Part shown: one piece after another, positions 1 to 64,000 of the stretch | Numbering within the stretch: position 1 is the stretch's first letter | How the letters are laid out: every line of letters starts with the position of its first letter | Assembly (NCBI GenBank): GCA_024362935.1 | Contig: JANCRA010000003.1 | Span: 47,591,844 to 47,655,843, forward strand | Source: Setophaga petechia | Lineage: Eukaryota; Chordata; Aves; Passeriformes; Parulidae | DNA length: 64,000 nucleotides | Reading direction: 5' to 3' | Position numbers and translations under genes: made by a program | Notes under the pieces: model-generated | What the model was told of the DNA's origin: nothing | The model's input: the letters and a program-made list of their open reading frames with translations, nothing else | Database searches by the model: none

Positions 1-298
1 CAGTCCTGCTATGGGTAGCTGGGATCTCCCAGAACTGCATGTGTGGGTGCTGCCTCCAAAACCTCCCTGCTCCCAGGGATTTTATCAAGGAGAAGGCCCA
101 GCAGAGCTCTGGGGACCACATCCAAACTTGGATAAGATTATTATCCACAATAGGGCACCAGCATAGAGATGATGTGCTGGAGGCAGGGGAGTGGTGGAAT
201 ACCCTGCCCCTTGTCCCTGCTCTGACACTCCCCGACTGAGTTGTCACACCATGAAAAATGGGGAGACCAACTCCCTGACTGAAGGGCACCCACCTTAC

Positions 299-3200
299 AA
301 CGTCCACAGCCCCCGCCCGCACTTTGGGGTCACTGCCCATGATGGAGACGCTGGCAGTGAAGGAGCCATCGATGCTGAACACAACAGACTCAGTGCCACG
401 GGCCACCACGGTCAGGTACGCCTCAGCGTAGCTGTGGTCCCCTCTGCAAAGGCAGCGATGCTCAGCACCAGCTCTCCTGCCAGAGCAGCAGGTGTAGCTC
501 TGCCAAAAGAGCAGCAGGAGAAACTGAGGCAACACCTCACCTGACCACCATGCGCACAGGGTAGATCCCGATGGCCAGAGCCTTGTCTGGAGGGATGGTG
601 AAGGTCACGCGCCCGCTGCCACTCGTCACCTCGGTGCCATAGTACAGCCACTTCCCTGACAGCGGCTGTGTCATGATGTAGATGTCCACCTGAGAGAGGG
701 AAATGGGCTGGGCAGAGGCCGGACCCCCACACAAGTCCTTACAACCTTCTCCCGCCACCCTACACAGAGTCCTGTTAACCACATCCTTCCCCTACTGTGG
801 GTGACACCAGCCCCATGCCCAGTCCTAGACATCCCACCCTGTTTGAGGGGTCCTGGTGGCCCCCTGAGCCCAGCACTACCTTCTCTCCAGTCAGTGTCAC
901 CACGTCCAGGGGTCCGTACATGAAGCGCCCGCTGAGGACCTGCGCTTTGCCCTCACACACAATAACATCGCAGGCACGGTGGTTGGCCGTCACGTTCTGC
1001 AGACACATGGGGTGTTCAGCAGCTCCTGGGGGAGCTCCTGAGGCACCACGGGGACACTACTGGGCAGTGGGATTGTCCCAGAACCCACACACCCCAGGAT
1101 GCCCCAGATGGCCTCCCGCTGGCCACATACCCGGATCTTCACTTGGGTGCGCTTGCGCTGCCACTTCTCCCGCGGGATGGCAGGGCTGTAGATGGAGCTC
1201 TCCTCACTCTCCGCAGGCTGTGGCCCCTCCTTCTCCATCACCTGCCGACAGCATGGGACCGGCTCAGCCTCTGCTAGCCCCGGCCTGCCACCCACCTCAC
1301 CGGGCCCGCCGTACCTGGCGCAGGATGAAGGCCACCACGTCAGAGGATTCCCAGTAGCTGGCGTGGAAGAGGTGGGGCAGGGTGATGGTGGGGAAGGCAG
1401 TCAGGGCGTCGGGGCAGTACAGAGAGTAGTCAATGCGCTTTGGGCCCCACCAGCGCTCCAGGACTGCAGGGAGAGCTGGAATGAAGCCTTTTCCAGACCT
1501 CATCCCCTGCTGGGCAGCCTAAGGCGCCCACATGGGATGGGGTCGGTGGGGATGACACTTACTCTTGACAACCTCGCTGGTGCTGGCAGGAGTGGGGGGC
1601 TCTGCTGGCTCATTGCCCTTCCAGAAGCCCCCAAAGCTGCCAGTGGGGGTAGGGGGAGCAGCCACATCCACTTTGGTCAGGAACAGGGCAGAGTGTGTCT
1701 GCAGGGCCTCCGCTGAAGAGAGAGCTGGATGAGCACACCCAGAGCCCCTGGGGACACCCACCACCCCAAAACACCCTCCAGTAGAGTCCCAGAGCAGTGG
1801 GAAGGGCTTGCACATCCCTCTACTCGCACCCAGCCAGGATGTGGGTGCTCTGGGTACCATGACGTGGGCCCAGGGTGCCTGGCACCAGCCTGGTGGGAAC
1901 ATGCTCACCCAACAGGGACGAGGTGCCATCACCCAGGGGGTACTTCTGGTATCGGGGCACGCTGAGCGGGGGCACAGCATGGAAGGCCTTGGCCAGGAGG
2001 GGCTCCAGGCGGGAGGCACAGGGATCGGCGGCGTGGAATAGATTGTAGATCTGCTCACAGGCAGGACGCAGCTGGGCCACTGCAGCACAAAGCAGGGTCA
2101 GGGGCACCAGGAGCAAAACACCCAGGAGGGGTAAAGCAGGACACAGCAAAAGAAAAGGCTGGACAGGGAAATTTGGTGACCAGAGATAGGCTGAGGCTGG
2201 TACAGAGCAGGAACACTCAGCCACCCACCAATACCCACACAGCCAGGGCTGGGCATGCAAGGGGCTCAAGCAGGGCTCTCTGGGTTGGTCCTGAGGAGCT
2301 CAGGCTTGTCAGGTCAGCGTGACTCAGGGACTTGAGCTCTGCAGGGAGGGTCAGGGGCTGGCGCCGCGGCAGGCAGGGATCCTCACCATCCAGAGCAGGC
2401 ATGACGGTCTTGCGCAGCGCGAGCACCAGCCCCAGTGGGGAACCGAAGAGGAAGAAGCCGGATACCTTAAATTCGAGGCGGGTGCTGGCACCCTCTGCCC
2501 CATCCAGCGCCATGGCACTGCTCCGGGGTGCCTCTGCCTCCAGTGGGGCCTCGCTGGCCTGCAGGCTGGGACAGCAGAAACAGTGGGCATGGGGAGGGAT
2601 GCCAACATCGCACTCCCACCATCCTGAAGGCAAAGCTGTGCCTGGTGTGGCCCTGTTATCCTAGAGGAGCTCCAGTAAGATCCCCCCAGGGCAGGTAGCC
2701 TCCATGAAATGCTCCTTCCCAGCCTGGAGCAGAAGGGAATTGCACCCTTTCCATAAAGCACAGTATTAAGCAACCACCCCCCTTGGGCTCACCTGCTTGT
2801 GGAGCTGTGCTGCTGGCTGTCCCCTTGTGCCCCTGGGACTTCAGGGCTGGTCTGGCCCAATACTGGCACTCCCTCTGTCCCATCAGCCAGCGGGTCCGGG
2901 CCGCCACACTGCTCTGGGGAAATGGGCTCTGTGCTCTGCAGGGGGAGGCAGCAAACACCCAGATCCCATGTAGCCTCCAGTGCACCCCCAAACACTCCCC
3001 AGGGGGTGTTGGAATGCATGGCACTCACCAGACTGCCACGGCGGCTGCTGCTCCGGCTACCCCCTGAGCCCACCCGGCTCTGGCACAGGGCATCAAATCC
3101 CAGGATGCCGCCCATACAGTCCCCCAGCAGCACCACCTGTGGAGACCACAGATCCATGAGGAGGGTGAAACCCCCAAACCCTCCATGCAGGGTCACAGTT

Positions 3201-6200
3201 GGACCCCAGAGCCAAGCTTCCCCCCAGATTCCACCTCACCTGGCCACAGAAGCCAGTGCCCTCTCCAGAGTGCAGGAAGGCTGTGTAGGCCTGGTTGGCG
3301 CGGGTGATGACAGTGCCCACGGCCTGCTGGTAGGTGCCTGAGGAGGTGGCCAGCAGTGGGAGTGCTGCCAGTGGGATGTGGTCCTGGCTGCTGGACAGGC
3401 TGTCCCTGTCATGGCTGTAAGGGCTGAGCCTGAGGGGACACAGCGAAGGATGAACGTGACTGTTCTGATGTCCTCATCCCACTGCAGGGTACTGGTTCAC
3501 CCCAGATGCCACACCAGGAGTAATCCCCATCCTGTTCCCTCCTACTATGAGACACTTGCTCACCCAGGATGCTGTATCCAGAGTTACCCCATCCTATCCA
3601 ATTCCATGCCATTCCATGCTGCCTTGATGTCCCCATCTCTCTGCACAGTGCTTGCTCAACCCAGGATGCTGCATGAGGAGCTATCCCCATCCTATCCCAT
3701 CCCATCCTGCCCCACTGTCCTCATTCCACACCTGCATGCCCTGGGATACCACACCAGGAATTATATGTGTCCCATCCCATCTCATCACACAACACTTGCT
3801 TGCCCCAAGACTGCACCAGGAGTTAACCCCCATCCCCTCCCCAGTCCTTAATGTCCCACCAGAAGTGAAGTCCCCTCTCCAAGGACACCAGCTCCCTGGC
3901 CCCCTGCTTTCCCAGTGGGAATCCGTACTTGGAGACAAGGGCGTAGGCTGCAGCACAGATGGGTGGGCAGGGCACCAGGCGCAGGGCCACATGTCCTAGT
4001 GCCTCGGGAAAGTGGACGCGGGTGACAGCATCAAAGGTGGCCGCCAGTGTCTGCACATCCGCCTGCTTGGAGCCTGGCTCGCCCGCTCCCTGATCCAGGA
4101 TGTTCCCACTGTGGAGGATGAGGAAGAGCGCGTGGATCCGGCACATCTGCTCCGTGCTCTCTGCCGTGCCTCCCTGCAGGAAGGAGAGCAGTCAAGTCGG
4201 GGGACATGGCAGGAGGGCAGGGCCCGAGGGAGGGGACACGCACCTCAGGGAAGCTGGATGTTCCAAATCCTTCACCATCCCCCTTGGCGGCACTGGCTCC
4301 ATCCCCTGTAAGCACACGGCCCGGGTGAGGCAGCTGAGGTCTCCAGGTGGGAATCAGGCCCCTCCCAGGACATCCACTCCAGGATCTGGGGCCAGAGTAT
4401 CCTCAGAGCTCACCCAGTGCCTCATCCAGCTCTGCTGGCCGCTCAAGGGTGTCCAAGAAATCGTTGGAGCTCCACTTGGTCATCTCCTTGGCAAAGACCT
4501 CGTCGCTGTCAGACAGATCCTCTGCAGAGGCAGGAGGGAAGCGTGGGTGGGGGGACACCCCTGTGCCTGCATTCCCATCCTCAGATGCCCTTGCCCCCAC
4601 CCAGCCTGTTCCAAGATGGTGCCAGTACCGTGGGCATCGAAAAATTCCTCTTCGGAGCTGTTCTCTGAGTCCCGGGCAATGTTCTGCATCCGCCACTCTG
4701 ACAGGCTCTGAGGAGACACGCCCCCTGCCACCCAAGGGGGGTCAGCACTCACAGCCCCCTGCTATGAGAGAGACCCCCACTCCTGCCCCACAGCTCCCCC
4801 TTGGTCATGGACCCAGATGCTCAGGGAGATCTGGGGCCATCCCTGTGTCCCCCAGAGTCCCTCCAAGGGAGATCTGTGACCATCTCTGGGTCACCCAGAG
4901 TCCCTCCAGGAGATCCAGAACTACTCCTGGGTCATCCAGGGCCCCTTCAAGAAACCTGGGACCAGACCTGGGAAACCCAGAACCCCAGCCCAGGAGACCC
5001 AAGCCAGGCAAAAGAGTCCCTTGACACATCTCCTGTGGAGAACCACAGCATCCAGGGCAAAACCACCCCGGACCTGGTCTCACCTCCATGCTGGGAAGAG
5101 TAGGAAGACCGGGAAGAGGTGGACCACTGCTTGGCAAAGGTATCATCTGAGGGGGTATCGGTCCCCGCCTGCAGCTCAGCCTCCTCCTGACCGCCAGGAC
5201 CATCTGGCTCCGGCTGCCCCTCGGGGCTGACCCCAGCCGCCGGTGGCTCCTCGCCCTCGCCACACTTGGCCATCTTCTGCGCCAGCATTCGCGCCGTCTC
5301 CTCCTCCAGCTGCCGGATGTCCTCCATTGTCAGGTCCGTCCACTCATCCTGCCAGCACCAGGCTTGGCGGTGGGCGCGCAGCATCACCTTCCTCAAGCCT
5401 GGGGGGAGAGCCCAGTGTGATCCCACGGCTGCCCAAATGACCCTCCAGCAACCCCCGGGTCTGAACTCACCCACGTCATGGATGAACTGCTCAATCTTGG
5501 ACTGCATCCCCCAGTATCGGAACTCCACCTTGCAGAGCTTGTAGGCGCACATGAGGGGCCCGCTGGCTGCTGCTGCCTCCAGCCAGTCATCCCCCAGCGG
5601 CCCCCGGCCTGTCTTGGATGAGTGGTAGAGTTTGGGATCCTCCTCAGGCTTGTATTCCCCGGGGGAGATGGGATCACGCACGATGTCGATGGTGTCTGTG
5701 GGGGGAACGGCGCTTGTCACCCCGCAGCGCTTGGCAAGGGGGCATAGGTAGGAGAATAAGGAAAAAGGGACAAAATTAAGGTCAAATTATTCCCATGAGC
5801 TATGCACCCAATACAACAGGCAGCAAACATTCTCTGTCTGGGAATTCTAAAATCTTGGAGTTCTGGAATCATAGAAACCTGGAATAGCTTTGGTTGGAAG
5901 GGACCTTGGAGATCATCTCATTCCACCCCCTGCCATGGGCAGGGACACCTTCCACTATCCCAGGCTGCTGCAAGCCCTATCCAGCCTGGCCTTGGACATT
6001 TCCAGGGATGGAGCACTCACAGTTTTTCTGGGCAGCCTGTGTCAGGGCCTCACCACTCTCACAGGCAAGAATTTCCTAACAGAACATATTAAATCCCATG
6101 GCTGGAACATCACAGACACCCTTGATGCAGCCAAAGACATCTCTATCCCCACATGGGATCCCAATCCAGCACCCCAGGGAGGGAGGGTCTGGGAGCTGGG

Positions 6201-9148
6201 GAGAGCCGGGGCTGACACACATACACACATTAGCTGGCAGATCTGGCAGCTGCAGAGTGATCCCAGCCACTCTGGGGGACATGGGGGCTGAGAACACGGA
6301 CAGCACATGGGACAGCTTGGCACAGTTCCTGGCTCCCCCCCCCCACAAAAAGCCCAAGGGTCCCCCAAAACCAGGGCACAGCAAAACCACCATGTGACAC
6401 AGGAGCCTCCAGGAAGCCAGAGGCAGGGGGAAAAGAAATGAGCCCCATCTCCTGACAAAGGTGACCTTTCCCAAATGAGGGTGAGCTCCCCTCAAATGAG
6501 GATGACCTCCCAAGACCAGAGAAAGGCTCCTGAAGGACACCCAGGAAAACACAATCCACCAGCTGTTCGGGCTCAATGCAGCACAAAATCTGCTAGAATT
6601 TGGCTTTTCCAGCCCTGTCTCCAGATCATGGTCTGGGGGATCCCAGGGAACCCCACTCGTTCCCAGTACCATCCTGCAGCCCTGTCCCCATTTCTAGGAT
6701 GTGTGAAACCCACTTATTTGCCCTCCTTGATGTCCCCAAGGTGCTGTAAGCCTCTCTTCCTACAGCTTGGACTGAAAAAAGGGAGGAAAAGAAAACTAGA
6801 GATGCCCTGAATCCACAAAAATGATGCAATGCACAGCATGATGCCAAGCATCTTGGATAACAGCAGCAAAGAGCTGGGATAGGACCTGCTGTCCCCAAGC
6901 AGCTCCTGGCAGTGTCATTCCCATCACAATCCAACTCCCTTTGCTTTTGCCACTGGGAGAAAGCTGCCAAGGAAGCAGTTATCCCTGCGGATCACCCAGA
7001 CCATGTTTTTCCATTGCCCTTTGAAACGTGAGAGGGGTTTAAATCTGTCAGTGCTACAAGACACCAGGGCAAAGAAATCCCAGTGGGATCCACACTGGGG
7101 CTGGTCCCACTTCAACCCTCCTCTCTGTGAAAGGCAGCAGCCACTGGAGATGCTGAGTGCCCTGTGGAATGCCCACTGGTCGGGCACAGAGAGTGGAAAA
7201 CCAGGCAGTGGGCACAGTGCCATGCCCTGATGCTGTCTGCTTGGCCCTGGTGGCTTCCTGAGGGCAGCAGGGGCAGAATTCCTGCCCCCAGGTCCCAGCC
7301 ATCGGTATCCCGGCCGGACATCCCCAGTGCCGCAAGAGCCGGGGAGAGAAATAGGTCAGATGAATCATTTCCTCCGAGTGCCTATTTTGGGCCTCCATTT
7401 TAAGAGGCAGCACGTCACACTCCACACTCTGGCGCCTGAACTGACCATGTCCAACACCACCGAGAATGGGAACTCTGTGCAGAGGGAAGAATCCCACCCC
7501 AAGCCCCCCGTTCTGCCCACCAGTCCCAGCACAAAGGAGCCAGACAGCAAATTGGAGCAAAGCCCTGGGGAGAGGGGAAGCAGAACAGGGAGTAGGAAAA
7601 TGGGGACATGCTTTTCCAGCTCTCCCTGCTCCAGCTGATCCAAAATACCCCACAGGACCCAGGTGTGGAGTCCCATGTACACCAGGAGAGACTGAGAAAG
7701 CAAACACATGCCAGAACAAGGCTGGGACACAGAAGGAGAGGGGAGCAGGCTGGCACTAGAAAGGAGAAGCTGCAAACAGAAATAAAGGCAAGGGAAGAGG
7801 CAGAAGACAAAACTGTCCCTGAAAATATCTTTAATGTGGAACTTAATTCAGCAGTGCTGAGAGGGAGCCTGGAGCAGGGAGCTCAGGATGCAGGGAGCTC
7901 TTCCCTTCCAGCATCTCTAAAACATGAGGAGCGGCAAGAAGAGTGCAGTTCAGCCCCTAAGGTTCCATTATAACCACACATCCATCCCAGAAGCATTATG
8001 TGGGAATCCCAGCAGCCACAGTGCCCTGCCCAGCTCCCCAAGCCAGCCATACCCACCCAAAATCCTCTGCCTCTTCTCCGTGGCGCTCAGGTTGAAGATG
8101 TTGGTCTGTTGCCCTGCATCTGGGCGGTAGTATGTCTCGATCTCAATGGAAAACTTCTCCACGAAGGGACACGTGTACCTGGAGGGGCACAGGATTGAGC
8201 CCAGGGGCATGGCCAGTCCTGCAGCCCACCCCGCCGCCTCCCAGCTCCCACCTGGTGCGTGTGTAGGGATAAGCATTCCAGGACTCCTCCTCCACCTGGA
8301 GCGCGGCTTTGGGGAGCAGAGCCCGGAACCAGCTGGGGATGTGGGAGCCAACGTGGTAGATCTTGTGGGTGTACTGGCCACTGCCCCCAGGGCCATCGCT
8401 GTAGGGCCGGTTGGCCAGGATCTCCACGCCGCTGCCCTCGCCACTCGACTCCTCCCGGCTCTTCTTCTGCACAGAGACAACGGCTCAGTGAGGCCTCTCC
8501 AAGCCCCGAGACCCCACCCCCACGGGCGCCCAGGGTCCGTGTACACTCCTGCCCCATGTGCCGGCATCCACCGGCCCCACACCTGCTCACAGCACCCCCA
8601 GCTTGGCTCGGTTGTCCCAAACCCACCCGAAGCCTCAGTGAAATCCCTGCAACCTGCAAGAGTGATCCCTTGGGATCAGCCTCAGACCCCGCCGTGCCCC
8701 TCCAGGCTCCATGCTCAGCCCTACAGCTCCCCAGCTCCCCACACTCTGACCCACAGCCCCCTTACACCCTCCAGCACCCCATGCTCAGCCTCATAGTCCC
8801 CTGTGCACCCTCAGGCTCAGCCCCTGCATCCCTCATGCCTCCCCACAGCCCTCTACACCCCTCAGGCTACACTCTCCAGCCTCTCCCAGCCTCCTGCACC
8901 CCTTCAGTCACAGTGCCCAGCCCCACAGCTCTGTGCACCCCCTCAGGCTCAGCCCCACAAGCCCAGATCCGTGCTGTCCCCGGGCTCACCCCCCAGACCC
9001 CTGTATCCCCAGCTCCCCTGCTCAGCCCCGCAGCTCCCCCGAGCCCTCACGCTCAGCCCCGCATTCCCACCTGGATCATGTACAGCTGGGCCACCTGGTA
9101 CTCCTCCAGGCTCATGGGCAGCAGGATGTGGTACTCCTTGATCAGCAT
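299..9148 (-). CDS. PITPNM1: PITPNM1 (Nir2), phosphatidylinositol transfer protein, 5' 20 coding exons (3' end off window)
   Basis: Moves phosphatidylinositol and phosphatidic acid at ER-plasma membrane contacts. Coding exons in order: 9071-9148, 8252-8466, 8057-8178, 5471-5695, 5084-5398, 4629-4724, 4414-4521, 4244-4305, 3929-4173, 3240-3429, 3029-3136, 2793-2935, 2387-2565, 1909-2079, 1563-1712, 1315-1463, 1131-1241, 880-996, 541-689, 299-443. They sum to 3078 nt, or 1026 codons, of about 1240 in human. The start at 9148 gives [18 protein letters not shown], the conserved PITP N-terminus. The PITP domain occupies the first five exons. An FFAT core (EFFDAHE) that binds VAP spans the 4629/4521 junction. 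The DDHD region lies in the exons from about 2565 to 1131. The LNS2 domain begins near 996 and reaches [15 protein letters not shown] before the window ends. The donor at 298 leads to missing 3' exons. Positions 1-298 are intron. Intron 3 (5696-8056) holds a CR1 and nothing else recognised. I recognise the family clearly; single-base exon edges are hand-read. Confidence 0.96.
3465..3850. repeat. Tandem repeat, period about 115-120 bp, PITPNM1 intron
   Basis: About four diverged copies of a unit containing 'acttgctcacccaggatg', 'accaggagttac' and runs of 'cccatcc' lie between the exons ending at 3429 and starting at 3929. No coding signal. Period and copy number are estimated by eye. Confidence 0.6.
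4795..5015. repeat. Degenerate minisatellite, PITPNM1 intron
   Basis: Four to five copies of a unit of about 40-50 bp share 'gggagatctg' and 'ggtcacccagagtccctcc'. They fill most of the intron between the exons 4629-4724 and 5084-5398. The copies are diverged, so this is an old local expansion. Confidence 0.6.
5860..6100 (-). mobile_element. CR1 LINE 3' fragment in PITPNM1 intron 3
   Basis: Reads as the reverse complement of the CR1 3' end: 'gaatcatagaa', then 'ttggttggaagggacctt', 'ccctgccatgggcaggga' and 'cagcctgtgtcagggcctc'. About 240 bp, 5' truncated as is usual for CR1. Confidence 0.85.
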
Positions 9149-9850
9149 GGCGGCGGCGGGGCACAGCAGGGGGCAGCTCCTGAGGGGGTTTCCGTTACAC
9201 CGGACCGGGCCGGTTGCGGGACAGCTCGGGCCGGTTCGGCACCCCTTCAGAACCGCTCGGGGCACACTCAGCTCAGCCCGGTACGGGGTTCGGCCCGTCT
9301 CGGAGCCGCTCTGTCCCCGGGTTCGGTTCAGTCCGGTATCGCTCGGCTGCGCTCGGTCCCGGGTTCGACCCGGTTCGGCACCACGCTCGGCTGAGTTCGG
9401 TACCGCCCGGCACCGCTCGGCCCCAGGTTCGGCCCGGTTCGGAAAAGCCCGGCCCCGGGTTCGGTGGACTCTGGTACCGCTCGGCTCCCGGTGCGGTTCA
9501 GTCTGGTACCGCTCGGCCACCCTCGGCCCCGGGTTCGGCCCGGCTCAGTCCCACGTTCGGCTCAGTCCGGTACCGCTCGGCCCCTCTCGGCCCCGGGTTC
9601 GGCCCGGCTCGGCCCCACTGGTCTCGGCTCCGTTGCCATGGCAACGCGGCCCCCTCCACTCCCCCCCGCCCGCCCGCCCGCCCGGTCTCCGCCGCCCCCC
9701 GGCCCCACCAAACCTGCGCCGCTCCGCACCGGCCCCTCGGATCGTGACATCACAGCCCGTTCCCACGGCGACAGCCGTGACGTAGGGGGGTGAGGGGGGG
9801 CCCGTGACGTCAGAGAGCGGAAGGCAGCGAGCGCCACTCACGGGCGCTCC
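9149..9850 (-). promoter_or_regulatory. PITPNM1 promoter region and CpG island
   Basis: This block lies immediately upstream of the PITPNM1 start codon and is very CpG rich. It holds a CpG-rich minisatellite (about 9190-9620), a perfect X-box palindrome at 9632-9645, and a full CRE, TGACGTCA, at 9805-9812, with related TGACATCA and TGACGTAG copies just before it. No TATA box is evident. The transcription start is not defined by sequence alone. Confidence 0.65.
9190..9620. repeat. CpG-rich minisatellite upstream of PITPNM1 start
   Basis: Many diverged copies of a unit of about 35-45 bp built from 'ctcggccccgggttcggccc' and 'ggtaccgctcgg'. It begins about 40 bases upstream of the start codon, so it probably overlaps the 5' UTR or core promoter. 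Unusually dense CpG suggests it is unmethylated in the germ line. Confidence 0.7.
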
Positions 9851-9887
9851 GCGTGTACCGGCACCGCCGCCCCCGGAAAAACCCGTG

Positions 9888-10100
9888 TTTTATTTTAAAA
9901 GCCACTCTTTTAAGTGATCAACGAGTGGTCCGATCACTCCTGCACTCTCAGCTCCGGGACACCCACCGAGCGCGGCTCCAAACCCTCCCCGGACTCCCCC
10001 ACCTCTACCCCGCGTCCCACCATCCCCATCGGGACCCACCCTCGCGGGCACACACCGAGGCCAAGTCCCAACATTGTCCTTTATTTATAAAAACACGCAT
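9888..10100 (-). promoter_or_regulatory. CDK2AP2 3' UTR with poly(A) signals
   Basis: On the minus strand an AATAAA hexamer lies at 10080-10085, about 125 bases after the CDK2AP2 stop codon. A second lies near 9888-9893. The first is the likely main polyadenylation signal. Between this point and 9850 no gene is seen. Confidence 0.6.
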
Positions 10101-10209
10101 TTATAAAGAGCGGAGAGCGCGGGGAGGAGGGGCTCGGGCAGCACGGCGGCCCCCCCGCCCCCGCCGCCACCACCGGGAGGTCCCGGGGGCTCCCGGGTGG
10201 CAGCTGCCG

Positions 10210-10944
10210 TTACGTGCGGGCGTTTCGTTCTGTCTCTGCCAGGCACTCCCTGACCAGCGCCCGGGCGTGGATGATCCCTGCGGGGAGAAGCACAGGGACA
10301 CCTCGTATCACCCTCCAGTGGCTCCCCGCGGGGCTGAGGAGCCTCGGGGGCGCCCGGTTCCCCACCCTGCCCCTACCCCGCTTCAGCCGCTCCATGGCGC
10401 TCTTGCTACCGGCGTAGGTGGGCCGGATCTCCTTCCCCATCTCCTCGATGACCGAAAGCAGGTCCGTGTAGGTGCTCTGCGAGCCCTGCGCCCCGGGGGG
10501 CTTCATGGCCTGCGGGAACAGGGGGACAAGCAGGGACGGAGGGGCTGGGAGCCGCCCCCGCCGCCGCGCCTGGCCCCGGCGGCCCCGGCGCCGCGCCTCA
10601 CCTGCACGTAGCCCATGGACGGCGGCCCGAAGTCATTGAAGAGCGGCCGGAAAGGGGCGGCGGCGCCAGGGACGGAACCGGAGGGCGACGGGACACTCGT
10701 GGCTGCGAGAAACTGAGGGTCACGGCCGCACTCCCTCTTCCTCGGTACCACCCTCATCCGGTACCATCCCTTCCCGGGGTACCCCCTGCATCCCTCCGGC
10801 CCTCTCCACTCCCGGTGACCCCGTCCCCCGCGGTTACCGCGGCGTTCTCTCACCGGCGGACGGTGCCCCGGGCCCCGGCGGGGCGGGGCTGGCGCTGGCG
10901 GCTCCGGGGGTAGCGGGGGCGGGAGCGATGGGCTTGTAGGACAT
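10210..10944 (-). CDS. CDK2AP2: CDK2AP2, cyclin-dependent kinase 2-associated protein 2
   Basis: Small nuclear protein of the DOC1 family, reported as a CDK2 partner and NuRD-associated subunit. Four coding exons: 10854-10944, 10602-10702, 10377-10509, 10210-10277. They total 393 nt and encode 130 residues, against 126 in human. The start at 10944 gives [10 protein letters not shown], the known N-terminus. The proline/alanine-rich N-terminal part is followed by [17 protein letters not shown], then [22 protein letters not shown]. The conserved C-terminal helix ends [10 protein letters not shown] before TAA. All junctions are GT-AG and in frame. The only difference from mammals I can see is in the length of the variable N-terminal linker. 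Confidence 0.96.
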
Positions 10945-11360
10945 CCCCGACGGCCGCCCGCCGCTCCCGGATCCCTGGAGCCCCGCGGCGGGGGTCGGCG
11001 TGCGGCCCCCGCGCTCGCCCCGCCGGTTGTATCGCCGGTGCCCGCCTCTCTTCAGCTCAGCTCGGCCCCGCTCGGCCCGGCGGGAAGCCGGGAACCGGAG
11101 CGGAGCGCGGCGGCCCCGGTTCCCGGTAGCGCTGCGCGGCCCCGGCCTGACCCGGGTCTCTCCCCCCTCCGCCGCCGCCGCCGGCGCTCGCGGTGATGAC
11201 GCAGGCGCGTCACGAGCGCAACGTCATCACGCCGCCGCGCGCCCGCCGGCCGGTCACCGTGGAGACACGCGGCGTCGGCCCCGCCCCCTCGGTGCCTATC
11301 TGACCACGTGACTCCTGTGCAGGTCACGCCCCCTCGCTCGTCGGTGTCACGTGACAGACG
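10945..11360 (-). promoter_or_regulatory. CDK2AP2 promoter: CpG island with E-boxes and CRE-like sites
   Basis: A CpG-dense block lies upstream of the CDK2AP2 start. Facing CRE-type motifs (TGATGACGCA and ACGTCATCA) lie at about 11193-11230. Two E-boxes follow: CCACGTGAC at 11304-11312 and the perfect palindrome GTCACGTGAC at 11346-11355. The latter matches the USF/TFEB (CLEAR) consensus. Function is inferred from motifs only. Confidence 0.55.
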
Positions 11361-12418
11361 GGCGCCGCCGCCTCGGGGGTACGGGGGGGGGGCACCGGGA
11401 GCGGCACCGCCGCGCTCCCCCCGCCGCCGAGGGCCCCCGTATCACCCCACAGTCCCGAGCCGGCGCCGGTCAGGGCGTCCCAACTGTCCGCGGGGATGAA
11501 CCCGGGCCCGGACTTTGGGGAACCGGCCCCACCCGCCGGCCGTGCATTCCCCGGAGCCTTGTTCCCGCGGTCCCGGCTCCCTGGGGGGCTCCCGTGAGAC
11601 ACAGTGGGAGTCCAGGGTTTTGGGGGATACTAGTGGACGGCACGATCACGAATAAACTCTTTGGAAACAACATAAAACACAAGCCAAAAGTCTGTACAGA
11701 GAGTTTTATAATTTCAAAAGGGCAAAATTGGCCCCAAAACTGCAGCCAGGGCAGGGAGGGTACCTACAGCAGCCCTGCCTGCAGCTGGCTGAGGCCCTTC
11801 CACCCAGTAATGCTTTATTTCTCCCCTGGAGGGTCTCTTGGCTGGGCTGCCAGGAGTCTCCCCTGTGCTGGGGGCTGCCAGAACATCCATGAGGATCTGT
11901 GCCAGCCTCAAAAGGGGAGGAATGCCTCATCCTAGGCAGGTCTGGGGTGGGTCTGACCTCAAACCATAGTGACGGGACGGGTTATGCTGTGCAGTCTGCA
12001 ATAAACCTGGTGTGGGGCGAGCGTGAGGGGCTCAGTGCGGCACACAGAGTGGGAATGGAGGCTGGAGGGATGAGCAGCAGGGGTGGGGAACAGCTGAAGG
12101 AGAGGGGACCACGATGGTGGGACTTTTAGGGTGAGGTCCAGGTGGGAAGGGCGATGATGCAGGGAGAGAGCAGAGATGAGTGCGAGAGTAGTCGAAGCTC
12201 AGCCGAGTCTGTGCAGAAAAGGGTCCCGAATTTGGCCCCGGTGCCTCCCACCACGGTCAGAGCTCAGCATCGGAGCAGCCCTGGCACCCAGCCTCACCCT
12301 GGGCACGGGCACCGCTGTGCCAGCACTGCCCCAGCCCCTGGAGCTGGGGGTCCCTCCGTGGCCCCCTTGTCTTCGTAAGGCACAGGGGGCTTGGGTCCCG
12401 CGTTGGCACATGCTGCCC
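11361..12418 (-). other. CABP2 3' UTR and intergenic sequence
   Basis: No coding sequence is recognised between the CDK2AP2 promoter and the CABP2 stop. An AATAAA hexamer on the minus strand at 11814-11819 is the likely CABP2 polyadenylation signal, implying a 3' UTR of about 600 bases. The rest shows no repeat or gene I recognise. Confidence 0.45.
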
Positions 12419-13600
12419 TCAGCGCGACATCATCCGCACAAACTCTGCCGTGGGGGGGAAACACACCTGGAACATCCCAGCTGTCCCTGGGAGCGCTCCT
12501 GGCCCCTTCCCTGCTCCTACCTTCGAAGTCCACCAGGCCATCACCATTGAGATCCACATCCTTGAGGATCTCATCCACCTCCCGATAGTTGAGCTGCTGC
12601 CCCAGGAGCTTGCGCATGGCCTCCCGCAGCTCCGCCATGCTGATCTGTCCGTCCCCATTGGTGTCAAACTACAGACAAGGTCCTGTTGCCACCGGCCACC
12701 CTGGCACGCTGACAGCCTACCTGTCTGTCCCCACAGCCCCCATACCTCACGGAAGGCATCACGCAGCTCCTTGATCCCAATCATATCCGCTGTCTCCGCC
12801 AGCATCTTGGGGCCCATCAGCTCCACGAAATCATCAAAATCCACCTTGCCCCCGGCTGTGGCAGGAGAGAGGTGTCAGGGGGGGGCAGGGGCAGGGAATG
12901 ATGGGCACCTGCTGCCACACCACGTACTGATCTGCTGGGACAGCTCGATGAGCTCCATCTCCGTGGGCATGTAGCCCATGGTCCGCATGCACTCGCCCAG
13001 GTCCTTGTAGCTGATGTAGCCATCGTGGTCCTTGTCGAACTCCCGGAATGCCTGCTTCAGCTCTGGGGACACCACAGTGTCACCACCAGCACCGCCACCC
13101 ACCCGAGCGGGACCCCCTCCCAAGCAGCTCACCTTCGATCTCCTCGGGCCGCAGCTCCCGGTCCTGGGGAAGAGAGAACGGGAAGAGACGAAGGGGGGGT
13201 CCTGCTCCCGGGGATCCCACAGGGATTCTGCCCTGAGCCTCCCGGGAGCACACGGGGAGGGGAGGGGATGGTGGCGTACCCGTTGGGTGATGGCGATGCT
13301 CTGCCGCAGGAAGATGCAGGCCGGCCCTACCAGTCCCTGGAGCACCGAGTATCCCTGCATCGGGGGAGTCTGCGCCGCGTCCAGCACGTCCTCAGGGTCC
13401 CCTGCGCCGGAGCCTGGAGCGCCCGAGTGTGGCTTCCCATCCTGCGGGTGGAGCAGGCGTCAGCGGCGGGGCGGGGGGGGGGGGGGGGGGGGGGGGGGGC
13501 GAGCAGGGACCCCCGTTCCTCCTCCTCCTGCCCCGCGGGTGTCGCAGCCCTGCCGTGCCTTGGGGAGCCTCCGCTCAGGGGTCTTGGTGCAGTTGCCCAT
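12419..13600 (-). CDS. CABP2: CABP2, neuronal calcium-binding EF-hand protein 2
   Basis: Calmodulin-like regulator of voltage-gated calcium channels in retina and inner ear. Exons: 13559-13600, 13280-13441, 13133-13163, 12928-13062, 12746-12855, 12521-12668, 12419-12444. They sum to 654 nt and encode 217 residues. The start MGNC is an N-myristoylation signal. [14 protein letters not shown], the CaBP targeting segment, precedes four EF hands. EF1 ([12 protein letters not shown]), EF3 ([12 protein letters not shown]) and EF4 ([12 protein letters not shown]) have full calcium loops. EF2 is degenerate, as in the family. The C-terminus is FVRMMSR. I prefer CABP2 to CABP1 or CABP4 because of [22 protein letters not shown], and its position beside CDK2AP2 as in human. 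Exon 1 must use a GC donor (AAG|GCACGG) to keep frame. Confidence 0.93.
13473..13499 (+). repeat. 27-base G homopolymer in CABP2 intron 1
   Basis: An unbroken run of G occupies positions 13473-13499, within the intron between CABP2 exons 1 and 2. It should form G-quadruplexes and is a likely site of sequencing or assembly length error. It is on the non-template side for CABP2, so its transcript would carry poly(C). Confidence 0.9.
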
Positions 13601-14000
13601 GGCTGGGGGCTGCCCCCGCGCCGCAGGACATGCCTGGCCCCGGGTGGGCCGGCTGGCGCAGACCGCGGGGCTGCCACCGGGGATTTGAGGTTTTTATGGA
13701 ATATCTGGGGATATGCAGGGCAGGCGCGGGGGGGTGGGTGCCGCGCCCGCGTGCATAATCCTTCGGATTATTCCCCGCTCGGCCGCCCTGCTCCAGATGT
13801 GGGCAGCCGCCCAGCTGTTCCCCAGTCCCGCAGCCTCCCTGCGAAGGCACGCAGGATCCCCGGCACCCACCGTGCCCTGGGCCCGTCCCCGCCGCCGGTT
13901 ACCTGCCCAAAAGCGAGGGGCGGCCGGGGCCACGGCTCCTCGGCAGCCCGCTGAAGCTCCACGGGGGACGCACCACTACGGCTTAATCTGCCCTGGCTCC
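13601..14000 (-). promoter_or_regulatory. CABP2 upstream region with OTX/CRX-type palindrome
   Basis: Upstream of the CABP2 start codon, TAATCC (13756-13761) and GGATTA (13765-13770) form an inverted pair with a 3-base spacer. This is the core of photoreceptor OTX2/CRX sites. CABP2 is a retina and cochlea gene, so the match is apt. The effect is inferred. Confidence 0.5.
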
Positions 14001-14539
14001 CCGCAGTGCCGACGGTGGCGGGACCCCTGAGCCGAGGGGCCGGGCGGGAGCTGCGGGTCCCCCTCCGGCCGAGACCGTGGCGCCGGGGGGTGCCCCGGCA
14101 GGCTGGGGGCGCGGGGCTGCTAGTACCGCGCCGCTGCGGCCCGCGGAAGAGGAAGAACATCCCGCCCGCTCCTGCTCCTTCTCCTTCTCCCCACGACCGG
14201 GACCGAGCAGGAGGAAACCAGATCGCCCCGGACCTGCGCCCGTCCCTCGCAGGGACGAGGCCACCGCCGTCCCCGGGACCCGCCGCGGAGCGCAGGAGAT
14301 CGGGTGGAGCGCAGCGACCCCCCGGGGCGCTGGGGGGGGAGCGGGGCGCCCCGGGGGGCTCCGGGGGGGGCTGACAGGGGGCTCCGGTTTCAGCACCGAA
14401 ACCCGACCCGGGCCGGGCGCGGGGCACGTGCCGGCCCGCCAACAGCCAGGCCACGCCCCCTCGGCGCCCCGAGCCCGCCTTGTGACCGCGCCCCCCGCTC
14501 CGCCCCCGCCCCCTCGGCGCGGCCCCGCCCCAAACCTAC

Positions 14540-14653
14540 CCTGGTCCGGCCTCTCTCGTGACGTCACTGCCGCGCCGCCGGCGCTTCCCCCTGACGTCAC
14601 CGGGGGGCGGCTGAAGGTGACGGTGGTGGGTCCCGGTGCCGGTGCCCCTCGCC
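14540..14653 (+). promoter_or_regulatory. NDUFV1 core promoter with two full CREs
   Basis: Two perfect TGACGTCA palindromes lie at 14559-14566 and 14592-14599. Their starts are 33 bases apart, about three helical turns, and the nearer one ends 54 bases before the NDUFV1 start codon. The flanks are CpG dense (14000-14700), without a TATA box. CREB/ATF control of nuclear respiratory genes is established; binding here is inferred. Confidence 0.65.
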
Positions 14654-16980
<2,327 letters not shown>

Positions 16981-17507
16981 GGATCCACCACCACACATCC
17001 CTCGTCCTGCTTGGAAGGGGTTTCTGGGGTGCTGGCAGCACTCAGAGGCTTTCTCAATAAATGCTGCTGTGCTCCCAGGCTCTGCTGTGGACATTAAATG
17101 GTAGGAAGGGACTGACAGGGCAGAGGGCCTCAAGGTCCTGCTGCCCCTGGAACATGAGATCACCAGGGATCATGGGGTCACACAGATGGAGCCTGAGGGG
17201 AGATCCTGGATTTCCATGAGGCTATGGGTGGGGCAGAGGCAATGGCTGTGGAGTACTAACAGACACAGTCCCCTCCTTGGGGACCCCACACTCCCTGTCC
17301 CCACCACAGTGGCACCAGGACTCCTCCTCCTGTGCCCGTGCCAAGGGACAGCTGTCCTGGCCACAGTCCACAACTCGGAGCCCAGGGCAGTTCCAAACAT
17401 GGCTTTACTGAATCACAGTGTGCGACATCCCTGCTGGGCTCGGAGCCATTTTCCCCATGCATGGTGGAGAACCGAGGCACAGGGACCCTGCAGCCGCCCC
17501 TGCCCAC
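16981..17507. other. Convergent 3' UTRs of NDUFV1 and NUDT8
   Basis: NDUFV1 ends with AATAAA at 17056-17061. The remaining roughly 430 bases before the NUDT8 stop contain no gene, repeat or clear poly(A) hexamer for NUDT8 that I can see. Confidence 0.55.
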
Positions 17508-19007
17508 TCAGGCCGGGCCTTTCCGGGGGGGCACGTGGGTCTTCCTGCGGTAGCGGCCGGGCAGCAGCAGCTCCAGGGTCAGCTCAGTGATGATGGCCGT
17601 GAGCCCCCAGACCTTGTGGGGGCCGTTGAGGAACACGGGCAGGGTGTATCCGTAGCCGCTGGCCGTGCGGAAGTGGGTGTAGCCCTGGTTCTCCTCGCGG
17701 AGCAGGTGAGCCAGGGGCAGGGTGAACACCTCCTCCACCTGTCAGCACAGACCGCAGTGACCGGAGCAGCTGCCACGGGAAGGGGAGCAGCCCTGGGGAG
17801 GAGCCACTCACCTCATCAGGGTTGGGGTTCAGTCTCAAGGCCTCCAGCGGCCCCAGGTTGGCCACGACGGGTGCCACGGTCATTCCATGCTGGAAGGTGT
17901 GTCAGCGAGGGACAGGGTGACACCCCCTCCCCAAAGTGCCCATGCCTTGACCCGCTGCACCCAATACAGGCACCCACCCTGTGTGTCACCCCCTCACCAG
18001 TGCTACTGCCTTGTGTCCCATCACCTTGAATCCCCAGAATTCTTGTCACCCGTATCCCTGCTGATCTGTCCCTGTCACCCGTGTCCCTGTCCCCCTGAAT
18101 CTGCCACACATGACCCTCTTGCTTTGTCCCTGTCACCCATGACCCTGCTGCCTTTTCCCTGTCATTCCAATCCGCTGCTGCCTGCAATCCCCCCTCACCT
18201 GTGTTCCTATCCCCCTGCACCCCAGTCACCTGCACCCTGTCACCCATCTCCTTGCCTTGTCCCTGTCACCCAGAACCCTTGCTCTGTCCCGTGTCCCTCC
18301 TGCTTTATCTCTGTCAACTGAACCCCTTCCTTCTCTGTGTCCCTGTGGCCTTATTCCTGTCACATCTTGTTCCTGTCACCAAAACCCCTGTCACCTGTGC
18401 TCCTGTCACCCCAAAGCCATCACGCCAGAACCTTTGTCCCCGTCACCTCGAACCCGTCACCCGTGACTCTGCTGCCTTACCCCTGTCACCCGTGACCCTG
18501 CCGCCTTCCCTGTCACCTTGAACCCATCCCCGTGTCCCCGCACGCCCTTGTCCCCGCGCCTCCAAGCCCCGCAGATCCCCGGTACCCGGTCGGGCAGCGT
18601 CCGAAGCTGTCCCCAGACGCTGGTGGCTGCCACCGCCACCCCCAGCTCCTCCCGCGTCTCCCGCAGAGCCGTGGCCACCGCGTCCCCGTCCGCCGGGTCC
18701 CGCCGCCCACCGGGGAAGCTGCGGGAGGGATCGGGGGCTGGGGTCAGGGCCGGCCCGGCCCCGGTGCCCGCTCCCCCCGCCGGTACCTGACGTCGCCGCT
18801 GTGGGGGCCGGCGAGGCGGCGGGAGCGGAGCGTGAAGAGCAGCGCGGGGCGGCCGCGCACCGAGCACAGCGGCACCAGCACCGCGGCCGCCGCCGCCGCG
18901 CCCCCCGCGGTCGCCGCCGCCAGCCGCTCCCGGCACCGCCGCTCGCTGCCGCCGCTCAGCACATCCCCGGCGTCCCCGGCACCGTCGGCACCAACCGGGC
19001 CCGCCAT
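17508..19007 (-). CDS. NUDT8: NUDT8, mitochondrial nudix hydrolase
   Basis: Nudix family diphosphatase of the NUDT7/NUDT8 (coenzyme A hydrolase-like) group. Four exons: 18787-19007, 18586-18718, 17812-17889, 17508-17738. They total 663 nt and encode 220 residues. The first exon encodes an alanine/arginine-rich N-terminus and AAVLVPLCSVRGRPALLFTL. The second carries the Nudix box core RETREELGV after SFPGGRRDPADGD. The last gives EEVFTLPLAHLL, then GYTLPVFLNGPHKVWGLTA. The C-terminus is shorter than in human. Exon 1 is over 75 percent GC with alanine repeats, so its exact start (MAGPVGADGAGD) is less certain than the rest. Intron 2 carries a minisatellite. Confidence 0.92.
17985..18535. repeat. 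Degenerate minisatellite in NUDT8 intron
   Basis: About 15-20 diverged copies of a unit near 30 bp, typified by 'ccctgtcacccgtgaccctg' with 'ctgcctt'. It fills most of the intron between the exons 17812-17889 and 18586-18718. Copy number is estimated by eye. Confidence 0.7.
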
Positions 19008-19985
19008 GGCGCCGGCACAGGGCGGGGAGGAGCGGCGAGGGAGGAGGGACCGGCACCGCCCGCCGCACCGAGCCCGCCCCCGCCGCGGCCCGTCCGTGCC
19101 GAGGGTGGGGCAGCCCTGCCCGGGGTGCGAAAGCCTCCTCCGGTGCGGAACGGCCCCGGCCGAGTATGAAACCATTGCCAGCTTGGCTATGCCCCGCCTG
19201 GTGCGCGACAGCCGCCCCCAGGTGTGTGACCCACGTCCCCCCCTTCGCGGTGTCCTTGCCAGGTGTACGAGTCTTGCTCTAGCCCCCACTGGGTAAGCAA
19301 CAACTCCTGCCAGGTGTGCCAACTACCCTCCAGCTTTGCAACAACCTTCCAGCTCTGCTGGCTGTGCAAGGCCTGCTCCAGCCATGCTATATCCCTCATC
19401 ACGGGCGCAGCAGCCCCTGGCAGATGTGCAATGCCGCCCTGCTCCCCCCCCGAGTGTCCCTCTTGCTGGTGTGTGACAGCCCCTGCCAGCTGTGTGACCC
19501 CAACTCCCCAGCCCCACACACCCCCTGGGTGTGCAAACCTCTGGCCTAGTGTGTAACGCTCACCTCTGCCCCACACGGGCCTTGCAAGGGGTGTTCTAGG
19601 GGTCCAACAACCCCTTACAGGCATCCAACTGCCCCTTCCAGGCATTCAGCAACCCCTTCCGAGCCCCCACTTCTGACAGCCCCCATGTGCCACTGGCCCT
19701 CTGTGCCAGCAAGTGCCTGGGCTTGTCAGGGAATTTCTGCTGTGGAAACAGCCTCAATGGTGTTTGAAGTTGAGAAAAGGCTCCTGGTTAAACCAGGGAA
19801 CCAACGATGGTGACCGACCAGCCCCTCTTCCCAGGAAACCCCCATGGACAGAGACTCTCACACCTGCTTCTTCAGCTCTCAGCAGGAAATGATTTTTAAA
19901 AAACTGTATAGAAATCATCACTCTCCATGATTCTTTGCCTTCAGAGCTCGCCATGGGCTCCACAATCACACTCCCGTCTCCAGAA
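19008..19985. other. NUDT8 promoter, degenerate repeat and MTCH2 3' flank
   Basis: 19008-19170 is the CpG-rich NUDT8 upstream region. From about 19190 to 19640 a diverged repeat of about 35-40 bp recurs, with 'cccctgccag' and 'gtgtgcaa' or 'gtgtgtgac' motifs. 19640-19985 is presumably MTCH2 3' UTR. No gene is recognised in this stretch. Confidence 0.5.
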
Positions 19986-22820
19986 TCAGCGGAACCTCTG
20001 CTCCTCCCACACATATCGCTTCCCTGCTGGAACCTTGCGCAAGAACAGGCTGTTCCCTCGGCTCATGTTGCCCTGGAAAGGGAAAACGACCATGGAGGGG
20101 CCACAAAAGGTCCAGGGTGGCCTCTCCAAACCCCATGGGGCTCCCACCTGGCTCTTCTCCGTGTCCTAGTGTATGCCAGTGCATTCCAGCTCCAGCACTT
20201 ACCTCCCTCTGCAGCTGGCTCCAGCAATCCAGCCAAGAGGAGTAGACGGGTGCATAGGGAAGGAGACCCCCAGCCAACCTGGGGAAGGGAGGAAAGACCC
20301 ACCAGGAATTATTCCCACCCAGGAATGACCCATTCCCTCTGTAGCTCCACACTGGGTTGAGCCCTAAAACGACCCTCTCCTACTTTAAGCACGGAGGGAT
20401 CAACACTGTGAAGCGCTGGAAGCACCTTTCCACCTGGGAATTTCGGTACAGTGGTCCCAGGAGCTGATCCGGGCCAGAGGGACGCAGAGGTCAGTGGGAG
20501 CAGGGACTCACCCGCAGTTGTTCACGGCCATCAGGTTGGAGACCAGGACGAAGGGGTAAGTCAGCATGCTGGCAAAGAACTGCAGGAAAAACAGGAAGCA
20601 GTGGGATACTCCCTCTTCCCCCCACATTGGGAGAACCCCTCAGAGTTTCACCCCAGGGAGGGGAGCCCACTCCTGCCACCTCCACAGGGTCACATGTGGC
20701 CTCCAGGGACATCCCTTGGCCTGTGGGCTAATCCAGCTGATCCCAGCTTGGTAGCCGCAGGATTCCAGGAACACACCCCTCCCTAGGGAAAGGATCCACT
20801 CCCTGCCCGTGGCTGCACTCACCCCAGTGACTGCCTGGGAGTAGCTCTTCATCTCAGTCATGGTGGAGACCTGAGGAGGAGCAACAGCACCTGAGTCCCC
20901 CCAGAACGGGGTGGTGGCTCCCAGAACATCCCTGGAGCTGCCCCTCACCAGCTCCGGGCACTTGGGATGCCGGAGCAGAGCCTACCCCATTGTCCAGCGC
21001 GTACGTGTTGATGAGGTAGGCCAGCATGTTGCACAGCCACAGGGAGAGGATGTCCCCGAGGAGCCGCGGGATGAGGCCGCTGCAAGGGAACAAACAGTGG
21101 GAATGTGGGCCCAGGGTTGGGATCTGATTGTGCAGAGAGCTGGGAACAGCGGCTTTGGGACAGGGTGAGGAGGAAACAGCCATCCCTGGGGACGATCGGG
21201 TGAGTGATCCAGAGCTGCTGGAGGGATTCAAGATACTCCCAGGAAGGCTTCGGGACCTTCCCACCGCTGCCACCCCCGCCATGCCCCTCCCTGCCTTCCT
21301 GGCACTCACGCGAAGAATCCCAGGATTCCCTCTTCCCGGTAGATTGTGGCGAAGGCGCTTAGTGTCCCACTGGGATAGGGAGGAAGAGGAGGGATAAGGT
21401 CAGGGGGGTGGATCCCAGGATTCCAGGCCCCCCAAAGCACCCAGAGCCCCCGGGCCATACCTGTACTTGGTCTCGCGGCCGATGAACTGCACCATGCAGC
21501 GCAGGGTGATCACTGTGGGGACACGGGGGGACATGGAGGGACACAGGGGTAACAGGAGGCACCTGGCACTGCTACCCCAGGCCCCTAGGGTGGGGGGACA
21601 CCTACCGTGGAAGGGGTGGGTGATGAGGGTGGCGGCAGAGCGGGCGACCATCTCCTGGGAGGTCTGGGAACAAAGGGTGCCTCAGCAGGAGGCGACAGGG
21701 ATGTGACATCCCACTGCCTTCCTCCTGCTGCTCCTCACCTCCTTGAGCACCTGCTCCAGCGAGGAGTCCTTCCTCTTGGCTCCAGGCTGGAGGGAGAAGG
21801 AACAGTCAGGGGGGAACAGCTGTCCAGAGACGGGAGGCTGTCCCCAGGGTGGGGGTGGAAGCTCTGGATGCAGGGCTGGAGCTGCCCAAATCCGGGGGCC
21901 GTGGGGAGGAGGGAGAGAGGGAAGGAGGAGGAGAGAACAGAGGGAAACAAAGGGAAAAAGAAGGAGGGAAAGCATGGAGAAGGGAAAAAGGACAGAAGAA
22001 CAGAATGAAGGAAAGAGGAAAGGAGAGAGAGAAGAGGAAAAAGGAAAGAAAAAGAGAGGGAGAAAAAGGAGAGAGGAATGAGGGAAAGAAGAAAAGAAAG
22101 AAGACTAGAAGAACAGATAAATAAAGGGAGAAAGGAGGAGACAGAAGGAAAAGAAAGGGAAAGGAAAGATGCATTCCCTGTGGGAAGCACCTCTGCACCC
22201 ACCTCAGCCTGCTCGGCCTCCTGGTACCGCTGTGGAGCAAAGAGCAGGGTCAGCGCAGAGTCAACAGCGTGCGGGGAGCCAGGGGGCCCCGGTGTCCCCC
22301 CGTCCCGGCGGCAGAACCCCCGGTTCCCGCAGCGCCCCGGGCCCGGCGCCCCACCCGTGCCGGTACCTGCAGCACTTTGCTGTGCACCACGGTGCCGATG
22401 GCGCTGGAGCAGAGGCGGGGGGCGAGGCCTTTAAAGAGTCCTGCTCTCCCGTCCACCTTTACGATGTGCTTGGCTGGGGACAGCGGGGACCGTCAGCCCC
22501 GGGGGGACCCCACGGCGGCACCGGGACGGCGCCGGGGCGGCCCCACCAAGGCGGACTCACCGTAAGAGAAGAGGCCGGGCAGCTGATACACCTGGCGGCC
22601 GAAGATGTTCCTCCCCAGGGTGGGCGGCAGCGGCTCGTAGCCCACCTGCAGCGGGAACGGGCAGGCTGTATCCCCCGCGCGGCCGATACCGGGCCCGGTA
22701 CCCCCTTCTCAACCCCGCCATTCCCGCCCTTACCTGCACCAGCACCTTCACGTACATGAGCGGCTGCGAGAGCACGGTGAGCCCCGAGCCCAGCAACACC
22801 TGCGAAGAGGCGTCCGCCAT
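19986..22820 (-). CDS. MTCH2: MTCH2, mitochondrial carrier homolog 2
   Basis: Outer mitochondrial membrane protein of the SLC25 fold that acts as an insertase for tail-anchored proteins and as a tBID receptor. Thirteen exons: 22734-22820, 22561-22645, 22367-22473, 22203-22229, 21739-21786, 21606-21663, 21461-21512, 21310-21369, 20986-21079, 20823-20870, 20512-20579, 20203-20278, 19986-20072. They total 897 nt and encode 298 residues (human 303). The start [13 protein letters not shown] is canonical. Carrier-type segments include [39 protein letters not shown] and [19 protein letters not shown]. The fourth exon is only 27 bp. The C-terminus, [10 protein letters not shown], differs from the mammalian tail. 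The gene lies head-to-tail with AGBL2, as in human 11p11.2. Confidence 0.97.
21890..22165 (+). repeat. Homopurine tract in MTCH2 intron 4
   Basis: About 270 bases that are almost only A and G on the plus strand (GGA, GAAA and AAAGG units with very few pyrimidines). Tracts of this kind can form triplex DNA. The MTCH2 transcript carries the pyrimidine strand. No coding potential. Confidence 0.8.
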
Positions 22821-23346
22821 GGTGCCGCCCCGGCGTCACGGCACAGAAGGACACGGCCACGGCTGCCGCCGCTTCCGCTTCCGCCTCCCCGGTAGTTCCG
22901 GCGCCGCCGTGACGCGCTTCCGACCGCTGGGGGGCGCCCTGGGAGCGCAGCGGCTGCCATGGAAACGGCCGGAGGGGCCGCGGGGCTGTTGCCATGGCAA
23001 CGGGGCCTGCGGGGACACCGGGGTACAGGGGGGACAGCGGGGTCACAGGGCTGAGGAGTCACCCAGGTGGCAGAGCTACCGCCACAAAATCCCTAGAGCC
23101 CAAGATGCTCACCTGGTGTCACCTCATGCCACCATGGTGGCAGGGCTGAGGTGACACCAGGCAATGGAGGTGACACGCTGGTGGCAGGGCCCAAGGTAAC
23201 ACCACAGGCATAGCTGACACCATGGTGGTGTCATGGGGTTGGGTGCCGGCAAGACTCTGGCCGAGCTTGGGGACAAGGGGACTCCTGAGGGGACATCAAA
23301 ATGAAAACAGGCAGCACCAGGCACAGACATGGAGGGGGCAGCACCT
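22821..23346. promoter_or_regulatory. MTCH2 promoter, hairpin-forming sequence and AGBL2 3' flank
   Basis: 22821-23010 is CpG rich and holds an X-box palindrome at 22988-23001. The start codon of MTCH2 is at 22820. From about 23100 to 23240 the sequence is full of inverted repeats around 'ccaccatggtgg' (see findings). 23241-23346 precedes the AGBL2 stop with no clear AATAAA. Confidence 0.5.
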
Positions 23347-26300
23347 TTACTGCCGAGCGCAGGCGCAGCAGCGTGAGGCCACCACATGGACAGTGAGGGG
23401 ACGTGCCCTGTCCCTGGGCCTGCGCCCACCCCGCTGCCAGGATGGCCCCAAGATCGCTCCCACAGCTGGATTCCGGGAAGAGTCACTGGTGGCAGCACGG
23501 TGGCAGGGGCTCAGTGGTGGTTTGCGGTGTGTCACAGCACTTGTGCTACTGTCCAGCCGATGCCTTCCCATGGTGGCACCGTGGCTGTTCCCTGCTTCAG
23601 GTGCCCTGGGAATGGCCACTCCAGAGTCAGCTCCAGGCGCCTCTCCTGCAATGGCACGGGGGCCATTCCCTGCTCCAGCTGCCCTGGAAAAGGTGACACT
23701 GGAGCTGGCTCTGGGCTTCTCTCCAGCACTGTCACCTCCACTCTGGACACCAGGAAGAACTGCATGCCTGAGGGTCCCAGCCTGGGGGGCACAGGAGAGG
23801 TGTCAGATCCCACCTGAGGGGTGGGACAGCACTGGGGACAAGTGTCCCTGCAGGACTGTCCCCTGGGGGCCTGACTGGCCTATGATGACTCCAGGCTCAC
23901 CGGGATGCTGGTGTGGCTCTGCTTTGTTCGGCGCAGGACATTCCTTGCTCTCCGTTTTTGCAGCCGCTTCTTCCTGTCTGGCTCCATCTGTGCCAGGTGG
24001 TAAAGTGGCACTGGGACATCTACACCCTCTGTTACTGTGTTCCACCCTGGTTCTGCGTCCCTGCCACCTCAAAATCAGTGGCACATGGGGACTCACCTGT
24101 TGGCTGGGGCTGTGGAAGTCATCTGGGATCCCATCGGACACGGAGCTGTCAGAGCCACTGGTGCTGAAGGGAGTAAGAACCATCTGCAGCCCCCAGTGGC
24201 ACCACGGGGTGGCATGAGGTGACAGGGGATGACATACCTGGACTCAAGCTCTGAGGGGGAAACCTCGCTCCAGCTGCCTCCAGAGCCTGGCCCACGACCC
24301 ATCCGCCGCTGCAGCAGCGCATCTGCCTCCACCAGGCACTGCTGGAGCTGCGGGAGAGTGCCAGTGTCACAGTGTCACCGTGGTCCCGTGGCACCAGGGC
24401 GCCCTGGGCCAGGCCCAAGCCCACCTTGGCGGGTTCAGGGTCGCAGAAGTCGAGCAGGGTGTCACAGAGGAGGCGGCCGAGTGACTCGAGGTCCTCCACG
24501 CTAAAGTGGGAGCTTCTCCCACCTGGAGGGGACAGGGAAAAGGAAACAAGGGCAGCTTCCCAGCCCAGGACCACCCCACCGGCACTGTCCCCGTGGCTGT
24601 GGCAGCCCCTCACCCAGCGTGGAGCCACTGAAGGCCACCTCCAGGGTGTAGCTGTGGGAGACACCCAGGCGCTGCATGGAGACCCGGCCTGTCCCCTCTT
24701 TGCTCTTCTGCACCTGGAACTTGCAGCTGGAGAAGGAGAACTGGAGGCCCCCCGGGTCAGAGGGGTACCAGCCCCACAGGGACAGCTTGGGAAGCAGCAC
24801 ATGGGCTGCATTCCCGCTGCCACCACAACACGTGGCTATGATGCATCCGTGTCCCACCTTATCGGGGGCGTTTTTGCTCAGCATCAGGGGGAACACGCGC
24901 TGGCGCAGCCGTGTCCCAGTGCCATCCCCACTGCCATCGCAGCCGTACATGAAGACGTTGTTCTTCCTGCTGTGTCCATGGAAGTCGCAGTACAGCACCA
25001 CCTCCCGCTCTGCCAGCTCCCTGCACACATTCGGATATGGCCACCAGCACCGCCACAGCAGTGGCCCTGTCCCACCGGCTCCCCATGCCCACCTCACCTC
25101 TGGACCATGGCCTGCAGGTGCCACACACCAGGGAAGGAGCCGGGAAGTGCCTTCCCATAGGCCCTGTTGGGATCCCGTCCCGCCAGAGAGCAGCGGGAGT
25201 TGCCCACCACCACCCCGTCGGGGTTGAGCATCGGCACCACCTTGAAGACGAAGAGGCGGCGCAGGAGCTGTGCGTCCTCGTGGGGGCTCAGCAGGAAATC
25301 CAGGAATCCCCGCATGGCCCAGGAGCTGCCGCTCTCGCCGGGGTGCACACGGGCGCTCAGCACCACCGCGCGCTTGCCGGCCGTGCCGCCCGGGCCGGTG
25401 ATGGTCAGCAGGGGCACAGCGTTGCCGGCCAGGCTGTGGCACAGCGCCTGCACAGTGCAGTACCGTGAACGCGCCGGGTCGGCCGCCAGCGCGCGCAGGT
25501 AGCGCCCCAGATCCGAATAGGTGTAGGGGTAGCCGGCGGCGAAGAAGCAGGTGTCACCATCGTGTGGGAAGCGCACGGTCCAGCTGAGCCGGAACAGCGG
25601 CAGCTCCCCCGCGCTGCCACGGTAATAGGAGACATCGGTCCCGACCCGGCGCCAGCCTATGCCACGGCTCTGGGCATCCTGCTGGGAATAGAACAGCGGC
25701 CGCAGGCCCTGGCCGTAGAGGCTCTTGGGCTTGGCCATGTTGGCGATGGTGAAGCGGTAGAGCGGCTCCTGCCGTGTGTTTTGGACACGGAAGTAGAACC
25801 ACTGTGTGTGTTTGGCCGTGTACAGGTCTGGCCGCAGCATCAGCACGTACTCGTAGGGTCCCCTGTGTGGAGGGAAAGGCAGTGCTCTGGATCCAGACTG
25901 GCATGAGAGGCCCCATGGCCCCCCAGCCTCTCTCTTACACCTTGATGGCCTTCTGGAGGTTCCCACTCTCAAAGCGGGACTCGAAGAGCAGTGTGGTGTC
26001 CTGGGGACCCTCCAAGGGGGCTGCTGGTGAGGAGAGTGGCCCCGGGGCTCCTCCAACCCGAGCACAGGTAAAGCAGGAGCCTTGGAGCACTGTGGGGGGG
26101 ATCAGGGACAGTGGTGGGGGTCTGGGGAGAGTGGAAGCACTCAGGGGTGCTGCCTGTGCTCCCTTACCTGGGCTGGAGTGGTAGACAACAGTGCCCTGAT
26201 CCTCACCAAGGGTGCACAGGGCCTGCTCTGGGCCCATGGGTGGGCAGAAGGGCTCTGGTTTGGGGGGGGCCCACTCTGGGAGAGAGGGGACAAAAGGGCA

Positions 26301-27011
26301 ACAAATGCTATACACACATCACGGGCCTGGTACAGGGGTGTGGTGGGGGACAGCTGGAGCATCCCCTCACCGATGTGCTCAATTGTCTCCTGGATGACTT
26401 CACACTCCACAGGCCAGCGGGGAGCAGGGAGGGAGAACGGAGCCTGTGGTTCTCCTGGAGACCTCCAGGGCTGCTTTAAGGGGGCCAGTCTGCCATGGTG
26501 GGGTGTCTGCACCACCCCGAGGGCTGCAAGAGCACCGGGAAGGGCTGGGGATTTCCAGTGTGGTTGGGGTAGGGGCATTCTCCAAAACCAAGGCAGGGAC
26601 AGGGAGAGGCCCTCCCCCCACACTTGCTGTGCTCGGAGGACGCTGTGCTCAGGGGGCTGTGAGGGGCTGCAGGGTCTCACTCACAGTTTGGCTCCTGCCC
26701 AGGACCTCGTTGCCAGCCAGGGCCGGTGTTGCCCATGGTGGATGCCTTGGGATGCTGCCCGGAGCGTTTCCCCGGGGCCATGGCAGTCTCCTCCCTGCCT
26801 GTCTTCTCATCTTGGGGAGAACAGCCATGGGGCAGGAGGGGACACAGCCCAGGGACAGGGGGCACAGCGGCCAGGGCTCACCTCGGAAGTAGCCATAGAA
26901 GCGCAGGTGGGTGCGGATGAAGCTGTCATAGGGCTTCAGGAGCTGTCCCCCACTGAACCTCCCCGGAGCTCCCTCCCCGCCCTGGGCAGCGCGGCGCCCT
27001 GCGGGCTCCAT
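23347..27011 (-). CDS. AGBL2: AGBL2 (CCP2), cytosolic carboxypeptidase, tubulin deglutamylase
   Basis: M14D zinc carboxypeptidase that trims glutamate side chains and detyrosinates tubulin at cilia and centrioles. Thirteen exons: 26882-27011, 26685-26810, 26371-26523, 26168-26275, 25939-26089, 25098-25862, 24858-25020, 24614-24740, 24425-24522, 24238-24347, 24097-24163, 23901-23987, 23347-23781. They total 2520 nt and encode 839 residues. PRWPVECEVIQETIEHI and LLFESRFESGNLQKAIKV match the N-terminal beta domain. Zinc ligands are H and E in ARVHPGES and H in CDFHGHSRKNN. The catalytic glutamate should be the one in YTLEVAFSGSTLG. A single 765-bp exon carries most of the catalytic domain. The C-terminal exons (basic MEPDRKKRLQKRRARN, then a 145-codon exon) are weakly conserved and less certain. 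Confidence 0.93.
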
Positions 27012-28126
27012 GGCTGTGAGAGCCCCGGGAGACCCGGAACAGCAAAGACAGCGTCAGGGCTGGGCTGGCACCCGGTTGCTGAGCTACAGGGAGGAATGGG
27101 GCAGTCCTGGAGGAGAGCTGGGAAAGGAGCCAGAGGGATTTCAGGGAGTCATTAAAGCTGGAAAAGACCTCCAGGATCATTGAGCCCAACCTGTGACCAA
27201 TCTCCACCTCATCACTCAGACCAGAGCACTGAAGTGTTCATGTCATTCCATGTCCAGTCATTCCTCGGACACCTCTAGGGCTGGGGACTCCACCACCTTT
27301 CTGAGCAGCCCCTTCTCATGCCTGACACCACCTTCTACGAAGAAATTCCTCCTCTCGTCCAACCTCAACTTCCCCTGGCAGAGCTTGAGGCTGTTTTCTC
27401 TTGTCCTGTCCCTTGTTCCCTGGCAGCAGAGTGTGACACAGCCCCTGGCTGCACCCTCCCGTCAGGGAATTGTGGAGAGCCAGAGGGTCCCCCCAGGCCT
27501 CCTTTGCTCCAGGCTGAGGCCCCCCCAGCTCCTCCTGGTGCTCCAGACCCTTCCTCTGCTCCATTCCCTTCTATGGACAGCCCCTCTTGCCACGAGGGCT
27601 CCAGATTTGTCCCCAGGTAGAGTGGAGGTCACCTCCACTGCTGGAGGTGGCCCAGCAGTGTCAGAACAGGGGACAGGCCTGTGGCCACATCAATGCTGGG
27701 ACAGCCCAGGTGCCATCAGCTTTTTGTCCACCTGGGTTCCTGTTCAGCTGCTCTCACCAGCACACCCAGGGCCTTTCCCAGTTTTCCAGCCTCTCTTCCC
27801 CTAGCCTGGAGCATTCAACAGGGTTTGTGTGACCCAAGTGTAGGACCAGGCACTTGGCCTTTACCCTCAGCCCTTCAATCCAGCCTGTCCAGTTTCCTCT
27901 GCAGAGCCTTCCTGCCTCCACAACCCACACACCCACCCAACTTGTAATTGTGGATTACAGGGGTCTGTTTTGCTCCCCATCCCCATCTACCACCTGCCCT
28001 CAGCAGAATCAGTGAGATGGCACTTCCCAAACTGCTACAATTTATTGGACAATGGTCAAAGGAACTGTACATCTGTAAAAAAAAAAAACAAAAAAACCCC
28101 AAGAGGTGGGCACGGCCCTGCATGCC
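27012..28126. other. AGBL2 to FNBP4 interval, mostly CR1
   Basis: 27012-27147 is the AGBL2 upstream flank. 27148-27950 is a CR1 element. The FNBP4 3' UTR is short: AATAAA on the minus strand lies at 28041-28046, about 80 bases after the stop at 28127. An A-rich run at 28078-28096 lies within that UTR. Confidence 0.7.
27148..27950 (-). mobile_element. CR1 LINE, long fragment (about 800 bp)
   Basis: The 3' end near 27148 reads 'aagctggaaaagacctccag' then 'gatcattgagcccaacc'. It continues through 'cttctacgaagaaattcctc', 'ctttgctccaggctgaggcc' and 'gacccaagtgtaggaccagg', ending near 'cccacccaacttg'. It is of a different, older-looking subfamily than the other copies here and the longest in the window. 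Confidence 0.85.
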
Positions 28127-31100
28127 TCATGTGCTCGAGGCTGTTTTCCTCCGCTTCAGCCGTGACCGCCAGTCCTCCGGCAGTGCCTCGAAGTTGGCAT
28201 TCCTCTCAGCCATGCCACTGCAGGGATAAAGCAGAATGTCAGCACCCAGCTGGCTCTCTGATGGATCCCCCACCTTTACAAGGGACCAGGAAATGTCCTG
28301 CTGCCAGCCCCCAGGGTCTGTACCTCATCAGCTGCTGCTGCTTCCACTCCTCGATGCGCCGCTGGGCTGTGGTCTCCCGGTCCTCCTCGCTGGAGCTGGA
28401 ATTCTCCTCCTCATCCAGCTCCCGCTGGATACTCTGCCACTTCTTCACCAGCGATGGCATCTTTGTCTTGCCCTTCTTGCCCTGTGCCACAAAAATAACA
28501 GTGGTGAGTGTGGCTGGAAAGGGAGGAGCGAAGGAACGGTGTCGGTGTGAGACCATCCAGCCTACCGGCCTACCTTGTCCTTGCGCCCCTTCCTCGGCTT
28601 CTCCTTCTCCGGGGGCGGCGGCGCCTTGGGGGTGGGCGGTGGGGGCGTCTGTGGGGGTGGTGGGGGCGGTGGCTGCTCAGCCGCAGTGCCCGTGGCTGGC
28701 AGCGCTCCCCGTGCTGGCACCGGCTGCGTGGTGGCAGTAGTGGCCGGGCTGACAGGCACGGCGCACTCCGAGTATCCCATCATGGAAGGCGCGGCAGGTC
28801 CCGCCACACCCAGGTAGCTGGACTGCAGCCCCAGTGCCGTGGGCTGAGGGCCAGCATGGCTCGGAGCCATGCGGAGGTTGGGGCGTCCCTGGATCTCGCT
28901 CTGGAGGCGCTGGCGCGGCCTTAGGGAAGCCAGGGGCACGGCTGATGGCTGGTACTTGCCCGTGGCCATCAGGGGCTGGCTGTAGATGACGGGGCAGCTG
29001 CCAATGGTGGCCGTGCGCTGCATCAGCCCCGGGCTCATCTCCACTGCTTTCCTCTTCTGTGGCTTGGCCGAGAGCAGTGGGGCTGGGCTCGGATCGACAG
29101 TGGCCTGGGAAGAGTGTGCTGAGGTGAGTGTTGAGCCAGGAGCACCATCACATGCCCATTTCCCAGAGTCTCACACTCTGGAATCAGTGGAGCCCTGGAT
29201 CCAGTGCTCACCTGGCTGCTGCTGGCAGCAGGGCGCACCAGGGACTTCAGGGGAGCATCCTCCTCTGTTCCTGGGGCAGGCGGCTCCTCACCCCCCTCAT
29301 CTTCCATCTCCACTTCCTGGATCTCCCCATCTTCTCCAGGCGGTGGAGGTGGTGGTGGAGGCGGCGGGGGTGAGTCTGGGGGAGGTGGAGGTGGCGGAGG
29401 CATTTCCAAAGGCAAGGGAGGTTGGAGGACTGGGACGGAGGACTGAAGCAGAGTCCAAAATGGAGTGAGCGGCATAAGAGACGTAGCAGGAACTTGGCCT
29501 GAGAAGGATTCTTTACAAAGGGAGCCTGAAGAACAGATATTGGACACAGTCTTGAATGCACAGCCTACAGTCTGTACCACCTGCTCTTGCCCACGGTCCC
29601 ACTTGGAGGCACCATCACTGTGGACTGCCCCACCCCGTGCTCTGGGGCCAGGACCCTCCCTGCCAGCGAGGCGTACCTGCAGGGCGCTCAGCGGGCCCCT
29701 CGGCGTGCTCTCCTTTGTCTTTGGGAGGTGGCTTTGGAGGACTGTCGGGTTTTCTGTCAGCGGTGCCTCGCTGTCCCTCCTCTTCGTCCTCCCCATCGGG
29801 GAACTCCCACTGCGACTCTCCCGAGCGCTCGTTAACATAGAAATAGCGTCTATGCTCCCTAGATCACAAGAAAGAGAAGGAGGCTTCAGCTTCCCTTCTC
29901 CGCCCCCGACACTCCAAGGCGGGCCTGCCCACGACAGCAGTGCGCTCTCGCAGGGGAGACCCTCGTGCAGCAGGGCTGCCGCTCTCCCACACACAACAAA
30001 CAACTTTGAGGACAGAGGCAGGAGAGGCCCGAGCCGACTCGCTCAAAGCTATTTGCTATCGCTGGCTGTGGGAACGTTGCCCTGAGCCCCCCCGCTCCGA
30101 GGGAGAGGAGGGCCAGAACGCTGGCAACGTCTCGCTAACACTGGGACTTTCAGCACGGCCTTGGCTGAAAGTCGCCCTCCGAGAAGAGGCACAGGGGAAC
30201 AGCCCAGTGGAGGAAGTGGCTGCCCCCCTACCCCATGGTGCGCAGAGTTTTTTATGATACTCTTGGTGTCAAACACACAGTGAATGCTAGAGAGAGGGAG
30301 CGGATCTGGGAGCTGAAAAACAAAAGAGCAAAGATTTCAAACAAAGGAAAATTAATCAAGAAAGCCAAATAGACAAAGAAATGTTTGGGTCTGACCTGCT
30401 GGCAGGAGACAGAAATCTTGTTCTTCATTCCGTCGGTGAGTTGAAGTTTGTCCTTTGGAAGAGCTGTTGGTCAGAAGAGTTGATCCAGAGATCCTGCAAA
30501 GTTCACAGAGCTCTCGCATGCGCGACCCCCCAGGCCCGCCCTCCACAGCGCTGGACACTCGCGAGAGGCACAACCAGCTCTGTCCGTCAGGGAATCGGCT
30601 CCGTCGCAAAGCACTGGGCACTCCATTTGGATCCTCCACTTTGGCGGCCGGCCCAAACTCTGCGAGTGCCGGACGTTTCTCTGCCTGCCCAGCACTAACA
30701 GAAGCCGCTCTCAGTCTGCCAGAGGGACGGCGCCAGCGTCGTCGGGTGGTTGATGGTCACAAATCATGTCTGAGATGTCAGAGATGAAAGGTGAGAAAGG
30801 AGGAGAGCGCGTACCTGTCCCAGTGGCAGGACCAGCCTTTAGGAGTGGCGTTTATTTCGTATTGTTTAAGCTGTTCGGCTGCGTCTTGGAGTTTGCGTTT
30901 GAGGTAGTTTCCATTGAGAGCACCTTCTCGCCAGTCTGCAATGCGGGTCTAGAGGGCAAGAACCGGGGGAAGCCGGTGAGGTGGGCTGCCGGGGCCCTGG
31001 GGGGGACGGGACTCGAGGATCGGGAGGCTCCCTTCCGGCACGGGACGCGGGGGGCCAGGAGGAGAACACCCTGCCTCCGCGCCAAGCCGCGCTCTCCCCC

Positions 31101-34100
31101 CGCCGAGGAAGGGAGGGCGCCACGAGGCTCACGCAGCACCGGCGCTCGGACGGACGGCGGATTGCATCCGATCCGCTCCGGAACACGAGGCCGGAGCGAG
31201 GGGCGAAGGCTCGGTTACCTCTGTCTGCAACAGCAACATGTGGAAGTTGGAGATAGATTGTCTGTTGATGCCCAGGAACTCCAATTTACTAGTCAGAGTA
31301 TTTGCCAGCTCTCCAATCTGAAACTGCCAGGAAAAAGGGCAGAGTCAAGAGCTGTCCTCTGGGAGCAGCATTGGGCAGCTACAGCCCCGCAGCTCCCGGG
31401 AAACACTGCTGGGGACCACCCACAGCCCCTCAGTCGGGAGGGACCGGGATGTGCCACCCTGTGTTTGTCACCCTCTCTGTTAAGTCCTGCTACATCCCGC
31501 ACCCCAGGGACAGGCAGTGTGGGCAGCTGGGTGACAGCTCCTCCACAGACTGCACTTGACTCTGTGCGGAAGGATAGCACGGGCTCCGGTAGCTCCGGTT
31601 CTTGGGAGTTATAGCAGAACCAACACCACAGCAGATACCTAAGAATGTTTCCCAAATAAATGGGCCAGGATGTCATTCCAGATTCTCTAAATAACTGCTT
31701 TCCAGAGGAACTAGCAGGAAAGCCCCAGAAAGGGACAACAGGTCTGGATTTACTCCAGAGCAGATTCAGCAGCTATACCAAAACTCAGGTCAGCTCATGG
31801 CGACCATGGCTACTCAACCCCAGCATCCCATGGGAGTGAAACCTCCAATCTGGGGACATGGGGATCCCTGACTGCATCCCCCTGACTGGAGGCACTGCAT
31901 GGAAGCAGCCACAAGCCAGAAGGGAATTCAGAACAGGAATGTCTGCAAGTGGCATCACCACTGCTTTAAGGAAGGCTTTAAAAATATCTATTTTTAACTT
32001 CACTCCTCCAAAGAGGCTTTGCAATGTCCACCAAAGCCACCAAGGAAGCATCTGTCTCCAGAGGTGATGGGCCAGACAAGCAAGCCCTAGAGAGAAGACC
32101 AAGGTAGGCATATGAATCCCCATGTTAATGTGTCTCTGGAGAAGCCAGGGAACATCCTGGAGCAGAGGGTGACTTGGGAGCGGTGGCCCCGGCGCAGCTC
32201 CTGTAACCAGAGAGATCCCAACCCGATGAGCAAATGGTACTGGTTACCCAGGGAGCCGGCATTCCTCCAACAGCTCTAAGGGCATCCTGCATGGAAAAGC
32301 ACCACAAGGTCTGTCACAGCATCCACTGGGACCAGAAGGGGGGGACTGCACAGGGGACTGCAGAGGGGACCAGCAAGTCCAGCCCTGCTACATGCTTTTA
32401 TTCTTTTTATCTAAATAAATTAATTTAAAAATCAGGTCTCAAATAGATGCTGCACTGAGGAAGGCTCAGTTTTGGTCTGGGAATGTTACATCTCAAAATC
32501 CTTTAAGGAGTTATTTTATGGGGGAGATACGAGATTTTTCACAAGGACAAAAGGACCTTCCTTTTCACACCAGAAAATTTATTTAAGTGGTGGGAAATGA
32601 GGACAGGGATAGGCAACTCTCACTGCAGGTTCCACCTGGGCTCCACTATGAGCCGGCGATTCCCCATCTGCCACAGGGAGGTGACAACATTTCCAACGTC
32701 ACAGAATAACTCCAGAGCCAAATTTTATGCTGCAGGAGATCGCAGGGTAATAAGTGACATGGGGACTAAAGGACGAACGGGAAAGATCTCCCCTACTGCT
32801 CTGTCATACTGCCCTAGAGCCTGGAGCTCTGCTATAGATCAGGGAACTGATCCAGTGCAGCCAAAGGAGCAAACCAAGGCTCGGAGAAGAGCTATCAGCA
32901 GGATGCTGCAGAAATCCCCAGGGCTTCCCCAGCTTGTATCTAAGAGTAATGCCGGGCGAAGGGCAGAGCGGTACCGTCAGCCTCAAGAAACGGAGAGATT
33001 ACGGACGAGGAGTCTTCAGCCTGGAAACGGGACGACTGACCGGGCCAGAGACTGGAATATTGTTATTGGTGAAAACAAAGTCAAGATCAAACTGGTTGCC
33101 CTCTGCCACAACAACACCCAGGGCTCAGTCTTTGCCCCCCCACACCCTCCTTTCATCCGAGCTTTTGCTGCTGAATCCTATTGGAGACAGGATATTGTCC
33201 CAGCCCTGCAGAGCCCTTCCTTCTCAAGCTGTTCCCACAGCCACACCGGGATCTGAGCTTTAAAAGCTTCAGGTGGGCCAAATCCAGAGCCCAAAGCTCC
33301 AGTGTCCCCAGGGAAGAGGTGGCTGGGGGAGCCAGCACGTCCCTTGTTCCTGCTGGCAGCTGGAGCACCCATCACATCCCTCATCTCATGGACATGCACC
33401 TCAACCTCTCCATACCTTTAGATCCTGCTCTTCCTCTTCCATTTTTGGAGCCCCTTGTGATTTGGCTTTTTCCTGGGGCTCCTCAGATTCTGCCTCTTTG
33501 TCTGAGCTTGGATCAGTTGCTTCTGTGCTCGCAGCTGCAGGAGAAGGAAGGACAGGTCAGTCCTTGTCCCATCACCACCCTGGCAGTGCCAGCAGCTGGC
33601 TGGACACTGCCTGGAACCAAAGGCAATGTGAGCAACAGTGGGCAAAGAGCTAGCACCCACCAGAGCCAGTGACAAGAGCCTGAAATTTAAAAGGCTAGAC
33701 GGTCACTGCTCTGGTTTGGTGGTGGGGATCCTTCCAGAAGGGTAACATGGGAAGGGGAGCATTGGAGCTGCTACAGTGCAAAGCAGCAATGAGGCAAGAC
33801 CCAGAAAATTGGGCATCAGGGAAGCAGGAAGAGATTAACTCCCAAAATCTGTCAATAACAGGTACTAGGTATTAAATAAGTTAATTATGAAAGACGGAAG
33901 AGGTCCCCAAAAGCTGCCAGTACCAGAAGGTTTTGGCTTCAGATTACCAATTCGGTGTCAAAGCAACCAATTCCAAAGAGGGAAGTTTGTGACAGAGTCT
34001 CACAGATCTCTGGGGAGAAACCCCAATTCCCAGTATTTCCTGGTGCTGGAAGGCAGGACACTTCCCTAAATCACCCTCCAGCAGCAGGGTGCTCAACTTA

Positions 34101-37100
34101 AACTGGTTATTTTGGAGTGACAGCTCGCTGTTCCCTAGGCTAAGGTGGAATCTGGTGCTGCTGGGAAAAGCTGGCTTCAGGGTTATTTGGAAAGTCCTCT
34201 GGCAAAACCCATAATTTTCCTATGCAAAAATGACATCACTGATTTAATGCCAGAGGTGTCATCCAGCTCATGCCCCTGTCTGAAGCAGAGGTGCCTCAGG
34301 GCCACAAGAACCCTGGGATGGGGCAGGCACCAACTCCCACTCCAGCAGGACTGTGGGCTCCTGCGGGGCCCACTACAGCCTGCTGTAGGCACTTTTGTAC
34401 CAGCTTTCCTTGCAAAAGCGTTTCATTCAGCTTTCTGTGCTGCAGGCACACAAACCTTGTCCTGGGAAGGAACTGGCACATCCAGAGAAAAGGAGACTCA
34501 GGGGGACCTTCTTGGTCCCCACAATGCCCAGAGAAAAGGGTGGAGTCAGGCTCTGCTCCCAGCAAACAAGAGACAGGATAAGAAGAAACAGCCTTAAGTT
34601 GTGCCACGGGAGGTTTAAGTAGGATACTGGGAAAAATTTCTTAGTGGAAAGGTTGTCCAGCCCTTGCACAGGCTGCCCAGGGATGTGCTAGAGTTCCCAC
34701 TCCTGGAGGGATTTAAAAACCATGTGTATGTGGAACTTGGGGACATAGGTTAGCGGTGGCCTTAACAGTGCTGGGGGAACAGCTGGACTCCATGAGTTTA
34801 TAGGGCATTTCCAACTTGAACAACTCCATAATTCCACAATCGGGGAGTCCCAGAGCTGCTTGGCACAGAGTGGTCCTTAAAATGCTATAGAAGGTGCATT
34901 TTGGGAAGCACAGCCCTGGGGGATCCACCTGGAACACGAGGGTTAGCTGTGTATGACTGATATATCCACACACACCCTGAGCTGAACCAGCCCCTCAGAA
35001 ACAGGGGCTGCCTTGCCACCCGGGCTGGAGTTACATTCCCTACACACTGAGTGTGGGACCTTGGAGTGGCTCCAGGGATACTGCAGCTGTCTGGAATTCA
35101 GTACCAGGCAGCTCAAAACCTGAACTTTACAAGTGGAGGGTGACAGTACCCATTGTGCCACAGGCTGGATTTGTGATGTTGGGAGGAACAGGAAGGCAAT
35201 GGGATGTGAGGCAGCTGTTATCTGCGTCCTGTCTCCCAAGAACCAGTGAATATGGAACTCTTCCCCTTATGTGGATAATTAGGATAGAGAGACTGTTGCA
35301 CAGGCACAGCTTATCCCAGCGAGGCTGGGCTGTGACAGAGCCACCCCTCACCTGTCCCCACCTGGCACACGTACCTCACAGCCCTTCCTGGCACTGCTCT
35401 GCGGGTCTTCAGGGAATGGAAACCCCCTGCTCCTCCCTCCAAAGGAAGCCTTTCCAATTACCTGCTTCTCCTGCCTCTGGGCTCTCCCGGCCCGTTTTGC
35501 TGGGGCATCGACTGGCAGACTCGGGGCTGGCGGCTCCCACGAACAGTTTCCATTTGCCCCTCTTGGAGGCCAGCCTGCGGGACGCATCCTGCGGGGCCGA
35601 CTGGCTCCCATCGGAGAGCGGGCTGGAGCCCGAAACGCTGCCATCCCCTTCCTCCAGGGCACGCAGCTCTGCCTGCCGGGACACGACAGCTCAGTGTATT
35701 CCCAGCAATACCACGGCTGCCACTGTGGCTGTTTCCAGGACAAACATGTCCTATTACCTTTTTCCTCTCCAGCACCATCTCCAACTCAAGTGTATCCTGC
35801 TCTTCCTCCTCTTCTGCGCTCTCCCCTGACTGCACCACACTGCACAGATCCTCCTGCCCTGTGTCTTCCAAGGGGTCCCTGCTGGGCTCTGGCTCCTCTG
35901 GAAGAGCTGGAGTTTCTTCCACTTTCGCCTCCTCTTCCAGAGGCGGCTCAACCTCCTCTTTGCAGATCACTTTCCTCCTCCAGCGCTCCTCTTCCTCCTT
36001 CACCACATCAGGCACGAGTGGGGCCAGGAGGGCCGCAGCCACTCCCTTCCTCTCTTCCTCACTGTTGGAGAGAGCCTGCACTCCTTCGTTCACTTCCTGT
36101 GGGATGGGGGCTCCATGTGAGCTTTCTGGGAGCTGCCTGGGAAAGAGCCCATGCCGCCAGGCCCCTCCTAGAGCTGTGCATGGAGCAGAGCATCCCAGCT
36201 GCTTCCAAGGACACCCAAGGAGGTGACTGCAAGCCCCATGGCAGCCAGAACCCACAGGACTGACCTTCTTCACCTCCCGCTTGCTGAGGCCAGTCCCACG
36301 GCCAGCGCTGCCTGGAGTCCCCTTCTCCTGAGGGAATGGCTCCGTGGCTGCCAAAAAGCTGCTATTGGTGCCTGCCACGGTGTTGCTGAGGAAGACATGT
36401 GGGAATGAAGGGCAGGATTGGGACAACATCCCACAAGGACACAACTTGGAGGTCTTGCTCACCTGTGCTGGTAATGCTGCAGGCCCTGGACCTGTGTTGC
36501 CAGGTACTGCGGCAGCTCCCAGGTCACCTCGTTGCTCTGGGTGTTCCAATAGTAGTAGCAGCCGGTGTTCTCATCCCACACTTCCTGCCAGTCACCCATC
36601 TCCAGCTCTCCCACTGCCAGGGGACAAGGACAGTCTGCCACTCCCCTCTCCCCAGTGACACCCGTTTGTCAGCATCTGGGGAGAGGAAGGGCGCTCACCT
36701 CCGGCCAGCGAGCACTGGGTGTCGTACTGCCACTCGGGGGCTGGTGCCGAGCCTGTGCCATTGGCTGCGCCCGATGAGGGGCCTGAGCCCGACTCCTTCG
36801 GCTCTGGGCGGGGAGGCATGGGGGGTGGCACGGAGGAGGAGGAGGAAGAGGAGGCAGCAGTGGGCTCAGCAGACTGTGCTGGGGCTGTGATGGCGTCAAT
36901 CTCCTGTAAAAACAGCATCCCACCATGAGCTTCAAATCCCAAGCCAAATCAAAGCTCTGACTGATGAGGACAATGCATTGGACTATGAAACTGCCCTCCT
37001 CCCAGCATCCCTCCCTCCCTCTGTCCCTGCTGGACGGGCACTCACAGCCAGGAAGTTCGCCAGGGTGCTGTCGATGTCAGCAGAGTTGCTGCCGTTGGCA

Positions 37101-38395
37101 TCGGTGGAGCGGGCCGGCTTCTCCGGGGTCTCACCCTCCTCATCATCGCTGTCAGCATAGGCACCCAGCAGGCATAAACCTCCTGCAGGAGGGAGAGTGA
37201 ACACTCAGGGGAACCCTCCTGCTGCCACAGGGCACTGGATCCCACCCTCCATCTCTGCTCCAGGTGTCACTGTGAGAACAGCCCCTGTACAAGTGCTAGG
37301 GACAGCCTGGGGGGAACCAGTACAAGAACCAGTAATAAAATGTATTTGAAGAATGAGCAGTCACCTCGAGGGAAATAACAACATGACTAAAATAATTAAA
37401 ATGGAAACAACTCCAGCCCCAAAGTGAATTATTTAGGAAAAGGTTAACTCTCTTCCCTTAAAACTAGTAGTTAAACGTGGTTAATTATCCTGTGTTAAAA
37501 ATACAGGGTTATGGAGAGGAAAACAAACACAGTCCCATAAAAGCCCCTAAATTTAGCACAAAACCCACCACACTTAGAACTCGAAAACCCACACTCAGCA
37601 TCTCCAAAAACTATTTGGAACGTCACAGCCCTGCACTTTTAGGACCAAAACCCCATACATACCACGAAACCAAAAAAAAAAAAAAAAAAAAAAAAATCAC
37701 ACAAAGGACCAAGCCCCTACATTTAGGACTCCCAAGCCCCCACATCAAGTATCAAAAACGCCTAGACTTAGGACAAAACACTTCTTTTAGGACCAAACTT
37801 CTCACATTTTAAACTTTAAATAAATCATTGCTTGAACCCGAAAAAATTATATGTGAGAACACAGCACCCCCAAAATTAAGACAAAAAGCCCCATTTAAAA
37901 CCACAACGCCAACATTTTTTTAATCAATATTGTGCATCAGAGGCCGCAAGCAAGCCAAAATCCTGAAATTCTCCCCCTAGTTTTTCAGGAGGGATGTAAT
38001 CCCGCGTCTCATCCCACAGCGCTCCCTCACCTGTGGCCTTGACCGCGGCGGGAGCAGGAGGCGGCGGATTCGGCGGGTTGCGGGGCGGCTCCGCCACCGT
38101 CTCGGGCTCATCTACGGGGCAGAAGCGTCAATCACGGGGGGCTCATGCTGGGGGGATGGCGGGGGAGGAGCGGATCGGGACCACCCGGTCCCGCCAGGCC
38201 GCGCTAGGCCGCACTAGGCCGCACCCCGCCAACAAAGCGCCCCCCGCTTCCACCCGCCTTCTTGACCTTACCGGGTTCGGAGCCTGAGTCGCCCCCCTCT
38301 CCCGCGGGTCCTGCCGCCTCGTCGCGGCGCGGGGCGGGCGGGGAGAGCTGCAGGATGGGCCGGCGCCCGGGCGCGGCCCGCGCCTTCTTCCCCAT
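28127..38395 (-). CDS. FNBP4: FNBP4 (FBP30), formin-binding WW-domain protein
   Basis: Nuclear WW protein that binds proline-rich ligands of formins and splicing factors. Sixteen exons: 38272-38395, 38031-38111, 37046-37182, 36699-36903, 36463-36613, 36265-36385, 35758-36096, 35462-35672, 33416-33534, 31219-31323, 30815-30948, 29677-29858, 29212-29525, 28574-29104, 28324-28481, 28127-28217. They sum to 3003 nt and encode 1000 residues (human 1017). The start is MGKKARAAPGRRPILQLSPP. WW1 (GDWQEVWDENTGCYYYW) lies in exon 5. WW2 (KGWSCHWDR, then FYVNERSGESQWEFPDG) spans exons 11-12. Acidic stretches and long proline runs ([12 protein letters not shown]) follow, ending in NFEALPEDWRSRLKRRK. Intron 8 (33535-35461) holds a CR1. 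Introns 9-11 (29859-33415, interrupted by exons) show only a CpG-rich zone. Confidence 0.97.
34470..34845 (+). mobile_element. CR1 LINE 3' fragment in FNBP4 intron 8
   Basis: CR1 sense text: 'aagttgtgccacgggaggtt', 'caggctgcccagggatgtgc', 'tggagggatttaaaaaccat', ending 'tttccaacttgaacaactcc'. About 375 bp. Confidence 0.85.
37500..37910 (+). repeat. Degenerate short tandem repeat in FNBP4 intron 2
   Basis: About 12-15 diverged copies of 'tttaggaccaaaacccc' and 'cacatttagga', spaced 20-35 bp. The array is interrupted by a run of 24 A around 37672-37695. AT rich, in sharp contrast to the CpG-rich exons 1 and 2 on one side and the GC-rich exon 3 on the other. Confidence 0.6.
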
Positions 38396-38560
38396 GGCGG
38401 CGGCGGCTGCGCCTCAGGGCTGGGACAGCGCGCGCCGCGCGCAGGGGGCGGGATGCTGACGTCACCAAGGGGGCGGAGCCTGCGCGAGGCGCGCCCCCAG
38501 GAATGGCACTGCGGGCGCGCGCTCCCTATGGACGGGGAGGAACCCGGGGCTACGGCTCAT
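38396..38560 (-). promoter_or_regulatory. FNBP4 promoter with CRE
   Basis: CpG-rich sequence directly upstream of the FNBP4 start codon, with a perfect TGACGTCA at 38457-38464, 62 bases from the ATG. No TATA box. From 38561 to 38880 I see nothing recognisable. Confidence 0.55.
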
Positions 38561-38896
38561 CCGGACCCGCGGCTCCGTCCCGCCCTACAGCACGGTCCTG
38601 GACCTTGATCCTAGAGCCCCATCCCAGATCCCCGCCCTGCCCCTCCAGGGCTGTGGTCCCGTGCTATCCTATAGTTCTTCCTGGGGCCTACAGCCCCTTA
38701 TTATCCAATACCCTCTTCCTTGATCTTCCCTTGAACTATATCCACTGGGGATATAGTTCTCTTCCCCGGGGCTCCATCCTACCCTATATCCTAGCCCTAG
38801 GACCAGGGTAGTATGGGGATGATCCCTGGAGAGGAGCACCACAGTCCCCACTTTTCCCACCACATCCTTATGCACACCTCAAATAAACACTTCCAT

Positions 38897-39154
38897 TTTA
38901 TTAAAGTTGATCCAAAAACATACCAATAAATAAAAGAAATTCCCAACAGTTCCATGTCTGGAGGAGGCAGAGAGCAAGGGGGTGTCATGGCCACACACCC
39001 CAGCTCTGTTGCCCACCCATTGCCCACAAAAGGGACAGTGAGGGGACACGCCCTTTAGCACTCCACCTCCCTGAACCGGATCCTTATGGAAAACCAATGG
39101 GTAAAACCAGCACCACAGGGTGGGATGGTGACACTCCTAGGGATGTCACCCGGA
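38897..39154 (-). promoter_or_regulatory. NUP160 3' UTR and poly(A) signal
   Basis: AATAAA on the minus strand at 38897-38902, about 255 bases after the NUP160 stop codon. Confidence 0.7.
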
Positions 39155-42100
39155 CTAGGGCCGGCAGTACAGGCGCTCCATAGTGGCCACGCTGACCTTC
39201 TGCTGGTAGTCCTCCATCCTGTCGTTCAGCTTCTCATAGAGCTGGGAGAGAGGCAGGAGTCATGAGGGATCCCACCCTGTCCCACCACGCTCCCATGCCA
39301 TTCCCCATGCAGGTGCTTGGTACCCACCACGACGCTGTTCTCACTGGCGCTGCTCTCCCGCAGCGCCTGCAGCAGCTGGTCTATGGCAGTGTAGGGAAGC
39401 CACATCGTGGGGGATGCTGGGGACAGAGGCACCTGGAACAGACAGGCACCCTCACATCATGTCCTCAGGGAACATCCCACCACACCCCAACGGCAGGTGA
39501 GCTCACCTCGATCCCAAAGTACTGATGCCCTTTGCCCAGCACAGCATCCACGTACTCCAGGACCAAATCCACAGCCTCCTCCAGCAGATCATAGTTCAGG
39601 TACAGGCGCAGCAGCTCAGCAGCATCCACTTCCTGCCAGAAAGAGGCAAACTCAGCCAGGGAACGTGACCAGGACTTGTGACCACACTGAGAGAACGTGC
39701 TCTATGTCACAGACATGTTTTATGAAAAATCCTTTCCTTAGGATTTTTTCTCCTGAGAAGCTGAGAGACCTCAGAAACAAAATGTAAACAATGATTACCT
39801 GCTGCTGCAGAATGCAACAGGTGGATCTTTGATTGGTTGTTTCTAATTAATGGCCAATCACAGTCCAGTTGTCCGGACTGTCTCAGTCACAAGCCTTTGT
39901 TATCATTCCTTTTGTATTTTTAGCTAGCCTTCTAATAAAATGTTCTCTTCTATTCTTTTAGTATAGTTTTAATATAATATGTATCATAAAATAATAAACC
40001 AAACCTTCTGAAACATAAAGTCAATATTCTTGTCTCTTCCCTCATCCTGGGACCCCTGTGAACACCACCACAGCTCAGAGCCTTGGTACCAGGCACAGAG
40101 CACCTGGCAGGTGTCCATTGGAGAGAGGGTGATCCGGCAGCTCTGGGAAACCTGGAATTTTGGGGTTTTTGGGGACAGCTGTTCTCACCTTGTAGCTGTT
40201 AATGAGCCAGTTGGGCAGAGGTATCCCATGTGCCAGAAGTTTGTTGATGACACAGCGATGGTACAGGCTGTTCTGGGATGGGTAACGCTCCAAGTAGGAT
40301 GACAGCAGCCTCCAGGCTTCATCTGTGGCACTGCAAGGAAACAGTTCCCAGTGGAACACATGCCAGCAGCTCCTGCCCCATCTGTGAGGCCATGGTGTGC
40401 TCCAGGTGATGTGGGGACAGGGTGGAAGCACAGCTCTTCCCACATCCTGTGCCCACAGTTTTGGCCTTAGGGGTTTTAAGGACCTGAGACCCTCTGGATT
40501 TGCACAGAGCTCTTGTCTCCAGATCCTCCTCCTCCCAAACTGTGGAGATAAACCTACCTGGACTCCTTGGTGGTGACCAGGGCTGAGAGTTGGTTGGCTG
40601 CCAGCCAGTCCCAGGCCTTTGCCTGTGCCGCTTCCCCTCCCAGCTGGAGCTTGATGCACCTGCATGACCAAAAGCCATGGGAAGGTGGGTCCCTCCAGAG
40701 CCAGCCCCTTCCTACTGGCATCAAAGTCCCTTACACGACTACTCCCAACAAACAACCCAGCTGGACTGGCAGGGAAAGAAGGGTCTCGGGCAAGTTCCAC
40801 TCCCAAGCCCCTGCATCCCTCCAGCCCTGCATCCCCCAAGGTGGGAGGGCAACCAGACGTACTTGAAGGTCAGGCCCTCAAAGATGGGCGTCAAGGGCAG
40901 CTTGAAGGTTTGGCACAGGGTGATGGCCGAGTCGAAGAGCCCGGCCCGGACCAGCAGAGACACCGTTTCCTCGGGCGTGGAGTTGCCTGAAGGGGAGGAA
41001 GAGCAGGTAAAGGCTCCCCAGTAACACCCAGTGCTCACCAGGCCTCGCCCTGTGTTACTCATTGAGAGATGCAGCAGTAGGGTGCCAACAGCCTCCAACA
41101 TCCTGCAGCAGTACTTCTCAATCCATGGCTGGAGGCTTTCCTGGCCTCAGAGCATCCCATGAGCCCAGCAGTTATCCCTGAAGGGACTGGACAGAGCAGC
41201 TGTGACCCACAGAGCTGTCCCTGTTGGAGCACCAGCTGGAGAGGGACCCAAGAGGGACACAGGCAGCAATATATGATGGGGAAATGCTGCTGCTTAGAAT
41301 CATTGAATTGTTAAGCTTCGAAAAAGATCCCCAAGATCATTGAGGTTAGGGAGAGGACAGTCTCATCACAGGCCTGCATCCAAGCATAGATATTCTGGCA
41401 GCACAGAAACTGTGGCACTTGGCTCCCTGCGTCACCACTCTGCCCTTAAAGCAGCTGTTCCATCCTTTCCCTGCAATCCCACATTGGGAAGTCACCTCCT
41501 CCTGACATTTAGAGGGGAAAGATGTGGACATGTTGTGTAACTTGTACCAGAGATACTAAAATACTCCAGGTGGGAGAGCTACACCATCCTGCTTCCCAGA
41601 AAGGAACAACTTTCACAACTTTTTAACACCATTCCATGAAGCAGGATTGTCCAGGAAAAGAAATGATTCATCAGTTAAAAAGGTTGAATTTAATGATCTT
41701 GAAGGTCTTTTCCAGCCTTAAAACTCTTTGTTTCCATTATTTCCAAAATGCCTTTTTTTTGTCCCAACTCAGAAGCACATCCCACCCCCAATGCAGACCA
41801 CCAGAGCTCAAAAAAGCCAAAAAAAAGGTGGAAAACTTGAAATTGGTTCCCCTGATGTGCATCTCAGACCCTGCTGAAGTCAGTGGCTGGATTTCATAGT
41901 AGGGATGAGAATCTGATGGTCCCTGGCAGCTTCTGGGCTTGCCTCTGGGACAGGACAGAGTGGCTGAACCCCCCAATACCTGCCACAGCTGCTGCTGACA
42001 CGTCGTGTTCCACCAGGGTGAGCCGGATCCGTGCCAGCAGACACTCCCTCTCCAAATCCTCCAGCTCCAGGATCTCGATCTGGCGAGTGCCTGGAACAGA

Positions 42101-45100
42101 TGGATACTGAGCTCTCAGTACTTCAAAAAGGGCTCTGGGCACTGTGCAGAATGTCATGGAATCACAGAATGGTTTGGGCTGGAAGGGACCTTAAAACTCA
42201 TCCACTTCTGTGGGCATGGACACCATCCACTAGACCAGGTTGCTCCAAGCGCTGCCCAAACTGGCCTTGGACATTGTCAGGGATGGGGCAGCCACAGCTT
42301 CTATGGGCAACCTGTGCCAGAGGCTCAGCACCCTCACAGGGAAGAATTTCTTCCCAACATTCCATCTAGCTCCACCCTCTGTCAGTCTGAAGCCATTCCC
42401 CCTTGTCCTGGCACTCCATCTCTGGTCCAAAGCCCATCTCCAGCTCTCTTTAGGCACTGAAGTGACCCTGAGGTCTCCCTGCAGTCCTTGTAAAAGCACC
42501 TCTACACCCCTCTGCTATCCTAAGAGGATTTGTACCCCAAAAAGCACCAAAGGAATGATTAGGATTTGCTGACTCTTCCCTGCTCCCTTGATTGTGCTTA
42601 TGTCCTTGATACCATTGTCCTGCTCCTCCTCCTCCTCCAGATGTTAGATAATATTTGGGAACTGCTGCTGCTTTGCCTGCCAGGCACACACCACAAAAAA
42701 AAACCCTCTTCAGAAAAAGCAGGTTTAAAAATACCTGACCTTAAATTTTCCTACTGGAACACTGAGGATAACCTGATCCCACATCCTGGGCTGTAGCAGA
42801 CACAGGCAGAGCTTATTCCAAACAGGATTTCCAAAGGCACAAACAGCCTTGAAAAACTAGAAATTGCCTCAAAAAGCTGGTCTTGTTTTAAATTACAAGT
42901 TACATCCACTGAAAAAAATGTTCTGTAAAGGCATCAAGCTGTTAGAAGCAGGCACAGGAGCTCCTTGGGGAATAGCTGTTCGCTTGGGGAAATTGCTGTA
43001 CTCCTTGGGGAATAGTGGCAGCGTGTTGTTGGGAGACACTGAGAAAGTTAATGACCTTAAAATCCCACAAATTATTGATCTGGTGGAGGCAGGAGCTGCC
43101 CTGAGCCATGTCCCAGCTCCCATGGGAGCTGCAGAGAGGTTGTGGAAACTCCAGAGGCACGGGAAGGACCAGGACTGGGCACTTACTGGGAACAGCCATG
43201 CACTCCCCATCGTGGCTCCTCTTCGGGGACGCTCCTGGGCGCTCATACTTGCAGGAAAAAGCAGAAAGAGGATTTATACCCACCTGGTTTCTGAAGGATA
43301 AATCACTGATAGAATAAATCCCAACAAGAGCTCTCCATTTCAAGCTTTGATTTGGACCAGGGAAGCTGTGCAGTCCCTTGGGAATTCAGGCTACTTTATC
43401 CCAGGCTATCAGGAACATCAAGATCAGGTAGCAAGGCTGCAGCCACCATCTCCCTGAGTCCTGACTGGGATTTGAAACACAGCCCCTGGGATTTGAAACA
43501 CAACACTAACTCTCTTCTGGACTGGTATTCCAGCTGTTCACACTCCCCAAAACATCTGCTGTCTACAGCACAAGGTGATATATTCCCATATCTATCGACC
43601 AGCCCATTCCCAAAAGCTATCCCATTTCCTCCTGCCCTAAAAAACGGGGAATAGCACAAGCGTGATGCATGGGGTCAATGAGCAGAGCAAGACAGCCGGT
43701 TACAGGCAGCAGATAAGAAGTCCAGTGTCTCTGTTCCCATCAGAAAGGATTCTGGAAGTTCCTTTTCAGAAAGCTCAGCATTCTTACCACAGCCCCAGAG
43801 GCCGGCTGCACTATCCAGGCGTATTCCGGGCGGATCAGCCGCAGGCAGTTAATGGCAGCCAGGAAACAATTCCCCTGCTTCTGGAGCCCCCGCAGCGTCC
43901 GCACCTCCCTGCCCAGCCGCATGCCATACTCAAACATCACTGTTCCAGCTGAAAACAGGGAAAAGTCATCAGCCAGCAGCCTGGGGAGAGAGACCACACG
44001 GCTGGCAGGGGCAGGGAAAGGGTGTCCCAGGAGGTGGGCAGGTACAGGTGCATCCCAAGCTTTACCTTTCCGGTAGTTGTGCCGGTACACGTGGAAGGCG
44101 TAGAGCAGCTCGTAGTAGTTGTGAGTCATGAGATCCACGGCCCGAGCATGGGACTCGATGATCCCAACGACCTGCAGCACACAGAGGTTCCAGTGGGTCC
44201 ACAATCCCCTTAAAAGGAGGGTTGTGCCCCTCCCAGTCATGATCCCAGTACAGGATTACCTCATTGTGCAGGTTCACGTAAGGAAATTCCACCAGGTCCT
44301 GGAGCTGGGATCGCTCGCAGAGAACCACCACTAGCTGGCGTAAGCAGTCCAGCTGCCTGCAGAGGGAAGCACAACCCTTTGGAGGAGCAGGAATAAACCC
44401 AGGAGCAAGAACAAACCCGGGATTTAAGCCACAAACAACCACTTTGTGACAAGCTCCTGCTTCCGGATGAGCTCTGCAGGTTTTTTCCTGGCTTAGAATC
44501 AACTTAAACCTTCAAGTTTCTCCTGTACTGCAAACAGAGATCCTCTGGAAAGGCCTCTCAGGAGGGCAGTCTCCCTCCCTCAATTAGTTAAAAAGCATTG
44601 CTATTTCTCCCCCGTTATTCCAATATTTTTCTCTGCTAGGATAAAGCTCTCCCTAGCCAGTTCACTTTCCAAACTGAAAACTCAACACAATCTTTTTATT
44701 AAGCAAAATCAACTAGGCTCCTACAGCTTTTAAACATACAATGCTACACACATAATCCTTATGATACTTCAGTCTCTTCCCTGCTTTTCTTCCTCCCATT
44801 TTCCTATTTTGAGAAGATGCCAATCCCAGGTGTCCTTCAAATAGCACCCAAAAATGAACTCTACATTTTTAAAGCCACCTCTACACATTAACTAAACACA
44901 GCAGTCATGCCCTCCTCTAAAGTGTAATTTTCCATTCAGTTTCATGGGAAAATGGGACCATGGACCTCCACAACAAAGGCATAAGCCTGTCACCTACCTG
45001 CCCGGATCCGGGTTTTGTGTTAAGGCTACATAGGCTTCACTGTTGTGCCCCAAATCCAAGTGATGTTTGAAGATGCAGGTCCTCAAAGTAGCCTGAAAAC

Positions 45101-48100
45101 AGCACAAATCCGTTATAAACCCAGCAAGAAATTCCTGTGGAAGAGGTTCCTGAAGAAACAGGGAAAGAAATGGCTGTACCTGGCTTCTCCAGTCATCTGC
45201 TGATTCCATGATGGCCAGGGTGGCCAGCTCGATGACCAGCTCTGGCAAACCCAGCATCTCCAACAAGCGAAGGACCTGGAAGACAGGAGGGTTTGTTGTT
45301 GTTTTTATTTTAGGAGCTGTTCCTGCCCCTAAAGACATTTAAGGGATTAGACTTTAAATGGGAATATTTGGGTAAACTGCAGGGATCTGCATGAAATCCC
45401 AGCATAACAGGACCAGGCCGTAGCTTCTCTGGAGGATTCACCTCTGTACATGGGGGACTTTTGAAGCATTTCAGCATTAATGATTAGTTTTCTGGATCCT
45501 AAATCCAGGGAATCCCTCACCAAGAGCCCAGCTCCAGGCTTGCAGCCTGCCTGAACCACAGCATTATGCAGAAGATAGATCCTATCTCAATTTAAACATA
45601 GTCATTTTAATTTGCCTCAGAGCTTAGTAAACCTTGCCTTAGGCAGCATCTTACATCGAGCCTGGACATGTCTGGCTTCTGCATCCAGCAGCTGGATCTC
45701 ATCCTGCCTTTTTCTGCTGGATAACAGTCCTCAGCTATTAGGAAACCAATAGGGGAAAGTACCTAAATTTCACATACTCAGTTTGTCATTACCCCCAAAC
45801 AAATAAAGAAAGTACACATTTCACATTCCAAAAGCTAAGTTTTCTGAGGCTCAAGTCACTTCCCACAAAGGCAGGGATTGAGAAGGAATTCCCTCTCCAT
45901 TGTGGGAGGACTTGGTGCCAGTTTACCTGCTCAGCACTGTACCTTGTTGTAGTACTGCAGGCGTGGAGTGGAGACCACCTCACCCTCCTCGGGCTGGATC
46001 AGCCTGTCCAGGAACTCCTCTCTTCCCACCTCAGAGGCAGCTTGGCAGAAGCAATCCAAAGCCTGGAAACAGACCTGGAATCAGCTCACTATCCCCTCAG
46101 GTGACTGACCCACCTGCTGTACAGGTGAGGGGACAACACTGCCTGTCCCAAGCTTGTGAGATCTTCCCAAGAGCAGATTGCACCATGCTGCTCAAATCCC
46201 ATCCCTTCCCAAAGGAAGCAGAGCTTGGGAAGGATGTTTCCTGTGCACCTCCCCCTCCCAAGGGAAAAGGTCCCAGACCCTGGGAAGGAGATGAGGGAAG
46301 GGCTCACCTTGTGCCCTTCCCCCATGACGAGGTAGCACCTGCCCATCATGAAGCAGCAGGAGCCCATGTTCACATGGCACCAGGGCTGCAGCAGTCGGAT
46401 GTATTCCTACAGGAGAGAAGGAATGGCAGTTTGGATTCAGGTCAGCACTCACTTGTGATCTGCAGGCAACCAGGACCAGCAAGATTTTGGTGGCTCCTTT
46501 AGCTACTGTGCTCAGGCAAATCCTGCTTCTCCAGCATGAGGGCTGGTCTTTCCAGCCCCAAAGTCCCTTGGATACGCTGATCATGAAATCCTGGAATGAT
46601 GTGGGTTGGAAGGGACACCTTAAGCCTATCCAGACCCACATCCCTGTGAAAGGCAAGGACACCTACAACTAGACCAGGTTGCTCCATGCCTAGTCCAGCC
46701 TGGCCTTGGACTCTTCCAGGGATGAGGCAGCCACAGCTTCTTTGGGCAAGCTGTGCCAGGGCCTCAGCTCCCCTACAAGGAACAATTTTTTCCAACATTC
46801 CATCTAGCCCTGCTCTCTTTTAGTAGGAAGCCATTTCCCCTGTCCTGTCAGTCTAGGTCCTTCTCCAAAGCCTCTCTCCAGCTCTCTTGGAGCCCCTTTA
46901 GGCACTGGAAGAGGTCCCCAGGAGACCTTGGGGCCTTCTCTTCTCCAGGTTCAATGTTCCCAGTTCTCTCAGCTCACCAGAGCAAAGCTGCTCCAGCCCT
47001 GTAAGGGAGAGATATCCCTCGCACGCTCCTGGGAAAAAAACTGCTCTAAACAGCTCCAGTGTCTGTGTGAAGCACCTCAGAAACAGCTCCAAACACACCC
47101 AAGAATCAGACAGGATTCTTCCTGCATCCTGTGGCAGGGGAGATATGGACAGAATGTGGAAGGCAGAACTAAGGTTGCAGTACAATGCGCAAGGCAGGTG
47201 CTAGAAGGGGAATACCTGTGCAGGAGAGGGCCAGCAGCCAAGGAAGCACATGGATTACAGCATATGGGAGGGAGTGCCAAAGGCACTGAGGGCACAGATC
47301 AAGTGAGATGACCCAGCCGGGGCCTGTGCCAGCACAGCATCCTCGTCATCCCTGGAGGAGCAGCCATGTCCTGCTAGCAGGGTCGTGGGACTCAGCAGGA
47401 ATTGGGAAGAGAAACCAGGACTTGGAAGTCAAGTCCCTCCACAGGTGCACAAACCACCAGCACCTCTTGCCTCACCTTTCCTGGCCATGAGTCCTCTCAA
47501 AACCACATGGTGACGTATCCGGAGCCCGGATTCGCTCGCTGGATTAGCAGCTACAAGGGATAAATCCTGCTCCAGCTTGTCACACACAATGAGCAACACG
47601 GAGAGCTTTGGCCCATGTCCCAGCCCTCTGCTCTGTCACCAGACTGCCCCTGTGCCCGTCTGCTCCTTGCAAGGAGCCTCCTGTACCCCCCCCCAGTTCG
47701 GGTCACCATGTTCACAGCAAAGCTGTTGTTATCTTCCCGGGGTCAAGGCACTTAATCCAAGTTTCCGTGACCGACTGGGATCAGGGAGAGGAACAGAAGG
47801 CAGTGGGGAGGAGGAGACAGGCTCTGCAAAGATAAAAGCCTGGAGGAGACACCAGTGAGGCGAAAGAAATGCAAGGAGATTCAAAGCCTGCACATATGCC
47901 AGGAGGGAGAACGATGCTGCTCCAATCTTGGCATTTCCTGGCTCAAAAGCTCTGAAGAATTGAAATTCTTCTCTCAATTCTTCTCAGCAGCAACACAAAA
48001 AGAAGTAATTCAGCCCCCAGGTATGAGGGGCTGGGAGGATAAAAGGCTCTGCTGAAAAACAGGTCACTAACAGCCTGCCTGGCCTGCTGCCTCCAGAAAT

Positions 48101-51100
48101 GCCCAGACAGGGATAAAGCTGCACATCACGTGGAGCTGCAGACAAGGAATTGTGCGGGTCAGAACTCCAGCACAAGCAACTCCAGCTGCCAAGAGCACAG
48201 GGAGAAAGGTGGAAGAACAGTGATCTGAAATACAGCAGTCTAAAAGCCCTGGAAATCAGGAGTTCACTGTCCCTGCTACTGGGATGCCAGGAATGGAATG
48301 ATGACAGGCATTTCTCACACTGTTTTTTTATTAATAAGGACATTTAAGAAATAAATTGGTCCTTTTTGGACTGAAGAAATCTTTCTGAACCCAGGTCCCA
48401 CAGGCAATCACAGGCAGAGGTGGTACAGGAAAGGCTGTGGGCACACCAGCAGCCAACAAGCTCCAGGATTGCTGGGATATTTAAACAGGCTCTGCAAAGA
48501 TGTTTCAGGAGCGCAGTGTCACGCGGCCAGACAAGCCCTGGGAGAATAAACTCCTCCATGGAAAGGGAATAGCATAAACCTGAGTATCTGGATGCTCTTG
48601 AAAATAGATGAAAGAGAAAATGCAGAAGGTGATTCCCCCATGGCAGGGGAGTGGAATGAGATGAGCTTTAAGGTCCTTTCCAACCCAAACTGTTCTGGGA
48701 TTCCACAATCTTAAATCACTCCCCATCAAACACTCTGTCCCAGCTCAGAGAACAGTGATTAGGGGTAGTGGTTTTAAACTAAAACAGAGGAGATTTACAC
48801 TGGATATTGGGAAGAAATTCTTCCCTGTGAGAGTGGGGACACCCTGGCACAGGTTGCCCAGAGAAGCTGTGGCTGCCCCATCCCTGGAAATGTCCAAGGC
48901 CAGTTCGGACAGGGCTTGGAGCAACCTGGGATACTGGACAGTATCCCTGTCCATGGTAGGGGATGGAACTGAATGAGCCCTGAAGGCCCTTCCAACCCAA
49001 ACCATTCCAGGATTTCATGACTAGGGGAAAGCAGAACTCCAGCACTTGGAAGGATGATGTTTTGGGGAGCTTTCCAGCACCTGTGAGGGCTGGCATGATG
49101 CACTCACCTGGAGCTGGGTGTACTGACAGCTCCCCATCAGGCACTCTGGGAAGAGGAAGCTGGGATTGCTGGGCCATCTGAGCAGAGGTTAAGGAACACA
49201 GGAGAATCCAGTCTGGAAGCCAACATGCCTCTCATGCTCCCTTTGTGGGGGGAAAGGAGAGAAGATTAAGCTGCTCTTTATACAAATCATTATTCTGTAA
49301 TAAGATTTATCCATATTAGAACAAAATCACCAGTACATCTAATCCCCAACTCCTGTTACCCTTCCAAATCCCCCAGCATCCCACCCCACCAAGTCAAGTA
49401 GTGAGAGCTTAGGGGCTTAAAGTCAAAAACTCAAATCCTTTATCGTGCACCTAAACAGGATGAAATCTGTGAAATCTTAAAATACCCACAAATCCCATTA
49501 ATGCCAACAACCTCACTCCTTCAGGAGGTTTGTCTTGGAAAATTGGAGGTGGAAAACTGATTTTAGAATGGCAGGAGGCTCAGTGGCAATGGATTCACAG
49601 CCAAGGATACAGGAGAGGCAGAAAATCAGTCACTATTGAGGTGATAAGGTGGGGCCAGTTCAAACTTGTCTCAGCCAAAGAGGTGTTTGGTTGCAGGAAG
49701 AGTCGGGATATGATGTGTTTTCTGGCCACTTCCTGAAAGAAGAGCTCCACAATTGTTTGAGGACCGGACACTAAAAGTAGAAATGAAAGGAACAGTGAGT
49801 AGAGAGCCTGCAGTAGAGATCCCAGGTTTTCCACCCTGTCCTGTGCTCATCAGCCCAAACAGCACAGATTAAACCAGGGCAAACCAAAAGCACGTTCCAC
49901 ACTCCAGCTTGTTGGTTTTGGATTTCTCCTGCCGTCTGGTTAAGTCAGAGGGAGCAGCAGGAGATCAAAGTGCCCCATCCTGCAGTGTTTATTAACCACA
50001 GCTCAATTAAAACACACAAAAAAAGGGCTCTGCTCCCTCTCCACTTGTTATTCCCAGCCCAGCTGCAGCTTTCCAACATGACAGGGCTGAAGGAGTGCTG
50101 AGCTGGCTGTTCCTTTCCCTCCCTCCTCATTCCAGCATCCCAAAAATCCCCCCTTACTGACTGTTCCCAACGCCTCTCCCTGAGCTTCACATATTTCTCC
50201 CCAAAGAACAGTGGCCAAACAGGACTTTCCTCATGAGCCAGCCAAGAAATAACCCACAACACCAGCACACACAAAGGATGTTTTCAACTCCCCTGACATT
50301 TCCAGCTGCCTCCTGCACCCAGACTCACCATCAGGGAGAGCTCAGGCTCTGAAAATCACCCATGTCAGAAAGTGGAGGAAGCTCTTTCCCAGCTCACATG
50401 TGGAACTGCTGCCTGTTTGTCCCAGATTTCCCCAGCTCCCTCTGAAGTATCTCAGCCTCCAAGTGCTGACTAGTCACAGCAGGCTCTTACCTGCATGTTT
50501 CCTTCCCATCCCTGTTCACCTCCTCCCTCTGGAACCACTTCAAGGCCCACATTTCCCTAATTAAGCAGTCTTCTAGTCTCCCAATAAAAAACTAACCCAA
50601 AAGTTACATCTTTGCAGCAGAACATAAAAAATATGAACCAAATATAAGCTGCAATATTTTGGGGAGGTATTTCCATATTTTTAAACACATTTTGAGCAAG
50701 TACTTCTACATTTTCATGCTTCCCTGAGCTGCTGCTCTTGGTTGCTGTAGGGTAAAGGGTGGAAAGTAGGACAGGTTGGATGGAACAGGTTGCTCTGAGC
50801 AACTCCAGCTAGTGAAAGGTGTCTCTGCCATGGCAGGGGGTGGAACTGGATGAGCTTAAAGGTCCTTCCAACACAAGCCACTCCAGGATTCTGTGACAGA
50901 CCTGGTCTGAGCTACTACAGCCACTGTAAAGTATGCGAGGGGTAAGTTTGGCTGACGCTGCCAGGGTGAGAATGACAAATTTTTGGCTGAGTGAGGCATT
51001 CCCATCCTTCTCAGGCTGAAAGTAAAATCAGAGTTCAGTGCTCTCAGATCCTTTGCTGTTGCTTTGTTGGTGTTTTTTTTTTTTTTTTTTTTTTGTGGAC

Positions 51101-54100
51101 AGCCTGACAAACATCCCTACTTAAATCAGGGTCATTCAACCACACAGTCCATTAGCTCCCTGCATAAAGCACTTCCCTTAGGTGGCAGAGTCAGGTTTAA
51201 ATAACTGAAAGGGAGAGTTGATGATCCGTGGACACCTTACCCAGTTTGTGTGGTGTCAGAGCCGTGGTGTCTGCTAACTCCAACACAGAGAGATGCTGCA
51301 GATTAGATTCCCTAGGGAAGAAAGAAGCCATCAGTGAAGAGACAATAAAACGCCTCCCGCTTTAACTGTGCTCATTGTTCAACTCCTACAGAGCACAGAA
51401 CAGCGAGGCCTCACAGGGCAGATTTAGCACAAGGCAGAGTCAGCTCAGAACATGTAAGGGGAAAAAAACCCCTCCCCAGTGCTCCTGGAGTGATACTCCC
51501 ACAGCAACCACCTGCCCTCCACATCAGGAAGGGCATTTCAGGTGGATTAAGGAGGACTCAAAGCCAGGTCAGGTAGAGACTCACAGCGTGTCCACGGGGA
51601 CGTCGGAGGCCAGGCACTGGCTCGCCCACCGGATCAGGAAGTAGGACAGCAGCAGGGGAGAGGTGCGGTGCAGCAAGTCCTGCTGGGACTGGAAGAGCTG
51701 TCCCCCTCCCAAAACCATCTGCAAGGAAAGTCCAGAGCTTGGCACACTTGAGCAACAGCAGGACAAGGGCAACCAGAGAGGTTTGTGGCAGGCCCAGCTT
51801 GTCCGTTCTGTGAACAGTTAGGTGCTCGACAGCCTGGCAGGAACTCAGCCCTCCCAAGGAACCAGCAGGAACTCTTGCCCCATGTCTGGAAGTGTTCAAG
51901 GCCAGACTGGAAGGTGTTTGGAGAAATGTGGCCTAGTGGCAAATGCTCCTGCCCATGTGAGGGGCTTGGAATTAAATACTCTTCAAGGTCTCTTCCAACC
52001 CAAAGCATTCCAGGATTGTTGTGCCTGAGACTGAAATCATGGCTTTGCTGCAGAGATCACCTTGGAGTGTCCATAAGCTCCAGCAAAGAGTCACAGGAGA
52101 TGAAACAAGCCAAGCTTTTGAAGGACACAGGTACATCAAGGTGGAAAAGCAGCAGGTCACATGCCTCATGGTCTGGGAGAGCCCAGCTCCAGAGGGCACT
52201 TTGCAATGCACCTTAAATGCTACCAGGATAACCTTATCCAGGAAAAAGGGATTTATTGTCAACCAGGAAACTGCTGGCTATTTCTAAGTAAATAATATTG
52301 GTTTAAACAAGGCTGTCCTTGTCTAGGGACTTGTTCCACATCGCTGTGTCCATCCAAAGCAGCAGCACCTTGCCTCACGTGGCCTCAGGCCGGGTGGGAC
52401 AGACCCAGACCAGTCCATCCCACCATTCCAAACACAGCTACCCTCGTGGGGGCTGTTTGCTCTGGCTGGAGCAGCTTCCAAGGGGCTGAAACTGCAACCT
52501 TGGAGTGTGCTGCCAGAGAATGGAGCTGCCATTGCTGCTGGGAGAGGGACAGGGGACAGCTGGAAGAGCTGCATGAGTGCTGATTCACACAGGAGGCTGG
52601 AATCCATGCCCTCCTCCCACAAATACAGCTTGGCTTCCTGCTTCCTGGATGTTCACAGAGGAATAAAGGGAATTAGGCTGCTTTGCTTAGGAAGACAAAA
52701 GCAGCTGGAGGAGAAAGCAGGACCTGCCCAAGCCTCGGGCTATTCCAACAGCCTTGTGAGATGAGACAGAGCTCCGCCCAGCACCAGAACCCCACGGGAT
52801 TCCCAAGCGCCAGGAGCTGTACTCACGGGATCTCCGAGGCGCAGCAGGAGTTGCTGGAGGATGAGCAGGTCCCGGCAGAGAAGGAAGCGCACGGTGCAGA
52901 TCTTGGCCACCCCCCCGCACACCACGTGCGCCGCGGTGCTGCTGCCGAACAGCTGGGACAGGCTCATGCGCAGCGCCAGGTGAGGAGCTGAGGGGAAAAC
53001 CACCCAGGTGAGGCAGGAGCCACACAGGCAGGAACCATTCCCAGGATAAAGGACACTTCCTAGCGTCTCCCAGAAGCTGGTGAAGAGCTTTCACCTCTTT
53101 CCATGTCAGCGTCTGTCTCGTAGTCCATCTCTCGGATGAGCAATCCAATGGCATGGATGGGGTTCCTGATCTCTTGCAGTTTGCTGTGGATATCCTCCAT
53201 CACATTTTCCCTGCAACATCAAAAAGATCCTCCTCATCATCATGAACAGCAACCTAGGGTTCCAACTGAAGAGGGCTCCCTTACACTCCCTTCCAGTGAG
53301 GATCAGTATCTGATCAGCCTGGACATTCCTAACTGGAATCCTTGGCTAGCCTGTGAGTTTTATTACAGCGCCTGCAGGGACCAGTCTATTTATTCCACTC
53401 CCTCAGGCTACCAGGAAATAACAGCCGGATAGCTGGCATTCCACAAGGAAACAATTTCGGTTAGCACAGGAACCAGACAGGACCACAAGGTCTGACCAAG
53501 GCTCTGATCTCTCCCTTCTGTCTCCAGGCACTTCTTTTCACACCTAACAGGAATTTGTGCCTTTTCTGCTCTCCAGGTTGTGGATGGAACACCCTGCTAA
53601 CAACTCCAAACCATGGTCCCCATCTAGAAAAGTCTGCTGCAGCACAGGGCAAGGAGCCCACACATCTCAAACGCCCTTGGATGACAGGCAGGGACAGCTC
53701 TGGACAATCCCAGCTCAGCCACTCTGAGAAGCTTCTGGAAAACCTATCTCCTTACGTGTCATTAGATATCAAGTCCTCCAGGATCTGCTCTGCAGCCTTT
53801 TCTGGAGGCTGGAGGCGGGAGCAAGCCATTTCCATGATGAATGCCATTTCCATAGATATTGATTCTCCAATCAGGCGAAGGCACTGGACAAGACAGACAA
53901 CATCACGAGACATCTCCAAATCTGCAATGAAAGAATCTAACTGTGTATTTTCCAAGAGATTTCCAAGGGAAGGTGGGAAGACCATGCAAAAGCCAGTTAG
54001 TTCAGCTCCTATCACCAGTAACAGCAGACGGGTCCCAGTTCCCTGTGCCAAACCTTCCCCAATAACAATGAGGCTGAATTAAAGCTCACGAGTCAACAAG

Positions 54101-57100
54101 GGAAAGATTTGGGCTTTATAATTCAGAAAATAAAAAATGATGCAACAATAAAAAAATGAAATTCCCTCTAAGGGATTTTTTCCAGCCACAGGTTGAAAGA
54201 AAAAAAGCAGCGCAAAAAAATATATCCTGAAGAAAATGGCTCAGCTCAGCTCTGCAATCCTTTATGGGTCAGATTTTAAATTAAATCCCATTTTTTGAGA
54301 CCGTGACTGTTTAAACAGCCAGGGGAGGAACTGCTGGGGCTCCCCATCCAGCTCAGGCCTCCAGTTTTCCTTCCCTCTGCTCCACAAAAAGCTCAACCAA
54401 ACAGATGACGATCCCACTTCATAAAAATATATAAAAATCACTCAAGCATGAAAGCGGAGCTTAGGTAACATTTTCCATTGCCTTTTTTCTTAGTGAAACG
54501 GCATTCCAGGGCCAGCAAAGCACAGAGGGCACTGTGGTGACACTATTAATTACATGTTTTCCATACTCTGGCATTCACTTCCTGGAGACAAGGAACAGCA
54601 TGGCCCCTTTCCACAGCTGATGTGAAAACATTTCATAAATCCTGGAGCTGTTTGGGTTGCAATGGACCTTAAAGCCCATCCAGTCCCACCCCCTGCCATG
54701 GGCAGGGACATCTTCCACTATCCCAGACTGCTCCAAACCCTGTCCACCCTGGCACCGGCCACTCCCAAGGAGTGTCCACAGCTTCTCTGGGCACCTGTGC
54801 CAGGGCGTCCCCACCCTCACAGGGAAGAATTTCACCCAACCCAAACAATTCTATTACTCTACTGGCAGCCTTGACACTATTTTTTAATTGCTGGTGTGAG
54901 CATGATGGCAAATTTCACAAAATAAGTACCCTGCAAAGCCAAAATCAAACTATTTTCATGCAGCTATGGATCAGGAGCTCTTCAAGGGATCTCTATGGAG
55001 ATCTCTGCCAGGAGGGGAGAAACTCCATGTATTCTCACCTTCAAAGATGGCAGCATCATCCTCAGTCAGGAGGTGCTCATTGGAGAGGAGATAGAGATGA
55101 TCAACCAAGGAGCAGGGCACAAGGAAGGACATGGAGCCCTGAAAGGTGAGGAGAAAGTCCTTGAGCTTCCCAAATCCTCTGGAGAAACTTGCTCAGGGAA
55201 TCTCACCACCACCCAGACTCACCTTCTTTAGCAGGCACACCATGCTGGTGTAGGGGTTCAGGTGCAAGGCCAGGGGCCGGGAAAGAGCTTCCTGGTACTG
55301 CAGGCAGCAGGCATAGAACTTGGACCAGAATTCCACCTGCAGCTGCCAAAACTCCTCTGGAGAGCACTCGTATTCTGTAACACTGCCCTGGAACTGGTGG
55401 GGGCAAAACAAGGGAATGAGCAACAGCCAAGTGAAATAAGAGCAAGATAAAACAAGGGAATTCAGGCCCAAAAAAGAACATAGGGATCTCTCAGGTAGGT
55501 CTCTTAATAATTATTATTTGGATTATTTGGAAGATAATCCCTCTATTTTGGATTCTCTTCCAAAATGATGAGCAACTGTTCTGCAGGGTGGTGGTCTGGG
55601 CACCATGTGATGGGTGACCAAAGTGCACACAGGGAGCAGAGGCAGAACAGCGAAGATTCCAAAAACCCAAGAGGGAAAGAAAACCCCAGGCAGGAAGGAT
55701 GAAGACTTGTACTTTTTTAAAAAAAGTTACATCATTCCCTTTGAGAAAGAAAGGATAAACCAAGGTGTGGGGTCACCTGGCACCTAAAATATCATGACAT
55801 CATGTACAACACAATATTCTGGAAGGAAAATCCATCTCACCTCATTTTCCACAGCTAAGGTGACCTCTTTCCTTAACTCATCCCACGTCAGATCCACGTG
55901 TCTCTCAGTTCCTTGAGAAAAGATCTGCAAAGCAGCATAAAGAAACTTGGATTTTAAGGCAAAATAAAAGTCTCACCAAAGGTTCAAACAGCACTCAGTG
56001 AGGTAAAGCAGGACAAGAGCATCAGTCAGCACTTTGTGGGATGGAAGTGTTAAAAAAAAAGATCTGGTTGCTAAATTTGGGATACAAGGATGTGTGGCAG
56101 TGAGCAACCACCACACCTCAAGGGATTTAAACTCCAGGTGATGTGGCATTTGGGGAGATGGATTAATGGTGGTCTTGGCAGCACTGAAGGGAACTGTCAG
56201 ATTCCACCATCTCAGAGAGCTTTTCTGACCTTAGTAATTCCATGACACATTCTGACAAACAGCACCACAGGGCGCTGAGCCCCCATTCTCCTGGTCACAT
56301 CAGCAGGAATGAAAAACAAGCTCATCAACTTGCTGTGCTATCCAAGGGGGAAAAAACCAATTATCTGGATTCCAGGTTCCACCTCCAGCTGTGGGCACAC
56401 AGCCGCTGCAGCACAGCCCAGCAGCCACCAACTCACTCCAGGGAGTCCCCATGAAAACATGCCTGGCAAGAGCTCCAAGGAATCCTGCTGACTCACATCT
56501 AAAGGGCCAGGAAGAGGATGAACAGAGAGCATCCCAAATTCCCTCTCACTTACCTGCAAAGCCTTCTGGATAGCTGCATTAGTGAACCGGCCCGGCATGA
56601 AGAGATATTCCAAGTAGATTTCCTGCAAAAAGATCGTGACTTCAGGAAGCTCAAGGATGAGGAGAACATTTAAGCTGCTGTTTCTGGTCTTTCCTCCCAT
56701 TATCAACATCATCCCCTGGAGCTGCGTTTCTGTCCACACCCAGCTCCAACCAGGGATCAAAAATGGCTTCCTGCACACTCCTGACGTTGTTTGTTCCCAT
56801 TCTCTCTCCCGAGTGACCTCGCTGTTTTCCGTGCTGTTCTACAGGTGGCTCACCCTGGGGTCCTGGTCCTGCCGGACTGTCACCTCCTCCTCAGGGAGCG
56901 GCTGCACAAACACCTGGTTCCACTGGCCAGCAACATTCCTGGAAGGAAACAAACCTGGAATCGGCTTGGCATCCACCTGAACCAAACCAGTGGCTTTCAT
57001 CAGCAAAACCAGCCCTCTGGGTGTGGAAAAGGAGGTTTGTGCAGTGACAAGGGACAGATTTTGGCAGGAGAGGTTAACTGTGGCATACCTAGCTACAAAC

Positions 57101-60100
57101 TGATGGAACATGTTGGAATCCTTCATTTAATTCAACATTCTCCCCATCTCACGAACAACTCTCAGACTGACTAGTACCTTCTTCTCCTAAAATTTGCACA
57201 CTCACAGCATTTTTCATCCATTCTTCAACTCCCTGGCTCTGTACCAAGCCATCCTCTCAGCTTTATACTCAGGGATGATCCTTTCCCATCACCATCTCCC
57301 CAGAACATGTTTCTTCCTGGAAGGCACCACCTGGTTGTTTTGAAATAGCTGTGGGGAAGCACAACGTTCCCTCTGCCACGCTCAAACTCCATTTTCAGCA
57401 ATCCTGCTGCCTGGATTTTCACATTTTCCATGTTCTGGCAACTTGAATATAAATCTTTAAGTTGAGGAGCTCTGTCAAGGTTTTCTTGCAGTCATCCCAG
57501 TGATCCATGCCCAAAACTCACTGCTCAAAGTTGATGTATTTCACAACAGTTTGGTTCTCCTCGTTGTGCCACAGTGCCCAGATCTCAGCCGAGGTTAAGG
57601 CAAAGTCAACCAGAGTCTCCTAGGAAAGAGGGAAAGAGCCAATTTCCTTTCTTATCCACAAATTAGAATACAGCCGAGAAAGATGGGTACTTAACAACAG
57701 CAAAACATTCCCCTGTGGAATTTAACAGGCTTTGGGAATTGTTCAGTCTGGAAAAGAGAAGGCTTTGGGGTGAACTAATTGCCCTTCCAGTACCTGAAGG
57801 AAACCTGTAAGAAAGACAAATAGGGAATTTCAATAAGGGCTCGGAGTGACAGGAAAAGGGGGAACAGCCCCAAACTGAGAAAGAGGAGATTCAGATGGGA
57901 TATTGGAAGCAATTGTTCCCTGTGAGGGTGCTGAGGCTGCCCAGAGAAGCTGTGGCTGCCCCATCCCTGAAAGTGTCCAAGGCCAGGTTGGACAGGGCTC
58001 GGAGGAACCTGGTCCAGTGGAAGGTGTCTCTGCCCACAGCAGGAGACTGGAACAACAAGAGGAGCTTTAAGGGGTTCCTTCCAACCCAACCATTCTGTGA
58101 CTCTGTGATTTAAATCCCAAAGTCCAGGACTCTTCCTCCTGGGGGCTAGGCCCCAGCTCTCACCTGTGAGGAGAACAGGGAGGAGATGTGGTCAAGGCTG
58201 TAGCGGTTGCTCTCAGTGCTCACCAGCTGGAAGACACAAAACTACAAACACACCTCATAAATAATTTCCTGAAGGACTAAACCAACACATCTCATGGAAC
58301 ATCATCGTTCCAGTCCATCTCCCTGCCTGGTGCTAGGGGTAACAGAACTTAAAGAGGACAAGAAGGGTGAGCTGAGCACACCACTGGACTCTCTGCACAG
58401 AAATCCTGGCTTCACCCTTCTCCCCAAGGACACTCATCCCCGCCTGGACCCAAAGGACTCCCAAGTCTTTCCAAACACTAAACTTGAAAAACTGTAAGAC
58501 CACCACACCCAGCACTACCAATGACCACAAGATGTGGGAAAAGAAGGGGACTAAGGTGGGAAAACCCCAATTTCTCAGCTGCAGGCCCAGCTCTGCATGT
58601 TCTTCCCAGAGCAGAGCACTCATGGGACAGCAGGACTCATGTTAGACACTCTTGTTCTGTGTAGGAATTCCCTGGAGAAAGGGATAAGCTGTCCAACAGA
58701 TGAGCCTGGTTTGCGCCGTCCTGCCCCTCCTGCTAAATTTATCCTTCTCCACAAAAAGTTCTCCCCAAGTTGCAGAAGCATCCACACGCTCCCAGGAGCC
58801 TGGTGTAAACACACCACCAGCATTTCCATGCTTTTAGCTCCTTTTGGACCTTTCCTTTTCCCACGGCACATCCACGCTTTCAGAGCAGGAGGTAAACAAG
58901 TGAACCAGTCCTCCATGGATCAGCTCAGTCACACAGGGAATTCCACTCCCAGAACTCGGGCACAAATATCCCTCAATGCTGTGGGGGGAAAAATGTTTAT
59001 TTAGAAACCACCAATCCCTCCAGAGGGTCACACGTGAAACTTTTCCCTATTTCTTGCCTTCCAAACCCAAGTCCTAGGGGAATGACTCCTCTTCCCAGAG
59101 CCTGAGGAGTCCATGGCTCCATACCTGCCCTCGCTTGGGAGCGTGCATGTAGACTCCCAGGTAGAGGCCCAGGGACTGGGAGAAGGCCAGGCGCAGGCGG
59201 TGCCCGGTGCCGGCCGCCAGCCGCAGGTCCCTGCTGACCGGCATGAACTCCAGCAGATCCGCCACCATCAGGCACATCTGATCCTGCAAACAACAAAAGC
59301 ATCAGGACAGCAGCTTAGGAAATACTCTGGATTGAGAAACTGGTCCTCTCCTTCCCCCTTCCAGACAACATCTGCCCAGAACTTTGCACAACACATGTGG
59401 ATTATGGCTCCATATGCTTACCTGAACCACTCCTTGGCTTCTCCCAGCTCACCTGGGCCCCCTTCCCACCAATCCCACGGGCTGCCAGAGCCCAGGCATG
59501 TAGGAGAAAGCTTCCCCTCCCTCCCACAGCACATTCCAGTGCCACTGAGCCGTGAAAGCACCGTGCTGCTCCATTAGCTCTGGCACTCAATATCTGGAGC
59601 AAGAGGCTTTTATTAACTTCCTATTGACAAAGACACTTTCATTACTGCTGAAAGCAGGAGAACATCCATTTGGGATGGCTCCTTGGGCCTCAAAGCACTC
59701 CTGCCGACCTTCCCCAAACACTCCAGTAGGTCTGGAAACAACCCTGAGCCCAGGATTGTGTACGTTGCAGTAGAGACGGCCACACATACATTGCATGATG
59801 ATACACACAGTATCACCATACAGTATCAGAAGCTTTCAACCCATACACAGTAACACCTTACCACACCAGAAAGTGACTGCCCGTACAGAGTAACACCATC
59901 TCACCTCAGAAGGTTGCAAGCATCTGCCCTTCTTGTTCTTTAGCCCAACTTTTCATACCCCTCATGTCGATGCACTGCACCTGTGTGCCCTCTGTTCCCT
60001 TTGGTGATTGGTCAGCAACACCTCAGCACCCCATGGCTCATCACCTCCAACACTGCTCACAGCTGCAGCCCATTGGGGATGGGGCTCAGCTGCAGCCCCA

Positions 60101-63100
60101 CTCCCAATTCCCACAAACTGTGGGCCTACAATTCCCTTTTTTTTTTACATATAAATGCTATGTCTACTATTTATCTACAGGGCCCTTGCAGAAGAAATAG
60201 TAAACATGGTACAAGTATCTGTTTTGTAGGTTCCACCAACTCTAGAATGCATCCCTGTAACAACCTTGACTCACTCTCTGAACTTGCATATTATTAAAAT
60301 CTTTATACTTACATTTATAGAATATTGACAATTTCAATAGCAACATACAAGAATAAGCCAAAGGCCAAACACCAAGATATCAACAAAATCAACAGCTATA
60401 CAATTCCCCCAATAGCTATACAACTTTTAACCATATTAATAATTATACAGCTATATAATTCCAAGTTATAATCCTTTTACAATTTTTAATAAAATAACAG
60501 TGAGATCAGTGTAGAATGGATAAAATGCAAACACAACCCTTTGTCTGCATACAATGTAAACACATTTACAAAACTAGATCTAATGTGGATAATATGCAAA
60601 CACAACCATCCAGTAATAAAAACAAATTCCAAGGCAGAACATTGACTAAGCTGCAAACAAAGTCCAGCAAAATGGGAAACACCAGGAAAAGTTGAGCTCA
60701 AGTCACCAGGTTGGTTGAGGGCTCTGTCATTTCCACAGCTGGGCTCCCTCATGCCATTTCCATCTACCCAAACAAGGATGATTATTCACACAGAGGATAC
60801 GGAATCACTCCATCCAGGCAGCGTGCTCTGAATTTCTCCCTCTGGGAAACCTGCTGGTACCAGTGCTTGCACTCAAAGACAGCAGGGTCCCCTGAGCAAC
60901 AGTAGGGACTCAACTGGCTGGATGACTGCAACTGAGTATTGCTCTTTTCCATAGTGCTCCTATCCAGGGAGCAGTTCCTTCCCACAGTGCACCTTGGGTA
61001 TTCCAATATGCCCTCCACACACTGTAGTTAGGAATACTTGGGTCTTCCAAATATCCAGGTTTACAATGGAATTCAGTATAGTCACCTGTGGAGTACAGCT
61101 TGGTTTATTCAACCCATTTCAGCTCAATATTGTTTCTGCCCATATCTTCTTCTGATGCTGTACAGAACACCAGGCAAATTGGGGGGCTTGTCCACTGTCC
61201 TCTAAGACAGATGATTGTTGGAGATCCTTTCAAGATACAGAAATTTGGATGTTTGCATTCCACAGCATCACCGTGTTGATATTCTTGCAAGAAGACAAGC
61301 TCTGCACTGAGAATAGCAAGAGGTGTGCCACATCCCCCAGCTTGTCCTTTGCACATTGGCAGCTCTGTCCAGGTCTTTTCCTAACTTCTTTCCAAACACT
61401 AAATGCAGTACCTGCATCACTCTTAAAATCTTATGACTTTGTCCATAGTAAAACTCTATAAAGAGCAGAGTCAGTAGTCTCAATTCCTTCTCTTTTCCAC
61501 AAAGCTTTCCATGTAGATAAAACACTCTGTTCTTCACTTGGTAAGTTATTTCCCATTATGTCCTCAGCAGCTCAACTGTACCCCAGGTGTCAAAATCAGT
61601 CTGGTCCAGACCAGGCAGTTTCTCCTGCTGCTCTCACCACTAGGCTGGGCTCTGTCTCAGGCTGTACCTCACCCTACAGCCCAATCCTGAGTCACATCAG
61701 GGTCACCGTAGGTCACAACACACAGCACAGCACAGGCTGCAGCTGAGAGGGCCACTATACACAGAGTATCACCATACAGCATCAGGAGGCTCCAACCCAT
61801 CCAGAGAATCACCCTACCACATCAGAGGGCTTCAGGTATCTGCCCATACAGAGCAACATCATCTCACCTCAGAAGGCTGCAAGCATCTGCTTATCTGATT
61901 CTTCAGCCCAACCTTTCCTACCCCTTATTGGTGATGCATGGCACCTGTGAGTTCTCTGTTCCCTTAGGTGATTGGTCAGTAACACCTCATTACCTTCAAC
62001 ACTTCTCACCTGCTTTTCACAGCTGCAGCCCATTGAGGATGGGGCTCAGGCACAGCCCCACTCCCAATTCCCACCGTGTGCCTACAGCAATGAGGCTGGA
62101 CAGGAAACTCCACACTTCACAAATACTGCTACAAACACACACCATGACTGTTCTCACATATTGCCCCATATCCCAGTATGGAGAAGCCACAGCCACAATT
62201 TAAAGGGAGACAGATCCATGCAGAGTGCTCACCTGTGATTCCTTGGGCTTCGTTTTGCTCCCCCAACCCCAGGTTCTGCTCACCTTGTAGGACCACATCC
62301 GGAGCTTATGGTCCTGGCAGAGGGCGAAGAGGAAGGCATCGTGATCCAGGCAGTGCACGGAGAGGCTGACAGGCACATCCGAGGGGCCACCATCACCTCT
62401 GGAAAACCAGAGGTTACATCAACACCTTCAAAGAAAATTCTCCATCCCTGCAAGTGTCCAAACTCAGTCTGGACACTGGTCTAGTGGAAGGAGTCCCCCT
62501 CCCCCCCTAGGCAGGGGGTGGGACTGGACGAGCTTTAAGGCCCCTTCCAACCCAAACTGTTCCAGGATTTCATGATTCTAAAATCATGGCAGCTGCACAG
62601 ATCCAAGGCAGTGGGGTTCCTCCATTGTGCTTAAATCCAAATAAACCACTAGATGAGATCAGCAGAAGGGAATGTTTCAGCACCCACAGAGCAAGTGATC
62701 CCACCACACCAGTGACACCCAGTTCTTCACTTGCTTTGGTGGAATTGAAGCAGATTCCCACTTCCCCATCCCTAGTCTGGTACTTGCAAGACACAGGTGA
62801 AAGATCCAGAGGGAAAAAAGGATCCAAGCAGTCCTGGCATGAATCCTGCCAGCCTCTGACAAGGACCCAAGAAGCCATGAGCAAGGATCCTGACAGCCCC
62901 AGATGATACCTTAAGTCTTAGCTTTCATATTTTCCAGATTCCATACTGCATCAGTATAGAACTCTGAACTTCACATGAAATGTTAGCAAGTTCTCTTCCC
63001 AGTTTTGTTAGACAACACAATCCTTTTCTAGCCCAAGAACCAAGGACACCATTGCAGCTTCAGGCCCGAAAAGTAAACAAATAAACAGTAAAAAAGTAAA

Positions 63101-63992
63101 CCTTAAACAGCAGCAAATTGAGGAGAGCAATGTGGGAGGATGGATCCTGCCAGACCCCAGGCAGGATCCATCCAATGGGATCCATCCAATCCATCCGTTG
63201 GGGGCAGATCCCCCACAATGGTCCAAATCACTCAGGGCATCAAAGGACTCACTCCCACTTCCAAGAAAAAAGCTCTAGGACTCAGCTTTGCCCCCTAAGA
63301 CACCCTAAAGATCCCAACCCACCACAGAGCATCCATGTGATCTCCACGTAACCTCTGCTTGTCAGGAACACGCCTGGCTCCTCAGCACCAGGGCAGAGTA
63401 ATCCCTAATCCATGCTGGCTGCGAGCCACATCCTGGGCAAATCCTTGGAGGCCAATTACTAGAGAACATATTCACAGACACATGGAACAGCAGGACCCTG
63501 CTAATCCAGCATTCCACTCCCAACTTCCGTATTCTGATAGCTCCTGTGACCCCATTAACTTTTTTGGGTGGAGTATTTATGGGTGCCTATGTGACTCAAG
63601 CTAAAAATTCCAGGTGAGGGGATCTAAAAGCCAGAATTAGCTCAGTTTATCCGTCCCCGGGCACTTACCTGATGGCAGTTGGCATCCAGCCCGTGAGGAA
63701 ACGCTGCACCACTGAGCTCTGCTTCAACTCCACAACAGAAACAGTTCCTTCAAAAACAAAAGGAAAATCAAAAATGAAAATCAAGTGAAATTCCAAGATG
63801 GGAGAGGGGTTGTAGTGCCCAATCCTTACCAGGAGCATCAGGAGGAGGCAGCTTAAGGACAAAGATCCCTCCTGAGGCAGAGGGAAGGGCAAAGAGAGCC
63901 TCTCCCTCGCTGCTCAGCCAGGCTGCGGAGGCCACAGAGTTGGGAGCCAGCCCCGGCACGCTGGGAATCACGTAGTAATTGGAGGGATCCCT
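39155..63992 (-). CDS. NUP160: NUP160, nuclear pore Y-complex scaffold subunit (5' end off window)
   Basis: Scaffold nucleoporin of the Nup107-160 complex. Exons from the 3' end: 39155-39241, 39328-39432, 39507-39632, 40189-40330, 40558-40659, 40863-40986, 41980-42090, 43187-43247, 43788-43948, 44066-44171, 44260-44356, 44998-45092, 45180-45275, 45943-46062, 46308-46406, 49108-49177, 49611-49770, 51241-51311, 51585-51718, 52827-52987, 53095-53210, 53756-53921, 55039-55138, 55223-55393, 55841-55924, 56554-56622, 56854-56938, 57522-57619, 58164-58241, 59125-59283, 62284-62398, 63669-63747, 63830 to about 63992. That is about 1236 residues of roughly 1436. The beta-propeller part ([20 protein letters not shown], then [20 protein letters not shown]) comes first. 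Helical repeats follow ([33 protein letters not shown]), ending [13 protein letters not shown]. Introns hold CR1s, a solo LTR and the 2.3-kb retroelement; in other introns over 300 bases I saw nothing. Confidence 0.97.
39705..40072 (+). mobile_element. Solo LTR of an endogenous retrovirus, NUP160 intron
   Basis: Begins TGTCACAGACATG and ends in CACCACA, giving TG...CA termini over 368 bp. It contains 'ttctaataaaatg' and 'aataataaacc', plausible poly(A) signals of the LTR. I remember this sequence as a common passerine LTR family (TguLTR5-like), but cannot confirm the name. The flanks share only GCTC, so the target duplication is uncertain. Confidence 0.75.
41294..41346 (-). mobile_element. 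Short CR1 remnant
   Basis: 'agaatcattgaattgttaag' followed by 'agatccccaagatcattgag' resembles a reversed CR1 tail of about 50 bp. Short and diverged. Confidence 0.5.
41670..41730 (+). mobile_element. Short CR1 3' tail
   Basis: 'ttgaatttaatgatcttgaa' and 'ggtcttttccagccttaaaa' match the CR1 3' end in sense orientation. Confidence 0.55.
42153..42485 (-). mobile_element. CR1 LINE 3' fragment, NUP160 intron
   Basis: Starts 'ggaatcacagaatggtttgg', passes 'ccactagaccaggttgctcc' and 'gggaagaatttcttcccaac', and ends in the 'tgaccctgaggtctccctgc' portion. About 330 bp, well preserved. Confidence 0.9.
46575..46998 (-). mobile_element. CR1 LINE 3' fragment, NUP160 intron
   Basis: 'tggaatgatgtgggttggaa', 'ctagaccaggttgctccatg' and 'ggccttctcttctccaggtt' give about 420 bp of reversed CR1, running further into the element than most copies here. 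Confidence 0.9.
48628..48715 (+). mobile_element. CR1 3' tail fragment
   Basis: 'gatgagctttaaggtccttt' and 'ccaacccaaactgttctggg' form a sense-oriented CR1 end about 40 bases before a second, longer copy. Confidence 0.75.
48755..49022 (+). mobile_element. CR1 LINE 3' fragment, NUP160 intron
   Basis: 'ggatattgggaagaaattct', 'gcacaggttgcccagagaag' and 'aacccaaaccattccaggat'. About 270 bp in sense orientation, ending 86 bases before the NUP160 exon 49108-49177. Confidence 0.9.
50775..50900 (+). mobile_element. CR1 3' tail fragment
   Basis: 'gccatggcagggggtggaac' and 'tgagcttaaaggtccttcca' identify about 125 bp of sense CR1. The preceding NUP160 intron sequence from 49771 shows no other recognised feature. 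Confidence 0.8.
51868..52020 (+). mobile_element. CR1 3' tail fragment
   Basis: 'tggaagtgttcaaggccaga' and 'ctcttccaacccaaagcatt' mark a sense CR1 of about 150 bp in a NUP160 intron. Confidence 0.75.
54645..54845 (-). mobile_element. CR1 LINE 3' fragment, NUP160 intron
   Basis: 'gagctgtttgggttgcaatg', 'ccctgccatgggcagggaca' and 'ccaccctcacagggaagaat'. Reversed, about 200 bp. The AT-rich stretch 54070-54640 before it shows nothing recognised. Confidence 0.88.
56100..56245 (+). mobile_element. CR1 3' fragment, diverged
   Basis: 'ctcaagggatttaaactcca', 'taatggtggtcttggcagca' and 'cttagtaattccatgac' match a CR1 tail of the same older type as 34470-34845. Confidence 0.65.
57730..58112 (+). mobile_element. 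CR1 LINE 3' fragment, NUP160 intron
   Basis: 'gaaaagagaaggctttgggg', 'ctgcccagagaagctgtggc' and 'ccaacccaaccattctgtga' give about 380 bp of sense CR1. It ends about 50 bases before the exon 58164-58241. Confidence 0.9.
59759..60130 (-). repeat. 3' LTR of the CCP-carrying element
   Basis: Aligned by eye with 61709-62086 through most of its length, with roughly 10-15 percent mismatch. That implies an old insertion. Preceded on the minus strand by a polypurine tract. Confidence 0.85.
60132..60146 (-). other. Polypurine tract
   Basis: On the minus strand a run of A followed by GGGAA immediately precedes the TG of the 3' LTR, as expected for the plus-strand DNA primer of a retroelement. Confidence 0.7.
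60782..61374 (-). pseudogene. Captured complement control protein (factor H-like) modules, broken
   Basis: Four units follow one another without introns. First is the end of a module (WTELPMC, about 61357-61374). Second is a full module at 61174-61332: CG start, four canonical cysteines plus one extra, ending [10 protein letters not shown]. Third is a module at 60989-61164 containing NNIELKW and ending EGILEYPRC; it is broken by a TAA at 61105-61107 and a frame change near 61020-61025. Fourth is a module at 60788-60973 ending DGVIPYPLC, just before a TAA at 60782-60784. Human factor H has GQWSEPPKCL in module 19, then NIALRW and DGKLEYPTC in module 20. The second unit is therefore module-19-like; the third and fourth are both module-20-like, a tandem duplication of the C-terminal type. 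In vertebrate genes CCP modules sit in separate exons, so the uninterrupted run points to capture from spliced RNA. Not translatable as it stands. Confidence 0.75.
61431..61556 (-). pseudogene. gag start fragment, broken
   Basis: An ATG at 61554-61556 opens 41 codons to a TAA at 61431-61433. The product starts MGNN, a myristoylation-type signal, and has the tryptophan-rich helical look of a retroviral matrix N-terminus. Past the stop the same frame stays matrix-like for a short way before CCP sequence begins in another frame. The matrix call rests on this N-terminal pattern and the element context only. Confidence 0.55.
61691..61708 (-). other. Primer binding site, tRNA-Trp type
   Basis: The 18 bases directly inside the 5' LTR match the primer site type complementary to the 3' end of tRNA-Trp at about 14-15 positions. 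Two of the differences look like decayed CpG. tRNA-Trp priming is the habit of avian alpharetroviruses. Confidence 0.6.
61709..62086 (-). repeat. 5' LTR of the CCP-carrying element
   Basis: Shares with 59759-60130 the blocks 'cagcccattgaggatggggc', 'ccccactcccaattccca' and 'atcatctcacctcagaaggc'. Differs by scattered substitutions and an extra roughly 20 bases of 'ctgtgctgtg' repeat near its inner end. Confidence 0.85.
62438..62580 (+). mobile_element. CR1 3' tail fragment
   Basis: 'gcagggggtgggactggacg' and 'ccttccaacccaaactgttc' show a sense CR1 of about 140 bp, starting about 40 bases beyond the NUP160 exon 62284-62398. From 62580 to 63668 nothing else is recognised. Confidence 0.82.
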
Positions 63993-64000
63993 GATGTGGA

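What the first reader, a model, noticed from the sequence alone, without database searches (positions are those of the whole stretch)
59759..62086. Avian endogenous retroelement that carries factor H-like complement modules in place of pol and env
Two LTRs, a primer site and a polypurine tract bracket an interior whose only recognisable coding content, besides a gag start, is tandem CCP modules. Their best resemblance is to the C-terminal modules of the factor H family, which bind host surfaces and C3b. Retroviral capture of host genes is established for oncogenes in birds; I know of no described avian element carrying a complement regulator. If it is a family, it may once have shielded particles or infected cells from complement.
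Basis: partly seen in the sequence, partly recalled or inferred. Interest (0 to 1): 0.93.

Follow-up and report, generated by a model that had tools for sequence, protein, structure and literature searches.

The report
Bird retroelement carrying factor-H fragment
An old, broken virus-like element in an intron, probably of a bird, carries a spliced copy of the tail of a complement-regulator-like gene; the same joint occurs in one other public sequence, so the capture looks real, but that it spread as a family or shielded a virus is not shown.

Summary
On the minus strand, 59759-62086 is a short provirus-like element: two LTRs (about 80-83% identical), a tRNA-Trp-like primer site touching the 5' LTR, a purine tract beside the 3' LTR, a gag-like start, then an intron-free block with the end of one CCP module and three more modules up to a stop. 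The modules mostly match factor H/CFHR C-terminal modules best; coagulation factor XIII B, a related gene, scores higher as a whole chain for one piece. The element lies in a NUP160 intron, in the gene's direction. One database protein, P0001, carries the same gag-CCP joint from another contig, which makes an assembly error or two stray LTRs around a retrocopy unlikely. P0001 is closer to the window copy than the window's LTRs are to each other, suggesting the same insertion in a related species, not a spreading family. Both copies look broken. Best reading: an ancient LTR-mediated capture of a factor-H-family mRNA. Precedents exist (crocodilian ERVs with KIT-ligand and nectin3, PMC4299795); no complement cargo appeared in my literature listings. 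Shielding is untested.

The parts
61709..62086 (-). 5' LTR
   Evidence: 80-83% identical to the 3' LTR; starts TGTAGG, primer site follows directly
61691..61708 (-). primer binding site, tRNA-Trp type
   Evidence: 14 of 18, 2 of 2000 shuffles as good (tRNA end recalled)
61557..61690 (-). leader between primer site and gag-like start codon
   Evidence: position
61378..61556 (-). gag-like start (MGNNLPSEEQ...), one internal stop, same frame up to the joint
   Evidence: translation; motif recalled, no database match; the region is present in P0001, 46 of 55 residues in the +1 frame
61351..61380 (-). joint and tail of a CCP module (...TWTELPMC)
   Evidence: same joint in P0001
61174..61332 (-). 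CCP module resembling factor H CCP19
   Evidence: phmmer to CFH chain residues 1077-1166, 51.2 bits over 61105-61380; module number recalled
60989..61164 (-). CCP module of factor H CCP20 type, broken by changes of frame
   Evidence: its middle piece alone matches complement receptor 1 (E 4.2e-4), CFHR2 E 0.56
60782..60973 (-). last CCP module with stop (...YPLCE stop)
   Evidence: CFHR2 E 8.2e-8, CFH chains from 8.6e-7
60147..60781 (-). A+T-rich non-coding 3' part (GC 0.35); viral or host 3' UTR, not decided
60132..60146 (-). polypurine tract
   Evidence: 15 purines, one base before the 3' LTR
59759..60130 (-). 3' LTR
59753..59758 (.). possible target duplication, left (GGATTG)
   Evidence: 4 of 6 with 62087-62092
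62087..62092 (.). possible target duplication, right (GCAATG)
62277..62403 (-). NUP160 exon upstream of the element
   Evidence: human NUP160 residues 276-314, E 7.4e-18
59119..59289 (-). next NUP160 exon, downstream of the element
   Evidence: human NUP160 residues 314-367, E 1.6e-24

Best explanation
An old, non-autonomous endogenous provirus captured the 3' part of a spliced factor-H-family mRNA. Shown: LTR - tRNA-Trp-like primer site - leader - gag-like start - joint - intron-free CCP block with a stop - non-coding tail - purine tract - LTR, in a NUP160 intron in the gene's direction, and the same gag-CCP joint in another public sequence. Inferred: reverse transcriptase, supplied in trans, copied a chimeric RNA (virus 5' end joined to host mRNA inside a CCP module, then back to the virus 3' end), and an integrase inserted it. 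At recalled bird rates of 2-3.3e-9 per site per year the LTR divergence gives about 30-50 million years. It has since decayed; a past protein function is possible but not shown.
For: Anatomy in order on one strand; CCP identity; two module borders crossed without an intron, in the open frames 61105-61380 and 60782-61027; joint shared with P0001: 46 of 55 residues on the gag side, 72 of 83 on the CCP side; NUP160 exons on both sides. Precedents: PMC4299795; LTR-mediated retroposition, also in chicken, as summarised in PMC5408686 (passages).
Against: The target duplication matches at only 4 of 6. LTR-LTR divergence is about three times the estimated window-P0001 divergence, which fits only if P0001 shares this insertion or the LTR distance overstates the age. 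The gag identity has no database support. P0001 as seen shows no LTR. The donor bird gene was not available, so intron loss rests on recalled one-exon-per-CCP gene structure, and the last but one module is not clearly factor H by its middle piece.
Confidence: 0.8

Rival explanations
1. A multi-copy family of complement-regulator-carrying elements spread through bird genomes and used the CCP protein as a shield.
For: A second sequence with the same joint exists, in a database where short searches gave no host factor H protein (full-length factor H was outside the length range that can be found). Its open frame runs from the gag region into the CCP block.
Against: 1 candidate and 1 hit only; it is closer than independent insertions of that age should be; it leaves the CCP frame in the next module; no relatives in 4 viral-contig scans or 2 genome-contig scans, although these are collections of viral and prokaryote contigs and say little about birds.
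Confidence: 0.15
2. A one-off LTR-mediated retrocopy of a host mRNA that never served the virus: dead on arrival at one locus. This is the passive version of the best explanation.
For: Both copies seen look broken; the CCP block is not in the gag-like frame in the window, nor, going by P0001's protein, there; P0001 looks like the same insertion.
Against: Between the copies the CCP side changed somewhat less than the gag side (6 of 77 against 9 of 55 residues, Fisher p 0.17): no real signal, but constraint is not excluded.
Confidence: 0.55
3. Two unrelated solo LTRs flank an older host retrocopy.
For: LTR identity of only 80-83% and an imperfect target duplication.
Against: Primer site directly after one LTR and purine tract directly before the other, in the same orientation; gag-like start fused to the CCP block in two sequences.
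Confidence: 0.05
4. The captured gene is the F13B chain or another CCP gene, not factor H.
For: F13B has the highest whole-chain score for 61105-61380 (E 3.8e-37 against 6.9e-33 for CFH), summed over repeated modules; 60910-61104 matches complement receptor 1 best, weakly.
Against: Best single stretch is CFH (51.2 against 47.0 bits); last module CFHR2 E 8.2e-8 against F13B 0.33; P0001 CFH 8.1e-48 against F13B 7.5e-39.
Confidence: 0.1

Closest known systems
Crocodilian ERVs with captured host mRNAs (CrocERV29 with KIT-ligand, CrocERV31 with nectin3; PMC4299795: sections 10 and 15 and passages seen)
   Same: Endogenous retroviral elements that hold a copy of a host mRNA for a surface or secreted protein.
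   Different: There several insertions and open frames under purifying selection are reported; here one locus plus one similar sequence, both apparently broken, with a complement-regulator fragment and hardly any viral coding sequence left.
LTR-mediated retroposition (Tan et al. 2016, seen only as summarised in passages of PMC5408686; original not held)
   Same: Host mRNA copied between LTR-element ends by template switching; reported for chicken among others.
   Different: Whether the chimera multiplied afterwards is undecided here.
Oncogene-transducing avian alpharetroviruses (recalled; RSV src is mentioned in PMC4299795, section 15)
   Same: Host sequence joined to viral sequence, with a tRNA-Trp primer site (recalled for that genus).
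   Different: Complement modules instead of a growth-control gene; membership of the genus cannot be tested, no pol or env was recognised.
Viral RCA homologues of poxviruses and herpesviruses (PMC5472698, passages)
   Same: CCP-module proteins encoded by viruses.
   Different: Those are DNA viruses with working genes; the passages seen describe retroviruses as taking up host regulators, not encoding them.
TguERVL2 elements with a herpesvirus glycoprotein C-like stretch in gag (PMC6523648, passages)
   Same: A songbird ERV with a foreign-looking domain in the gag region; glycoprotein C of herpesviruses binds C3b (recalled).
   Different: Weak similarity that the authors do not take as proven transfer, in another ERV class; no CCP modules.

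Membership tests
LTR provirus (endogenous retroelement) | two related LTRs with TG...CA-type ends | tested here: met
   80-83% identity, TGTAGG...CCTA / TGTAGG...CGTACA; the 5' LTR does not end in a clean CA
LTR provirus (endogenous retroelement) | primer site after 5' LTR and purine tract before 3' LTR | tested here: met
   the tract is telling by position, not by rarity
LTR provirus (endogenous retroelement) | target site duplication | tested here: inconclusive
   4 of 6; 4.6% of random 6-mer pairs do as well
LTR provirus (endogenous retroelement) | gag, pol, env coding regions | tested here: inconclusive
   gag-like start by motif only; 5 pieces scanned in Pfam, the rest of the open frames read by eye, no pol or env recognised
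Host-mRNA-capturing ERV | spliced host sequence inside the LTR-bounded element | tested here: met
   CCP block without introns; exon structure of the donor recalled
Host-mRNA-capturing ERV | several insertions share the same joint | tested here: inconclusive
   one other sequence, P0001, more likely the same insertion
Factor H family | CCP modules related to the factor H C-terminus | tested here: met
   Sushi in P0001 at 26.2 bits, cut-off 20.7; window pieces below cut-off
Factor H family | N-terminal regulatory modules | tested here: not met
   only 328 bases lie between primer site and block, read as leader and gag-like sequence
Factor H family | signal peptide for secretion | not tested
   no signal-peptide program was run
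Alpharetrovirus | tRNA-Trp primer site (recalled as typical) | tested here: met
Alpharetrovirus | pol/RT phylogeny | not testable with these tools
   no pol recognised in the element

The most novel reading that the evidence does not exclude
A lineage of bird retroelements carried and translated factor-H surface-binding modules, perhaps from a frame overlapping the gag start that is open in both known copies, and used them to dock host complement control on particles or infected cells: a retroelement with its own complement-regulator gene, of which my nine literature searches listed no example.
Probability: 0.13. Interest if true: 0.9.

Novelty: new member of a known kind. Interest (0 to 1): 0.6.

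Why it matters
Complement-regulator homologues are known from poxviruses and herpesviruses, while retroviruses are described as borrowing the host's proteins (PMC5472698, passages). A retroelement that took up factor H modules would show that retroviral capture reaches complement genes, and an old insertion in an intron of a conserved gene can be dated and compared across birds.

Tried and rejected
Further copies in the window's own genome: the genome search did not complete; 8 of 8 identical requests returned 'busy'. No relative in viral contigs with two CCP pieces, one LTR pattern and P0001 or in genome contigs with one CCP piece and P0001. Protein searches: 2 of 3 found nothing, the third found P0001. 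No second copy of the element inside the window by blastn (only self and LTR-LTR matches). NCBIfam: no family for 4 of 4 proteins. Independent solo LTRs, F13B as donor and assembly error were considered and judged less likely.

Literature: 9 searches. Shown: 0 of 0, 1 of 1, 19 of 19, 20 of 208, 3 of 3, 20 of 265, 20 of 33, 12 of 704 and 15 of 39 papers, as titles and starts of abstracts; none of those titles or starts names a complement regulator in a retroelement. The library holds open-licence PMC papers only.

I first read P0001 as proof of a family and dropped that: its divergence is too small. That test assumes neutral drift, uses minimal codon changes (17 of 396) with an assumed visible share of 0.74, and ignores that the search favours close relatives with open frames. 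P0001's first residue may be a start codon other than ATG written as M, so one of the 17 changes may not be real.
Full report
Observation. The stretch 59759-62086 was read on both strands. The signals lie on the minus strand. Two LTR copies are 83.1% identical over 331 columns (K2P 0.194), 82.1% over 346 columns at wider boundaries (0.208; 0.191 over 175 columns without CpG-prone ones), and 80.3% by blastn. Directly after the 5' LTR is a sequence matching the complement of the tRNA-Trp 3' end at 14 of 18 (2 of 2000 shuffles as good). Of the 17 other tRNA ends, recalled and of 7 to 20 bases, the rarest result was Leu with 411 of 2000. One base before the 3' LTR are 15 purines; such runs occur 15 times on this strand of the window, so the tract counts by position, not by rarity. 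Flanking 6-mers agree at 4 of 6, which 4.6% of random pairs do.

Setting. The element lies between two NUP160 exons that encode consecutive parts of the protein (human residues 276-314 and 314-367), in the direction of the gene. I take the host for a bird from the look of a CR1-like sequence nearby (recalled, not tested).

Interior. 134 bases after the primer site a start codon opens a gag-like frame (MGNNLPSEEQSVLSTWKALWKREGI...), with one stop, reaching the joint near 61378. No library recognised it: Pfam, PDB, the protein database, NCBIfam. Next come the tail of one CCP module and three more modules; the middle one of the three is broken by changes of frame. The last ends in a stop after ...YPLCE; the aligned CFHR2 chain ends two residues further. 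Pfam gave only matches below cut-off, in 2 of 5 pieces (Sushi_2 E 0.045 and Hemotin 0.12 in one, Sushi 0.13 in another). Sequence comparison with PDB chains is clear for two of the three CCP pieces: 60782-61027 (CFHR2 E 8.2e-8) and 61105-61380 (CFH best stretch 51.2 bits). The third, 60910-61104, matches complement receptor 1 weakly (E 4.2e-4) and CFHR2 only at 0.56. F13B scores highest as a whole chain for 61105-61380 (3.8e-37 against 6.9e-33 for CFH), but not per stretch (47.0 bits), not for the last module (0.33) and not for P0001 (7.5e-39 against 8.1e-48). The factor H family is therefore the likelier donor. Two module borders are crossed with no intron; in mammals each of these CCPs has its own exon (recalled), so the source was probably spliced RNA.

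A second sequence. Of three protein searches, the third returned one protein from one candidate, P0001 (141 residues, one contig of 1253 bases, source 'lgn', no name). Its first 55 residues match the gag region, read in the +1 frame, at 46 of 55, and from the joint on it matches the CCP piece at 72 of 83 (71 of 77 in the stretch compared). So the gag-CCP joint exists in other sequence data, with Sushi above Pfam's cut-off (26.2 against 20.7 bits). P0001 departs from the CCP sequence in the following module and ends there, so this copy too looks broken. No LTR of it was seen.

Family or one locus. The minimal nucleotide difference between window and P0001 is 17 of 396; with an assumed 74% visible share this is about 0.058 per site, against 0.19-0.21 between the window's own LTRs. 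Independent insertions of that age would give about 57 visible changes; 17 or fewer has P about 5e-10. Even the window branch alone (about 28) makes 17 unlikely (P 0.015). Hence P0001 is more likely the same insertion in a related species, or a later duplicate of it. This rests on neutral drift and on LTRs identical at insertion, and the search favours close relatives. On the other side, the same database gave no host factor H protein, so catching one single-copy locus by chance is somewhat surprising; but full-length factor H was outside the searchable length range. I leave the family reading at 0.15.

Mechanism. Most likely a chimeric RNA made by template switching was reverse transcribed from a tRNA-Trp primer and integrated by machinery supplied in trans (inferred). 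The joint lies just before the end of a CCP module, not at a module border, which favours switching during reverse transcription over splicing. The 635-base A+T-rich tail may be viral or the donor's 3' UTR. Age about 30-50 million years with recalled rates. Decay alone explains the present state.

Function. Factor H C-terminal modules bind surfaces and C3b (recalled); a captured piece could have been useful to a virus, but there is no room for the N-terminal regulatory modules, secretion was not tested, and both copies look broken. The +1 frame over the gag-like start is open in the window (61268-61555) and in P0001 runs on into the CCP block; I did not test this against chance, and the first residue of P0001 need not be an ATG.

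Comparison. Crocodilian ERVs captured KIT-ligand and nectin3; for nectin3 six insertions and purifying selection are reported (PMC4299795, sections 15 and 10). LTR-mediated retroposition is described for chicken among others (PMC5408686, passages). Viral RCA homologues are assigned to poxviruses and herpesviruses (PMC5472698, passages). In the main text of the cordon-bleu/zebra finch LTR paper 'captured', 'host gene' and 'complement' do not occur; it does report a weak herpesvirus glycoprotein C-like stretch in a songbird ERV gag (PMC6523648, passages). In the avian W-chromosome ERV paper 'captured', 'host gene' and 'complement factor' do not occur (PMC8310711). The nine searches, whose listings were partly capped, showed no complement regulator in a retroelement.

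Verdict. A real-looking, old host-gene capture with a cargo new to me; a new member of a known kind, with the family and shielding claims open.

Noticed in passing
62465-62580: Looks like the 3' end of a CR1 element (recalled), in the intron beside the element; suggests a bird host.
   Followed up: no
5875-6291, 15796-16182, 42234-42572, 48779-49231, 51634-52056, 54673-55149, 57775-58191: By eye, a similar stretch (...LCQ.LTTLTGKNFF..., in one frame or another) recurs in open frames across the window: a dispersed repeat that I did not identify.
   Followed up: no
12294-36570: By eye, open frames resemble CABP, NDUFV1, NUDT8, AGBL2 and FNBP4 (recalled, untested); with NUP160 this would mix genes that in humans lie on both arms of chromosome 11 (recalled).
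   Followed up: no
61268-61555: The +1 frame over the gag-like start is open in the window, and in P0001 it runs on into the CCP block and holds a hydrophobic stretch; chance not excluded.
   Followed up: partly
14375-14461, 28832-28914: ARAGORN calls tRNA-Thr and tRNA-Pro here; possibly spurious.
   Followed up: no
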